Shown: positions 1-42,597 of the stretch, one piece after another
Position numbering within the stretch: the first letter of the stretch is position 1
How the letters are laid out: every line of letters begins with the position of its first letter
Virus record (IMG/VR): IMGVR_UViG_3300029319_000091
Span: 1,697 to 44,293 of that record
Origin: a virus
Reading direction: 5' to 3' (one strand)
DNA: 42,597 nucleotides
Translations under genes and position numbers: made by a program
Notes under the pieces: model-generated
Told to the model about the DNA's origin: nothing
The model's input: only the letters and a program-made list of their open reading frames with translations
Database searches by the model: none

Positions 1-170
1 AACATAACGGCTTATTGCAAACCAGTAATGGCTGGGGCCAATCAAAAGTTTTGGGATTAGTAATGAGCGTATATCACGGATTGTTTTATATTCACGAAGA
101 AAAAAGATTTGCTCGATGGGAAGAGTACATTGAGTTTTATCGTCAACAACGGTTAAAAGAAAATGCCTAA
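1..170 (+). CDS. 3' end of a gene cut by the window edge, unknown
   Basis: The frame is open from the window edge (first full codon at 3) to the TAA at 168-170. The visible product is about 56 residues and starts HNGLLQTSNGWGQS; an internal ATG lies at 63. The C-terminal half is aromatic and charged (YHGLFYIHEEKRFARWEE). The stop overlaps the next start (ATG at 163), so the two genes are translationally coupled. I recognise no family. An independent short gene starting at 63 is possible, but the uninterrupted upstream frame favours a truncated longer gene. Confidence 0.6.
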   Translation, partial: HNGLLQTSNGWGQSKVLGLVMSVYHGLFYIHEEKRFARWEEYIEFYRQQRLKENA

Positions 171-483
171 AAAGTTACAAGAAAATTCTGTTTGGGCTAA
201 GTACGACATAGACCAAGACGGAACTGTTTCAGATGAGGAGCTTGAACGTGCTACTCAAATGTTAGAATTAGATTTAAGAGAAGAAAAGCAAGATTCACAA
301 AGACGTATTGCTTGGGTAGCTATGTCTTCTATGGTGTTGTATTCATTATTGCCTTTATTTCCGTTTGTACCAGAAGCTCGTTTATCAACCTTGTCTTCAC
401 TGAGTGATATGTTGTTCCTTAGTCAGGCTTCTATTATAGGCTTGTATTTTGGCGCTACGGCCTATATGTCGCGTAAACCTTAA
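163..483 (+). CDS. EF-hand membrane protein, holin-like candidate
   Basis: This 106-residue protein has a textbook 12-residue EF-hand loop at residues 15-26 (D15, D17, D19, G20, V22, E26 of DIDQDGTVSDEE). A charged helix (about 27-46) follows, then two hydrophobic segments (about 49-69 and 84-102) and a basic tail. The loop should bind Ca2+, and the two segments should insert in the inner membrane. It overlaps the preceding stop and lies about 1.3 kb upstream of the spanins and endolysin, so a holin or membrane-sensing role is possible. That role is inference only; phage holins do not normally carry EF-hands. Confidence 0.8.
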   Translation: MPKKLQENSVWAKYDIDQDGTVSDEELERATQMLELDLREEKQDSQRRIAWVAMSSMVLYSLLPLFPFVPEARLSTLSSLSDMLFLSQASIIGLYFGATAYMSRKP

Positions 484-492
484 AAGTTTACT

Positions 493-957
493 ATGATAAT
501 TGAAAGCGTAGCAGCGGCAGGTGCGATCCTGTCTACAATATCGACCGCAATAAACAAGTTAAATGAGGTTGGAGATGGAGCCGCAAAAGCTGTTGAGTTG
601 ATGCAAGGCTTTAGTGACGCGCTTGATTCGTTTGAGCGCGAAAAGAAAGACTCGATTATCAATAACCTGTCATCTCAAGAACTTTTAAAACTCGAAAGCA
701 TTAAACATAGACGCGATCAGTGGGAAAAGTCATTGCATGATATGCTTGTGATACATGATCCAGCTTTGTTGCAACGATGGGATGAAGCTAAGGCTAGGCA
801 GAAAGCTAACCACAAACGGCAGATGGAAGCGATCAAGGCGAGAGCTGCTGCTAGAAAGAAGATGATCCAACAAATTTGGGTCGTAATGGGAGTAACGGCT
901 ATAGGTTTGCTTTGTGCGTTTATACTTATAGGCGGGATTATATTAATATTTAAGTAG
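493..957 (+). CDS. Helical protein with C-terminal membrane anchor
   Basis: This is a 154-residue protein. The N-terminal part (1-45) is a small-residue-rich helix starting IIESVAAAGAILSTISTAIN. The middle (about 48-125) is highly charged and probably coiled coil, ending in a KARAAARKK stretch. The C-terminus (about 128-153) is one hydrophobic membrane segment. It sits between the EF-hand membrane protein and a run of small basic proteins, on the same strand. I do not recognise the family. A membrane-associated structural or lysis-accessory role would fit, but nothing in the sequence proves it. Confidence 0.75.
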   Translation: MIIESVAAAGAILSTISTAINKLNEVGDGAAKAVELMQGFSDALDSFEREKKDSIINNLSSQELLKLESIKHRRDQWEKSLHDMLVIHDPALLQRWDEAKARQKANHKRQMEAIKARAAARKKMIQQIWVVMGVTAIGLLCAFILIGGIILIFK

Positions 958-975
958 TAAATAGAAGGTGTAAAA

Positions 976-1179
976 ATGCCGCCAAAGAAAACAGCAAAGA
1001 AGAAAACTAAATCTAAGGTTAACGAAGCTGGAAATTATACAAAGCCAACTATGAGAAAGGCTTTGTTTAACAAAATAAAAGCCGGATCAAAAGGCGGTAA
1101 GCCTGGGCAGTGGTCTGCTCGTAAAGCGCAAATGCTTGCCAAGCAATATAAAGCTAAAGGTGGTGGATACAAAAGCTAA
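976..1179 (+). CDS. Small Lys-rich phage protein
   Basis: This 67-residue, strongly basic protein has a Lys-rich head (PPKKTAKKKTKSK), then a conserved-looking core (NYTKPTMRKALFNKIKAG, then KGGKPGQWSARKAQMLAKQY) and a GGGYKS tail. I recall very similar small proteins in many uncultured marine phages, with no known function. The start is preceded by AAGGTG about 8 bases upstream, and the stop overlaps the next ATG (TAATG at 1177-1181). Nucleic-acid binding is plausible from charge alone. It is the first of three consecutive basic proteins. Confidence 0.8.
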   Translation: MPPKKTAKKKTKSKVNEAGNYTKPTMRKALFNKIKAGSKGGKPGQWSARKAQMLAKQYKAKGGGYKS

Positions 1180-1267
1180 TGGCTAAACAAGCACAGCAAA
1201 AAATAGAGACTAAAAAAAAATAGAAGAGCGTATTCGTCAGCAAAAGTTAAAAGAGCATAATCAATAA
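1179..1267 (+). pseudogene. Short ORF split by an A9 run (frameshift)
   Basis: An ATG at 1179 overlaps the preceding stop and reads MAKQAQQKIETKKK before TAG at 1221-1223. The stop comes directly after nine A residues (1212-1220). A -1 slip, or one missing A, would continue as IEERIRQQKLKEHNQ and stop at TAA 1265-1267, exactly overlapping the next ATG at 1267. The perfect fit to both neighbours says the 29-residue product is the intended gene. Either the homopolymer is a sequencing or assembly error, or the run is a programmed slippery site. Confidence 0.55.
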
Positions 1268-1509
1268 TGGCTTTAAAGAAATCACAAAAATCGTTAAAGA
1301 AGTGGACTAAACAGAAATGGAGAACTCCAAGTGGTAAGAAGTCTTCAGAAACTGGCGAAGTTTACGCTCCGGCAGCTACCATTAAAAAGCTTAAGTCTAC
1401 TGCAAAAGGAAAAAAGAAGCTGGCAGCAGCAAATAAAAAGAAAAGAGCCGCTACTGCAAAAGGAAAGCAACACGCAAAACACGGTTTACATAAAGGAAAG
1501 AAACGATAA
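1267..1509 (+). CDS. Small basic protein, DUF5872-like
   Basis: This 80-residue, very basic protein has the pattern KKWTKQKWRTPSGKKSSETG EVYAPAATIKKLKS followed by repeated Ala/Lys blocks and a KQHAKHGLHKGKKR tail. The W-x(4)-WRTPSGK-x(5)-GE-Y-P-A layout resembles the DUF5872 family as I remember it, which occurs in giant viruses and marine phages. Function is unknown; it may be DNA- or RNA-binding given its charge. It overlaps both neighbours by one base, so it belongs to a tightly coupled cluster. Confidence 0.8.
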   Translation: MALKKSQKSLKKWTKQKWRTPSGKKSSETGEVYAPAATIKKLKSTAKGKKKLAAANKKKRAATAKGKQHAKHGLHKGKKR

Positions 1510-1820
1510 TGCCTGCTAAAAAAGATCCAAGATTGGCTAGAGCAGGGGTTACTGGATTTAATAAACCCAAGCGAACCCCTAATCACCCTAAGAAGTCTCA
1601 TATAGTCGTAGCGAAGGAAGGCGATAAAATTAAGACTATTAGATTTGGACAGCAAGGCGTTAAGACAAATCAAACAGCAGGGCAGAGGAAAGCGTTTAAA
1701 TCTCGCCATGCAAAAAATATAAAAAAAGGTAAGCTTTCAGCAGCCTATTGGGCAAATCGTGTTAAATGGTCTCCTAGCAAAACTAAATCGCCTTCAAAGA
1801 AATGGAAGAAAGGATCTTAA
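1509..1820 (+). CDS. Small basic protein (DUF6321-like)
   Basis: This 103-residue basic protein has a conserved-looking core: DPRLARAGVTGFNKPKRTP, then SHIVVAKEGDKIKTIRFGQQ, then SRHAKNIKKGKLSAAYWANR and a Ser/Lys-rich tail. I recall this arrangement as a widespread phage family of unknown function (possibly named DUF6321; the name is from memory and uncertain). It overlaps the previous stop by one base and is followed directly by the i-spanin gene. Like its two basic neighbours it could be a minor virion or nucleoid component; there is no direct evidence. Confidence 0.8.
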   Translation: MPAKKDPRLARAGVTGFNKPKRTPNHPKKSHIVVAKEGDKIKTIRFGQQGVKTNQTAGQRKAFKSRHAKNIKKGKLSAAYWANRVKWSPSKTKSPSKKWKKGS

Positions 1821-2234
1821 ATGGGGTTTAAATTAAGCATTGGTTTAGGCATTGCGCTTTTTGCAGTTACTGGTGCATTTAAGCTTTACTACGATAAGTC
1901 ACAATCTGAATTGGACTCGTTTCAAATAAGGTTAGAACAGTCAATTCAAAATCAAAAAACGCTTGAAGGCACTATTGAAGAGCAAAATAATAATATAAAG
2001 AAAACTATTGAGAACCATAATCTTATGATTTCTCAAGTAGAGCGCCTACAAAAAGAAAACATGGAAGCGCAAAACGAGGTTACGAGGATTAAAAAAAAAT
2101 TTTCAGAACACGATCTAAATGTTCTATCTATGAAGAAGCCTTTGTTGGTAGAGAAGATCGTGAACAGAGCGACTCAAAAGGTTGGTAAAGAGCTTGAACA
2201 AATTACTTCTAGCCTTAATTCTGTTTCTAGTTAG
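1821..2234 (+). CDS. Rz: i-spanin (Rz-like)
   Basis: This 137-residue protein has one N-terminal membrane segment (about 3-22, after MGFKLS) and then a long Gln/Asn/Glu-rich coiled coil (about 28-100) with no other hydrophobic stretch. That is the classic type II inner-membrane i-spanin topology. The o-spanin candidate is encoded in another frame across its last 53 bases, as in other overlapping Rz/Rz1 pairs, and the endolysin follows 1.2 kb downstream. By family knowledge the pair spans the periplasm and fuses inner and outer membranes at lysis. The gene has little recognisable sequence similarity, so the call rests on topology and context. Confidence 0.85.
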   Translation: MGFKLSIGLGIALFAVTGAFKLYYDKSQSELDSFQIRLEQSIQNQKTLEGTIEEQNNNIKKTIENHNLMISQVERLQKENMEAQNEVTRIKKKFSEHDLNVLSMKKPLLVEKIVNRATQKVGKELEQITSSLNSVSS

Positions 2235-2571
2235 CGGATGCTCTTTAACAGGAAATAGAAATATTCCAGAAGTTGCGCCTGTTGAAGTTGTTACCATAGA
2301 AAAAAAGGCACCCGTTTATCACCCGCCTCTTCCAGCATCAATTCAGTCTGTTCCTGTTGAATGGACAATATTAACTCCAGATCGCATGGAAGAGTACATA
2401 AATGATTTAAAAAAAGGCGAAGCTCCAGCAAATGTTTGGTATTCGTTAACGACTAAAGGATATGAAAATTTATCAGCTAATATGGCTGAAATTAAAAGAT
2501 ATCTAAGACAAGTTATTAGTATTGTAAAATACTATAAAGAGCTAGATGAGGAGCCTTCTAAAGATGAATGA
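2182..2571 (+). CDS. Rz1: o-spanin lipoprotein (Rz1-like)
   Basis: This 129-residue product starts at a TTG codon inside the i-spanin gene. It has a lipoprotein signal: basic start, hydrophobic stretch LLLALILFLVSG and a lipobox V-S-G-C with C20. The mature part is Pro-rich (VAPVEVV, APVYHPPLPAS) and then helical. A lipoprotein start nested in the end of an i-spanin gene is diagnostic of an outer-membrane o-spanin. At about 110 residues the mature part is longer than lambda Rz1. The TTG start is chosen because no ATG or GTG precedes the signal peptide closely. Confidence 0.82.
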   Translation: MVKSLNKLLLALILFLVSGCSLTGNRNIPEVAPVEVVTIEKKAPVYHPPLPASIQSVPVEWTILTPDRMEEYINDLKKGEAPANVWYSLTTKGYENLSANMAEIKRYLRQVISIVKYYKELDEEPSKDE

Positions 2572-3433
2572 AGCGTTAACAGAATATATGTTAAAAAGAA
2601 CTCCTAGGGTTCAGGAGTCTTTAAGAAAAGCTACAAAAGGAATGACCGATCAGCAGCAACAGGAGTTTTTAGCTGCAATGCAGTTTGGTGATACTGAGTT
2701 TCAATCTGAAATAGCCCCTTATATGCCTGAAGGATCGACTATTGATCCTAGTAAAGCAGCACTTGTTCCGCTTCCTTTGGAGCATAGAGAAAAAGGATAC
2801 GATTACAAAGGAATGGCAAGAAGAGGAAGTGATGAAGTTTTAAAAATGAATGTTCCAGGTGGAAAACAAATTGATATTCCTGGTAATAGAGTTTCAGCTC
2901 TTGGTGCTATTAATGCAAATCCTCAAGTGTATGCACATGAGTATAGGCATTTTGAAGATTCGGATGCATTTTATGAAACCAACAATAGACTTCTTGATGT
3001 GTTTGCCTCTAGGACTAAAACAGATTTTAAAAGAGCAGTTGCAAGTCTTGCTGATGCTGCTTTGTATGAAGCTCAAAAAAATGCAATTGCCGCTGGCGAT
3101 GAAGAAAAAAGCCAAAGTTATAAAACAACAGAAAATGCTTATTACTCGGCAAATAGTAAAAATCCTAGTATTAAGGAACTTGATTTAGCGTTAGACGATT
3201 TATTAACTAATGATCCGTATATTAGCCGTCAACTTCAAAAGGTAAACAATCTTATTTCTCTTGGAAATATTGAAGCTCCCGCTGTTGGCCCTCAATACGA
3301 AAGATTTCTTTCTAGCAAAAAAGAAAGAAAGCAAGAAAAAGAAAGAAAGCAAGAAATAAAGGATGAGGGTTATGAAGGCGCTGGGTTTTTGCCTATGGAT
3401 TTTAAAGAAGGCGGAAGGTCTAAATTAATATGA
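2564..3433 (+). CDS. HExxH protein, putative metalloprotease, in lysis cassette
   Basis: From the ATG at 2564 (GAGGAG 10 bases upstream; an in-frame ATG at 2546 is possible) this is a 289-residue protein. Residues 125-129 are HEYRH, a zinc-metallopeptidase signature, in the context NPQVYAHEYRHFEDSDAF. A third metal ligand is not obvious. The C-terminal part is helical and ends in a Lys/Glu repeat (KKERKQEKERKQEIK) and EGGRSKLI. It lies between the o-spanin and the endolysin and overlaps both. It could be an auxiliary cell-wall or virion-processing peptidase; the motif alone does not prove activity. Confidence 0.75.
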   Translation: MNEALTEYMLKRTPRVQESLRKATKGMTDQQQQEFLAAMQFGDTEFQSEIAPYMPEGSTIDPSKAALVPLPLEHREKGYDYKGMARRGSDEVLKMNVPGGKQIDIPGNRVSALGAINANPQVYAHEYRHFEDSDAFYETNNRLLDVFASRTKTDFKRAVASLADAALYEAQKNAIAAGDEEKSQSYKTTENAYYSANSKNPSIKELDLALDDLLTNDPYISRQLQKVNNLISLGNIEAPAVGPQYERFLSSKKERKQEKERKQEIKDEGYEGAGFLPMDFKEGGRSKLI

Positions 3434-3873
3434 AAATAAGTGAGGATGGTTTAGAGCTTATAAAAAAGTTTGAAGGTTGCGAAACTACTGCTTATCAAGA
3501 TAGCGTTGGTGTGTGGACGATAGGATTTGGTCATACCAAAGGAGTTGAAGAGGGTCAGACTTGTTCAATAGAAGATGCAGAGTCAATGCTTGCTGATGAG
3601 ATGGATGAATACGAAGGCTATATTAACAATATGGTTAAGGTTGAACTTCAGCAGCATGAGTTCGATGCGTTAGTTGCATGGGTATACAATCTTGGCCCAA
3701 CCAACCTTGGCGAAAGTACAATGTTGAAAGTGCTTAATGGAGGTCAGTTTGATCGTGTGCCAGATGAGATGAATCGGTGGACTCGTGCTGGTGGAAAGAT
3801 ACTTGAAGGCTTAGTCAGAAGAAGACAAGCGGAGTCTTTAATGTTTCAGAATTTGGATTGGAGACAGGTTTAA
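3430..3873 (+). CDS. Endolysin, GH24 lysozyme (muramidase)
   Basis: This 147-residue T4-lysozyme-type glycoside hydrolase cleaves the MurNAc-GlcNAc bond of peptidoglycan. The catalytic E15, D24 and T30 (KKFEG, then YQDSVGVWTIGFGHT) have the same spacing as E11, D20 and T26 of T4 lysozyme. A YNLG motif and a C-terminal GLVRRRQAES segment, typical of GH24, follow. There is no signal peptide or SAR-like N-terminus, so release should need a holin. It overlaps the preceding gene by 4 bases and abuts the next gene. Confidence 0.95.
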   Translation: MKISEDGLELIKKFEGCETTAYQDSVGVWTIGFGHTKGVEEGQTCSIEDAESMLADEMDEYEGYINNMVKVELQQHEFDALVAWVYNLGPTNLGESTMLKVLNGGQFDRVPDEMNRWTRAGGKILEGLVRRRQAESLMFQNLDWRQV

Positions 3874-5727
3874 ATGCCTCTAACCAAAATACAGTTTGCT
3901 CCTGGCGTTAACAAAGAGGGAACTGAATATACAGCGGATGCTGGTTGGTTTGATTCAGATAAAGTTAGATTTAGAAAGGGTCGTCCTGAAAAAATAGGAG
4001 GCTGGGCTAAGTATTCATCTAGTTCATTTCTTGGCGTTTGTAGATCGTTGCATGATTGGGCCTCATTAGAGTCTATACGGTATATAGGTGTCGGGACTCA
4101 TTTAAAGTTTTATGTTAATCAAGGCTCAAGTTACCACGATGTAACGCCCATAAGGTCTACAACATCCGCTGGAGATGTGACGTTTGCAGCGACAGATGGT
4201 AGCTCTACTATTACAGCAACAGACACTGCTCATGGTGCAAATGTAAATGACTTTGTGACTTTTTCTGATGCAGCTTCGTTAGGTGGCAATGTCACCGCCG
4301 CTGTGCTTAATCAGGAATATCAGATTGCCTCTGTTCCAACGGCAAATACATTTACATTTGTAGCTAAAGACACAAGCGGAACCACTGTTACTGCAAATGC
4401 CAGCGATAGCGGCAACGGAGGCAGTAGCACTGTTGGTGCTTATCAGATTGGTGTAGGTCTTAACGCTTATGTAGAAGGTACTGGTTGGGGTGCTGGAGCA
4501 TGGGGCGAAGGGACATTTGGATCTGTAAGTTCGTTAAGCGCATCTAGTCAGCTCAGACTGTACAGCCAAGATAACTTTGGAGAAGACTTAGTATTCAATG
4601 TTAGGGCTGGCGGTGTTTACTATTGGGACGAATCTTCTGGTACTGGTAATAGAGCCGTAGCATTAAGTGCGCTTTCAGGGGCATCTAATACTCCAACCGT
4701 CGCATTACAGGTTATGGTGTCTGATGTGGATCAGCACGTTATTTGTTTTGGCGCAAATCCAATAGGGTCAAGCAATATAGATCCTTTGTTTGTTAGATGG
4801 TCTGATCAAGAAAGCGCAGCCGATTGGACTCCAACTGCAACCAATACCGCTGGTGGAGCGAGAATAAACTCTGGCTCAACTATTGTTGGAGCAGTTCAAT
4901 CAAGACAAGAAATATTAATTTTTACTGACGCAAGCTTGCATAGCATGAGGTTTGTTGGTTCACCATTTATATTTCAGTTTAGTACGTTAAGTACTGATAT
5001 ATCCATGATATCGCCTAATGCTGCGGTAAATGCCAGAGGCGTTGTTTACTTTATGGACAAGGGTAACTTTTACACCTACAACGGTGCAGTTCAACCGTTG
5101 CAATGTAGCGTATTAGATTATGTATTTAGCAATCTAAATTTAAGTCAGGCATATAAAGTGTTTGCTGCTGAGAATAACGCACATTCGGAGGTTACTTGGT
5201 TTTATCCTATTGGAACTGGCGATACAGAAATTACCAACTATGTCACCTATAACTACGCAGAAAATCTTTGGTCTGTTGGCACATTGGTTCGAGGGGCATG
5301 GATAGGCGCGGCTACTAGAGACAATCCTTTAGCCTCATCTGTTATTACTACTACAGATGCAAATTACCTGTATAACCATGAAACAGGCTATGATGATGAT
5401 GGATCTGCAATGACCGCATATATTGAGTCGGGAGATCTAGAACTTAGCGATGGCGAAGTTTTCACCTTCATCAAAAGAATTATTCCAGACTTTAACTTTA
5501 GTGGATCTTCTGGAGAAGCCTCATTAGACATTACGCTTAAAGGAAGCAATTTTCCCTTGGAAGACGCATCTACTTTATCAACCTCGACTATTACTAATAG
5601 CAGTACCCAGGCTTTTGTGAGAACTAGAGCTAGACATTCTATTGTTAGATTAGAAAGCACTGGAGCTGGTTACGGCTGGAGACTTGGTGATTTAAGATTA
5701 GATATGAGAACAGACGGTAGAAGATAA
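3874..5727 (+). CDS. Tail/DNA-stabilisation protein (P22 gp10-like)
   Basis: This 617-residue protein opens with KIQFAPGVNKEGTEY, then WFDSDKVRFRKGRPEKIGGW. I associate this opening with phage proteins annotated as stabilisation protein (P22 gp10-like, Pfam Phage_stabilise), which plug or adapt the portal-tail channel. The rest is beta-rich (many Ser, Thr, Gly), with Ig-like low-complexity stretches around 105-190 and repeated aromatic blades that suit a beta-propeller. P22 gp10 is about 470 residues; the extra length lies mainly in the 100-190 insertion. It starts the structural block after the endolysin. Confidence 0.7.
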   Translation: MPLTKIQFAPGVNKEGTEYTADAGWFDSDKVRFRKGRPEKIGGWAKYSSSSFLGVCRSLHDWASLESIRYIGVGTHLKFYVNQGSSYHDVTPIRSTTSAGDVTFAATDGSSTITATDTAHGANVNDFVTFSDAASLGGNVTAAVLNQEYQIASVPTANTFTFVAKDTSGTTVTANASDSGNGGSSTVGAYQIGVGLNAYVEGTGWGAGAWGEGTFGSVSSLSASSQLRLYSQDNFGEDLVFNVRAGGVYYWDESSGTGNRAVALSALSGASNTPTVALQVMVSDVDQHVICFGANPIGSSNIDPLFVRWSDQESAADWTPTATNTAGGARINSGSTIVGAVQSRQEILIFTDASLHSMRFVGSPFIFQFSTLSTDISMISPNAAVNARGVVYFMDKGNFYTYNGAVQPLQCSVLDYVFSNLNLSQAYKVFAAENNAHSEVTWFYPIGTGDTEITNYVTYNYAENLWSVGTLVRGAWIGAATRDNPLASSVITTTDANYLYNHETGYDDDGSAMTAYIESGDLELSDGEVFTFIKRIIPDFNFSGSSGEASLDITLKGSNFPLEDASTLSTSTITNSSTQAFVRTRARHSIVRLESTGAGYGWRLGDLRLDMRTDGRR

Positions 5728-5924
5728 TGGCATCACAAAGACAAGAACCATTGCCTATACCCGCACAAGAATATGATGCGGAAAACGAAAGACTTAATAG
5801 AAGAACCATTGAGCTTGCCTTTCAGACTATGGAGAACGATGTGCAGCTTGCCAAGACGCAAGGTGACAAAGATGGATCTTTGGCTATGCGTCGATTCCAG
5901 TTTCTTTTGATGGGTGCATCTTGA
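5727..5924 (+). CDS. Small structural-module protein
   Basis: This 65-residue protein has an extended N-terminus (ASQRQEPLPIPAQEYD) and a helical, charged remainder (NERLNRRTIELAFQTMENDV). The start overlaps the preceding stop (TAATG) and its TGA overlaps the TTG start of the next gene. I do not recognise the family. Its tight place between two tail-type genes suggests a minor virion or assembly protein. Confidence 0.7.
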   Translation: MASQRQEPLPIPAQEYDAENERLNRRTIELAFQTMENDVQLAKTQGDKDGSLAMRRFQFLLMGAS

Positions 5925-6250
5925 CAGATGTACTTAAAGTATTAGGTCAGGTTGCTCCTTCTGCGACAACAGCAACTACCTTGTATACGGTTCCAGATCT
6001 GACACTAACAACAGTTAGCTCGTTAGTTGTTTGCAACAGAAGCGGATCAGGGGTTACCTATCGCGTTTCTGTAAGGGTTGCTGGCGCAGGCGCAGACAAC
6101 AAACAATTTTTATTTTATGACAAAGCGTTAGCTGCTAACGCAACTGATACCCATGTGATCGGTATGACATTAAATCAGACTGATGTAGTTACAGTTTATG
6201 GAAGTGATGGCAATTTAACATTTAACCTATTTGGGGTGGAAACAAGTTAA
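5921..6250 (+). CDS. Small beta-rich structural protein
   Basis: This 109-residue protein starts at TTG 5921, overlapping the previous stop. It is Thr, Val and Ala-rich with alternating hydrophobic strands (TTVSSLVVCNRSGSGVTYRV, then FLFYDKALAANATDTHVIGM). It looks like a small beta-sandwich as found in tail or head-fibre accessory proteins. The family is unnamed to me. The next gene starts in the stop codon (TAATG at 6248-6252). Confidence 0.75.
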   Translation: MTDVLKVLGQVAPSATTATTLYTVPDLTLTTVSSLVVCNRSGSGVTYRVSVRVAGAGADNKQFLFYDKALAANATDTHVIGMTLNQTDVVTVYGSDGNLTFNLFGVETS

Positions 6251-9024
6251 TGGCAGAAGAACAGCCTAAAAGGGAATCTTTTTTACCAGAACAGCCTCCA
6301 AATACTATTTTAGAAATGGGGATGTATGAGGGAGATTCTCCTGATCAAATTGCACAAAGACTATCTAAGTTTGCTCCATATGGAAGTGGAGAAACTACAA
6401 GCTATATGGTAACTAACAGCGCCACATCTCCTAATGAAAAAAATAATTTAACAGTATTTAGAGAAATAGCTAAACAGGTTGGACTTCCAGCGGAAAATAT
6501 TAAAGAAGCAAAAGCAATATTTGATTATGAAGTCAGACAAAATGGTTTGGAATTTGCGGTAGGTGGGCTATTAGAAAGATTTGGTAGTATGAGTATGAGT
6601 GAGCCTTATCTAGCACAAGATCCAAGAGATTATATGGTGTCTTCGATGTCAGAAATGGTATCTGGAACAGAGCCTTTTGCACCCGAATCTGGGGTTTTGT
6701 ATAAAGGCCCAGAAGATGCCCCTACAAACGAAGAATTAATTAACAGGTTTGAAGCTGAAATGGCTCGTAGAGGCAGAGACACAGGTCAAGGATCTGTTGC
6801 TACAGGCGCAGAAGTATTAGCTCAAAATTTTCAAGAAGGTGGGAGATTACCTAATATGAATCAACAATACCCAATGCAGCCTATGGCTAACCAAATGGCT
6901 CAATATGGACGATATGGCGATAGCATGATGGTTCATATGAACCCCATTGAGGTTCAAGGAATAGCTGCTTTATCACCCACTGGCCAGCTAACTCGAAACC
7001 CAGTAACAGGACAGCCGGAAGCTTTCCTCCCTTTCCTTGCTCCGTTGCTAGGAAGCTTTCTTGGTAAGGCAGCACTGGCAAAAACAGGTGGATTGTTGGC
7101 TGGTAAAAGTGCATTGGCTGGAGCCATAGGATCTGGTCTAGCAACAACCGCTGTTACTGGAGATATAAAGAAAGGATTGCTTTCTGGTATTACAGGATTT
7201 GGTTTAGGTAAAGCCTTAGGTGCTGCCTCAGAAGCTTTATCTCCAGAAGTTGCTACTGCTGCCGAAAATTTGTCTGGCTTAGAAGGTCAAATTGCCAGCG
7301 GTTCGGACGCAATAAAACAAGCAACTACGACATTAGGCGGTCTTACAAAAGGAACGCCAGAGTATCTAGCGCAAGCTGAAAAATTATCTAATTTACAGGC
7401 AGCGCAATCGGGCTTAACTGGAGCAATAGACACTGGATCAGGTCTTACTACTCCTTTAGATATTGCCAAACAAGGAGTAACAGACGCTCAACAGTTAGCT
7501 AGAGGAAGTGCTGGGAGTTTGTTTAGAGAGTCTCCTGGGGCCTTTACTAAAGAATTTGGAAGTCAGTTGATGAAACCAATGAATTTAGCCGCTGTAGGTG
7601 TTGGCGAAGGTCAATCGGCTGCATTAGATGCCCGAAGGGAAAACGAAGAAAGAAACAGAGCTTATGAAAGAGAAGAAGAAGCTAAGCGTCAAGAAGCCTT
7701 AGCTAATATAGAAGAGGCTTATACTCAACTTGAAAGAGATTATCCAGATTATCAAATAACAAGAGGTGCTGCCGCTGGGGGTATTGTTTCTTTAGATCCT
7801 CAAAGATACACAGATACTGTAAATAATGTTTACCAGCTTGCTGGTGAAAAACCTGTTTTGAATTATCGTAATGGAGGCCCCTCTTCTTATATGTCTGAGG
7901 TGCTATCAAATATTGATCCTGCAAATATAGGAGCATTTAATCCAATAAATCTATCTGGTGGGGCTGCTTCTAGACAGTCTGGAATACGAGGATCTCAATT
8001 AATTTCTCCAGAAGATCTTGCGGGATATAGACCTGGTTTTGATCCTGAGATTAGTTATTTTACAGAACCTCCTAAAGAAACTACCGCTGATACGCAAGCT
8101 TCAAGTGCAGCTCAAACTAGTTTTGCGGCAACTGGCCCTGATGATTATATTAATCCTTATGAAAATATGTCCTCTTATTTTGGAGAAGATGTAACTGGTG
8201 TTAATCCTGAAGATTATAATGAAGTTGTAAGCGATCTTGACTACAGAAGAAGCAGAGGAATGTTTGGAAGGCAGGGTGTTAGACAACAAAAGAAACTTAA
8301 GGAAATGAATGAGCAAATTGAAGAAAGTTTAAAGAATCCTCCTGTTGATTTATTTGCCCAGCCAGACGGATCAGTGAGGCCCACTGGATCCTCAAATGAC
8401 TTACTATCATCATCTCCTTCTTCTTATCAGAGGATGGTTGATTTAGGTTTAACTGATGGGCGAATTTCGGCTGGATTTGATCAGGGGGGCATAACTTCTT
8501 TGACTCAAGAAAATCTTAATCCAAGAATGCCGCAAGAAAAGCCTGTTATACAAGATGATTTTTCTGAGGTAGATATGGGTGCCATGACTGACACTATGAA
8601 CGCAAATGGCCAAGCTTTAATAGATAGAACTGTTATGGCTATCGCTGGTCGTCTACCTGAAGATGAATCTCAAATGGTTATTAATGAGTTTATTGAGCAG
8701 TTTGGGCCTGAAGCATTTGCACAGCTAAGAGATCGTGTTTTAACTGAAATTGTTCCTAACGCTCAAACTCAAGGCGAGATCGTAGGTGCCGGAGGTGGGA
8801 TGGATGACATGATACCTGGAATGATCGGTGATCAGCAGCGTGTTGCTGTAAGCCCAGGAGAGTATATTGTTCCCGCTGATGTTGTTTCTGGGATAGGAGA
8901 TGGCAGCACAGATGCTGGAGTTGATGAGCTTGATCAGATGCTTGACAGGGTAAGAGAAGAAAGAACTGGGATGACAAGACAGCCTCCCAAGCTTGCTAGT
9001 GCTGGAGGAGTGTTGCCAGCATGA
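6250..9024 (+). CDS. Large structural protein, probable internal/ejected virion protein
   Basis: This 924-residue protein has an acidic N-terminal domain (1-170). A Gly/Ala-rich hydrophobic region (about 255-330, with GSFLGKAALAKTGGLLAGKS) could cross a membrane, as in ejection proteins. A charged coiled coil (about 455-495) follows, then a long disordered middle. The C-terminus (GGGMDDMIPGMIG, then RVAVSPGEYIVPADVVSGIG and ELDQMLDRVREERTG) is a signature I associate with marine-phage virion proteins of unknown function. GGIVSL and GGITSL motifs recur in the middle and are shared with the gene at 11095. Confidence 0.75.
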   Translation: MAEEQPKRESFLPEQPPNTILEMGMYEGDSPDQIAQRLSKFAPYGSGETTSYMVTNSATSPNEKNNLTVFREIAKQVGLPAENIKEAKAIFDYEVRQNGLEFAVGGLLERFGSMSMSEPYLAQDPRDYMVSSMSEMVSGTEPFAPESGVLYKGPEDAPTNEELINRFEAEMARRGRDTGQGSVATGAEVLAQNFQEGGRLPNMNQQYPMQPMANQMAQYGRYGDSMMVHMNPIEVQGIAALSPTGQLTRNPVTGQPEAFLPFLAPLLGSFLGKAALAKTGGLLAGKSALAGAIGSGLATTAVTGDIKKGLLSGITGFGLGKALGAASEALSPEVATAAENLSGLEGQIASGSDAIKQATTTLGGLTKGTPEYLAQAEKLSNLQAAQSGLTGAIDTGSGLTTPLDIAKQGVTDAQQLARGSAGSLFRESPGAFTKEFGSQLMKPMNLAAVGVGEGQSAALDARRENEERNRAYEREEEAKRQEALANIEEAYTQLERDYPDYQITRGAAAGGIVSLDPQRYTDTVNNVYQLAGEKPVLNYRNGGPSSYMSEVLSNIDPANIGAFNPINLSGGAASRQSGIRGSQLISPEDLAGYRPGFDPEISYFTEPPKETTADTQASSAAQTSFAATGPDDYINPYENMSSYFGEDVTGVNPEDYNEVVSDLDYRRSRGMFGRQGVRQQKKLKEMNEQIEESLKNPPVDLFAQPDGSVRPTGSSNDLLSSSPSSYQRMVDLGLTDGRISAGFDQGGITSLTQENLNPRMPQEKPVIQDDFSEVDMGAMTDTMNANGQALIDRTVMAIAGRLPEDESQMVINEFIEQFGPEAFAQLRDRVLTEIVPNAQTQGEIVGAGGGMDDMIPGMIGDQQRVAVSPGEYIVPADVVSGIGDGSTDAGVDELDQMLDRVREERTGMTRQPPKLASAGGVLPA

Positions 9025-9533
9025 TTAATGTCGCAGGCGTTCTTGAAGTAAAGCAATTTAGAGATATTTCTAGAGAACCTAAGGTTCGCAAAAAAACCGA
9101 TCACAGAGAAAAAACTCATACTATCGCTTTAGTTCCCCCTAATTATGTTTCAACATTATGGCCGGATGTAGAAGGCCAGTTATCCAAAGCTGTTGCTAGA
9201 TCAAAAGGTAGATGGACGATCCCCTCTTTGTACGAAGCGATTGTTGGTGGTCACCAGCATCTTTGGGTTGCCTTTAACTCAGAAAAAGAAATAGACGGTG
9301 TCGGCACTACCGAATTAGTTAACTACCCAGAAAAAAGAATGCTTTGCGTTCAGTTTCTTGGAGGAAGAAACTTTAACGATTGGGTTTGGGATATGGTAGA
9401 AAAATATAATAGTTGGGCAAAAGACAACGATTGTTCAGGTATTGAAGCTACTGCAAGAGATGGATTTTGGAAATGGCTTCAACAAGACGGTTACGAAAAA
9501 TCATATGTAGTTTATGAAAAGAGGATTGACTGA
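9021..9533 (+). CDS. GNAT-like acyltransferase-fold protein
   Basis: This 170-residue protein has the layout of a divergent GNAT fold: WPDVEGQLSKAVARSKGRWT, SLYEAIVGGHQHLWVAF, strand GVGTTELVNYPEKRMLCVQF and a C-terminal WAKDNDCSGIEATARDGFWK. In related phage proteins this segment is annotated as acetyltransferase-like, but the pyrophosphate-binding RxxGxG/A loop is not obvious. Activity is therefore doubtful and a structural role is possible. It overlaps both structural neighbours by 1-4 bases, so it is expressed with the virion proteins. Confidence 0.6.
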   Translation: MINVAGVLEVKQFRDISREPKVRKKTDHREKTHTIALVPPNYVSTLWPDVEGQLSKAVARSKGRWTIPSLYEAIVGGHQHLWVAFNSEKEIDGVGTTELVNYPEKRMLCVQFLGGRNFNDWVWDMVEKYNSWAKDNDCSGIEATARDGFWKWLQQDGYEKSYVVYEKRID

Positions 9534-11095
9534 TGGGCAAAGGAAGCAAAGCGCCTAGTGGGCCTCAAGAGGTCGTACAAACAACAAGCAACCTACCAGA
9601 GTATGCTCGGCCTTATTTTACAGAAATGCTTGGTCGTACTATGTACGAAACCACAAGACCTTATGAGACATTTCCCGGCCAAAGGCTCGCAGACTTTAGT
9701 GACTTTGAGCAAGCTGGTATGGCTGGAATGTACGACATGGCAAGGAGGGGAGATCCAACAGAGGTAGGAATTGGATCTCAAGTTGCCGCCGACATAGCTC
9801 AAAATTATTCGCCAGATGCAGTATCTTCTGGTTACACCGCTGGAGCAATAACACCAGGATATCAGGCTGGAGATATAACCAATAGATTTCAGGCCGGTCA
9901 AAGAAATGTTGGCTATGATCCTACGCAGTTTAATGTTGGGTATACCCCAGGAACCATGCAGATGGGTTACGGCCCTACAGACTATCAGTCTGGATATGCT
10001 GCTAGTCAATATGCAGGCCCAACATTTGAAGCTGGGACAAGTACAGATCCTACTCAGATTCAAGATTACATGAATCCGTACACTCAATTGGTCACTGATA
10101 TACAGAAAAGAGAAGCAAGAAAACAATCAGATATATCTGGAGCAAACATAGCCCAACAAGCAGCTCAAGCTGGGGGTCTAGGAGGCTACAGAGAGGCTAT
10201 AATGCAGGCTGAAAGAGAAGGTGACCTAGCGCAGCAGCTTCAAGATATTCAGGCCACAGGCGATCAGGCGGCGTATCAGCAGGCAATGCAGGCTATGGAG
10301 GCAGATCGCGCTGCCAGACTACAAGAGGCGCAAATGGGTCTTTCTGTTCAACAACAACAGGAAGCGGCAAGACAGGCCCAAGAGGCTGCGCGGCTTGCTG
10401 GAGCTACATTTCAAGAAAGCAGTCAGGCTAGACTGCAAGACTTTAAAAATCAGCAGTTTCAGATGGAAGAACAGGCGAGACAAGAAGCTGCTCGAATGGG
10501 ATTGTCTGCCCAAGAAGCTGAAGATAGAGCCAAGCAGGCTGGTGAAGACTTCCGACAAAAACAGTTTGCCCAGAATGAAGAGCTTAGGATGGCTCAACAG
10601 CAAGAAGATCGGGCTGTGTTTGATGCTCAAGAAAGAGCCAGACAAGAAGGTGCTAGGCTTGGTCTTAACGCCCAAGAAATTCAGGAGCGTGTTAATCAAG
10701 CTGAGAATGAAGCAAGGATGAGGGCGCAAGAGCTTAATATTGGAGCCAGAGAACGAGGCACGGGGATGAGAATGGATGCCGCTAGATTTCTTGGAGATCT
10801 TGGCTCTCAAAGACAACAAATGGAATTTGATAGATTTAGAAATCTTCAGGCCGCTGGTCAAATGCAGCGTGAGCTTGCCCAGAGAGGTTTGGATATTGGC
10901 TATCAGGACTTCTTGAGGCAACAAGCATTCCCAAGAGAACAGCTATCATTCTTTAGTAATATATTAAGGGGCTTACCGATTACCCCAGGATCTACTCAGG
11001 CAACCTATGGAGAAAGAACAAGCCCCTATCAGCAGGCGCTTGGAGCTGGAATAGGCGGTGTTGGTCTGTATAACGCATTGCGCGGAGGTCGTTAG
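9533..11095 (+). CDS. Virion protein with Tyr/Gly repeats and long coiled coil
   Basis: This 520-residue protein has three parts. The N-terminal part (1-85) contains a TTSNLPEYARPYFTEML segment common in phage virion proteins. A degenerate tandem repeat of about 8-11 residues follows (about 95-170; units such as SGYTAGAITP, PGYQAGDI, VGYTPGTMQM, SGYAASQYAG). The third part is a long Gln/Ala/Glu-rich coiled coil (about 190-430). The C-terminus (TPGSTQATYGERTSPYQQAL) is Gly-rich. A fibrous or ejected internal protein is likely; no enzyme motif is seen. It overlaps the next GTG start by one base. Confidence 0.75.
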   Translation: MGKGSKAPSGPQEVVQTTSNLPEYARPYFTEMLGRTMYETTRPYETFPGQRLADFSDFEQAGMAGMYDMARRGDPTEVGIGSQVAADIAQNYSPDAVSSGYTAGAITPGYQAGDITNRFQAGQRNVGYDPTQFNVGYTPGTMQMGYGPTDYQSGYAASQYAGPTFEAGTSTDPTQIQDYMNPYTQLVTDIQKREARKQSDISGANIAQQAAQAGGLGGYREAIMQAEREGDLAQQLQDIQATGDQAAYQQAMQAMEADRAARLQEAQMGLSVQQQQEAARQAQEAARLAGATFQESSQARLQDFKNQQFQMEEQARQEAARMGLSAQEAEDRAKQAGEDFRQKQFAQNEELRMAQQQEDRAVFDAQERARQEGARLGLNAQEIQERVNQAENEARMRAQELNIGARERGTGMRMDAARFLGDLGSQRQQMEFDRFRNLQAAGQMQRELAQRGLDIGYQDFLRQQAFPREQLSFFSNILRGLPITPGSTQATYGERTSPYQQALGAGIGGVGLYNALRGGR

Positions 11096-12930
11096 TGAAT
11101 ATTTTTCAGCAAGAAGATGTGATCAAAGGGATGCCCGATCAGGCCCTTATGAAGGAAGCGCAAGCTCCCACTGGGAGAATTCCTCAGTATCTTGTTGTTT
11201 CTGAAATACAAAGACGAGCAGATATGCGTAAGCGTTTTGCTGGAGAACAGCAAAGTATGCCTCAGTCAACAATTAAAGACCAAATAGTTAGCGGTGGCAT
11301 TGCGAGCTTGGGTCAGCAGGGTCAGGCTCCTAGGGGTGGAATGATGCCTCAAATGCCTGCCGCACAGCCTATGCCCCCACAACAGTCCATGCCTGTCCCT
11401 CCCCAGCCGATGCCCCAGCAAATGCCTCAACAGGCTATGTCTAATGGTGGTGTTGTTAGGATGTCTAGTGGTCAAGACACCTCTTATTTTACTCCTCAAG
11501 GAACTACCTTGGAAGAGTTGGCAGAGAGTATGTATGACTATCAAAGGCCAAGATCAGGCCCAAGAGGCAGAAGGGAAGGAGAAACAAGATCGGAAATGAT
11601 AGGTAGGATTTTAGGCCCAGACGCTTATCAACCCCCATCATTTCTTGCAGGCCCAGGAGCCAGACCTAAATTTATTCAATCTGCGGTAGAAAGCGGAATG
11701 TTAGAGCAGTATTTACCCAGAGAAGAAGATCAGTTTTTAGAAAATAAAGTAGAAATTCCTAAAGCTATGGAAGGCTATGAAACAAACGAAGGAATGTTCG
11801 CTCCAATAGGTGGAACCCTTGCTGATATAGAAAAAATAAATTTACCATCTGCGACGACCATAGATAAAGAATTATTTAAGGCGGGATCTAGTGACAAATC
11901 TACTAAAGATAAAGTAAATCAAGATATCAATAAACGGAGTGTATTTGAAAAAGGCGCAGAGATTTTAATGCCCGATGATGGAGACTATTCTGCGTTAACT
12001 GAAAATTTTGAGATAGACACCAGCCCTATAAAAGCCGTTTCAGATAAATTTAATCCTATTCTTGAGGAATTAAAAAACAGACCTAAAGCAGATTATCGAA
12101 GTTTAATTAAGGAAAGAACGCAAGATTTTATGCAGTTTGCTCCAGACTACGAGGGCCTTATTACAGATCAGGAATTAAAAGCAAAGAAAATAAGAGAAGA
12201 CGCAAGAAAAGATGCAGGCGCTCAAGCATTAATACAGCTTGGTGCAGGGATACTGGAAGGTAATGTTGGCGAAGGGTTGAGGGGAGCCGGTAAAGTTTCT
12301 TCAGAAATTATGGCTCAAGCACGAGCAGAGGCTTCTGCCGAAGAAAAGCTTGCAAACACCATGAAACTGTCTGAAAAAGAAGCCCAAATGAATCTTGGGA
12401 TTATGGGAGAAGAGGCAGCTCAAAGACAGTATGACAGAAACACTGATTTAATTATTCAAGAATATGCTGATGACAGAGCGGCTGAGCTAACTGCTGCGAA
12501 TGTAAGGGCTGACATTGCTAAGGCACAAATTGACGCAGAAACTTCTGTGGTTCAATTAATTTATAACGCTCAATCGGACAAGAGACAATTTCATTTAGAT
12601 AAAATAGTTAAAGCTGCCGCGATCCAAAGATATGACGATCTTAGAAAAGAGGAAAACCAAGCGACTCTCAGAGCAATTATGCAGCAAATACAAGATCCAC
12701 TTGAGGAGTGGCTTTTAGATTACAGAAGGTCAATTAAAGGTAAAAATGTACCTGTGGAGCAAATGCAAAAAGATATTAATAAAATTATTAATACATTCCT
12801 TACTGCATATGGTCAAAAACCTGTTCCTGTTGGAGGCAAAGAAGAAGATAGCCTTAGTGTTTCTAAAGAGACAAGTTCTTCTAATGATACCAGTGCGAAT
12901 AAAAGCATTGACTTTAGTGAGCTAAACTAA
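11095..12930 (+). CDS. Structural protein, Met/Pro/Gln-rich, unknown
   Basis: This 611-residue protein starts at GTG 11095, overlapping the TAG of the previous gene. The N-terminus (GMPDQALMKEAQAPTGRIPQ, then YLVVSEIQRR) recurs in marine-phage virion proteins as I remember them. A Met/Pro/Gln low-complexity stretch (about 82-117) follows, with GGIASL and GGVVRM motifs on either side. The C-terminal half (about 340-530) is helical and charged. It lies between the coiled-coil protein and the giant gene, so it probably enters the particle. Function unknown. Confidence 0.75.
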   Translation: MNIFQQEDVIKGMPDQALMKEAQAPTGRIPQYLVVSEIQRRADMRKRFAGEQQSMPQSTIKDQIVSGGIASLGQQGQAPRGGMMPQMPAAQPMPPQQSMPVPPQPMPQQMPQQAMSNGGVVRMSSGQDTSYFTPQGTTLEELAESMYDYQRPRSGPRGRREGETRSEMIGRILGPDAYQPPSFLAGPGARPKFIQSAVESGMLEQYLPREEDQFLENKVEIPKAMEGYETNEGMFAPIGGTLADIEKINLPSATTIDKELFKAGSSDKSTKDKVNQDINKRSVFEKGAEILMPDDGDYSALTENFEIDTSPIKAVSDKFNPILEELKNRPKADYRSLIKERTQDFMQFAPDYEGLITDQELKAKKIREDARKDAGAQALIQLGAGILEGNVGEGLRGAGKVSSEIMAQARAEASAEEKLANTMKLSEKEAQMNLGIMGEEAAQRQYDRNTDLIIQEYADDRAAELTAANVRADIAKAQIDAETSVVQLIYNAQSDKRQFHLDKIVKAAAIQRYDDLRKEENQATLRAIMQQIQDPLEEWLLDYRRSIKGKNVPVEQMQKDINKIINTFLTAYGQKPVPVGGKEEDSLSVSKETSSSNDTSANKSIDFSELN

Positions 12931-15900
12931 TGCCAATGGATGTTACGCTTCCTAACGGAACTGTAATTAGAAATGTTCCAGACGGCACGGGCAAAGAAGA
13001 AATAAAACAAAAAGCTATTGCTGGCGGCTACGCTACATTGGCTGATTTTGGCGAGGAAATTGGCACCTTAGAATATGCTGCTCGAATGCCTTTAGAGGTA
13101 ACCAAGGGAGTTACTAGGGGATTTACCAAGGGTCTTCTTTCTTCAGCTTCTGGTCTTGCAGAAATAGCAGATGCTGCTACAGATTACATTGGCGCTGAAG
13201 ATCTTATAGATAGCGGCAACGAAAATTGGTTAATAAATCTTGCCAATCAAGGCAAACAAGCGATAGATGAAAATCTTGGTATTGATGAGCAGTATAAGGA
13301 TAGTTATCTGGTCAAGCTTGGTGAGGGCCTTGGATCTATTGGATCCATATTTGTTCCTGGTGGAGCCGCTGGTTTACTTGGCAAAGCTGCCGCTGGTGCG
13401 AAAGCTGCAAAGTATTCTGGTTTAATTGGATCTGGTTCGGCGGGTGTTGGCCTTGGGGGTCAAGAACAGGCTGATAGGATACAGGCTGCAAGAGCAAGAG
13501 GTATAGAAATATCAGATGATGACGCTGATCTTTCTGTTCTTGCCGGTGGACTTGTCGGAGCTAGTGAGGCTTGGAGTCCTTTAAGGGTATTGAAGAAGAT
13601 AAGAGGAATAAAAGAACCTGAAGAAAAACTTAAAGGTCTTAAGAAAGATTATGACAATGCAGTAAAAGAAGGTAGAGAACTCGATGCGGCTCGTATTCGC
13701 AATGATATGTACAGGCAAAGCAGAGAGATCAACAAAATAAAAGATGGATATCAAAGATTATCGAGTGCTGTTAGAGAAGGATCTGTTGAGGCTTTTCAGG
13801 AAGCTGGGGCTGGATTAGCTCAAGATGCAATACAGTTTGGAATGTATGATGAAGATGTTAGCTTTGGCGATTCATTGTGGGATGATGTTACTGTTGGGGG
13901 TGGCGCTGGTGCATTGCTCGATCTTATTGCTACTGGTTCTGCTAATCGAAGGAGTAGGATTACCCGTGAAGTAGAAGAAGAAAAAGAAAAGCAATTACGC
14001 AAACAAGAAGATATTCAAGTTGAAGAATATTACGACAGAGCAGATAAGGCCAAGCTTGCTTTTGAAGACAAAAGGGCAAAAGAAGAAAGACAGAAAAAAG
14101 TAATGCTAGGGATGGTTGGCTCTCCAGAAAAGCTGCCAGTTTCAATTAATCCTTATGAGGGTATAGAGGCAACAAAAGTTGGAGATCAAATAATTGTTTT
14201 TGACGCTGACGGTAATGCCAGAGCAACAGATGTTATTGACGTTGAACAAGATGGTGGTTTAGTTGTTAAAGGGTTAGATGGCCAGCGACAGATAGTTGGC
14301 TTTGATACTCCGTTAGAAAACGCAAGCAATCCTGACTTTGTTATGTTGTCTAATTTTGGCGTAAAAGACGTTGCCAATAAGAAGGTATCTGAGCTGTCCG
14401 ATGAAGAGCTTAATAAGCTTGAGTCTAATATCTCAAGGATCTCAAAAGAAGATAAAGACTCTGGTCAAGAAGTTGATCAGGTCAGATCTAATGCCTTGGC
14501 AACAAATCTCAGTGCCGTTAAAAATGAAAAAAGAAGAAGGCTCTATGATTCTTTCGATCCAGCCGCTGAGTACAAGGGAGATAAAACAGAAGACTCCGAA
14601 AAGGCGGCTGACTACGCTAGTCAATTAGCTAGAGATGCAATAAGAAAAACAGATACATTTCCTGAGGTTGGCAGTTTTGTAGTTGTTGAAGAAAAAAGAG
14701 GTGCCGAAGGTTCTGTTTTTAAGGTTGTCCACACTGTGTCTGGTCAGCAGTATGGAACAGACTCAAGGACAAATGAGTTTGCTATTCATTTGGCATCTAA
14801 TTTAAACAACGAGTTAATTAATAGAAAAATAAATAGTGCTGTTTTAGATGCTATGGACATATCCCCAGAATCCTATACTGAGGAGCAAGGGGAAAGCATA
14901 TACAGAATAGGTCAAATACTTAACAGACCAAAAAGATATACAGTTACCAGTGCTGCATTGAATGAAGCCGCAGGCACCACTACTTCGCCTAAGTCTAAGT
15001 ACATGGAGGATATGAGCTTAGATAATCTTCATATTCAGACGTATGGTGTTGGCCCTCTTAGAGATAGAGGGGAAAAGATATACAAAGATATTCCCAACTT
15101 AACGGCCTCTCAAGAGTTAAACCTTAAGCGAGTCAGACAAGGTTTAAGAGAAGTAGATGAGTTTACTCTTGATGAAGCCAAAGAAATATTAGGCGATAAA
15201 TACTCAAACCTCTTTGATGTCCTTATGGATGCCAAATATCCAGACATGAAAGATGTTAGAGAAGCTTTTGGCACAGTGGGTGTCGATGTTGCCAGAAGCA
15301 GAGAGCAGTATCAGGATGAGAAAAGAACTAGAGAAGATCTAAAGAAAGCCTTAGTTGATAAGAATATTCTTTCAGACATTGACTCCCCAGAAATAAAATA
15401 CATATTCAAAAGAATAGTTAATGAACCTGATATTAATAAGATGAGTCCATCTCAAAGACAATATCTTATTAATGAAATACAGCGAACATTTCCAAAAGTT
15501 GCAGAGCCAGTATCCCTCCCAAATTTTACCCCCAAGCCTTACACCGCCAAACAATACGATCTAATTTTACGAGATGTCATTGCTACAGGAGATGGTAGCC
15601 GAGCAAACATTGAAACAATTATCAGTGAACTTTTCTTAGATGAGTTTGTTGGTTACAAAACTTCTACTATTGCGAAGTCAATATACGATGATTTGAAAAA
15701 GTCTGGCCTTATTGATGATTCAGATTTAGCAACCGTAAAGCCTATTGGTCTTCCAAAGCCAGATGATGATGAGCTAACTATAAGACCATATGATGAAGGT
15801 GTATCAGAAGAAGCCAAGCAGTTTGAAGAGCAGCTAAAACAAACCATGAAAGGTTTTGGTTTAGAGGATATTGGCCTAAGAGTTATGGATCTTTTAAAGA

Positions 15901-18900
15901 TTGGCCCAACCACTAGGGAAGGCGAAGTTATTCTCACTGGTGATCCGAGAGAAACGTCTAAGGTTGCTGGGGCAGAGGGTTATTATCAGCCCAAGATCAG
16001 GTCAATTTTTCTTGGTTTAGACAGGGCCATCAACGATATAAAGGCAAACAGTAGAGATGATACCCCAGAGGCTAGAAGATCTGCTCTTGCCGACACACTA
16101 GACCATGAAATTCTTCATGCAATGAGGGATCTTGATTTATGGACTGAGCAAGAATGGTCTTTACTTGAAAATCTAGTTAGAAAAAAAACACATCAAGGAA
16201 CTAATGAAACTTTTCTTGATAAAGCGCAAAGACTTTACGACGACAAAAGCGCGGTCATTCAAATGGAAGAAGCCGTTGCCGAGTTAATTCGCACAGCGAG
16301 AAAAGACAGGAGCTTTGTTACAGGCAAGCCTAGAAGTCTGATAGAAAAAATGTATGAGTTTATTGAAAAACTAAACAATGCATTAAGGGGTTCTGGATTC
16401 CAAAGCTTTAATGATATTATGGATCGCCTTGAATCAGGCGATATAGGCGCAAGAAAACGAGGAGAAATAAGAACACTCAAGTCCTTAGAAAAGAAGATAG
16501 GCGCTTTACCAGAACGAGATATCGGCAAAGAAATGGATGTTGCTGATGTATTAGAGATAGAAGAAAAAGAAAGAATCAGAAGGGAAGAAGAAGGTCTGCC
16601 AATTGATCTTTGGGAAAGCGACGAAGAATCTCAGATCTTAGCTTCAAGGATTGAAGACAGCCCTCCGAACATTATATTTGAAGTTGCCCCAGATCCAGAC
16701 AATGTTAAGTTGACATCTGAGTGGAACGAACTAGAGCCGTCTGCCAAAGAAGAAATATCTAACATTGTAAGTGAAGAAGTTGTTGGTGATTTTTTAAGCA
16801 GCATAAATGTTCCTTCTTTATTTTCAATTCAAGTTGGATCTTATCTTGAAGATACAAATCCCTCGTTTGCTGTTTCTGTAGATACAAACGATCCACTAGG
16901 GATAACCAAGCAAATTGGTTTTATGTTAAACCAGCAATCAATGATAACTGTCGCGAGTAATCCATTCCCAGGTTTAGACAAAACAGAATCTGTTATTGTT
17001 TCAGTTAATACAAACAGCCCACTAGAAATTCAAAAAATATATCAAGAGCTAAGAGGGATTACAGTTGAGGGTGACCAGCCAATAGGTGGGCAATCAACGA
17101 TTAACGGTCAAATGGTTATCTTTAATTATTCAGGCTTGCCGAATAATCAGCTTGCAGATCTGGTAGATAAAAAGCTTAATGGTGTTTATGAAGTTGCAGA
17201 AGGAGATGCATACACTGCGTTTCCAGAAAAAGAGGATTATGACTATGCGAACCCGCAAGAAGACCCCTCAGGAAATGAGGGATATATTAGGAGGCAAAGC
17301 CGTTATTATCGCACAAAGGCCCAAGAACTTCTCCAACCCAGCAAGTACCAAGCGGTTTTTGGACTTGGAAAAAAATACAGACCTGAAGATTTAACAAGCG
17401 ATACTGATGACGTTCTTTTTAGCAGAAGGAAGTCCAGCACCCCTATTGAAAGTGCAGTAGATTTAGCAAATAAAAAGTATTCTGATTACAACACAAGAAT
17501 AGAAGAAGAATTTTTTAAGCGGTTCTGGCCTAAGCTTTTGTCTGAAGTGAAGGGAACTGTTTCTACAGATAAAGTTAGAACTGCCGCTAAACGTGCAAAC
17601 AAAGACATTAAGAAATTTGTACATGATAACCCAAGGTACAGAGATTATTACAATCAGGATATGGCTGCTGTTCGCAAGCTTTTGGGAGATCACCTCAGAT
17701 CAAAGTATGGAAAGAATATTACTGATGAAGACTTGCGCCTTTATCAGTTGTTCAATGGTCTTAATTCTGCCAACACAAAACTGTCTTCCAATGTTGGAGA
17801 TGCCATAAATGTTTTTAATTTGTTTCAGGAGAAAGGGAATCTTGATGACATTGTTTTAGGTCTAAGTAAGAAAGGCAATGTCGTTATCATTGATTCGCCT
17901 TTTCAAATCTCAGGGACATCTTCTCCGATCAAGGGGCGATCCTTAAAGGCTGTTGACAGATTAATAAAACTTAACAGTAATCGAAAAAATCCTGTACAAG
18001 CGACTGTTGATTTCCTACATGAAGGGGTTCCATTAAAAGAGCTTCAGCAATTTAACAGACAGATGGGCTATAAGAGCAATGTAACTGACATCAAAGAAAT
18101 AAAATCTCTTGTCATGGATGCAACTGGACAAGACGAATTAATTCCAAGAATGTTTATTTTTGGTAAAAAAGTTGGGGCATACACATTAAATCTTACAGGA
18201 GATCATAGATATACAACTATAGATATCTGGGAGTCTCGATTCATAAGAACTTATTTTGATGATCTATTTAAAGAACGAACTGGATTGCCAGAGGTTGTTG
18301 ATGAAGGTCTGTTGTTTCAGGATTTTTCAAAAAAGTTTGGCGAAGAATATGAAAGATTAAATGGTATTAAACTAGCACCATCTGCTCTTCAGGCAATGCG
18401 CTGGTTCTATATAATAGACGCATCAAGAAGAGCTGGATATTCAGGAGCATCAACCAATGAAACAATCTCAGAAATCACAGACAGATACCTCAATCGACCT
18501 AGAGGAGAACGCAAGGAGAGCCGGAGACGCAGCGATGGAGAAGTTGCTGGCCAAGTACAAACAGAAGCAGAGAAGGCTTCAAAACAAAAGATAGACTACG
18601 ACATCCTTGAGTCAAGAATAGATGACTCTGAAAGAGCGGTTAATGATTTAAGTAACAGAAGTCCAGACAGCCCACTTCTTTCTATTGCCAATCAAAACCC
18701 AGAGATACAGAAATCTGTTTCCGATCAAACTCTTTTAGATGAAGAGCCTTTTTCTTGGCAGTCAATGAGCCACGGCCTTAAAGGATATGGAGCTTTTGAT
18801 AGATTTGTTTATCAAATACAGGACAAATTTGTTGGCTTAAAAAATGTTAGAGATCAAATTAATCAGTACAGAAAGAGATCAGGGCTTCCCCCAATACATA

Positions 18901-21671
18901 TCAAAGATGATCCTTATATTGGTGAAGAATCTATCCCTGGTAAAATTGGATTTAAGACAAGAAAGTTTGAAGAAGAAAGAAAAAAGCCGTTGGCTAAAAA
19001 GCTTGCGGATCTTGGTTTAACACTTGATGAGGTTGATGAGTTTTTAATATTGCGTCATGCAATTGAAAGAAATAATTTAATTGAAAAGAGAGACAGCGAA
19101 AGAGGTGTTGAGTCTAATCCTGGATCTGGTCAATTAAAGACAGGTGAATCGTTAACGAACAGCTTTGTCAAAAGAAAAATGTCTCAGCGTTATGATATGC
19201 AATGGAATGACGCAACAGGCGAGTGGTCTGGAGGTAACGCAAGGGCAAGAAAATTACTTGATGTTGCAAAGGACGCTGACCAGATCGTTCAGGAAACCAT
19301 GCGTACCACCGTTGAAGGCGGTTTAATAGATCAGGATTCTGCTGATGCAATAATGAACACCTACAAATATTATTCTCCTCTTAGAGGAAAAGATATTGAA
19401 GATGACTACGCTGAAAATGTAATTACTGGGGCAAGCTTAAGCACAAAGGGTAGAGATGTTTTAAGGGCAATGGGTAGAACGTCTGCTGCACAATCTCCGC
19501 TTGGTCACATACTGTTAAATGCTGAACGCTCGATAGCCAGAGCAGAAAAGAATAAAAACTTTGGTCAAAAACTAGTTAATCTTGTAAAGAATAATCCTAA
19601 TCCAGATTACTGGAGAATTATTAGCCCAGATGATCCTAACTACATCAGGGCCTTTGAAAAGAAATATACATACATTGGATCCGATCCAGACTTTCAAGGT
19701 CAAAAGTTTAATGAAATCCCAGAGGGGATGAGTAAAAAAGATTTTATTCAGCAAATAAAATTAGTGCCAGACAACCTGACACCAGCTTTCGACAAAGACT
19801 TAATAGGCGTAAAGATTGATGGCAAGCAAGTTTATGTAGAGTTACAGGATGCAAGACTAAAAGATGCCATAGTTAGTATGGATATAGGCACCGTAGACAA
19901 CTGGATTCAAAAATTTGGAATGATTAATCGCTTTCTTTCTATGGTTAATACTTCTTTAAACCCTGAGTTTGTTGTCGGCAACTTTTCAAGAGATTTGCAA
20001 ACGGCGATCTTTAATATCCTTGGTGAGCAGAATATGTCTCAAGGAAAAGCAAAAGATCAGCAATTGATAACCAGAGTTTTAAAAGATGTCATTCCGTCTA
20101 TGGGAACTTTCTACAAAGGACTAAGAAGGTACGATCTAAAAGATGGAACTCTTAGAGGTAATTTGTCTGGTATTAGTTCACAGGATCAAAAAGACTTTGA
20201 AGAGTATTTGGCTTCTGGGGCAAAAGCTGATTGGTTTCATTCAAGGGATCCAGAGCAACAAGTAAAAACTATTAATGCATTAATAGATATGTCTCGTGGA
20301 ACTTTTACAGGAGACTTTAGAAAACGATACACACAGATAATGGACTTTGTTGAAGATAGCAACTCTGCTGTTGAAAACGCTGTTCGGTTTGCAACATTCA
20401 AGGCATCAAGGGATGAGCTGTTAAAAGCTGGCGCCTCAAGAGAAGATGCTGTAGCAAGAGCGGCAAGTCTTGCTAAGAATTTGACGATAAACTTTAATCG
20501 CAAGGGAATGGCTGGCGATTTGGCAAATTCTTTTTATTTATTTTTTAATGCAAGCGTTCAAGGAACAGCCAACTTTGCCAGAGGATTGTTTGGGCCTAAA
20601 GGAAATCCATTTAGCAAGGAAGCAAGCAGAGCCAAGCAAGGCGCTGTTGCAGGGTTAATTGGTTTTGGCGCTTTATCTGCCATGAGAGCGGAAGAAGAGA
20701 GCGAAGAAAATCCAGAGACAGGCAGATCCTATTACTCGGAGATACCCGATTACATTAAAGAAAGAAACATAGTGGTTATGGCTGACAATGGCAGGGAGTA
20801 TTACACGATCCCACTACCGTATGGATACAACGTCTTCCATGTTCTTGGCCAAAGTACCTATGAGATGATGCAAGAAAACATATCTAGAGAAACTGCAACA
20901 GCAAACATATTAAGTGCATTCTTTGGATCGTTTTCACCAATAGGGGTTTCTGCGTTATCTCCAATTCCTACAATAGGCCAACCTACTGCTGAGATTCTGA
21001 GGAACGAAAACTTTTTTGGATCACCAATTAAAAGAGAAAACTTTCCAACAGGAACCCCATATCCAGAGTCTTCATTGGCCAGATCCACAACTCGTACTGC
21101 ATTCAAAGCTACAGCAAAATATTTGAATGAGCTTTCTTTCCCAGGATACGAAGGCGGTAACGTCAACGAGCCAGGATTGATAGACATATCACCAGATACT
21201 CTAGAGCATTACTTTGAATTTATTCTTGGGGGTGCTGGTACGTTTGGAATGAGGTCTCTAAACTTAGTTGAAAAAGCAGCCAAGAAAGAAGACATAGAGC
21301 TTAATGAAATACCGTTTTACAGAAGAATAAAAGGAGAGCCTGATGATCGTGAAAGTATGTCAGACTTCTTTGAAAGAAAAGACAAGATCAGACAAAAGAT
21401 AAGACAAAGAGATAGCCTCTACGGAGATGAACATATTAGATATCTAGAAAAAAATGAGCCTTACTTTGATATGCTTCGCGATCTTGAGGATGCTGAATCT
21501 GAGTTAAGAGATTTAAGAGAAGAAAGAAATTCCTACAAAGAAGACGCTGCAATGTCTCCCAAGATGGCTAATGAATATGCAAAAATGGAAGAAGCTGTAT
21601 ACGACCAAATGAATTCAGTATATAACCGATTCAATAAAGAGTACGATAAAGTCGTAGGTAGGACAAAGTAA
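12930..21671 (+). CDS. Giant polyvalent internal virion protein (2913 aa)
   Basis: This single frame encodes 2913 residues. The N-terminus (MDVTLPNGTVIRNVPDGTGK, residues 1-45) is a short DNA-injection-type domain common at the start of such proteins. Residues about 1058-1065 read DHEILHAM, an HExxH metalloprotease signature with charged flanks, so a protease domain is likely at about 970-1130. Around 1700-1870 is a domain with LNLTGDHRYTTIDIW. The C-terminal third (about 1950-2700) resembles large polyvalent protein domains (LPD38-like; NPEFVVGNFSRDLQTA near 2345). By family knowledge these proteins travel with the DNA and act in the newly infected cell. The last 100 residues are coiled coil. 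Confidence 0.85.
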   Translation: MPMDVTLPNGTVIRNVPDGTGKEEIKQKAIAGGYATLADFGEEIGTLEYAARMPLEVTKGVTRGFTKGLLSSASGLAEIADAATDYIGAEDLIDSGNENWLINLANQGKQAIDENLGIDEQYKDSYLVKLGEGLGSIGSIFVPGGAAGLLGKAAAGAKAAKYSGLIGSGSAGVGLGGQEQADRIQAARARGIEISDDDADLSVLAGGLVGASEAWSPLRVLKKIRGIKEPEEKLKGLKKDYDNAVKEGRELDAARIRNDMYRQSREINKIKDGYQRLSSAVREGSVEAFQEAGAGLAQDAIQFGMYDEDVSFGDSLWDDVTVGGGAGALLDLIATGSANRRSRITREVEEEKEKQLRKQEDIQVEEYYDRADKAKLAFEDKRAKEERQKKVMLGMVGSPEKLPVSINPYEGIEATKVGDQIIVFDADGNARATDVIDVEQDGGLVVKGLDGQRQIVGFDTPLENASNPDFVMLSNFGVKDVANKKVSELSDEELNKLESNISRISKEDKDSGQEVDQVRSNALATNLSAVKNEKRRRLYDSFDPAAEYKGDKTEDSEKAADYASQLARDAIRKTDTFPEVGSFVVVEEKRGAEGSVFKVVHTVSGQQYGTDSRTNEFAIHLASNLNNELINRKINSAVLDAMDISPESYTEEQGESIYRIGQILNRPKRYTVTSAALNEAAGTTTSPKSKYMEDMSLDNLHIQTYGVGPLRDRGEKIYKDIPNLTASQELNLKRVRQGLREVDEFTLDEAKEILGDKYSNLFDVLMDAKYPDMKDVREAFGTVGVDVARSREQYQDEKRTREDLKKALVDKNILSDIDSPEIKYIFKRIVNEPDINKMSPSQRQYLINEIQRTFPKVAEPVSLPNFTPKPYTAKQYDLILRDVIATGDGSRANIETIISELFLDEFVGYKTSTIAKSIYDDLKKSGLIDDSDLATVKPIGLPKPDDDELTIRPYDEGVSEEAKQFEEQLKQTMKGFGLEDIGLRVMDLLKIGPTTREGEVILTGDPRETSKVAGAEGYYQPKIRSIFLGLDRAINDIKANSRDDTPEARRSALADTLDHEILHAMRDLDLWTEQEWSLLENLVRKKTHQGTNETFLDKAQRLYDDKSAVIQMEEAVAELIRTARKDRSFVTGKPRSLIEKMYEFIEKLNNALRGSGFQSFNDIMDRLESGDIGARKRGEIRTLKSLEKKIGALPERDIGKEMDVADVLEIEEKERIRREEEGLPIDLWESDEESQILASRIEDSPPNIIFEVAPDPDNVKLTSEWNELEPSAKEEISNIVSEEVVGDFLSSINVPSLFSIQVGSYLEDTNPSFAVSVDTNDPLGITKQIGFMLNQQSMITVASNPFPGLDKTESVIVSVNTNSPLEIQKIYQELRGITVEGDQPIGGQSTINGQMVIFNYSGLPNNQLADLVDKKLNGVYEVAEGDAYTAFPEKEDYDYANPQEDPSGNEGYIRRQSRYYRTKAQELLQPSKYQAVFGLGKKYRPEDLTSDTDDVLFSRRKSSTPIESAVDLANKKYSDYNTRIEEEFFKRFWPKLLSEVKGTVSTDKVRTAAKRANKDIKKFVHDNPRYRDYYNQDMAAVRKLLGDHLRSKYGKNITDEDLRLYQLFNGLNSANTKLSSNVGDAINVFNLFQEKGNLDDIVLGLSKKGNVVIIDSPFQISGTSSPIKGRSLKAVDRLIKLNSNRKNPVQATVDFLHEGVPLKELQQFNRQMGYKSNVTDIKEIKSLVMDATGQDELIPRMFIFGKKVGAYTLNLTGDHRYTTIDIWESRFIRTYFDDLFKERTGLPEVVDEGLLFQDFSKKFGEEYERLNGIKLAPSALQAMRWFYIIDASRRAGYSGASTNETISEITDRYLNRPRGERKESRRRSDGEVAGQVQTEAEKASKQKIDYDILESRIDDSERAVNDLSNRSPDSPLLSIANQNPEIQKSVSDQTLLDEEPFSWQSMSHGLKGYGAFDRFVYQIQDKFVGLKNVRDQINQYRKRSGLPPIHIKDDPYIGEESIPGKIGFKTRKFEEERKKPLAKKLADLGLTLDEVDEFLILRHAIERNNLIEKRDSERGVESNPGSGQLKTGESLTNSFVKRKMSQRYDMQWNDATGEWSGGNARARKLLDVAKDADQIVQETMRTTVEGGLIDQDSADAIMNTYKYYSPLRGKDIEDDYAENVITGASLSTKGRDVLRAMGRTSAAQSPLGHILLNAERSIARAEKNKNFGQKLVNLVKNNPNPDYWRIISPDDPNYIRAFEKKYTYIGSDPDFQGQKFNEIPEGMSKKDFIQQIKLVPDNLTPAFDKDLIGVKIDGKQVYVELQDARLKDAIVSMDIGTVDNWIQKFGMINRFLSMVNTSLNPEFVVGNFSRDLQTAIFNILGEQNMSQGKAKDQQLITRVLKDVIPSMGTFYKGLRRYDLKDGTLRGNLSGISSQDQKDFEEYLASGAKADWFHSRDPEQQVKTINALIDMSRGTFTGDFRKRYTQIMDFVEDSNSAVENAVRFATFKASRDELLKAGASREDAVARAASLAKNLTINFNRKGMAGDLANSFYLFFNASVQGTANFARGLFGPKGNPFSKEASRAKQGAVAGLIGFGALSAMRAEEESEENPETGRSYYSEIPDYIKERNIVVMADNGREYYTIPLPYGYNVFHVLGQSTYEMMQENISRETATANILSAFFGSFSPIGVSALSPIPTIGQPTAEILRNENFFGSPIKRENFPTGTPYPESSLARSTTRTAFKATAKYLNELSFPGYEGGNVNEPGLIDISPDTLEHYFEFILGGAGTFGMRSLNLVEKAAKKEDIELNEIPFYRRIKGEPDDRESMSDFFERKDKIRQKIRQRDSLYGDEHIRYLEKNEPYFDMLRDLEDAESELRDLREERNSYKEDAAMSPKMANEYAKMEEAVYDQMNSVYNRFNKEYDKVVGRTK

Positions 21672-21837
21672 AACTCGGTGGCTGAGAGAATTGATCGGAT
21701 GAAAATACCCTGCCGAGGGTAGCCGAGGCCGATACATCATTCTCTCTATTTGTTTTTGTCTCAACCAATTTAGCCAAGACTAGGAAAGGTCTGACACCAC
21801 CGATTGCCTGACCCGTTTCCCCACGGCATCAAAGATA
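21672..21837 (+). ncRNA. Highly structured intergenic RNA, possible terminator, between convergent operons
   Basis: No gene is seen here. The sequence folds as nested stems. TCGGTGG (21675-21681) pairs with CCACCGA (21797-21803). GAGAGAATTGAT (21684-21695) pairs with ATCATTCTCTC (21736-21746) over 11 bp with one bulge. Inside it TACCCT-GCCG-AGGGTA (21706-21721) is a perfect hairpin, with a CGG/CCG pair outside (21696-21698 with 21729-21731). A further AGAC/GTCT hairpin lies at 21777-21792. The T-rich TATTTGTTTTTG after the main stem could end transcripts from the giant gene. The closing outer stem is more than a terminator needs. Confidence 0.5.
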
Positions 21838-22134
21838 CTAATTAATAGTAATCAATCCGTCCAACATCATTTGCTCCCATGTTTTCTTTAGCCCCCTCAT
21901 CTGACACCTGAGTATTTCTTCTTTGGAGAGATCTGTTTTCCGTCTGCCATCGATTACATCGTGACACGAGGAGCAGCCATAGACCGCCCAGTAATCTGGC
22001 GACTTCAAAGCGATACCACTATTACTTGGCAAATGACAAAGTACAGTGGTCTCTGAGTTATTGTTGCAGTATGGATATATCTGCAATGTACACATCTTGC
22101 CTCTGGCAGATGTCCTCAGTCTGGACTTACTCAT
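21838..22134 (-). CDS. YbcO/DUF1364-like HNH-type nuclease
   Basis: From the ATG at 22134 this is a 98-residue protein: SKSRLRTSARGKMCTLQIYP, CNNNSETTVLCHL, then DYWAVYGCSSCHDVIDGR. The conserved Cys/His set (C15, C23, H34, C54, C57, H58) and the CxxCHDVIDGR end match the DUF1364 (YbcO) phage family, which has a treble-clef HNH-like nuclease fold. Such genes sit in the recombination (nin-type) regions of lambdoid phages, as here. The start overlaps the methyltransferase stop by 8 bases (ATGAGTAA), so an upstream in-frame start at 22155 is less likely. It is the last gene of the early minus operon. Confidence 0.85.
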   Translation of the reverse strand: MSKSRLRTSARGKMCTLQIYPYCNNNSETTVLCHLPSNSGIALKSPDYWAVYGCSSCHDVIDGRRKTDLSKEEILRCQMRGLKKTWEQMMLDGLITIN

Positions 22135-22909
22135 CAGGCAGACACCAGTAATCATCTCTGAAGTAACAGTCTGCTTCCATAATTACTTCACCTAAAACTC
22201 TTATAAGCGGCGGCGATACGGCGTTGCCTAGGGCTTTAATTCTGTGTACCCGATCTGGAACCCCATGAGCCATTCGCAAAATTCTGGGTTCAGGGATCCA
22301 CGCAGCTTCCCATTCTCCGTGCTGTACTCCGAGGCCGCTTCCACCGCATCGCTCAATGTATTTGTCATCGGGTTCCTGCCAGTTTTGGCCATTGATTCTT
22401 GGCTCCTCGCTCCTTTGTATTCCCTCGTCGTAGGTGTGGGCCAGAACAAAAACTCTGTTACGGATGTGCCGTGCATCTTGGGCGCAAGCTGGCAAAATAA
22501 AAACTTCTGTGGTGTAGCCTTCACCTCCCAGTTCAGATAGCACCGTGTCGAGTTCCATATCGATGATCCCAACAACATTTTCGAGAGCAACCCAGTTCGG
22601 CCTGACCTCTTTAATAATCCTAAACATTTCTGGCCAGAGCGCACGGTCATCTTCCGAGCCGAGTCTGTCCCTGGATGCCAAGCTGTAGGGCTGACAAGGA
22701 AATCCTCCGCAAACAAGTCTGGCTGATCCTCTGTATTGTCTTCCATCTAGTTCCTCTATATTTGAATGTATCGGGACATCAGGCCAATGCTTTTGCAATA
22801 CCTTTTGGCAGAAGGGATCTTTCTCGCAGAATGCAATTGTTTCCATCCCAGCGCCCTCAAGGCCCACAGAAAATCCACCGATCCCACTAAACAGATCAAG
22901 AACTTTCAC
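22127..22909 (-). CDS. dcm: DNA (cytosine-5) methyltransferase
   Basis: This 260-residue protein transfers a methyl group from S-adenosylmethionine to C5 of cytosine in DNA. Visible motifs: I DLFSGIGGF (5-13), IV GGFPCQPYS with catalytic C72, VI ENV (110-112), VIII region QDARHIRNRVF (144-154) and X GNAVSPP (228-235). The target-recognition part between VIII and X is short (about 65 residues). It starts at GTG 22909, overlapping the end of the preceding gene by 14 bases. No cognate restriction enzyme is adjacent, so self-protection of phage DNA against host restriction is the likely role. Confidence 0.93.
   Translation of the reverse strand: MKVLDLFSGIGGFSVGLEGAGMETIAFCEKDPFCQKVLQKHWPDVPIHSNIEELDGRQYRGSARLVCGGFPCQPYSLASRDRLGSEDDRALWPEMFRIIKEVRPNWVALENVVGIIDMELDTVLSELGGEGYTTEVFILPACAQDARHIRNRVFVLAHTYDEGIQRSEEPRINGQNWQEPDDKYIERCGGSGLGVQHGEWEAAWIPEPRILRMAHGVPDRVHRIKALGNAVSPPLIRVLGEVIMEADCYFRDDYWCLPDE
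22228..22746 (-). CDS. Alternate-frame ORF nested inside dcm
   Basis: A 172-residue frame lies wholly inside the methyltransferase gene on the same strand. It reads unlike random overlap: SPTAWHPGTDSARKMTVRSG, then FWPTPTTREYKGARS and a C-terminus SLNPEFCEWLMGFQIGYTEL. I recall proteins with WPTPxxxD-type and LNPxWxEWLMGFPxGWT-type motifs in many phages and mobile elements next to or overlapping cytosine methylases. It may be a real overlapping gene, or a conserved by-product of dcm codon constraints. Expression is not shown. Confidence 0.3.
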   Translation of the reverse strand: MEDNTEDQPDLFAEDFLVSPTAWHPGTDSARKMTVRSGQKCLGLLKRSGRTGLLSKMLLGSSIWNSTRCYLNWEVKATPQKFLFCQLAPKMHGTSVTEFLFWPTPTTREYKGARSQESMAKTGRNPMTNTLSDAVEAASEYSTENGKLRGSLNPEFCEWLMGFQIGYTELKP

Positions 22910-23132
22910 GAGTTAATACGATTGATTCTCTGTGGAAGCCTGCTCTTTTTCTGCTCTCGTTACTTTTTTCCGAGAGGTTGTATAGCTGGTTTCTGTTTTT
23001 CGCTGTCCTGTGTCCGTGGAACCTAAGGTAATCAGCACTGATCCCTGAGGGGATCTGCTTTATCTCGCCTCCGTTCTTCACGAAATCATCCACCATATCT
23101 GCCAGTTCGTCACTCTGATCTTTCTTGCTCAT
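22896..23132 (-). CDS. Small phage protein, possibly regulatory
   Basis: From the ATG at 23132 (AAGGAG seven bases upstream) this is a 78-residue protein: MSKKDQSDELADMVDDFVKN, GGEIKQIPSGISA, then a basic C-terminus. The GGEIKQIPSGISA stretch recurs in small phage proteins of unknown role as I remember them. It overlaps the hidden 53-residue gene upstream and the methyltransferase downstream. No DNA-binding motif can be proven from the sequence. Confidence 0.7.
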   Translation of the reverse strand: MSKKDQSDELADMVDDFVKNGGEIKQIPSGISADYLRFHGHRTAKNRNQLYNLSEKSNESRKRAGFHRESIVLTRESS

Positions 23133-23271
23133 CAACTTCTCCTTCAATCATGGCTACAAGAGTCTTCAATGAATCGTTTATACCTTGTAGCTCTTTAACA
23201 ATAGTCTTTAAAATAATTACAGCCTCCTGGGAATCTTCCTCATCGACTTCGATTACTACTAGCTTGCTCAC
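23110..23271 (-). CDS. Short acidic protein with GTG start (53 aa)
   Basis: This 53-residue product reads MSKLVVIEVDEEDSQEAVII, then LKTIVKELQGINDSLKTLVA and EGEVDEQERSE. The GTG start at 23271 overlaps the TGA of the preceding gene (GTGA), and the stop overlaps the next gene by 23 bases, so it fills the only gap in a perfectly coupled operon. It is probably an amphipathic helix that multimerises. The family is unknown; it is easily missed because of its size and start codon. Confidence 0.65.
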   Translation of the reverse strand: MSKLVVIEVDEEDSQEAVIILKTIVKELQGINDSLKTLVAMIEGEVDEQERSE

Positions 23272-23627
23272 TTAATCGATACCACATTGTCGTAATCTTT
23301 TGGGGTTAGCTCTGGGAGACTAGTCGCGTCCTTAGACTCAGACTTCTGCTCCCTAATACGAAAGAATCCCTCGTGCTGCTTGTACATATTCATAAAACGT
23401 CTAGCGTAAAATGCCCTGTAGTTATTATTTAACTTGAAACTGTTAACACCATCGCCGCCAACATCTTTCTCCCACCGTATTCTCTCAAAAATTGCATTCA
23501 CTGAGTAATGCTCATAGCCTTTATCGATCATCTGTTTTGTAAAATGAACGAACAGTTTCCAGACATCTGGGTTCTTTTCATGGAAAGCAATTACCTGTTC
23601 TCTCATCTCTTCTTTTCTTGTTTTCAT
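23268..23627 (-). CDS. Conserved phage protein, unknown
   Basis: This 119-residue protein from ATG 23627 contains REQVIAFHEKNPDVWKLFVH, then YEHYSVNAIFERIRWEKDV and NNNYRAFYARRFMNMYKQHE. I have met this pattern in hypothetical proteins of many unrelated phages, but no function is known to me. The fold is probably all helical. It follows the GIY-YIG gene by 7 bases and overlaps the GTG start of the short acidic gene. An in-frame extension upstream to 23717 would run far into the previous gene and is not supported. Confidence 0.75.
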   Translation of the reverse strand: MKTRKEEMREQVIAFHEKNPDVWKLFVHFTKQMIDKGYEHYSVNAIFERIRWEKDVGGDGVNSFKLNNNYRAFYARRFMNMYKQHEGFFRIREQKSESKDATSLPELTPKDYDNVVSIK

Positions 23628-23634
23628 TTTAAAA

Positions 23635-24207
23635 TCATGCCTTAGCTTTTTGCTCCTCTGCCTTCTGCATCTTGGCGTTTGAGATAGCCTCGTCCCACAC
23701 CTTTTCAAAACTGTCATCTTCCTTTTTGAGCAATCGGTTCAGCCCTTCTTCCATACTGAAGTCTAGTATGCAAGATGATCCGCTGCTGTCACCAAGAGAC
23801 ACATTCGGCTGGTATGACATAGCCGTGATTGCAGAGCCGCTGTTATGCACAAACTTTAGCCCTTCATTTGTTACCGTGTGGTATCCAAATCCAATGTGGC
23901 TAGTGCTTGAGTCAATAAACAGAGGCTCACACTCGTACTCAACCGTTGGTTTTTTCTTAGGCTTTGGCCTACCTTTCTTTTTCTTTTGGACGTTGTACTT
24001 GGGATCATATCTCCAGATCAAAACATCTTCCCAATAGGTCATTCTGCTTTTCAGACAAGACATAAGTCTGAAGTGATCGAAGTCTTTGTCTTTCGTATGT
24101 TGCCCTATCCTGTTATAAGGGTTAATACTTTGACCAACATAAACAACCTCGTCTTGTTTGAACAGAACATAGATCGTAGCTCCTGTCATGTTTTTGTGAA
24201 TACTCAC
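23635..24207 (-). CDS. GIY-YIG endonuclease-domain protein
   Basis: The N-terminal domain has GIY-YIG features: TIYVLFKQDEVVYVGQS (GIY and YIG strands), the catalytic-type Arg in NPYNRIGQH, and a later Glu in YWEDVLIWRYDPKYN. After a Lys-rich linker (KKKKGRPKPKKKP) comes a C-terminal region of about 100 residues with no recognised family. GTG 24207 is chosen because AGAG lies 8 bases upstream; ATG 24189 (MTGATIYVL) is the alternative. It may be a structure-specific nuclease in recombination, or a homing-type free-standing endonuclease. Confidence 0.8.
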   Translation of the reverse strand: MSIHKNMTGATIYVLFKQDEVVYVGQSINPYNRIGQHTKDKDFDHFRLMSCLKSRMTYWEDVLIWRYDPKYNVQKKKKGRPKPKKKPTVEYECEPLFIDSSTSHIGFGYHTVTNEGLKFVHNSGSAITAMSYQPNVSLGDSSGSSCILDFSMEEGLNRLLKKEDDSFEKVWDEAISNAKMQKAEEQKAKA

Positions 24208-24226
24208 GCTACATACTCTAAGACAG

Positions 24227-24658
24227 TTAACTTCTGTCTCTTGGCTCTGGCACTGCAAACCCAATCTCTGCGGCAGTAATAATAAGTTGATCAATCAACT
24301 CACCGTACTTACTTTGAGTTGTGTCGTTGCTTCGTTTCAGCGGCCTTCGCCTGATCCCAAACTTGGTTGAGATCTCTTCGCTACCATACGCTCTACACAA
24401 AAGTTCTTCGTGCAGTTCATCGTGTGTCATGCCGCACCATCTAGCAAACTCATTGACCCACTTGCGGTAGTAGTTCTCTTGCTGTCGTGACCTGGATTTC
24501 TTGATCTTCTCAAATGTTATCCTGATCCCAAGGGGCATATCGGAGAGGAGAGCAGACAGCTCTCCCTTCCTTTTGTCGCTTAGTCCAGAAACAAACCTAG
24601 AGAGATCTATAATCTGGTCATGGTCGCTTGGTAGTATGTCGAAGCTGATCACTACCAT
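24227..24658 (-). CDS. NinB-like recombination protein (candidate)
   Basis: This 143-residue protein has the NinB-type layout: an N-terminal beta part, then KKSRSRQQENYYRKWVNEFA, THDELHEELLCRAYG and a C-terminal YGELIDQLIITAAEIGFAVP followed by EP. The 'R-S-x-Q-x-x-Y-Y' helix and the '(IV)PEP' end are typical of phage NinB/Orf relatives, which aid recombination by acting on single-stranded DNA or SSB. Similarity is by eye only. The ATG overlaps the previous stop (ATGGTAG). Its neighbours (annealing protein, nuclease) support the role. Confidence 0.6.
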   Translation of the reverse strand: MVVISFDILPSDHDQIIDLSRFVSGLSDKRKGELSALLSDMPLGIRITFEKIKKSRSRQQENYYRKWVNEFARWCGMTHDELHEELLCRAYGSEEISTKFGIRRRPLKRSNDTTQSKYGELIDQLIITAAEIGFAVPEPRDRS

Positions 24659-24960
24659 TCATCCTCTGGATGCTCATCGGGGGCAGCTTTTTTGTTTTTC
24701 CTTGGCCCGAAATAAACCTCAGGCTTGCAGTACAAATAAGGCTTGCCATCCTGTTTGCTTTTCCCTTTCCACGCCGCGATATCGATCTGCAACTGAGGAT
24801 GCTCGTTCTCCTCTCTTGCAAGTTCGTAGATTTGAATGAGGGCCTGAAGCTGATCCTTGGTTAATAACAGCTTGCCCACCATGTCAGGGCCTTTATCATT
24901 TCTCTTGAAATTGTTGTTGTTTATGTAAAAGGCTTCGCCTTTAGCGGTTTGGTTTTCCAT
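24652..24960 (-). CDS. Conserved small protein in recombination cluster, unknown
   Basis: This 102-residue protein has an Asn-rich start (EAFYINNNNFKRNDKGPD), a helix with KLLLTKDQLQALIQIYELAR, and a basic, aromatic end (WKGKSKQDGKPYLYCKPEVY), closing with an acidic tail EHPEDEW. The acidic C-terminal tip recalls single-stranded-DNA-binding proteins, but no OB-fold pattern is clear. A GAGGAG site lies 7-8 bases before the ATG, one base after the annealing-protein stop. Function unknown. Confidence 0.7.
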   Translation of the reverse strand: MENQTAKGEAFYINNNNFKRNDKGPDMVGKLLLTKDQLQALIQIYELAREENEHPQLQIDIAAWKGKSKQDGKPYLYCKPEVYFGPRKNKKAAPDEHPEDEW

Positions 24961-24961
24961 C

Positions 24962-25789
24962 CTATGCTCCTCGTTTTTCTTTTTTGATTATCTCTAGCGC
25001 AGCTACATACTGAGCATGAAATTCTGGTTTATGTTTTTGAATCGCCTCGCGCAAAGTTTTGTTTGCAAGGTGATAGTCTTTTGCCTGATCAATTGCGGTT
25101 ATGGTTTTCCCCTCTCTACCAGTACGAGGATCTACTTCCGTAAATGTTTCCAGACCCTGCATCCACTCGATCATCGTCGTGACGATGTGTTGAGTAAATT
25201 TGTCATCCCATTCCTCGACATTATTTGCGCTTGGAAGGTTGTCGCCCGACACCATCTCATCCTCTGAGGGTGCCTTCTCTTGATTGTTTTTCTTCGCTGC
25301 TTTTTCCTCCTTTAATTGCAATTTGACAGGCGGTAAGGTTTGTCCCTCAACAGGATCACCCCTCCCTGCTAGGGTAGTACCAGCCATGTCTCTTGGTGCG
25401 CTCTCCTGAAAGGCATCTGCCTCATCTTCAGAGTAGACATCTCCATGCAGACCAACCAGCTTCAGGATTACACGATCCTTAGCTCTCTTCTCAGCCATCG
25501 CAAATGGATATGAGTTCTTGTTGTTATAGGGCGCAGCCTCCCCGATGCTCCATTCTTGTTTGTCGCCCATCCGTCCAGTGCAAAGAACGACTGCCTCTTT
25601 GCCAGTGACATTGGCGCTGAGAACTTGTGGGGGATCAAAGACCACATTGCGTTTTGCAGCAACCTTTTCCAGAGCCTTGTGCAAAAGCACATAGGTGCCG
25701 TGACAATCCCATCCAGCTTCTGCTGAACTCATGCCAATGTCTTTGAGTACTTCGACAACTTGTTCGGGAATGTTGTGTTTCTTTTTCAT
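24962..25789 (-). CDS. Single-strand annealing protein candidate (Erf/Rad52-type)
   Basis: This 275-residue protein has a first domain (about 15-125) with HGTYVLLHKALEKVAAKRNV, then VTGKEAVVLCTGRMGDKQEW, SIGEAAPYNNKNSYPFAMAE and KRAKDRVILKLVGLHGDVYS. The 'GEA...YP.AMAEKRA.DR..L' core recurs in phage recombination proteins as I recall them, probably of the single-strand annealing kind. A linker and a second helical domain (about 185-270) follow. It sits in an operon with a RecB/Cas4-like exonuclease candidate, as expected for a two-component recombination system. The exact superfamily is uncertain. Confidence 0.6.
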   Translation of the reverse strand: MKKKHNIPEQVVEVLKDIGMSSAEAGWDCHGTYVLLHKALEKVAAKRNVVFDPPQVLSANVTGKEAVVLCTGRMGDKQEWSIGEAAPYNNKNSYPFAMAEKRAKDRVILKLVGLHGDVYSEDEADAFQESAPRDMAGTTLAGRGDPVEGQTLPPVKLQLKEEKAAKKNNQEKAPSEDEMVSGDNLPSANNVEEWDDKFTQHIVTTMIEWMQGLETFTEVDPRTGREGKTITAIDQAKDYHLANKTLREAIQKHKPEFHAQYVAALEIIKKEKRGA

Positions 25790-25798
25790 GGTTCCTCT

Positions 25799-26080
25799 TT
25801 AGTTTTGTGATGAAAATGGATTTCTGCTATAGCCAGATAAATCCGTCCGATATTTTCTTGGTGTAACTTGGTAATCCTTCTCCAGCTCAAACTCCAATCT
25901 CTGGACAATTTCCAAAGGCTCCAGTTCCTGGTAAATCTTCATGTCCATTTCGAGAAGGTGACCGCTTTGCCACTCGAACTTTATAGTTCCAGACAGAATA
26001 GTGAACTTGAGTGCAGGGATCTTCACGATTGTTGTGATGCCCACGAACTTCTCGTAGATCTCCTTATCAGTCCCTAACAT
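25799..26080 (-). CDS. Small early protein, unknown
   Basis: From the ATG at 26080 (GGAG seven bases upstream) this is a 93-residue protein: MLGTDKEIYEKFVGITTIVK, beta-rich middle, then a helical acidic part (YQELEPLEIVQRLEFELEKD) and a basic end. The start overlaps the preceding gene by 14 bases. I recognise no family. It lies just upstream of the annealing-protein candidate and is surely co-translated with it. Confidence 0.65.
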   Translation of the reverse strand: MLGTDKEIYEKFVGITTIVKIPALKFTILSGTIKFEWQSGHLLEMDMKIYQELEPLEIVQRLEFELEKDYQVTPRKYRTDLSGYSRNPFSSQN

Positions 26081-26255
26081 ACACGATCTCCGCATTGTCC
26101 AGCACTGTCAGATGCATGACCTGAGTCTTGTATTCTTTAGGCATATTATTTTTTATGAACATGAAAGCCTCTTCCTTGATCTCGAAAGGCCCTATGATCG
26201 ACATATTTTCTTGCTCGTCCATGACATGGACTACCCAGTGATCTGAATCACTCAT
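26067..26255 (-). CDS. Small early protein, unknown
   Basis: This 62-residue protein (MSDSDHWVVHVMDEQENMSI, then GPFEIKEEAFMFIKNNMPKE and a beta-strand end) looks like one small alpha/beta domain. Its ATG overlaps the stop of the nuclease gene (ATGAGTGA) and its end overlaps the next start. Such 'WVVHVMDEQEN...GPF..KEEA' proteins are common small phage ORFs without known function. Confidence 0.65.
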   Translation of the reverse strand: MSDSDHWVVHVMDEQENMSIIGPFEIKEEAFMFIKNNMPKEYKTQVMHLTVLDNAEIVYVRD

Positions 26256-27123
26256 TCGTTATCTCCTTAAATTGATCGCACCATTGATTTACTCGACACC
26301 AGTTCTGAACGCATCGAGTTGATTCTCCGACTCTCTTGTCTATGTAATGATCTGCACCCAAGCTATCGCGGTGTTCATTCGCCTCTGCTTCTACCTTGTG
26401 AACCTTGATGGCTCTAACACGATTCTTTTTCATCACCGCATAGGTAGTATCTTTCTGCCAACGCTCTTCATCACTGCAATGCGGCAATACTCCACCAGAA
26501 TCAAACTCAAAGTCTGCGTCCTGATGCAAGGCGATCCTGTCTTGAACGTACTTGTCTTGCTCCTGTTCACACCACAACGGTATGTTAACAATCTCGATGG
26601 GTGACTCAGGATAGTTACCACCCTCTTCTGATTTTCTACGATTCCAATCCCTCAGGAACGCAATGATCCTAAGTTCTTTGACAGGCATTTCTTTGGCGTG
26701 GCGCACCAGCCATGCATAACAGTTCAATTGTTTGTGCCATTCTTTTTTATCGAATATCACAGACCACACACTGGTCACCTTGTAATCCGAAATGGTTACC
26801 TGTCCGTTGTCCACCTGTTGCAGATCGATGGCACCAGAGATCGTCCACTTGTCACGCTCAACAAATAGTCTTTCTTCTGAGATGCAATCATCAGCCTGGG
26901 TCGATCGTTCAAAGACTTCATGGACTGAGGTTCCAAATCGAGACCATATGAAATCGACTGCATCCTGTTCGATTTCTTCAGAGTGTTTCTTTTGCAGCAT
27001 CGAGACCCTTGGGCTATCAATCAACTGTGTGATCGATATGTCGCTATCGCCACGCGAATAGGTATCGATGGTGAGCGCATTGACTACCACCTCTGGGAGG
27101 TTATGTTTGTTCGTTATCTTCAT
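26248..27123 (-). CDS. PD-(D/E)XK nuclease, RecB/Cas4-like
   Basis: This 291-residue protein has the nuclease signatures in order: GTSVHEVFERS (H68), ISGAIDL (D100) and ISDYKVTS (D113, K115), the H-D-DxK set of the RecB/Cas4 superfamily. Three cysteines near the C-terminus (CVQNWCRVNQWC, about 273-284) could hold an iron-sulfur or zinc site as in Cas4/AddB-type enzymes, although only three are clustered. It should degrade DNA to make single-stranded ends for the annealing-protein candidate two genes downstream. It is coupled to its neighbours by ATGA overlaps. Confidence 0.82.
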   Translation of the reverse strand: MKITNKHNLPEVVVNALTIDTYSRGDSDISITQLIDSPRVSMLQKKHSEEIEQDAVDFIWSRFGTSVHEVFERSTQADDCISEERLFVERDKWTISGAIDLQQVDNGQVTISDYKVTSVWSVIFDKKEWHKQLNCYAWLVRHAKEMPVKELRIIAFLRDWNRRKSEEGGNYPESPIEIVNIPLWCEQEQDKYVQDRIALHQDADFEFDSGGVLPHCSDEERWQKDTTYAVMKKNRVRAIKVHKVEAEANEHRDSLGADHYIDKRVGESTRCVQNWCRVNQWCDQFKEITNE

Positions 27124-27422
27124 TCTATCTCGCAGTAATCATCTTGAAGTCTGTATATCCTGATTCCTTCCTTGCCGTTCTTTGTTCCTCTGTGAACCGA
27201 AAACGTCTTTTTAGGTTGCTCGTTCCTTAATCTCCAGATTCTTTGTCGGATCGCTCCGATTTTTCTGTTAGTCTGGCTGTTGCCGTCCGTCTTGAGGAAG
27301 AAAGATTTGCCGATGCCCATTGTTTTCAAAGTCTCGTTGATGTTGTCGGGCAACCTTTCTGGTCTCCGTGTTCGTGGGATCCCCACATCTTCTATGTGTA
27401 TATCGTCTTCGCTTGATGTCAT
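27120..27422 (-). CDS. First gene of early minus operon, unknown
   Basis: From the ATG at 27422 (GGAG about 10 bases upstream) this is a 100-residue protein. An acidic start (MTSSEDDIHIEDVG) precedes a segment PRTRRPERLPDNINETLKTM and a basic helical part (GAIRQRIWRLRNEQPKKTFS) with a beta end. The basic half could bind DNA and the position is typical for a phage early regulator or recombination accessory protein, but I know no family. The TTG at 27452 is a less likely start. The stop overlaps the nuclease ATG. Confidence 0.65.
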   Translation of the reverse strand: MTSSEDDIHIEDVGIPRTRRPERLPDNINETLKTMGIGKSFFLKTDGNSQTNRKIGAIRQRIWRLRNEQPKKTFSVHRGTKNGKEGIRIYRLQDDYCEIE

Positions 27423-27529
27423 ATTTAATTTCTCCGTTTGTTTCTTGGGCAACTACCCAGCGTCCTATCTTGCTCATAAACCGTAACTCATATACCCTCA
27501 TACATAAATAGTATACAGTACAACATAAT
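27423..27529. promoter_or_regulatory. Divergent early promoter region
   Basis: This AT-rich spacer separates the minus early operon from the RusA gene. On the minus strand TTGTCA (27529-27534, just inside the plus gene) and TATACT (27508-27513) form a sigma70-like pair with a short 15-bp spacer. On the plus strand TATACA and CATAAT boxes lie close to the ATG at 27530, which would give a very short leader. Promoters must be here because both operons start here, but the exact boxes are uncertain. Confidence 0.4.
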
Positions 27530-27901
27530 ATGACAAGCATAAGATTTGAAATAGTCGGGGAGCCAGCAAGCAAGGCGAACAGTAGGCAACTTGTAACGAT
27601 AAAAGGCAGACCCGCTTTCATCAAATCAAAAAAGGCGAGGGAATATGTGAAGGCGTTTCAGTTGCAATGCCCCAACCTAGAAGAAGAAATGCTTGAAGGG
27701 GATCTATGGGTAGACATTACCATCTACTACGCAAGTCGGAGACCTGATCTGGATGAATCCGTAATCCTCGACTGTATGCAAGGTTTTATCTATAAGAATG
27801 ATCGCCAAGTAAAAGAGAAGTGGGTGCGATGGGGACTCGACAAAGAGAAGCCAAGAGCCGAAATATATGTAGGTACTTCAGATGACAGACCTCGAAACTA
27901 G
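27530..27901 (+). CDS. rusA: RusA-like Holliday junction resolvase
   Basis: This 123-residue protein matches the RusA endodeoxyribonuclease family in length and pattern: IRFEIVGEPASKANSRQ at the N-terminus, then RRPDLDESVILDCMQGFIYK and NDRQV. Acidic residues D73, D75 and D91 correspond to the catalytic Asp set of RusA (D70, D72, D91 in E. coli), and the N-terminal Lys/Ser-rich loop touches DNA. RusA resolves four-way junctions from phage recombination and replication before packaging. It is divergently transcribed from the recombination operon that it complements. Confidence 0.88.
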   Translation: MTSIRFEIVGEPASKANSRQLVTIKGRPAFIKSKKAREYVKAFQLQCPNLEEEMLEGDLWVDITIYYASRRPDLDESVILDCMQGFIYKNDRQVKEKWVRWGLDKEKPRAEIYVGTSDDRPRN

Positions 27902-28112
27902 AGTGCTGGTTCAAGCTATCAAGGATTTGGATGACGATAACCCGCGAGAGCGTGTTACAGCGGCTTTATATTTCATTGAGCGAAGACACGCCAAAGACTG
28001 TGACCACGCTGAGATCGACTCTGAGAGCCTCAGGCAGCGTGTTTTTGAAGTGTTAAAAGAACGAGGAGTAAGGAGGAAAAAGATGATTCAAGATATCTTA
28101 AAGGAGTTCTAA
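27882..28112 (+). CDS. Small helical protein, unknown
   Basis: This 76-residue protein (TDLETRVLVQAIKDLDDDNP, then ERVTAALYFIERRHAKDCDH and a basic C-terminal helix) overlaps the end of rusA by 20 bases. Patterns such as 'R.ERVTAALYFIE' recur in small phage proteins of unknown role. Its stop codon lies inside the first palindromic operator-like site (28109-28125). Confidence 0.65.
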   Translation: MTDLETRVLVQAIKDLDDDNPRERVTAALYFIERRHAKDCDHAEIDSESLRQRVFEVLKERGVRRKKMIQDILKEF

Positions 28113-28137
28113 GTATACTACTTAGTCTTAGAGAACT
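28104..28137 (+). terminator. Stem-loop after the rusA transcript
   Basis: GAGTTCTAAG (28104-28113) can pair with CTTAGAGAACTC (about 28126-28137) with a GA bulge; the loop holds most of the first operator site. The following bases (TTATTTATAATAATAAAG) are T-rich at first but have no clean U-tract. It may be a weak terminator or only a by-product of the overlapping palindromes. Confidence 0.3.
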
Positions 28138-28186
28138 CTTATTTATAATAATAAAGTAGAATACTTAGACTAAGTATACTACTTAG
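28109..28186. promoter_or_regulatory. Three palindromic operator-like sites before the primase gene
   Basis: Two identical 17-mers CTAAGTATACTACTTAG lie at 28109-28125 and 28170-28186; each is CTAAGTA-N3-TACTTAG, a 7-bp inverted repeat. A weaker third site TAAAGTA-GAA-TACTTAG lies at 28152-28168. They bracket a promoter candidate. The same motif returns before the large terminase gene, so a dedicated phage DNA-binding regulator probably binds here. Confidence 0.65.
28122..28149 (+). promoter_or_regulatory. Promoter candidate of the primase-helicase gene
   Basis: A perfect -10 box TATAAT (28144-28149) has a poor -35 (TTAGTC, 28122-28127) at 16 bp. The -35 overlaps the first operator and the transcript start would fall in the second. 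A weak -35 under palindromic sites is typical of a promoter that needs an activator or is repressed. Confidence 0.45.
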
Positions 28187-28216
28187 ATTTTACGCAAAGT
28201 TATCAAGGGAAGATTA

Positions 28217-29998
28217 ATGACGCAAGAAATAATGGATACTTTTTTGTCTACGATAGATTCAACAGGCAGATATATCTGTCCAGTTTGTTCACAAACCAGA
28301 AAGAAAAAAACAGAAAGAACGCTGTCGGTTACCGTCGAACCAGACGCTACCGTTTATATGTGTCACCACTGCGAGATCAGCGGTAGTCACAAACAAAAAG
28401 AAACATTTCGCCCGACAGTTACGGCAATCTCCGTACCAAAAAACGAGAACAACGAAAGCTTACATCTATTATCTAATTTTTTAGGTGAGCGGGGCATTAA
28501 CTACGAGAGAGTTAAAGACAAATTTCAGATCGTCACAGCGAAAAGATATTTCAAATCCAAGGGAGACATCCTGGGAGGAGAGGTAGATGCGATTGGGTTT
28601 GTTTACGGTAAGAAAGAGGCGATCAAGTGGAGACCATTGAATGATAAAAGGTTTACTCAGGACGGCGCTGCGAGGATTTTTTGGGGGGTAGATGAGGCCC
28701 GTGCTGCGCCGGAAGCAAACACCATAGTAATAACCGAGGGAGAAATAGATGCTCTGAGCGTTGGGGCATCCATCATTGATGATCAAATAGTTGTCATGTC
28801 AGTTCCAAACGGTGCCCCGCAGAGGGTAAGCAATAGAAGAGTTGATCCATCTGAAGACAACAAATTCAATTACGTCTGGGAAGCAAAGGATCTGATCGAA
28901 GACTGCGAGAAAATAATCCTAGCCGTTGACTTCGATGAGGCAGGCGAGGCCCTTAGAGAAGAACTTGCCAGAAGGATCGGTAGAGGGAAATGTTATCAAG
29001 TTAATTACCCGAATGAATGCAAGGACATGAACGATGTGCTTGTTCGATATGGGGAAGGTGCGGTAAGAAAACTGGTCGATGAGGCGGAGCCGATGCCCTT
29101 GGAGGGGGTGTACATGGTGGACGACTATCGGGCAGAGGTAAACCACCTGTACAACAATGGGATTATTGGCGGATTATCCACAGGGATGGCCCCAGTTGAC
29201 GACCTCTTCACCATAGTGCAAGGCCAACTCTCAGTGGTAACAGGTGTCCCAGGATCAGGTAAATCTGAGTTCATTGATCAACTCATGGTTAATTTGGCTA
29301 AGACTTACGATTGGAAATTTGCTGTTGCATCCTTCGAGAATCCCCCACCATTACATATAGCAAAGCTTGCAGAAAAAATTGTAGGCAAGCCCTTCTTCAA
29401 TGGGCCTAACCAGAGGATGGATAAAGAAGAATCTGAACAGGTACTTGAATACATAAACGATCACTGGATGTTCCTCGAACAAAGATCAGGCGAGGCGGCT
29501 ACCATTGATTCGATACTAGATCGGGCGAGATCCGCGATACTTCGCAAGGGTATCAGGGGTCTTGTGATTGACCCATATAATTACATTGCCAACACTACGG
29601 CGGCTGATAACGAGCATCAATCTATTAACGATATGCTGACTAGGCTCGTTAGCTTTGCCAGATCTCACGAGGTTCACATATGGTTCATTGCCCACCCTAG
29701 TAAGATGCCGACAGATCAGAGCGGGGCAACAGCGGTGCCTAAGGGAATGAACATCAGTGGATCCGCATCCTTCTTTGCCAAAGCAGATCTGGGTATCACC
29801 GTCCATCAGAATGCAAACAAAGAGGTAGAAGTGCATTGCTGGAAGGTTCGCTTCAAGTGGATCGGATCAACTGGGAAATGTACACTCGACTACGACATCC
29901 CATCAGGTAGATATTCGGAGAAGGTGATTGAGCAAATCGATATCCCGACGAGTCTCCAAACGAAGTCGTTCCAAGAAACCGATGACGATTGGGACTAA
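28217..29998 (+). CDS. DNA primase-helicase (T7 gp4-like)
   Basis: This 593-residue protein combines primase and replicative helicase. The N-terminus has a Cys4 zinc ribbon (C21, C24, C49, C52). A TOPRIM domain follows, with ITEGEIDAL (about 173) and LAVDFDEAGEAL (about 237). After a linker comes a RecA-like DnaB helicase domain: Walker A GVPGSGKSE (about 343-352), then VASFENPP, Walker B LVIDPYN and IHIWFIAHPSKMP (H3/H4 region). It primes and unwinds DNA at the phage fork. SD AGGGAAG precedes the ATG. A DNA polymerase partner is not in this window. Confidence 0.93.
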   Translation: MTQEIMDTFLSTIDSTGRYICPVCSQTRKKKTERTLSVTVEPDATVYMCHHCEISGSHKQKETFRPTVTAISVPKNENNESLHLLSNFLGERGINYERVKDKFQIVTAKRYFKSKGDILGGEVDAIGFVYGKKEAIKWRPLNDKRFTQDGAARIFWGVDEARAAPEANTIVITEGEIDALSVGASIIDDQIVVMSVPNGAPQRVSNRRVDPSEDNKFNYVWEAKDLIEDCEKIILAVDFDEAGEALREELARRIGRGKCYQVNYPNECKDMNDVLVRYGEGAVRKLVDEAEPMPLEGVYMVDDYRAEVNHLYNNGIIGGLSTGMAPVDDLFTIVQGQLSVVTGVPGSGKSEFIDQLMVNLAKTYDWKFAVASFENPPPLHIAKLAEKIVGKPFFNGPNQRMDKEESEQVLEYINDHWMFLEQRSGEAATIDSILDRARSAILRKGIRGLVIDPYNYIANTTAADNEHQSINDMLTRLVSFARSHEVHIWFIAHPSKMPTDQSGATAVPKGMNISGSASFFAKADLGITVHQNANKEVEVHCWKVRFKWIGSTGKCTLDYDIPSGRYSEKVIEQIDIPTSLQTKSFQETDDDWD

Positions 29999-30413
29999 AC
30001 TTTTAGTCAACGAAGTCGGAAGCCGTCAACTTCACGAGAAACACAATGTGACTGTCGAACCTTCCGACAACGGCTTCGCTCGATCACGAGTTCAAGACCA
30101 ATTGTTCATTGATGATCTCCTGATGAAAGATCACATCACGTTAGCCCAGCACCGTGAAGCGGAAAGGATCATTGGCTTAGCGCAGGCAGCGAATATTTAT
30201 CTTAAGTCTCCAAATATGGCTGGCTTCTTGGGGGGAGGCAAACCAGACATGATGACCTCTGGGCTAATGAGATTACGAGGTCTGCTCAAAGCGATTGAAA
30301 GGAAATATGGGGAGATCGGAGTCACGCTTCTGTACAGACACGTTATCGAGAATGTCTGGACTGACAACAAAGAAAAGATAGAACTCTTGTCAGAGATCCT
30401 GACAAAAGAATAG
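29982..30413 (+). CDS. Protein coupled to primase-helicase, unknown
   Basis: From the ATG at 29982, inside the end of the primase gene, this is a 143-residue protein. Its middle reads RVQDQLFIDDLLMKDHITLA, then QHREAERIIGLAQAANIYLK, followed by helical segments. The 'D.LL....IT..QH.A..R' pattern resembles phage proteins of unknown function (DUF6456-like by a weak, eye-only comparison). It is the last gene before two terminators, so it is made with the primase-helicase. Confidence 0.65.
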   Translation: MTIGTKLLVNEVGSRQLHEKHNVTVEPSDNGFARSRVQDQLFIDDLLMKDHITLAQHREAERIIGLAQAANIYLKSPNMAGFLGGGKPDMMTSGLMRLRGLLKAIERKYGEIGVTLLYRHVIENVWTDNKEKIELLSEILTKE

Positions 30414-30418
30414 TCCCC

Positions 30419-30446
30419 CCAAACACCTTGTTTGGTACTACTTTTT
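30419..30446 (+). terminator. Intrinsic terminator 1 after the replication genes
   Basis: CCAAAC (30419-30424), loop ACCTT, GTTTGG (30430-30435) form a perfect 6-bp stem five bases after the stop codon, followed by TACTACTTTTT. The stem is AT-balanced and the U-tract starts six bases late, so it may be partly efficient. Confidence 0.6.
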
Positions 30447-30458
30447 GAGGAGAGTAAA

Positions 30459-30499
30459 AAAAGGCAGCCGCTTCAGGAGTGCAGCCGCCTTTTCTTTAT
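30459..30499 (+). terminator. Intrinsic terminator 2
   Basis: AAAAGGC (30459-30465) pairs with GCCTTTT (30487-30493), extended inward by further G-C pairs around an A/C mismatch; the tail reads TTTTCTTTAT. The A-tract and U-tract on both sides make it a good bidirectional terminator. It backs up the first stem-loop. Confidence 0.8.
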
Positions 30500-30862
30500 G
30501 TGGAGTCAAAAATGTTAAGTAGATTTATCTTATAAGCACCTCCTTTTCTTGTGGTTTGTATACATGATGTCGATAGCCCTAGATTGTTAACCAAGCGAAT
30601 ATTATTTTTTTTAATAAATTATTAATGACCTACAGCGGTGTTATTACTACGGGAAGTTGTAAGATTGCGAGCTTTTAAATATTACCCCCTAAATAGTTAT
30701 GAAACCCTTGATACATAAGGCTTGAAAAAAAGCTATTCACCTATTGCTGTATTGTGCGTATTAGTTGTGTAACCAATAGCAGTGTTTTCGTGACCAGTTG
30801 TCATACAAGTTGTCCTCTACGGCTTCACTAGATACATAGATCAACACTCTCGTAACTATTTC
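30500..30862. other. Non-coding AT-rich spacer, possible replication origin
   Basis: No convincing gene is seen. A T8 run and a 15-bp palindrome TTAATAA-A-TTATTAA (30611-30625) form an AT-only patch that would melt easily. Further on are CTATTG/CAATAG arms (about 30743 and 30775) and two AGTTGTC copies near 30798 and 30810. Lying just downstream of the primase-helicase, it is a reasonable origin candidate, but no iterons or DnaA boxes are evident. Confidence 0.3.
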
Positions 30863-30932
30863 AGGGGTAGGGATAACCAGCCGGGGCAAAGCACTCCTGG
30901 CGACCTGGTACCCGGTACCACCCCTACCCCCT
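30863..30932. ncRNA. Three-stem structured RNA candidate
   Basis: An outer stem GGGGTAGGG (30864-30872) with CCCTACCCC (30922-30930), 9 bp and perfect, encloses two hairpins. One is CCAG (30877-30880) with CTGG (30897-30900). The other is TGGTACC-C-GGTACCA (30906-30920), a 7-bp palindrome with a one-base centre. As RNA this is a three-way junction; as DNA the palindrome could be a protein site. The strand is not determined, though the plus strand keeps the nearby small gene in line. Confidence 0.45.
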
Positions 30933-31007
30933 AAAAACCTCTGAGACGACTGCTTCAATGGGGTCGTGGTCATACTTTTGTTTTTATGCCCCCTGAATCG
31001 GGACAGT

Positions 31008-31220
31008 ATGAGTAAGACAGCAGTCGGTTACAAAGCTTTAGACCCAGACACAATAAAGATCCACAAGAAAAGTTGTAATTCTGTCCTGCTTGGATTTGAC
31101 CCCCTAGGACGGGCGCGAAGGCTTATAAATATTGAACGTCAAATAAGAAAGCCCCTGCCCCCTAGGGGAGGGACAGAGGCTAAGGGGCTGCGTCGGGAAG
31201 ATTTGGTTGACGCAATTTAA
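31008..31220 (+). CDS. Small basic protein, unknown
   Basis: This 70-residue frame starts MSKTAVGYKALDPDTIKIHK and ends GTEAKGLRREDLVDAI. It is basic and Cys-poor and matches no family I know. A GGGACAG lies just before the ATG. The coding sequence itself holds nested inverted repeats (AGCCCCT 31150-31156 with AGGGGCT 31183-31189, around the palindrome CCCCTAGGGG 31159-31168), so it may be a real gene or part of a larger structured RNA. Confidence 0.4.
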   Translation: MSKTAVGYKALDPDTIKIHKKSCNSVLLGFDPLGRARRLINIERQIRKPLPPRGGTEAKGLRREDLVDAI

Positions 31221-31231
31221 TTATATGAAAA

Positions 31232-31322
31232 TGGCGGGTCTTGGCAAGCTCCGAATACAACCCTGTCCAGCTTGCCAAAACTTAAACGCTGCCGCCACCG
31301 CGCAACTAGGAGTGGACAGGGT
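31232..31322. ncRNA. Pseudoknotted RNA candidate between convergent genes
   Basis: TTGGCAAGCT (31241-31250) pairs perfectly with AGCTTGCCAA (31269-31278). Its loop contains ACCCTGTCC (31260-31268), which pairs with GGACAGGGT (31314-31322) outside: a 10-bp plus 9-bp H-type pseudoknot. A third stem TGGCGG (31232-31237) with CCGCCA (31292-31297) locks it further. These perfect long stems are unlikely by chance in 91 bases. No gene fits here. Either strand could be the RNA. Confidence 0.55.
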
Positions 31323-31325
31323 CAA

Positions 31326-31592
31326 TCAGTGAATCTGTTCTCCTTCCATTGGGTTTTCCTGAAGTGTGTAGATCCAGCATTCAGCCGCATTCCTAGCTCT
31401 GTCAATGATGTCTTTGGGATCCGTGATCTGATAACAATCAAATATGAACATCAATAAGGCTTCGATCTCTTGGTCGCTCACATTCTTAGGTAAAGAATTT
31501 TGTATGATCTCATAGGTCTTCTCCCACTTATCATTAAATTCAGCCAGCAACTCCCGCCCATCCTGATTGATGTCTATCTTTTTGTCATTCAT
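31326..31592 (-). CDS. Small acidic protein, unknown
   Basis: This 88-residue protein (MNDKKIDINQDGRELLAEFN, then helices around SDQEIEALLMFIFDCYQITD) has an AAGGAGAACGAAAATG start context, a good SD that resembles the leader cassette of its operon. It is the last gene of the accessory minus operon and overlaps the preceding stop by 8 bases. No family recognised. Confidence 0.65.
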   Translation of the reverse strand: MNDKKIDINQDGRELLAEFNDKWEKTYEIIQNSLPKNVSDQEIEALLMFIFDCYQITDPKDIIDRARNAAECWIYTLQENPMEGEQIH

Positions 31593-31740
31593 TTTCGTTC
31601 TCCTTGTAAATTGCGATCAACTTCCATTTGAATTCACTTGGGATTATCCCATCCTTAATCAAAGCGTCGAGGACAACTCGATCAACATCGTCGTTATCCC
31701 TCTTGGATATCTCGCTAAATAATATTTCTCGTTCAATCAT
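31585..31740 (-). CDS. Short protein, unknown
   Basis: From the ATG at 31740 (GGAG seven bases upstream) this is a 51-residue acidic protein: MIEREILFSEISKRDNDDVD, then RVVLDALIKDGIIPSEFKWK and a Glu/Asn end. The ATG at 31746 would leave only one base after the SD. A strong GC hairpin lies just upstream. Probably a small helical protein; function unknown. Confidence 0.55.
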   Translation of the reverse strand: MIEREILFSEISKRDNDDVDRVVLDALIKDGIIPSEFKWKLIAIYKENENE

Positions 31741-31754
31741 ATTCATTCTCCAAG

Positions 31755-31770
31755 GGGGGCAAGCCCCCCG
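31755..31770 (-). other. GC hairpin between two operon genes
   Basis: On the minus strand GGGGGG-CTTG-CCCCCC forms a perfect 6-bp hairpin just after the VWA gene stop and directly before TTGGAG (the SD of the next gene). There is no U-tract, so it is more likely a transcript-stabilising or translation-tuning hairpin than a terminator. The GAAA and CTGATGA boxes of the ribozymes are absent. Confidence 0.55.
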
Positions 31771-31775
31771 ATTAG

Positions 31776-32990
31776 TTAAATTAAAACCACTTCCCCGAAA
31801 GGTTCGCACCCCTCGAAGTAAGGCTCTCTACCATTGCTGGCCCAGATCACTGGGTAGCTTGGCACCTCGAAGTTAACACCGTGGTATGCATCAGGGCCAA
31901 CGTCACCATACCCATCAGTGAAATAGATCAAAGCGTGAGGAAAGATCTGCTCATGTTCTACCCAGTTAAAAACTGGGTTAAATGCGGTGCCGCCCCCGCC
32001 ATAGAACTTAAGCTCGATATCTTCGCCCCTATCGAAAGAGACCGCCTTTCTCACCTCGCTATCACAGTAGACTATGTGAATTCTGGTCGGGTTGATCTCA
32101 TCCACAATATCCTGAGTGTGTGTGCCGATCTCAGCAAGCTCGACCAGAGTTAGTGAGCAAGAGGTATCGATACCGATAACCAGCTCCCCATCAGGTGTGG
32201 TGAGGTTCCCAGGTAGGATCAATCCCTGATGGACAAACCGCCTGTTCACGCTGGCATAGCTTTGGTCAGTGATCACCTGATCATGCAAGTGATCCTTGAT
32301 GATCTGATACCACGGCTGCACTGCACCCTTGTGGGAATCGATCACATCCCTGATCTGAGCATCAGAATTACCCTTGCCGATCTTCTTTTCAATCTGAGCG
32401 GCCTGATGTACCTCTTCTGCGATAGAGACTTCTTCTTCTGATATCCCAGCAGCATCAAGCACCTTGCCCTGATCATCCACCGCATCAAGCACTTCGCCCC
32501 ACTCACCGTCAGAGATCGAGTATTCGCCTTCACTGTCATCAGGATCCCCAGTGCCGTCCTCAGGGTTCTCAGCCAGCTTCCTCTTAAGATCCGCATAGAT
32601 GCGCTCAGAAGCCCAGCCAATATACTTAGAGTCAATCAGCCCATCCTCAGGCATCGTGAAACCAGCGGATACTAGACCTCCATTGATAGCGTAATCGCAG
32701 GCTTCGTTCCAGAGCTTGTGTTCGTAGTTGCCTATGAGCTTCCTTGTATGGTGACAGTACGAAACGTGAGCGCACTCGTGTGCCAAAACAAACACGATCT
32801 CTGGGACAGTCTTCTCGACAACCCAATCGGGGTTGTAGAAGATATGCTTACCATCAGTAGCCATCGTGCGAACTTGGTTAGTGGACACGATCTCCATCCG
32901 ATAGAGCAGGGCCGTATAGAATGGATGGTCTCGAACCATCCTTTTCTTGGCCTTAGCTATTGTACGTTCAGCTATAAATGCATTGTTCAT
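31776..32990 (-). CDS. DUF2201-type metallopeptidase + VWA-like protein
   Basis: This 404-residue protein has two domains. The N-terminal putative metallopeptidase (about 5-190) carries HECAH (71-75) in VLAHECAHVSYCHH and the NEACDYAING motif typical of this family. A linker rich in Asp and Glu follows. The C-terminal VWA-like domain has a MIDAS motif DTSCS (about 274-278), GGGGTAFNP and ALIYFTDGYGD, which bind Mg2+. This is the DUF2201 (VWA-like) architecture, usually paired with a MoxR AAA+ ATPase, as found two genes upstream. It starts 10 bases after the coiled-coil gene. Confidence 0.88.
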   Translation of the reverse strand: MNNAFIAERTIAKAKKRMVRDHPFYTALLYRMEIVSTNQVRTMATDGKHIFYNPDWVVEKTVPEIVFVLAHECAHVSYCHHTRKLIGNYEHKLWNEACDYAINGGLVSAGFTMPEDGLIDSKYIGWASERIYADLKRKLAENPEDGTGDPDDSEGEYSISDGEWGEVLDAVDDQGKVLDAAGISEEEVSIAEEVHQAAQIEKKIGKGNSDAQIRDVIDSHKGAVQPWYQIIKDHLHDQVITDQSYASVNRRFVHQGLILPGNLTTPDGELVIGIDTSCSLTLVELAEIGTHTQDIVDEINPTRIHIVYCDSEVRKAVSFDRGEDIELKFYGGGGTAFNPVFNWVEHEQIFPHALIYFTDGYGDVGPDAYHGVNFEVPSYPVIWASNGREPYFEGCEPFGEVVLI

Positions 32991-32999
32991 ATCGCCCCC

Positions 33000-33893
33000 T
33001 TAATCGTAGAAGCCAGAGAGAGAATCGACGATGTTTTTAGCATCCTTGATTGTCTCTTTGCGTTTGTCTTCAGATTCTCTTAGCTCATCAGGGTTCGCGT
33101 TTCTGAGTTTGCTAAGGATCTTGTTGGCGGCAATATCGAGCTGATCGTCACCGAATATATTCAGATCGGGCAGTATGTCGGCCAGCTCTTTAACATTCGC
33201 TATCGTGGAGTTGGCAAACTTAGAAGGTTTAGTCGCCCCCTCTTCGATCACGCCGTGACGCTCCAGACCCTCGATCATTGTCTCCAACACGCCCACAACC
33301 CTATCTCGGACTTTGTCTTGAGCGACTTTGACCTTTCGAGTGATCTCTTCTTCGGCATCTTCCTTGATCTTTTTGATTTTAGAATTGGGAAGCTTTACTC
33401 GAATATCATTTGAGTCGTCTATATTCTTGAGCTTGTATGTGATCGAGTATGCGTCAGCAATGTCATCCACACTGGGGTAGAAGTCTGGATCGAACTTATC
33501 GCCCAGCCTACTCTCTAGCTCCTTAAGCTTGGTTGGCCATTCTTGTTTAAGCTCACGCTCAAGATCAATTAGGTGATCCTGATACTCTTCAATTTTCCGC
33601 TCGACTTTGTCGAGAATGTCAGCGGTCACTAAATGCTCCCCCTCAGTCCAAGGTAGAAGCATCTTTCTAACCACGTTGTTTCCGACCCGACCTATCGTTT
33701 TGTCGAGGGCCTTGATTACCGGCACGTCAGCCATGTTCTGATGCACAGAAAAAGCCTTGTGATCTGGGTTACCATCCTTGTCGAAAACATTGTGCTGGAT
33801 AGCGAGTGCAGTTGCAGCTTCCTTGTCGTTCTTGGAATGCTGCCACTTCGTACACTTGATTTTAATGAGCAATGCGCTCTCTTGTATTGTCAC
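33000..33893 (-). CDS. Coiled-coil partner of MoxR/VWA pair (DUF3150-like candidate)
   Basis: This 297-residue protein from GTG 33893 has an N-terminal beta part (ESALLIKIKCTKWQHSKNDK), a middle with VIKALDKTIGRVGNNVVRKM, then long helices (DILDKVERKIEEYQDHLIDL and following, about 90-125 and 175-215). Position between the MoxR ATPase and the VWA protein matches the middle protein of three-gene MoxR modules, often annotated DUF3150; the family assignment is by position and helix pattern only. Its SD is the AACTAGGAG cassette formed by the last codons of the MoxR gene. Confidence 0.6.
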   Translation of the reverse strand: MTIQESALLIKIKCTKWQHSKNDKEAATALAIQHNVFDKDGNPDHKAFSVHQNMADVPVIKALDKTIGRVGNNVVRKMLLPWTEGEHLVTADILDKVERKIEEYQDHLIDLERELKQEWPTKLKELESRLGDKFDPDFYPSVDDIADAYSITYKLKNIDDSNDIRVKLPNSKIKKIKEDAEEEITRKVKVAQDKVRDRVVGVLETMIEGLERHGVIEEGATKPSKFANSTIANVKELADILPDLNIFGDDQLDIAANKILSKLRNANPDELRESEDKRKETIKDAKNIVDSLSGFYD

Positions 33894-33896
33894 TTC

Positions 33897-34976
33897 TTAT
33901 TCTCCTAGTTGGTTATCAATTTTGAACTGTATGTACTCCTGGGTTTCTTTGAAATCAGGATCACGGCCTATCGCAAGGGCAAACAGAACCGCTATCAGCT
34001 CATCGTCATATTTGGCAAGCCACTTGATAGCATTGCCGATGTTGGATCTCTCGCACTTTGCTGCAAGCTGAGCGCAAACCGCATAGATCGTGTTGATCTG
34101 GGATGGCACTGGCACACTGTCAGGATCGTCCAAAATCTGAGCAAAGCTTGGAATATCCCTCATTACCTTCAGGAAAGATGAGAACTCTGAGCCTGCTCCA
34201 ATTCCCACTGCCCCTATGATCGAGTCGGCCTCGATCTTCTTAGGTAGACCACACTTGATGATCTCAGAAACGAACTCCCACGAGCGTGGAGTAGCTACTG
34301 CTATGTGTCCCTTAGGGGCACCCCCGTCGAGGTACTCGTGGAGCAGTCCTCCATTCTCAGAGCTTGGTGCCCCTCGAAACTGAATGAATGCGATCACCTC
34401 GTGAGCCACGCCATTTTGGTATGCCCACTCAGTCCACTCAGACACACTAGGCACCACGTTAAAGTGCGGAGCAAAGCGATTCATCAGGGCTGGATCCACG
34501 CGACCATGTACCCCAGCACCATCTTCAGGACGATTAGAGGCGGCTACTATGTGCCAGCCTTTGGGGTGTATGTACGAGCCTAATCTACCGTCAGTCATTA
34601 GCTGGTAGAGACTAGCCTGTACTGAAGCCATCCCCAGCAATATCTCATCAATGAAGGTGATACCGAACTCACCGTCCCTCTCGACGTTAGGTAGCCAGCG
34701 TGGGGGAGCAAAATCGGTCTCATGGTCAATGATCTCTGGAACCCCTCGTGTATCGACTGCGTCGATCTGTGAGGTTCTAAGGTCTAGAAGGCCCCATTGG
34801 TTGCCAGTGGTCTCAGAGAGAGAAGCCACTATCGACTTAACGATAGCGGATTTTGCCACTCCATAGGCACCCCACAAAAAAGGATGCAGTTTTGTCCTCG
34901 GATCTTCTCTTAAGACAAATGTCTCAATAGCCGTGGCCGCTGACTGTGTTGTTACTGTGCTTATGTTAAAAGCCAT
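33897..34976 (-). CDS. MoxR-like AAA+ ATPase
   Basis: This 359-residue protein is a MoxR-family ATPase. Walker A is GAYGVAKS (36-43), with Ala where Gly normally precedes Lys. Walker B is ITFIDEIL, and a MoxR-type insert GLLDLRTSQIDAVDTRGVPE precedes it. Sensor 1 and arginine-finger region are VAASNRPEDGAGVHGRVDPA and LMNRF. MoxR ATPases remodel or insert cofactors with VWA partners; the VWA protein is two genes downstream. The ATG at 34976 has AGGAG seven bases upstream and follows a hammerhead ribozyme. Confidence 0.88.
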   Translation of the reverse strand: MAFNISTVTTQSAATAIETFVLREDPRTKLHPFLWGAYGVAKSAIVKSIVASLSETTGNQWGLLDLRTSQIDAVDTRGVPEIIDHETDFAPPRWLPNVERDGEFGITFIDEILLGMASVQASLYQLMTDGRLGSYIHPKGWHIVAASNRPEDGAGVHGRVDPALMNRFAPHFNVVPSVSEWTEWAYQNGVAHEVIAFIQFRGAPSSENGGLLHEYLDGGAPKGHIAVATPRSWEFVSEIIKCGLPKKIEADSIIGAVGIGAGSEFSSFLKVMRDIPSFAQILDDPDSVPVPSQINTIYAVCAQLAAKCERSNIGNAIKWLAKYDDELIAVLFALAIGRDPDFKETQEYIQFKIDNQLGE

Positions 34977-35003
34977 ATTCAAACTCCTAGTTATAGTTAG
35001 TTA

Positions 35004-35063
35004 TCCAAGACCCCCGATAGGGGGTTTCGAGGCGGGAACTACCCGCCCAGCTCATCAGTTGGA
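35004..35063 (-). ncRNA. Hammerhead ribozyme HHR1 (type I)
   Basis: Read on the minus strand: TCCAA (35063-35059), core CTGATGA (35058-35052), stem II GGCGGG/CCCGCC with loop TAGTT (35047-35031) closed by a G-C pair with a CT bulge and a G-U pair, then GAAA (35028-35025). Stem III is CCCCC-TATC-GGGGG (35024-35011), followed by TC and TTGGA (35008-35004), which re-pairs with TCCAA as stem I. All invariant core bases are present. Cleavage is predicted between 35009 and 35008. It lies between the stop of the 35071 gene and the MoxR start. Confidence 0.9.
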
Positions 35064-35070
35064 ATGTCTG

Positions 35071-35319
35071 CTAATCCTCCTTTTTGAAAAAATTATCAAT
35101 AGTTTCTTCAGTCTTATCGGCCATTACTAACTCTAATTTCAACATCAGTTTGATATCGTCGAAAACTTCTTCGCTTATGAACTTGTGTTCAAGAGCCATA
35201 TTAAGAAGCCTAAGGTCATGGTTAATTTTACTTTTCCAAGTAGAAAAATCTGATTTGATCTGACCTTCTCGCGATAAAGCGTTTCGGCTAAACACTTCGA
35301 TATATTCTTCTTCAGTCAT
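35071..35319 (-). CDS. Small helical acidic protein, unknown
   Basis: This 82-residue protein (MTEEEYIEVFSRNALSREGQ, then helices rich in Leu, Glu and Lys, ending ETIDNFFKKED) starts one base after the preceding stop, with AAAGGAGG upstream. Its stop (TAG 35073-35071) is 8 bases before the first ribozyme. No recognisable domain. Confidence 0.65.
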   Translation of the reverse strand: MTEEEYIEVFSRNALSREGQIKSDFSTWKSKINHDLRLLNMALEHKFISEEVFDDIKLMLKLELVMADKTEETIDNFFKKED

Positions 35320-35874
35320 CTACTGATCCTCCTTTAGTTCTTCAATTTGCCTAATCACTGAGTCGATACAATCGATACAGTAGTAGCGGTCACCGATCTC
35401 TTCGCCTTGATCGTCGAAAGGCACGTTGCCCTCGAATGAATAGACCCCACACCGAGCGCAGGGATCACGAGTGGTTTTGTACTCATCATTCGCCCTCTCG
35501 ATCTCAGACAACAGGTCATCGCCTGGGCCTGGGTTTTTCTGGATCTGATCGTGGAGCCTTTCATGCTCGACTATGAACTTAGCCGCTGGATAGTTGCGCT
35601 GCTTGAGCAGTTTGCCGATCTGCTCCCCGATGGGAGTCATAGCGTGAACTTCATCTTCATCATTCAATCTCTTGAATCCGATTCTCTCCATGATGCTCGT
35701 GGCCTCATCGCAATAACTGTTAAACCGATCCTGAGAAGCCTCGGTGTACCGCTCATCGCCGTTCTCTGCGACCTCGGTTATCAGGGGGCCATCCCCGTAT
35801 TCTTCAGCCAGAATGACTGCCAGATCGGAATAGATCTCTATCCACTGTTCATCCGACACTATTAAATCGTTCAT
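35320..35874 (-). CDS. Protein with C-terminal zinc ribbon, unknown
   Basis: This 184-residue acidic protein has a helical N-terminal two thirds (WIEIYSDLAVILAEEYGDGP, EATSIMERIGFKRLNDEDE) and a C-terminal CxxC...CxxC pair (CARC at about 140-143; CIDC at about 168-171), which should bind zinc. A GGAGG lies upstream of its ATG. I recognise no specific family; the zinc module could contact nucleic acid or a protein partner. Confidence 0.7.
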   Translation of the reverse strand: MNDLIVSDEQWIEIYSDLAVILAEEYGDGPLITEVAENGDERYTEASQDRFNSYCDEATSIMERIGFKRLNDEDEVHAMTPIGEQIGKLLKQRNYPAAKFIVEHERLHDQIQKNPGPGDDLLSEIERANDEYKTTRDPCARCGVYSFEGNVPFDDQGEEIGDRYYCIDCIDSVIRQIEELKEDQ

Positions 35875-35876
35875 AG

Positions 35877-36089
35877 TTAAATGTCCTCCCTGAGTGTGTT
35901 GTATGGGCTGACCGCCTCAAGAGCTGCTCTCTTGGGATCTTTGCCTGTGTTGAATAGATAGATGGCACTATCCCAATTGATGAACTCAGAACGGTAGTCG
36001 GCCCTCTGGGCTGCGTCCTGATAGTCGTCTCTGGTCTTGAGTGCATCGTGATAGCTGGCCATCCATTTGGCCCGATCTCGTTTTCTCAT
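35877..36089 (-). CDS. Small protein, unknown
   Basis: This 70-residue basic protein (MRKRDRAKWMASYHDALKTR, then DYQDAAQRADYRSEFINWDS) is Trp, Tyr and Arg-rich, probably helical. AACTAGGAG lies nine bases before its ATG, and a variant ribozyme (36116-36173) sits just upstream. Family unknown. Confidence 0.65.
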   Translation of the reverse strand: MRKRDRAKWMASYHDALKTRDDYQDAAQRADYRSEFINWDSAIYLFNTGKDPKRAALEAVSPYNTLREDI

Positions 36090-36115
36090 TATCCAATTCT
36101 CCTAGTTAGCGGGTT

Positions 36116-36173
36116 GTCATCTTCAAGGTGCAAGGTTCCCAGCCTACGCACGACCCCCAGAGGGGGTTTCGAC
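36116..36173 (-). ncRNA. Hammerhead-like element HHR3, altered core
   Basis: On the minus strand this element starts in the stop codon of the 36173 gene as GTC, GAAA (36170-36167), stem III CCCCC-TCT-GGGGG (36166-36154), then TC and a closed stem I (GTGC...GCAC, 36151-36128, with an inner AGG/CCT pair). GAC (36118-36116) closes with GTC. This is the type II order of HHR4. The bases where CTGATGA should be read CTTGAAGAT, so cleavage is doubtful: a decayed or variant copy. Confidence 0.45.
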
Positions 36174-36403
36174 TATGCTGCGCGGGTAGCTGGCCCCCTT
36201 AGATCAAAACTGATCGAGTATTGATGGTCTCCCAGATCTCTCTTGAGTATGTACTGCTCGATCACTTCCTGACCCCTAAAGAAACTGTCAGCAAAGTAAG
36301 AAAACACCAAGTGATCATTGTGAGAATCTCTGACAGTGATCTCGCAGAGGTTGTCATCTAGCAGCACGAGTTTGATAAAGAAAAAACGGTAAGGTAATGG
36401 CAT
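36173..36403 (-). CDS. Small protein, unknown
   Basis: From the ATG at 36403, which overlaps the preceding stop (TAATG), this is a 76-residue protein: MPLPYRFFFIKLVLLDDNLC, then EITVRDSHNDHLVFSYFADS and a basic end. Probably a small beta-rich domain. Its stop TAG is also the first part of the hammerhead-like element HHR3. Confidence 0.55.
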   Translation of the reverse strand: MPLPYRFFFIKLVLLDDNLCEITVRDSHNDHLVFSYFADSFFRGQEVIEQYILKRDLGDHQYSISFDLRGPATRAA

Positions 36404-36615
36404 TAGATGTGTCCTCCAGATATTTTCAGACCCGCTGCGAAGGAGGCAAAATAAGCTCCCCAGAGGCCCCAGTTGATCGCTGCGATCTCTAGAGTGCTTA
36501 GGTCGGTGTTTGCCTCCAGCCATAGGTCAATGACCCCCAGACCGGCGGCAGTGACTACGATGCTCATGACTACAAATAGAGTGATAAACGTGAGTGATAA
36601 GATTAGAAATTTCAT
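36403..36615 (-). CDS. Two-segment small membrane protein
   Basis: This 70-residue protein has two hydrophobic segments (about 2-29, FLILSLTFITLFVVMSIVVT; about 45-64, IAAINWGLWGAYFASFAAGL) separated by an acidic loop, so it should sit in the inner membrane. Its leader carries the AACTAGGAG cassette and the best hammerhead ribozyme. Function unknown; a holin, superinfection or host-takeover protein would fit the size. Confidence 0.65.
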   Translation of the reverse strand: MKFLILSLTFITLFVVMSIVVTAAGLGVIDLWLEANTDLSTLEIAAINWGLWGAYFASFAAGLKISGGHI

Positions 36616-36638
36616 TTTCAGTTCTCCTAGTTTTAGTT

Positions 36639-36696
36639 TTCCAAGACCCCCATAAGGGGGTTTCGATCAATCACCAATTGATCTCATCAGTTGGAA
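36639..36696 (-). ncRNA. Hammerhead ribozyme HHR2 (type I, canonical)
   Basis: On the minus strand: TTCCAA (36696-36691), CTGATGA (36690-36684), stem II GATCAAT-TGGTG-ATTGATC (36683-36665, 7 bp perfect), GAAA (36664-36661), stem III CCCCC-TTAT-GGGGG (36660-36647), TC, then TTGGAA (36644-36639), which pairs with the first six bases. Every invariant hammerhead base is present, including the GTC cleavage triplet. Cleavage is predicted between 36645 and 36644. It starts two bases after the TAG of the 36698 gene and ends 7 bases before the next AACTAGGAG. Confidence 0.95.
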
Positions 36697-36697
36697 T

Positions 36698-37051
36698 CTA
36701 CAAGGCCCTCCTAAATGTGATTAGGCCGTGTTCGTAGTACTTGACCTCTATCTGGTCTCCCTCGTTAAAGATCTCACCAATGCGCTTCTCGTGGAGATCT
36801 ATGATGGGCCTGCTTGCAGTCACCGCTCGATCACCGCCCAAGCTAGGACAAAGCTCAATCGACTCAGGGCCGTAGTAGACCTTGTATGTCTCCCCAGCGT
36901 GGAACTGAGCAGCCTCAAGCTTTTTGCCCTCGATCCATATTCGGTATGCCCTCTTGGTCTTCTTGACCTTGGTTTTTCCAGAGGCTACTGGCTCTACAAA
37001 ATTAACCACTTCCGACCTTCTATCTTCTAGCTCTTGTTTTATCTGATCCAT
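36698..37051 (-). CDS. AbrB/SymE-like small protein (candidate)
   Basis: From the ATG at 37051 (AGGAG eight bases upstream) this is a 117-residue protein. The middle RAYRIWIEGKKLEAAQFHAG followed by ETYKVYYGPESIEL looks like the swapped-hairpin pattern of SymE/AbrB-type proteins ('R..G..L..AGF..G..'), and a second strand set (EKRIGEIFNEGDQIEVKYYE) repeats the theme. I recall relatives beside PAPS-reductase-like genes in other phages, as here. DNA binding is possible but unproven. Confidence 0.55.
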   Translation of the reverse strand: MDQIKQELEDRRSEVVNFVEPVASGKTKVKKTKRAYRIWIEGKKLEAAQFHAGETYKVYYGPESIELCPSLGGDRAVTASRPIIDLHEKRIGEIFNEGDQIEVKYYEHGLITFRRAL

Positions 37052-37075
37052 TTTCAATTCTCCTAGTTGTGACTT

Positions 37076-37131
37076 GTCTCATCAGCGATCAAGTAGTCAT
37101 CTTGGCCGGACTCCCCGAAGGGAGTTTCGAC
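37076..37131 (-). ncRNA. Hammerhead ribozyme HHR4 (type II)
   Basis: On the minus strand: GTC (37131-37129), GAAA (37128-37125), stem III CTCCC-TTCG-GGGAG (37124-37111, a stable UUCG loop), TC, a closed stem I (CGGCCAAG / CTTGATCG around ATGACTA, 37108-37086, one mismatch), CTGATGA (37085-37079), then GAC (37078-37076), which pairs with the first GTC as a short open stem II. This is the circularly permuted type II form. The 3-bp stem II is its weak point. Cleavage is predicted between 37109 and 37108. It starts inside the stop codon of the PP-loop gene. Confidence 0.75.
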
Positions 37132-38084
37132 TATTGGTACTGACTCTCTAATAACTGACCCAGTGAGGGCCTCTGAGGTGCGCTCTCAGAGTCGATCTTC
37201 TTCTCCCACTCATCTATCGAGAGAAGCTCACCGTCTACCTTGGCGGTGAATAGACGCGCTCCCTTGGCCCATGAGTCGTGTTGCCATTGGCCGTCAGGTG
37301 CCCTCCATCCGATCTTACAATGATCGCCTACATCACCTTTGCCCTCGGTCACTACTGCACTCCCAGTTTTCCATTCTTTGGGTCTGGTCAAGCTGAGTGG
37401 CTTGCCTGCATCTATCCAAGCCTGATGCTTTCGAGGTGACTCCTCTTGGAACCGCTCCTCGACCAGCTTTATGAGATCCCATCTCTGAGGATCCTGTCTG
37501 GCCTCGTAGATCTCTTCTTTACTCAGGAAAGGACAGAATACGCATGATGACTTAGGCACATCAAAGTCATATGACTTGAGAAGCTCGATACAGCTCTCTC
37601 TGGTCTCATCCAAATCGATAAGCGGGTACTCATACTTGGCCTTGTCATTCTTAGGCTTGGTAAATCGCTTCTTACGGTAAAGCTCATTCGCCTCTATGCC
37701 GATTAGGTAGGTGATCTCTGAGTCTGGGTATGTCTGCTTGGCCCACTTGGCGATCACCTCACCTTTAAACTTGGCTGAGCAAACATGGGAGCCGCCGATC
37801 ATCACTGGGACGATCCCAAGTCTGGTGACCCACTGGGTTATGGTCTCGCCTTCTTTGCTGACGATATCGAAGGGTAGATCGTGTTCTTCGCAGAGCTTCT
37901 GAAAACGCCTGACATTAGCGTATGTCTCGGCAGATTCAGCTCCAGTATCACTAAAGACAACATGGTCTATAGCTAGATCCTCATGGTACAAATGTATCAG
38001 TAGGATCGCGCTTGAATCCACGCCTCCCCCGAAAGACAAGATCCTCTTTCGAGAGAAGTAGTGGTGGTCTATTTGTTCGTTCAT
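37131..38084 (-). CDS. PAPS-reductase/PP-loop ATP pyrophosphatase family protein
   Basis: From the ATG at 38084 (AACTAGGAG upstream) this is a 317-residue protein. The PP-loop SFGGGVDSSA (17-26) binds ATP. FSDTGAESAETY, a HVCSAKFKG Cys site and a later SSCVFCPFLS cluster are typical of phosphoadenosine-phosphosulfate-reductase-family proteins in phages and DndC-like enzymes. These activate a substrate by adenylation or move sulfur; the real substrate is unknown. It is the first gene after the operon promoter. Chemistry on DNA or tRNA, or sulfur metabolism, are alternatives. Confidence 0.82.
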   Translation of the reverse strand: MNEQIDHHYFSRKRILSFGGGVDSSAILLIHLYHEDLAIDHVVFSDTGAESAETYANVRRFQKLCEEHDLPFDIVSKEGETITQWVTRLGIVPVMIGGSHVCSAKFKGEVIAKWAKQTYPDSEITYLIGIEANELYRKKRFTKPKNDKAKYEYPLIDLDETRESCIELLKSYDFDVPKSSCVFCPFLSKEEIYEARQDPQRWDLIKLVEERFQEESPRKHQAWIDAGKPLSLTRPKEWKTGSAVVTEGKGDVGDHCKIGWRAPDGQWQHDSWAKGARLFTAKVDGELLSIDEWEKKIDSESAPQRPSLGQLLESQYQ

Positions 38085-38149
38085 AATCAGTCTCCTAGTT
38101 TGTGTTGGCCTGCTTGTTAGTGAAATCACTTTGCCTTGGGCCTGAGCGG

Positions 38150-38177
38150 ATTATACTCAATTACGCATTACGGTCAA
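38150..38177 (-). promoter_or_regulatory. Sigma70-like promoter of the ribozyme operon
   Basis: On the minus strand -35 TTGACC (38177-38172) and -10 TATAAT (38155-38150) are separated by 16 bp, the best promoter match in the window. Transcription should begin near 38143 and leave a leader of about 60 bases before the PP-loop gene. The 13-bp direct repeats cover the -35 box and spacer. Confidence 0.8.
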
Positions 38178-38195
38178 CACTATACGCATTACGGT
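38162..38195. repeat. 13-bp direct repeats over the promoter
   Basis: TACGCATTACGGT occurs at 38162-38174 and 38183-38195, exactly 21 bp apart (two helical turns, same DNA face); a partial third copy (TACGGTGCATT) follows. The first copy overlaps the -35 box and spacer of the minus promoter, so a bound regulator would block or modulate it. The spot is also upstream of the small terminase gene. Confidence 0.7.
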
Positions 38196-38267
38196 GTACG
38201 GTGCATTCCAGCGGGGATCCTGAGATCGTAGAATCAAAGTCAGTTAATTATTGATCAGGGAATAGTA

Positions 38268-38744
38268 ATGGCAGGCAAACAAATGAGTCCGAAACGTCTT
38301 CATTTCGCAAGGTGCGTTGCCTCAGGGATGACCTATGCAGATTCCTATCGTGAGGCTTTTGAGCCTGCTGACTCAACTACCTCTGCAAGCATCCATACAC
38401 TAGCTTCGAGGCTCATGGCAGAGGTTGAGATTAGGTCAAGGGTAGACCTGCTGATCAAAGCCAGAGAGCGGGCAGTAGTAGATAAAGCGGTCACAGATCG
38501 TGAGAAGGTCACTGATCACTTAAGGGAGGCTCTAGCCGGAGGAGAGACTGATCAACTAAGGCTAAGGGCTGCTGAGTTGCTAGGTAAAGCTAGTGGTCTA
38601 TTCAGTACAGAAGTCAACGTGACTACTCAAGAGAGAGACTCCTCCCAAGTAGCTAGTGAGATCCAAGAGAAGTTAGCTGGATTGCTAGGATCCAAGGAGA
38701 TCGATCAAGAAGAAGCAGAGTCCGACCACGAGAATGTTCACTGA
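38268..38744 (+). CDS. terS: Terminase small subunit
   Basis: This 158-residue protein has an N-terminal helix-turn-helix region typical of small terminases (SPKRLHFARCVASGMTYADS, YREAF) and a helical oligomerisation part (DREKVTDHLREALAGGETDQ), with an acidic tail. It recognises the packaging site and feeds DNA to the large subunit encoded 0.4 kb downstream. AGGGA precedes the ATG; a TAGAAT box at 38229-38234 is a possible -10. The 0.4-kb gap to the large subunit, with its own operators, is unusual. Confidence 0.8.
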   Translation: MAGKQMSPKRLHFARCVASGMTYADSYREAFEPADSTTSASIHTLASRLMAEVEIRSRVDLLIKARERAVVDKAVTDREKVTDHLREALAGGETDQLRLRAAELLGKASGLFSTEVNVTTQERDSSQVASEIQEKLAGLLGSKEIDQEEAESDHENVH

Positions 38745-38966
38745 GGCGTAAACCAGGATGAAAATCCAAGAGGATTTTCACCTGGGGGGCACCCCCCTGA
38801 ACGCATACGCGCACACATATACATATACATAGTAATCCACTCAAATAATTACAACTTTTTCTAAAATTACACCTGGGTTTACTTAAGCTCTCCCTTTTTT
38901 TCTCAGAAAACACCCTAGGAGTCCCATATGCCCAAAAATTTTTTTTAAAATTTTCGAGTTATTCTG
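38745..38966 (+). other. Intergenic hairpins after terS
   Basis: No gene is seen. CCAGG-AT-GAAAATCC-AAGA-GGATTTTC-A-CCTGG (38753-38785) forms a 13-bp stem with a small internal loop. GGGGGG-CA-CCCCCC (38084+700: 38784-38789 with 38792-38797) follows and overlaps it, so the two compete. An alternating CACACATATACATATACAT stretch and a T/A run (38936-38954) follow. The first stem may end or protect the terS transcript, but it has no U-tract. Confidence 0.5.
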
Positions 38967-38994
38967 TTGCTTTCCTTGTCAATACCCTTAATAT
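38967..38994 (+). promoter_or_regulatory. Promoter candidate for terL and late genes
   Basis: TTGCTT (38967-38972) and TAATAT (38989-38994) are 16 bp apart. Transcription would start near 39001, immediately before the palindromic operator region. An overlapping TTGTCA/TAAACT pair (15 bp) is an alternative. Confidence 0.4.
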
Positions 38995-39011
38995 GCTAAA
39001 CTGTTAGTTTC

Positions 39012-39137
39012 AAGTTATGACTTAGTAGTCTACTTAGCTCAGTCATAACTTATTCTTAGTAGAACAATTAATGCCCTGACGGGCATATAGTTAAATGAAC
39101 ATAACCTAGTGATCACTTAGCTTAGTAGACTACTTAG
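39012..39137. promoter_or_regulatory. Palindrome cluster (operators) before terL
   Basis: AAGTTATGACT (39012-39022) and AGTCATAACTT (39041-39051) are perfect 11-bp inverted arms around the site CTTAGTAGTCTACTTAG (39021-39037). A second site CTTAGTAGACTACTTAG lies at 39121-39137, 9 bases before the terL ATG, next to AGTGATCACT (39108-39117). ATGCCC-TGAC-GGGCAT (39071-39086) is an extra perfect hairpin. The 17-mers match those before the primase gene at 15 of 17 positions or nearly so. The last site overlaps the ribosome-binding region. Confidence 0.65.
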
Positions 39138-39145
39138 GGGAACCT

Positions 39146-40657
39146 ATGCCCTTAAAAGACCGTATAGATCCAAACCTTTTAAAGAACGTAGAAAACCTTC
39201 CTGTATCAGATCAGGAGGAACTTCTTAAGTTAATAGAAGAGCTGGAGGAGGCTGAAAGAAAAGAAGCCGCCCAAGACTCCTTTATGAACTTTGTGAAGTA
39301 TGCGTGGCCTGCGTTTATTGAAGGCAGGCACCACAAGATCATGGGTAACGCCTTTGATCGTGTTGCATCAGGTGAGTTGAAGCGTTTAATCGTTAATATG
39401 CCGCCAAGGCATACTAAATCAGAGTTTGCATCGTATTTATTACCGGCATGGTTTTTGGGCAGATTCCCAGAAAAAAAGATCATACAGACCGCCCATACCG
39501 CAGAACTCTCCGTTGGATTTGGTAGAAAGGTTCGTAACCTAGTAGATAGTGATGATTTCAAGAAGGTATTTTCTAAAGTTGCCTTAAGGGCCGACTCCAA
39601 GGCAGCAGGCCGTTGGAGTACCAATGAAGGTGGTGAATACTTCGCTATCGGTGTTGGTGGTGCTGTAACAGGAAAAGGTGCAGATCTCCTAATTATCGAC
39701 GACCCTCACAGCGAGCAAGAAGGTCAAAGCGCAGACCCGTCAGTTTTTGACAAGGTCTATGAATGGTACACATCCGGCCCTAGGCAGCGTTTACAGCCAG
39801 GTGGAGCTATCGTTGTGGTGATGACACGATGGCATAAGCGTGATTTGACGGGACAGATACTTAAATCATCACTACAAAGATCCGGCACAGATGAGTGGGA
39901 GCTGATCGAGTTTCCGGCAATTATGCCCTCAGGGAACCCCTTGTGGCCTGAGTTCTGGCCAAAAGAGGAATTGGAGTCGTTGAGAAACGAACTTCCTTCC
40001 CCTAAATGGAATGCCCAGTACCAGCAGAATCCTACCTCAGAAGAGGGCGCACTGGTTAAAAGGGAATGGTGGCGTGAATGGGAGGAGGATCGGCCACCCC
40101 CTTGTGAGTTCATTATACAGTCCTGGGATACAGCATTTTTAAAGACCCAGCGTTCAGACTACTCAGCCTGTACAACGTGGGGTGTGTTCTACAAGACAGA
40201 TGATGAGGGCCTTCAACAGCCTAATATCATACTAATGGATTCATTTAAGGAGCGTCTTGAGTTCCCAGAACTTAAGAAAAAAGCCTATGAATACTGGTCT
40301 GAGTGGCAACCTGATGCCTTTGTGGTGGAGGCTAAAGCCGCTGGGACACCGTTGATATTTGAATTAAGGGCGATGGGTATCCCTGTAAGCGAATACACGC
40401 CTTCGAGGGGAAACGACAAAATAGCCCGTGTGAATGCCGTTGCAGATCTATTTGCATCAGGGATAGTATGGGCACCCAAACTGCGCTATGCAGAGGAAGT
40501 GATCGAGGAATTTGCGGCATTTCCTGCCGGAGAGCATGACGATCTGGTGGATTCATCCACACAGGCGCTGCTTAGATTCAGGCAGGGAGGCTTTTTGAAG
40601 CTAAACTCTGACGAAGAGGACGAGCCTTTTTACCAGAGAAAAGCAAACTACTACTAG
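39146..40657 (+). CDS. terL: Terminase large subunit
   Basis: This 503-residue protein is the packaging ATPase and nuclease. Walker A-like NMPPRHTKSE (84-93) and Walker B LLIIDDP (181-187) are clear, with VMTRWHKRDL as the following motor motif. The nuclease domain has the acidic triad regions SWDTAF, VVEAKAAG and HDDLVDS. It pumps DNA into the prohead through the portal (encoded from 41985). It begins the late plus-strand block under a palindromic operator region. Confidence 0.95.
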   Translation: MPLKDRIDPNLLKNVENLPVSDQEELLKLIEELEEAERKEAAQDSFMNFVKYAWPAFIEGRHHKIMGNAFDRVASGELKRLIVNMPPRHTKSEFASYLLPAWFLGRFPEKKIIQTAHTAELSVGFGRKVRNLVDSDDFKKVFSKVALRADSKAAGRWSTNEGGEYFAIGVGGAVTGKGADLLIIDDPHSEQEGQSADPSVFDKVYEWYTSGPRQRLQPGGAIVVVMTRWHKRDLTGQILKSSLQRSGTDEWELIEFPAIMPSGNPLWPEFWPKEELESLRNELPSPKWNAQYQQNPTSEEGALVKREWWREWEEDRPPPCEFIIQSWDTAFLKTQRSDYSACTTWGVFYKTDDEGLQQPNIILMDSFKERLEFPELKKKAYEYWSEWQPDAFVVEAKAAGTPLIFELRAMGIPVSEYTPSRGNDKIARVNAVADLFASGIVWAPKLRYAEEVIEEFAAFPAGEHDDLVDSSTQALLRFRQGGFLKLNSDEEDEPFYQRKANYY

Positions 40658-40664
40658 GATTATT

Positions 40665-41009
40665 ATGTCTGACAAGAAAAAACCCGCCTACTTCAGGCTA
40701 ATGAAGCTTAGAGAAGAAAAAGAAGCAAAGAGACGCAAGCCTACAAGCGGCTTAAAAGGCACAAAGCTGGATCGTGAAAGGGGTGATTCCTCTAAGTCAT
40801 TGGATCCTAAATCGTTAACAGCGTCAGGAAGAAAGGCCGCTGGCAGAACAAAACAGAGTAGACGAGGTACAGCCAAGGTAAAAAAGGCTAGACCAGCGTA
40901 TACCGAGGTCGAAAGACCACCTACAACAACTGTTGCCCATGAAAAAAGGCACCGTAGTATGAAAACGGGCGGCAGGGTCAGGATGGACGGTACAGCAAAA
41001 CCCAGATAA
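40665..41009 (+). CDS. Small basic protein, unknown
   Basis: This 114-residue Lys/Arg-rich, probably disordered protein (KKKPAYFRLMKLREEKEAKR, then a Ser/Arg-rich middle and KTGGRVRMDGTAKPR) lies 7 bases after terL. Similar basic small proteins between terminase and portal genes are common in marine phages as I remember them. It might bind DNA or be a scaffold-type helper; no domain is seen. Confidence 0.65.
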   Translation: MSDKKKPAYFRLMKLREEKEAKRRKPTSGLKGTKLDRERGDSSKSLDPKSLTASGRKAAGRTKQSRRGTAKVKKARPAYTEVERPPTTTVAHEKRHRSMKTGGRVRMDGTAKPR

Positions 41010-41017
41010 GGAGCCTG

Positions 41018-41707
41018 ATGGCTTTCCTGCAAAGCAATATCCCGCATTTTAAATGCTGGGTTAGGAAAGAATACACCCACAACCACCAGAAATATCATGG
41101 TGAGTTTATTCATGCGATGGCTATCGCGGTTACCTCGATGCCTTGTAGATGCCTGAGTTTCCAGTTGATATTCACTGGAGCAGAGACCTATGACACCGAT
41201 GAACCGAATATTCATGGTGGCGCGATGTGGGCCAGGATGCCGATTACAGCTTTAGTGGCAGATACCCCATTTGAGGAATGGCCTGAACCGATGGAGGTGT
41301 GGGCAGCACAACCCTGGGATTGCTCGTCAAGGACACACAGTGTCTATGTCTTGGACAGGGCAACCCCGTGTCCTTGGCTTGCAAAGATCGATAACAAGCT
41401 TTATCCGGCAAAATACTACTTTACGGTAGATTATACGGACTCAGAGATAGCGGATGACCCAGCGCAACACAAGCAGTCTCATGTCATGGAGTTGCTGGAT
41501 GCCGGCAAATGGACAGGGAATATTGTGGCATTACCCAACAATCGTGTGAGGGTGACACACCCCGCATGGTTTGAGACAGGAGAAGGTGCGCCGGATTTCA
41601 GGCCATCACAGCATATTCATTACAGTAAGTCAGATCTAGACTACACGCTGGATGTAAATAAGGTTTTTAACAACTTATACGCAGAGGATTTAGATGAAGA
41701 AATCTAA
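41018..41707 (+). CDS. Conserved late protein between terL and portal, unknown
   Basis: This 229-residue, Trp/Pro/His-rich protein contains FKCWVRKEYTHNHQKYHGEF, HGGAMWARMPITALV, WAAQPWDCSSRTHSVYVLDR and CPWLAKIDNKLYPAKYYFTV. The overall look is beta-rich and globular. I recall highly similar proteins at this same place in many uncultured marine phages, with no known function. Its end overlaps the next gene by 14 bases. Confidence 0.75.
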   Translation: MAFLQSNIPHFKCWVRKEYTHNHQKYHGEFIHAMAIAVTSMPCRCLSFQLIFTGAETYDTDEPNIHGGAMWARMPITALVADTPFEEWPEPMEVWAAQPWDCSSRTHSVYVLDRATPCPWLAKIDNKLYPAKYYFTVDYTDSEIADDPAQHKQSHVMELLDAGKWTGNIVALPNNRVRVTHPAWFETGEGAPDFRPSQHIHYSKSDLDYTLDVNKVFNNLYAEDLDEEI

Positions 41708-41984
41708 AGGTTACATGAGAGGCGGCAAGACAAAAGGAATGGCCGCTGGCGGAAAGCTTAAGATGGTTGAAAAGGACGGGAAACAGGTTCCGTTTTTTGC
41801 TGCCGATGGTAAAGGTAAAATGGCTGGGGGTGGATCTGTGCCCTCTACAAAAGGTTATTTTAAAGGTGGAAAGACAAAAGGTATGGCTGCTGGCGGCAAG
41901 ATGAAATCTAAAGGCACCGCTGGCGGAGGAGTCGCCAGAGGCAGTGGCGCAGCCAGACCCCAAGCATTTAGGAAGAATGGCTAA
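41694..41984 (+). CDS. Gly/Lys-rich repeat protein
   Basis: This 96-residue protein contains an internal duplication: KGYMRGGKTKGMAAGGKLK and KGYFKGGKTKGMAAGGKMK, separated by about 40 residues. The rest is Gly, Ala and Lys-rich and should be disordered and positively charged. It overlaps the preceding gene and abuts the portal ATG. Possible DNA- or capsid-associated peptide; function unknown. Confidence 0.7.
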   Translation: MKKSKGYMRGGKTKGMAAGGKLKMVEKDGKQVPFFAADGKGKMAGGGSVPSTKGYFKGGKTKGMAAGGKMKSKGTAGGGVARGSGAARPQAFRKNG

Positions 41985-42597
41985 ATGGCTGTAGATAAGT
42001 CAATGACAGGAAACCCTCTAGGCTACCTAGATCAGGAGCAAGATGCCTTGGAGATAGAGATCGAGAACCCTGAGTCGGTATCTATTGAGACCGAAGATGG
42101 AGGGGTAATCCTTGACTTTGATCCAGATGCTTCCACGCTCTATGAGCTTGGCAGGCTTCCCCATGATGCAAATCTGGCAGAGGTTATTGACGATAACGAA
42201 CTACACTCAATTGCCTCAGAGCTAATTGGGTTATTTCAGTCAGACAAGGAAAGCAGATCGGATTGGGAAAGATCCTATGTGGATGGCCTAGATTTGCTTG
42301 GTTTAAAGCATGAAGACAGGACAACCCCTTGGGATGGCGCTTGTGGCGTATTTCACCCCCTTCTTTCTGAGTCGGTAATTAAGTTTCAGTCTCAGGCGAT
42401 ACAGGAGATATTCCCAGCGGGAGGCCCTGTAAAAACATCAATAGTCGGCAAGATGACCGATGAAAAGGAAAAGCAGGCTCTTAGGGTTCAGGACTACCTA
42501 AACTATCTGTTAACAGAACAGATGACTGAGTATCGATCAGAGACAGAGAAAATGTTGTTTTCTTTGCCTTTGGCGGGTAGCGCCTTTAGAAAAGTTT
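41985..42597 (+). CDS. Portal protein, N-terminal part (P22-type), cut by window
   Basis: The frame from ATG 41985 is open to the window edge (about 204 residues). After an acidic N-terminus it reads SDKESRSDWERSYVDGLDLL, then TTPWDGACGVFHPLLSESVI and KFQSQAIQEIFPAGGPVKT, the pattern of P22-like portal proteins. The dodecameric portal forms the vertex through which terminase pumps DNA. It directly follows the Gly-rich protein gene. The C-terminal two thirds lie outside the window. Confidence 0.88.
   Translation, partial: MAVDKSMTGNPLGYLDQEQDALEIEIENPESVSIETEDGGVILDFDPDASTLYELGRLPHDANLAEVIDDNELHSIASELIGLFQSDKESRSDWERSYVDGLDLLGLKHEDRTTPWDGACGVFHPLLSESVIKFQSQAIQEIFPAGGPVKTSIVGKMTDEKEKQALRVQDYLNYLLTEQMTEYRSETEKMLFSLPLAGSAFRKV

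Follow-up and report, generated by a model that had tools for sequence, protein, structure and literature searches.

Predicted hammerhead ribozymes in the spacers of a leftward phage operon and their proposed role in message processing

Organisation of the leftward operon

The sequence analysed (the window) spans 42,597 nucleotides of IMG/VR virus record IMGVR_UViG_3300029319_000091 (positions 1,697 to 44,293). One leftward phage operon was examined, and all of the features described below lie on the minus strand. The first gene (37131..38084) encodes a phosphoadenosine-phosphosulfate (PAPS) reductase-like protein (phrog_424, E = 2e-26) and is followed by gene B (36698..37051, start 37051), an orphan of 117 amino acids with no match in PHROG or Pfam. 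Genes C and D (36173..36615, gene C start 36615) overlap by 1 nt, and genes E, F and G (35071..36089, gene E start 36089) are followed by a block (31776..34976, ATPase start 34976) of genes for an AAA (MoxR-like) ATPase, h33000 and a DUF2201 metallopeptidase/VWA protein (phrog_1297, phrog_1314, PF13203). A distant blastn search of the operon against GenBank phages gave no match. Matches of the ATPase suggested an N4-like (Schitoviridae) placement, which was not supported by terL; the nearest GenBank matches of terL are Pelagibacter phage HTVC027P-like phages.

A sigma-70-like promoter, TTGACC-16-TATAAT (38150..38177; 11 of 12 consensus matches), was identified upstream of the operon and is the sole strong match on the minus strand between 31500 and 38300, promoter-like sites overall not exceeding the level of shuffled sequence. 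Gene order and this single promoter match suggest that the operon is transcribed as one RNA. The Shine-Dalgarno (SD) cassette AACTAGGAG stands before the first gene (38100-38092), where no ribozyme precedes it, and before gene B (37060..37068), gene C (36624..36632), gene E (36099..36107) and the ATPase gene (34984..34992).

Hammerhead elements in the intergenic spacers

Four hammerhead elements, named E4, E3, E2 and E1 in order of transcription, lie within 2.1 kb of the operon and occupy its four gaps of 79-94 nt. All four of these spacers hold a hammerhead, whereas the five short junctions (at most 9 nt) lack one, namely those within C-D (-1 nt), E-F-G (2 and 0 nt) and ATPase-h33000-VWA (3 and 9 nt). 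The upstream stop codon overlaps or abuts E4 and E2 (-1 nt in both), lies 0-1 nt from E3 and stands about 5-8 nt before E1, with the SD site AACTAGGAG following 6-11 nt past each element. A serial same-strand array, with every element placed between a stop codon and an SD and start codon, was what the sequence-only reading had described, and both the array and this placement (stop at -1 to about 8 nt) were recovered under the single strong promoter. Its proposal that the ribozymes separate genes applies to the blocks divided at the four junctions, while the genes within C-D, E-F-G and ATPase-h33000-VWA stay joined. It had also treated ribozyme and SD cassette as one fixed module; this was rejected, since the SD motif ACTAGGAG also stands where there is no ribozyme, upstream of the first gene (38099) and, in a spacer of 3 nt, upstream of the gene that follows the ATPase (33909), and the cassette is therefore not tied to ribozymes.

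Covariance models R1 (type II) and R2 (type I), trained on other phages only and containing no window sequences, were searched against both strands of the whole window with filters off. They recovered all four elements, with no further significant match in the window besides weak R1 matches overlapping E3 and E1. When the window was shuffled 60 times, a lax hammerhead scan returned 10 matches in total. At the gathering score Rfam had no match anywhere in the window. In E-value mode E3 alone was reported as Hammerhead_1 (27 bits against a threshold of 34), E3 and E1 matched RAGATH-1 far below threshold, and E4 and E2 were not reported even at an E-value of 10; none of RF00163, RF02276 and RF03152 reached its gathering score, the scores obtained being 27.0, 29.9 and 26.8 bits against 34 and 56.3. 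Standard annotation would therefore miss the array.

E4 (37067..37132), a type II hammerhead, scored 56.1 bits with R1 (E = 5e-13) and was also found by the scanner. The upstream UAG stop overlaps its stem II, and cleavage is predicted at GUC^C between 37109 and 37108. UGACU of loop I could form a 5-bp pseudoknot with AGUCA immediately 3' of stem II; the minimum-energy fold (MFE) without the pseudoknot is not a hammerhead, the three helices being given by scanner and model only. E3 (36638..36697; R2, 47.1 bits, E = 2e-12) is a type I hammerhead preceded immediately by a UAG stop, with a predicted cut at GUC^U between 36645 and 36644 and a three-way junction as its MFE (z = -2.75). E1 (35002..35065; R2, 37.9 bits, E = 1.9e-9), also of type I, would be cut at GUC^U between 35009 and 35008. 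Its stem II has a 2-nt CU bulge after the first pair, at a place equivalent to that of a bulge in the hammerhead before the ATPase of relative L261; UAGUU of loop II may base-pair with the 3' tail at AACUA (5 bp), and the MFE largely shows stems I-III (z = -2.25).

The catalytic core is intact in E1, E3 and E4 (CUGAUGA, GAAA and GUC, with the A15.1-U16.1 pair and an NUH cleavage site), and three helices are present in each, according to the stem lengths given by the scanner (E3 and E4) and to the MFE (E3, and largely E1). The remaining element departs from a clean hammerhead. E2 (36107..36174; R1, 35.7 bits, E = 1.5e-7) is of type II and lacks an uninterrupted CUGANGA: its core reads CUUGAAGAU, with two 1-nt insertions, an extra U at position 4 and another after A9. 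The insertion after A9 was seen in 27 other non-redundant elements and the U4 insertion in none. Its cut would fall at GUC^G between 36152 and 36151. The MFE contains stems I, II and III but does not surpass that of shuffles (z = 0.2), and loop I pairs with the tail over only 4 bp, including one G-U. Precedents in PMC3088659 predict poor activity for these two insertions, and cleavage of E2 may be weak or absent. Cutting in infected cells is accordingly expected of E1, E3 and E4 and doubtful for E2, judging from their sequences.

Each of the four real gaps holds a ribozyme, and the long operon message therefore probably cuts itself, through predicted cleavage in these hammerhead spacers, into separate messages for the gene blocks.

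Recurrence of the layout in viral contigs

In the fetched contigs 449 hammerheads were found, compared with 1 in shuffled sequence. The layout proved common in viral contigs: 125 of 293 non-redundant hammerheads have a stop codon within 12 nt and an SD and start codon 15-35 nt away, against 0.75% for random positions. The cleavage site is GUC in 280 of the 293. The core is almost invariant while the stems vary, the sole substitutions being two cases of U4C and the insertions falling almost only after A9. Pairing of loop I with the tail came to 68 for the type II elements (14.5 expected), and loop-tail pairing in the type I family of the window is also above chance (p = 0.009); a tertiary contact between stems I and II is indicated by these values and by the potential pairings of E4 and E1.

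The stop codon lies within stem I or the core in 67 of 122 type I elements and overlaps stem II in 65 of 164 type II elements, so that a terminating ribosome would sit over the ribozyme. Together with the known salt-tuned variants of phage hammerheads, this could point to a regulated switch, in which cleavage is not constitutive but responds to ions, to ligands or to the ribosomes that reach the end of the upstream gene. Tight packing alone would also explain the overlap, however, and E1-E4 carry no insert of ligand-binding size. Complementarity between loop and SD is at chance (type II 2.39 against 2.35 permuted; type I 1.93 against 1.85), and sequestration of the SD by a ribozyme loop was therefore rejected in general, as judged from the aggregate. 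Regulation of this kind is unlikely.

Related and cultured phages

By a strict test, a hammerhead is retained at the orthologous junction in 177 of the 196 comparisons that are non-self, nearly all of the listed exceptions being core variants with one extra nucleotide after A9. The junction after the PAPS reductase gene is of type II in the window and of type I in relatives L081 and L122, and retention of type II at this place was rejected. A single operon of L081 carries types III, I, II, I and I, and thus all three permutations. In L261 the hammerhead before the ATPase has a compensatory C3U/G8A core, which is cited as active in PMC3088659.

Among relatives selected by terL, the strict scanner undercounted hammerheads, and the covariance models added L260, L261, L267 and L268. 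A hammerhead was present in 9 of the 29 loci having sufficient upstream sequence, and four GenBank relatives have none within 9 kb of terL. The array is therefore patchy and cannot be essential to gene order. Relatives lacking ribozymes, which had been named in advance as evidence against the self-cutting reading, were thus found in part.

Genes between the ribozymes differ among relatives while the ribozymes persist, type I elements are more alike within a genome (identity 0.75) than between genomes (0.68), and E2 appears degenerate. These features would suit short shared homologies that serve gene shuffling at the DNA level, or decaying selfish relics, with RNA cleavage incidental. This is a rather improbable explanation: it is the core that is kept and the stems that vary, type II loop-tail pairing is far over chance, and the swap of type at one junction would preserve cleavage and not sequence.

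Serial arrays also occur in cultured Streptomyces phages, with 12 hammerheads in Paedore and 9 in R4. In Paedore a hammerhead is found in all nine spacers of 71-121 nt and in none of the nine junctions below 30 nt. Both phages have laboratory hosts, and the role of such large arrays is therefore directly testable.

Proposed processing of the operon transcript

Self-processing is favoured by the spacer rule in the window and in Paedore, the 125 of 293 hammerheads with the common layout, the swapping of types and the C3U/G8A core. It is weakened by the insertions of E2, the non-hammerhead MFE of E4 and the patchy distribution in the terL family. The polycistronic RNA would start at the single promoter with hammerheads as spacers between blocks, and each ribozyme would fold on transcription and cut at its own GUC. 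The upstream message would end about 20-60 nt past its stop codon in the hairpin of stem III, which is rich in G/C (5'-GAAAC-CCCC-loop-GGGG-UC) and would carry a 2',3'-cyclic phosphate, and the downstream message would begin with a 5'-OH about 30-60 nt ahead of its start codon. Translationally coupled genes would have neither spacer nor ribozyme. The predicted products are a PAPS reductase mRNA of about 1.0 kb, messages of 464 nt (B), 493 nt (C-D) and 1143 nt (E-F-G), and that of ATPase-VWA. The stem III hairpins of E1-E4 are not among the terminator-like sites, and a function as intrinsic terminators was rejected.

The likely gain is that each block obtains its own ends and decay rate with no added promoters or terminators, and separation of messages and tuning of their stability is the purpose that we infer. 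A 5'-OH gives no protection from direct entry of RNase E (PMC4191395), which counts against this explanation. The rigid order of stop codon, ribozyme and SD, with up to 12 units per operon, swapped permutations and compensatory core changes, suggests that selection acts on the cutting of junctions. A tentative extension, with not quite even prospects, is that phages employ self-cutting operons widely, the arrangement having originated or been spread on many occasions. Translationally coupled blocks would then be set apart by default by a unit of about 80 nt, running from stop through hammerhead to SD. Any of the three permutations would serve, provided that it cuts the junction, and one long transcript would yield numerous 5'-OH messages that end in 3' hairpins and escape 5'-monophosphate-dependent decay.

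The predicted 5'-OH and 2',3'-cyclic phosphate ends are exactly the substrates of RtcB. Although the ends match and genes have hammerheads on both sides, it is highly improbable that the cleaved units are ligated, whether through reversal of the hammerhead reaction or through a host RtcB, to give re-spliced or circular mRNAs. A search for phage-encoded RtcB found none in 20 records of array phages, its control being positive in 9 of 14 genomes, and Perreault et al. 2011 (PMC3088659) sought circular or spliced RNAs from tandem arrays and found none.

Comparison with known hammerhead systems

The serial array had been thought undescribed, but Perreault et al. 2011 (PMC3088659) reported clusters of prophage hammerheads flanking single genes or blocks and proposed that long phage transcripts are processed to operon- or single-gene mRNAs. 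Their tandem arrays cleave in vitro, and the triple array of A. tumefaciens also in E. coli. In an earlier experiment, the mapped 5' end of a halovirus transcript coincides with a hammerhead site. What hammerheads do in phages has been named one of the field's open questions (PMC6155905). What is new is the regularity and commonness of the layout, serial arrays having been known since 2011. Like the clusters of C. scindens, A. caulinodans and A. tumefaciens (ardA triple array; PMC3088659 Fig. 3), the window has at least two same-strand hammerheads in series flanking small, variable genes or short blocks of what is probably one transcript. It differs in having four elements, two each of types I and II, that take up every real spacer, and in the doubly inserted core of E2; the stop/SD layout and spacer rule are moreover quantified here over hundreds of cases.

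E4 and E2 resemble the type II family RF02276 in that stem II is open, stems I and III are closed and the site is GUC, E4 also having a 5-bp version of the loop I-tail pseudoknot, and depart from it in the core insertions of E2 and in being unreported by Rfam. E1 and E3 resemble type I RF00163 and RAGATH-1 (RF03152) in their open stem I and intact CUGAUGA/GAAA; they differ in scoring below gathering and in a longer stem II whose loop is able to pair with the 3' tail, and the extra 5' hairpin of RAGATH-1 is a poor match in both.

The glmS ribozyme of Gram-positive bacteria lies directly upstream of the SD, cuts its own mRNA and leaves a 5'-OH. It has another fold, depends on a metabolite and occupies a single site in a 5' leader, and is not a serial separator of an operon. 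Rfam thresholds and gene callers overlook arrays such as those described here; in R4, the small ORFs gp75.1, gp67.1 and gp60.1 sit on ribozymes.

Hammerhead elements of the operon

The leftward operon begins at a promoter-like site (TTGACC-16-TATAAT, 38177-38150) and its first gene encodes a phosphoadenosine-phosphosulfate (PAPS)-reductase-like protein. Genes for six small orphan proteins follow, and then those for an AAA ATPase, an unknown protein and a DUF2201 metallopeptidase/VWA protein. The phage record behind the 42.6-kb window is 48.3 kb (IMG/VR), and a second contig of 81.9 kb, 99.65% identical to window 32929-42597, has this array too. Window 34194-34219 and contig IMGVR_UViG_3300037962_000140 (1266-1277) differ by approximately 14 nt within the ATPase gene and are otherwise identical; this is an indel, an assembly difference or masked bases. 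Elsewhere in the window, the last ~950 residues of a 2913-aa protein (12930-21671, plus strand) match very large phage proteins of unknown function (phrog_14770, phrog_616 and phrog_10691; 2793-3925 positions).

Two covariance models, for type II (R1) and type I (R2) hammerheads, were built from those of other phages, with window sequences left out of both. The sequence-only reading had placed four hammerhead or hammerhead-like elements in the operon's main spacers, and all four, named E4 to E1 in order of transcription on the minus strand, are matched: E4 (type II; 56.1 bits, E=5e-13), E3 (type I; 47.1 bits, E=2e-12), E2 (type II; 35.7 bits, E=1.5e-7) and E1 (type I; 37.9 bits, E=1.9e-9), these E-values being rough owing to short calibration. 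Neither model has a further significant match in the window, and none of the four was recovered at Rfam thresholds. E4 has a loop I-tail pseudoknot of 5 bp; its minimum-energy fold, computed for nested pairs without the pseudoknot, differs from a hammerhead, a point against the self-cutting reading. The core of E2 carries two inserted U residues. One separates A9 of CUGANGA from stem II, a recurrent position; the one at U4 has no second case among non-redundant hammerheads of other phages, making E2 the weak link of the array.

In other phages, the A9 insertion is present in 27 non-redundant hammerheads (U in 25, A in two) of both types I and II, against 210 canonical elements and none in shuffles. 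Carriers include loci L011, L086, L111, L124, L137, L177, L183, L192, L195, L196, L209, L230, L232, L251 and L260 (601-665), as well as E2. Insertions of 1-2 nt at this position have been mentioned (PMC10085705); no activity data for the variant were found in the literature. Minus-strand hammerhead-like elements of L267 (4564) and L272 (5307) place U opposite U at 10.1/11.1, a mismatch reported to be tolerated (PMC3088659).

Layout and distribution

Each window element adjoins or overlaps a stop codon and is followed by AACTAGGAG and a start codon; elements occupy 4/4 spacers of 79-94 nt and 0/5 of 9 nt or less. Two further genes, the first of the operon and the one that follows the ATPase, have AACTAGGAG before them and no ribozyme; it is the operon's preferred Shine-Dalgarno (SD) sequence, separate from the ribozyme, and not part of a ribozyme-linked module as first proposed.

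Two pattern scans of viral contigs (at least 120 stretches each) gave a sample whose counts do not describe prevalence. A scanner detected 449 hammerheads in the sampled loci, compared with one when these were shuffled. Where a locus holds three or more (up to nine), all lie on the same strand, and many of these arrays reach the Rfam gathering score. A stop within 12 nt and an SD plus start 15-35 nt off accompany 125 of 293 non-redundant elements, as against 0.75% of random same-strand positions.

The sequence-only reading knew of no described serial array with this layout, but serial hammerheads in prophage operons, with a proposed role and cleavage, were published in 2011 (PMC3088659). A 2017 review noted again that small phage ORFs lacking conservation are flanked by neighbouring hammerheads, whose role it called open (PMC6155905), and no later paper on the layout was found in the open-licence literature. 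Added here are the spacer rule, the stop/SD geometry, the interchangeability of permutations at one junction, the recurrent A9 insertion and experimentally tractable phages.

Relatives that lack ribozymes but keep gene order and expression would, according to the sequence-only reading, refute its proposal, and relatives without ribozymes do exist: of 29 loci selected by terL without regard to ribozymes (at least 2.5 kb upstream available), 9 carry a hammerhead. Four GenBank relatives have none within 9 kb of terL. The array is thus patchy and dispensable over evolution.

Probable selection for cleavage

Hammerhead core residues in the non-redundant set are almost unchanging while the stems vary. 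The type II loop I-tail pseudoknot is paired in 68 cases (14.5 by permutation), and loop II-tail pairing in the window's type I family exceeds chance (p=0.009, from eight of the nine elements). A strict hammerhead is kept at orthologous junctions in 177/196 non-self comparisons; nearly all of the 14 exceptions listed are the A9-insertion variant, and L058 and L080 have an extra gene instead. The junction after the PAPS reductase holds type II in the window and type I in L081 and L122. One operon of L081 carries types III, I, II, I and I; after all but the last of these comes an SD form that L081 repeats and that is its own (CGGAGA..CCTATG). In L261, whose ATPase protein is 41% identical, the hammerhead before the ATPase has the core UUGAUAA, a compensatory change of C3-G8 to U3-A8, and a stem II bulge at the position of that of E1. 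The nearly invariant core, pseudoknots, kept junctions, type swap and compensatory change lead us to favour cutting at the junction as the probable selected function.

Predicted cuts at 37109/37108, 36645/36644, (36152/36151) and 35009/35008 would yield a PAPS message, B (464 nt), C-D (493 nt) and E-F-G (1143 nt), from the small genes, and an ATPase-VWA message. Upstream messages would end in the G/C-rich stem III hairpin, which should make them resistant to 3' exonucleases; stem III is ~80% G+C with mostly GNRA or UUCG-type loops in elements not selected for it. Downstream messages would bear 5'-OH ends, which are cut poorly by RNase E via its 5'-end-dependent route, direct entry remaining, and for which E. 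coli apparently lacks a kinase (PMC4191395). Joining of such ends into circular mRNA is weakened as a reading by the absence of RtcB from the 20 array phages examined. The ribozymes do not as a rule hide the SD, loop-SD complementarity being at chance level.

Cultured Streptomyces phages

Two Rfam-called arrays trace to the cultured Streptomyces phages Paedore and R4, with 12 and nine hammerheads by R1, respectively. In Paedore, a hammerhead is present in 9/9 spacers of 71-121 nt and 0/9 junctions under 30 nt; a 299-nt spacer holds two, and spacers of 60 and 255 nt none. The annotated small ORFs gp75.1, gp67.1 and gp60.1 of R4 (L251; 3898-3999, 6855-6947 and 9227-9310) sit on hammerheads, and the annotated starts of gp76, gp72 and gp81 overlap hammerheads too; these are likely annotation errors.

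Follow-up and report, generated by a model that had tools for sequence, protein, structure and literature searches.

Directly upstream of a MoxR-like ATPase gene, the genome of an environmental phage carries a short element that resembles a hammerhead ribozyme (HHR), raising the question of whether it is a self-cleaving RNA and what a cut at this place would do for the operon around it. The window analyzed here is a stretch of 42,597 nucleotides, corresponding to positions 1697 to 44293 of the 48,286-base virus record IMGVR_UViG_3300029319_000091. An earlier note, made from the letters of this DNA alone, had described a type I HHR immediately upstream of the MoxR gene, and this is borne out by the core, the stems, a covariance model match, and the downstream gene (phrog_1297). 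The motifs CTGATGA and GAAA, the cleavage context, and stems I and III named in that note are all present, on the minus strand. The element is real; the note left its strand unstated and overlooked a pseudoknot.

Features of the HHR-bearing operon (coordinates of the window)
Feature	Position	Strand	Basis
Type I HHR, copy B	35004..35063	minus	Sequence and model R1
CT bulge (2 nt) after the first base pair of stem II, copy B	35049..35050	minus	Sequence; insertion in R1 alignment
Predicted pseudoknot of copy B	34998..35041	minus	Loop II TAGTT (35041-35037) with AACTA (35002-34998), just 3' of stem I; 5 Watson-Crick pairs
Type I HHR, copy A	36639..36697	minus	R1 83.7 bits (copy A in training set); RF00163 27.0 bits
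Type II HHR	37070..37131	minus	RF02276 24.7 bits, scanner, sequence
Type II-like HHR	36111..36173	minus	Stem III half by R1; sequence and fold
Promoter-like TTGACC-16-TATAAT (11/12)	38150..38177	minus	Consensus match only; just ahead of the first gene of the operon
Shine-Dalgarno AGGAG in the 32-nt MoxR leader	34984..34988	minus	Sequence
MoxR-like AAA+ ATPase gene, directly downstream of copy B	33897..34976	minus	phrog_1297, E 6e-61
VWA/metallopeptidase-like partner gene (DUF2201), same operon, downstream of MoxR	31776..32990	minus	Pfam PF13203 8e-39, PF09967 1e-16

Read from 35063 to 35004, copy B has the layout TCCAA-CTGATGA-GCTGGGCGGGTAGTTCCCGCCTC-GAA-ACCCCCTATCGGGGGT-C-TTGGA. The catalytic core (CUGANGA plus GAA) is intact by sequence and by a rule-based scanner, with CTGATGA at 35058-35052 and GAA at 35028-35026. 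The A15.1-U16.1 pair is present (A 35025, T 35010), H17 is a C (35009) and not a G, and cleavage is predicted between 35009 (C17) and 35008. Stem I (TCCAA/TTGGA; 35063-35059/35008-35004) is open and has 5 bp, and the loop-closed stem III (ACCCCC/GGGGGT) has 5 bp plus an A-U. The 8-bp, loop-closed stem II combines GGCGGG/CCCGCC with a G-U pair, a CT bulge, and a closing G-C. As the earlier note had pointed out, this stem pairs even though its letters are unrelated to those of copy A, but the 2-nt bulge had escaped it. The bulge adjoins the core and is a point against the cleavage reading, with an unknown effect on rate; a bulge at the same place of stem II recurs in loci L136, L153, and L134. 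The element folds at -27.8 kcal/mol (z, -2.70). These data confirm the observation that copy B is a complete type I hammerhead; its identity as an HHR upstream of a MoxR-like ATPase gene is supported, with catalysis untested.

Because Rfam at its own cut-offs misses copy B, a covariance model (R1) was built from 33 related HHRs, a training set that includes copy A and excludes copy B. In the covariance-model search, a check that the earlier note had proposed, R1 scores copy B at 67.8 bits (E, 5.6e-15; 42.6 kb, filters off). The scanner, which covers all three HHR types and is strict, so that variants are missed, returned 341 matches in 2.3 Mb of loci and none in reversed sequences. A chance origin of copy B is excluded by the R1 E-value, the scanner result on reversed sequences, and the fold z score. 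At gathering cut-offs, Rfam reported nothing in the whole window, and weak matches to the type I copies arose only at a lowered threshold: copy A stays below the cut-off of 34 of the type I family RF00163 (E, 6.5e-4), and copy B is absent from the RF00163 matches even then. The RAGATH-1-hammerhead model RF03152 gives the two type I copies 29.9 and 26.8 bits, not meeting its cut-off of 56.3. The unmet RF00163 gathering score is a database threshold, not a biochemical criterion.

The internal covariation claimed in the earlier note rested on two copies, which alone are thin evidence, but the family alignments bear it out, and the compensatory changes it wanted counted in relatives are found in all stems. 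In an alignment of 33 sequences (A3), 92% of cells pair, both partners vary in 14 of the 24 pairs, and the covariation score is 0.356, versus 0.133 for shuffles. The signal is lost in every register when the partner is shifted by 1 to 3 columns. The covariation extends over stems I, II, and III and the pseudoknot, whose variable pair is AU in 18 sequences, GC in 13, and GU in 2, and broken in none. A second alignment (A5) of 42 model matches, among them copy B and those lying upstream of MoxR in relatives, agrees (17/19 pairs), keeping in mind that it was fitted to the model and so leans towards structure. Compensatory changes in all stems indicate selection on the fold. In addition, at least four Watson-Crick pairs between loop and tail are possible in 70 of 139 distinct combinations across all loop types, versus a mean of 25.7 and a maximum of 37 in shuffles. 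Distinct solutions include TGGT/ACCA, TAGTT/AACTA (copy B), TTGCT/AGCAA, TGGC/GCCA, and TGATT/AATCA. The criterion of a tertiary contact between the stem I and stem II regions is met by this prediction, without probing. Pseudoknots of this kind speed HHR cleavage (PMC3088659).

Copy B lies in a minus-strand operon running from about 38.1 to 31.3 kb. By the open reading frame list, all four intergenic gaps of at least 70 nt in this operon hold an HHR-type element, and the remaining gaps measure at most 9 nt. Both type I sites of the earlier note are real, but it had overlooked the type II and type II-like sites. Copy A is predicted to be cleaved between 36645 and 36644, 29 nt before the start of gene 36403-36615. 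The type II HHR, upstream of gene 36698-37051, has a predicted cleavage site between 37109 and 37108 and a 5-bp pseudoknot between TGACT in loop I (37099-37095) and AGTCA in the 3' tail (37074-37070); its RF02276 match has an E-value of 0.0022 in 121 bases and lies under the cut-off of 37. R1 also matched two lone stem III halves, at 37110-37128 within this HHR and near 36.15 kb. The latter belongs to the 36.1-kb copy, which retains its stems, GUC/GAC in stem II, and some of the pseudoknot, and whose core reads CUUGAAGAU instead of CUGANGA, with two extra U. This copy is probably damaged; it may be decaying or have an unusual variant of the core. A consensus scan revealed no other minus-strand promoter match inside the operon beyond the one in the table, and the scanner detected no further HHR in the two end stretches of the virus record outside the window. 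A second, much longer record, IMGVR_UViG_3300037962_000140 (81,920 bases; L037, L040, L041), is 100% identical over the stretches compared. Being near-identical to the window, L037 adds no independent information.

The distance from copy B to the MoxR start is 32 nt, as is the leader left by the predicted cut. Against Pfam AAA_5, the MoxR protein scores just below the cut-off. The MoxR and DUF2201/VWA gene pair resembles gp24-gp25 in the annotation of an N4-like phage. The PHROGs label of the VWA protein, "HNH endonuclease," finds no support in the Pfam matches.

Around MoxR genes, HHRs are found exclusively on the MoxR strand (196 versus 0 on the other strand). For 170 of 199 distinct HHRs in related contigs, an ATG with a Shine-Dalgarno sequence follows 10 to 90 nt downstream on the same strand, compared to 10% of random same-strand sites; on the opposite strand the count is 0. 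Type I copies start at about the stop codon of the preceding gene (median, 1 nt). With the HHR thus placed between a stop codon and the next ribosome binding site and start, the predicted cut leaves a short leader that still holds the Shine-Dalgarno sequence. The genes downstream of HHRs are mostly different small proteins, with MoxR as the sole large recurrent family. MoxR-based searches enriched this count and inflate the share of HHRs upstream of MoxR; among loci found by the ribozyme pattern alone, 30 of 147 have a MoxR relative.

MoxR relatives were fetched by protein alone, without reference to ribozymes. The 41 representatives are metagenomic contigs from unknown hosts, many of them fragments. 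In the clade of the window's MoxR (support, 100/100), an HHR lies directly upstream of the gene in 10 of 10 representatives, seven of type I, two of type II, and one of type III, with conserved flanking genes. The MoxR proteins across which the site stays occupied are only 41 to 54% identical to that of the window. The sister sequence L043 carries a type II HHR at the site where the window has type I, and the type label requires several changes on the MoxR tree. Rfam places the type II HHRs of L043 (47.0 bits) and L047 (37.5 bits) above the cut-off and supports the type III HHR of L061 (E, 4.9e-8). The best case for conservation of the cut itself, as opposed to any one RNA shape, comes from this exchange of types I, II, and III at a single site.

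These observations also bear on the alternative of a mobile or selfish intergenic cassette, which recombination would copy from gap to gap and from phage to phage and which would be tolerated because gaps are a safe place to land, without any benefit of cleavage. The near-identity of stem I and tail among the many copies of a phage and the differing small proteins downstream (again, a count enriched by MoxR searches) fit such a cassette. It leaves unexplained the absence of wrong-strand HHRs near MoxR, the exact spacing before start codons, and the selection on the fold evident from compensatory changes in all stems. Moreover, the MoxR gap stays filled across all three types, an exchange not predicted by the copying of one cassette. 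We therefore regard this explanation as unlikely.

Fourteen further representatives form a separate, second MoxR clade, with eight type I and two type III HHRs, two sites with a changed core (L083, CCGATGA; L098, CTGACGT), and two without HHR. Its type III HHRs are those of L097 (2411-2464; Rfam, 2.6e-7) and L013 (2700-2850; read by eye), both upstream of MoxR; at the stem II position of L013, three hairpins apparently stand in a row. L097, L013, L083, and L098 all escaped the scanner and were read by eye or by Rfam. As a strict scanner misses variants, an absence carries less certainty than a presence. Type III HHRs are also found repeatedly in a second phage lineage (L086-L122; e.g., L088:4639, 7185), following MoxR as well as the VWA gene, and their stem I loop (ATGTGTAT) hardly varies.

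MoxR lineages without HHR fall between the two HHR-bearing clades in the tree, so that repeated gain or frequent loss of the trait is probable. The scanner detected no HHR in the MoxR phages L062-L082 and similar ones, or in cultured N4-like phages and cyanophages. Among cultured MoxR phages, S-TIM61, XC38, Vibrio 1.025.O, phiFa, G19, and St11Ph5 have no HHR nearby. These MoxR phages thrive without an HHR, so MoxR as such does not depend on one. In the cultured phages whose terminases are closest (HTVC027P, HTVC023P, DSL-LC04, and 023Pt_psg01), no MoxR is annotated and the first 50 kb hold no HHR, and the DNA at 34.8 to 37.2 kb gave no similarity match to cultured phages. In 257 Gb of bacterial genomes, the pattern matched 52 times, with just one match well structured. 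Given this scarcity, the HHR family looks virus-specific.

The core changes in L083 and L098, together with the damaged type II copy of the window, leave some room for an RNA that still folds but has lost cleavage, acting instead as a stabilizing 5' hairpin or a protein-binding site. We consider this quite improbable: CUGANGA, GAA, A15.1-U16.1, and H17 are intact in copy B and most relatives, and the three permutations have in common only the catalytic core, not an outer shape. Still less credible is that successive ribozymes free the intervening RNA for religation into circular or stable RNA, as in viroid-like elements. Single genes are indeed flanked by several same-strand HHRs, and ligation is within HHR ability, but the released segments would be ordinary protein genes, and spliced or circular products were sought in similar arrangements without being found (Perreault 2011, PMC3088659). 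A transcription terminator or attenuator hairpin that merely resembles an HHR, as the GC-rich stems II and III and the intergenic position might suggest, was rejected and can practically be discarded, since no T run follows the element, a terminator scan was empty at all four sites, and a terminator requires neither CUGAUGA nor GAAA.

We are thus fairly confident that copy B is a cis-acting, pseudoknot-stabilized, self-cleaving type I HHR that processes a polycistronic mRNA, with its cleavage, products, and effect on expression being inferred. Structure, covariation, strand and position bias, and site conservation were computed, whereas for cleavage and its effect the argument is by analogy, with the phage HHRs tested by Perreault et al. 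(2011) and with RiboJ. Cleavage by natural phage HHRs of this kind has been demonstrated both in vitro and in Escherichia coli (Perreault 2011, PMC3088659). The operon is probably transcribed as one long message from a promoter near 38.15 kb. Each HHR would fold and cut cotranscriptionally on leaving the RNA polymerase, dicing the mRNA into units that begin about 30 to 60 nt before a Shine-Dalgarno sequence and start codon. The cut upstream of MoxR would yield a MoxR-VWA message with a 5'-hydroxyl end, the 32-nt leader, and its Shine-Dalgarno sequence, and an upstream message ending in a 2',3'-cyclic phosphate. What the phage likely gains is the separation of neighboring genes in expression (translation) and decay, similar to the effect of the synthetic RiboJ insulator.

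The retention of an HHR in some form upstream of MoxR suggests that the cut itself matters for phage messages. With more reserve, we favor the broader reading that self-cleavage in the MoxR leader is under selection in an environmental phage lineage, that any permutation serves and types replace each other at the orthologous gap, and that the operon is a ribozyme-insulated polycistron with MoxR-VWA as its constant client. A site that stays occupied while the fold permutes makes selection for the cut separable from inheritance of one sequence. The role of HHRs in prokaryotes and their phages has been described as an open question (PMC6155905), and the MoxR leader offers a fixed site for testing HHR function.

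No literature linking hammerhead, MoxR, and phage was found, with most subscription journals outside the search and a description in Weinberg et al. (2015) on RAGATH RNAs not excluded. Both type I copies match the RAGATH-1-hammerhead (RF03152) weakly, far below its cut-off, and the HHR family of the window does not show the extra 5' stem with AGGAG of that class. AGGAG 5' of the ribozyme in RAGATH-1 style was rejected (5 of 154 upstream 25-nt stretches, or 3.2%, versus 1.9% background). In the haloviruses HF1 and HF2, an ATPase (helicase) gene likewise has an HHphage 13 nt ahead of its start codon, and the mapped mRNA 5' end equals the cleavage site (PMC3088659). However, that case concerns a single archaeal virus pair, a variant core, and another gene.

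The HHRs of Perreault 2011 and RF00163 share with the window copies the core, the three-way junction, an open stem I, and a pseudoknot between loop II and the strand 3' of stem I, and in the former, too, several copies flank genes on long phage transcripts. HHR-flanked phage genes were already known, with the flanked genes stated not to be constant (Perreault 2011, PMC3088659). The window copies differ in scoring below the Rfam cut-offs and in that one gene, MoxR, recurs, with the same gap filled by any of three permutations. The constant partner gene and the exchange of all three permutations at one site thus appear to be new. As with RiboJ (Lou et al. 2012, described in PMC6993053), the upstream leader would be removed by cleavage; unlike the phage leader, in which none is evident, RiboJ has an added downstream hairpin and was engineered from a plant satellite HHR. 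Synthetic constructs gain insulation and higher expression from ribozymes placed before a ribosome binding site (PMC6993053), and the phage operon may be seen as a natural counterpart of such engineered ribozyme-insulated operons.
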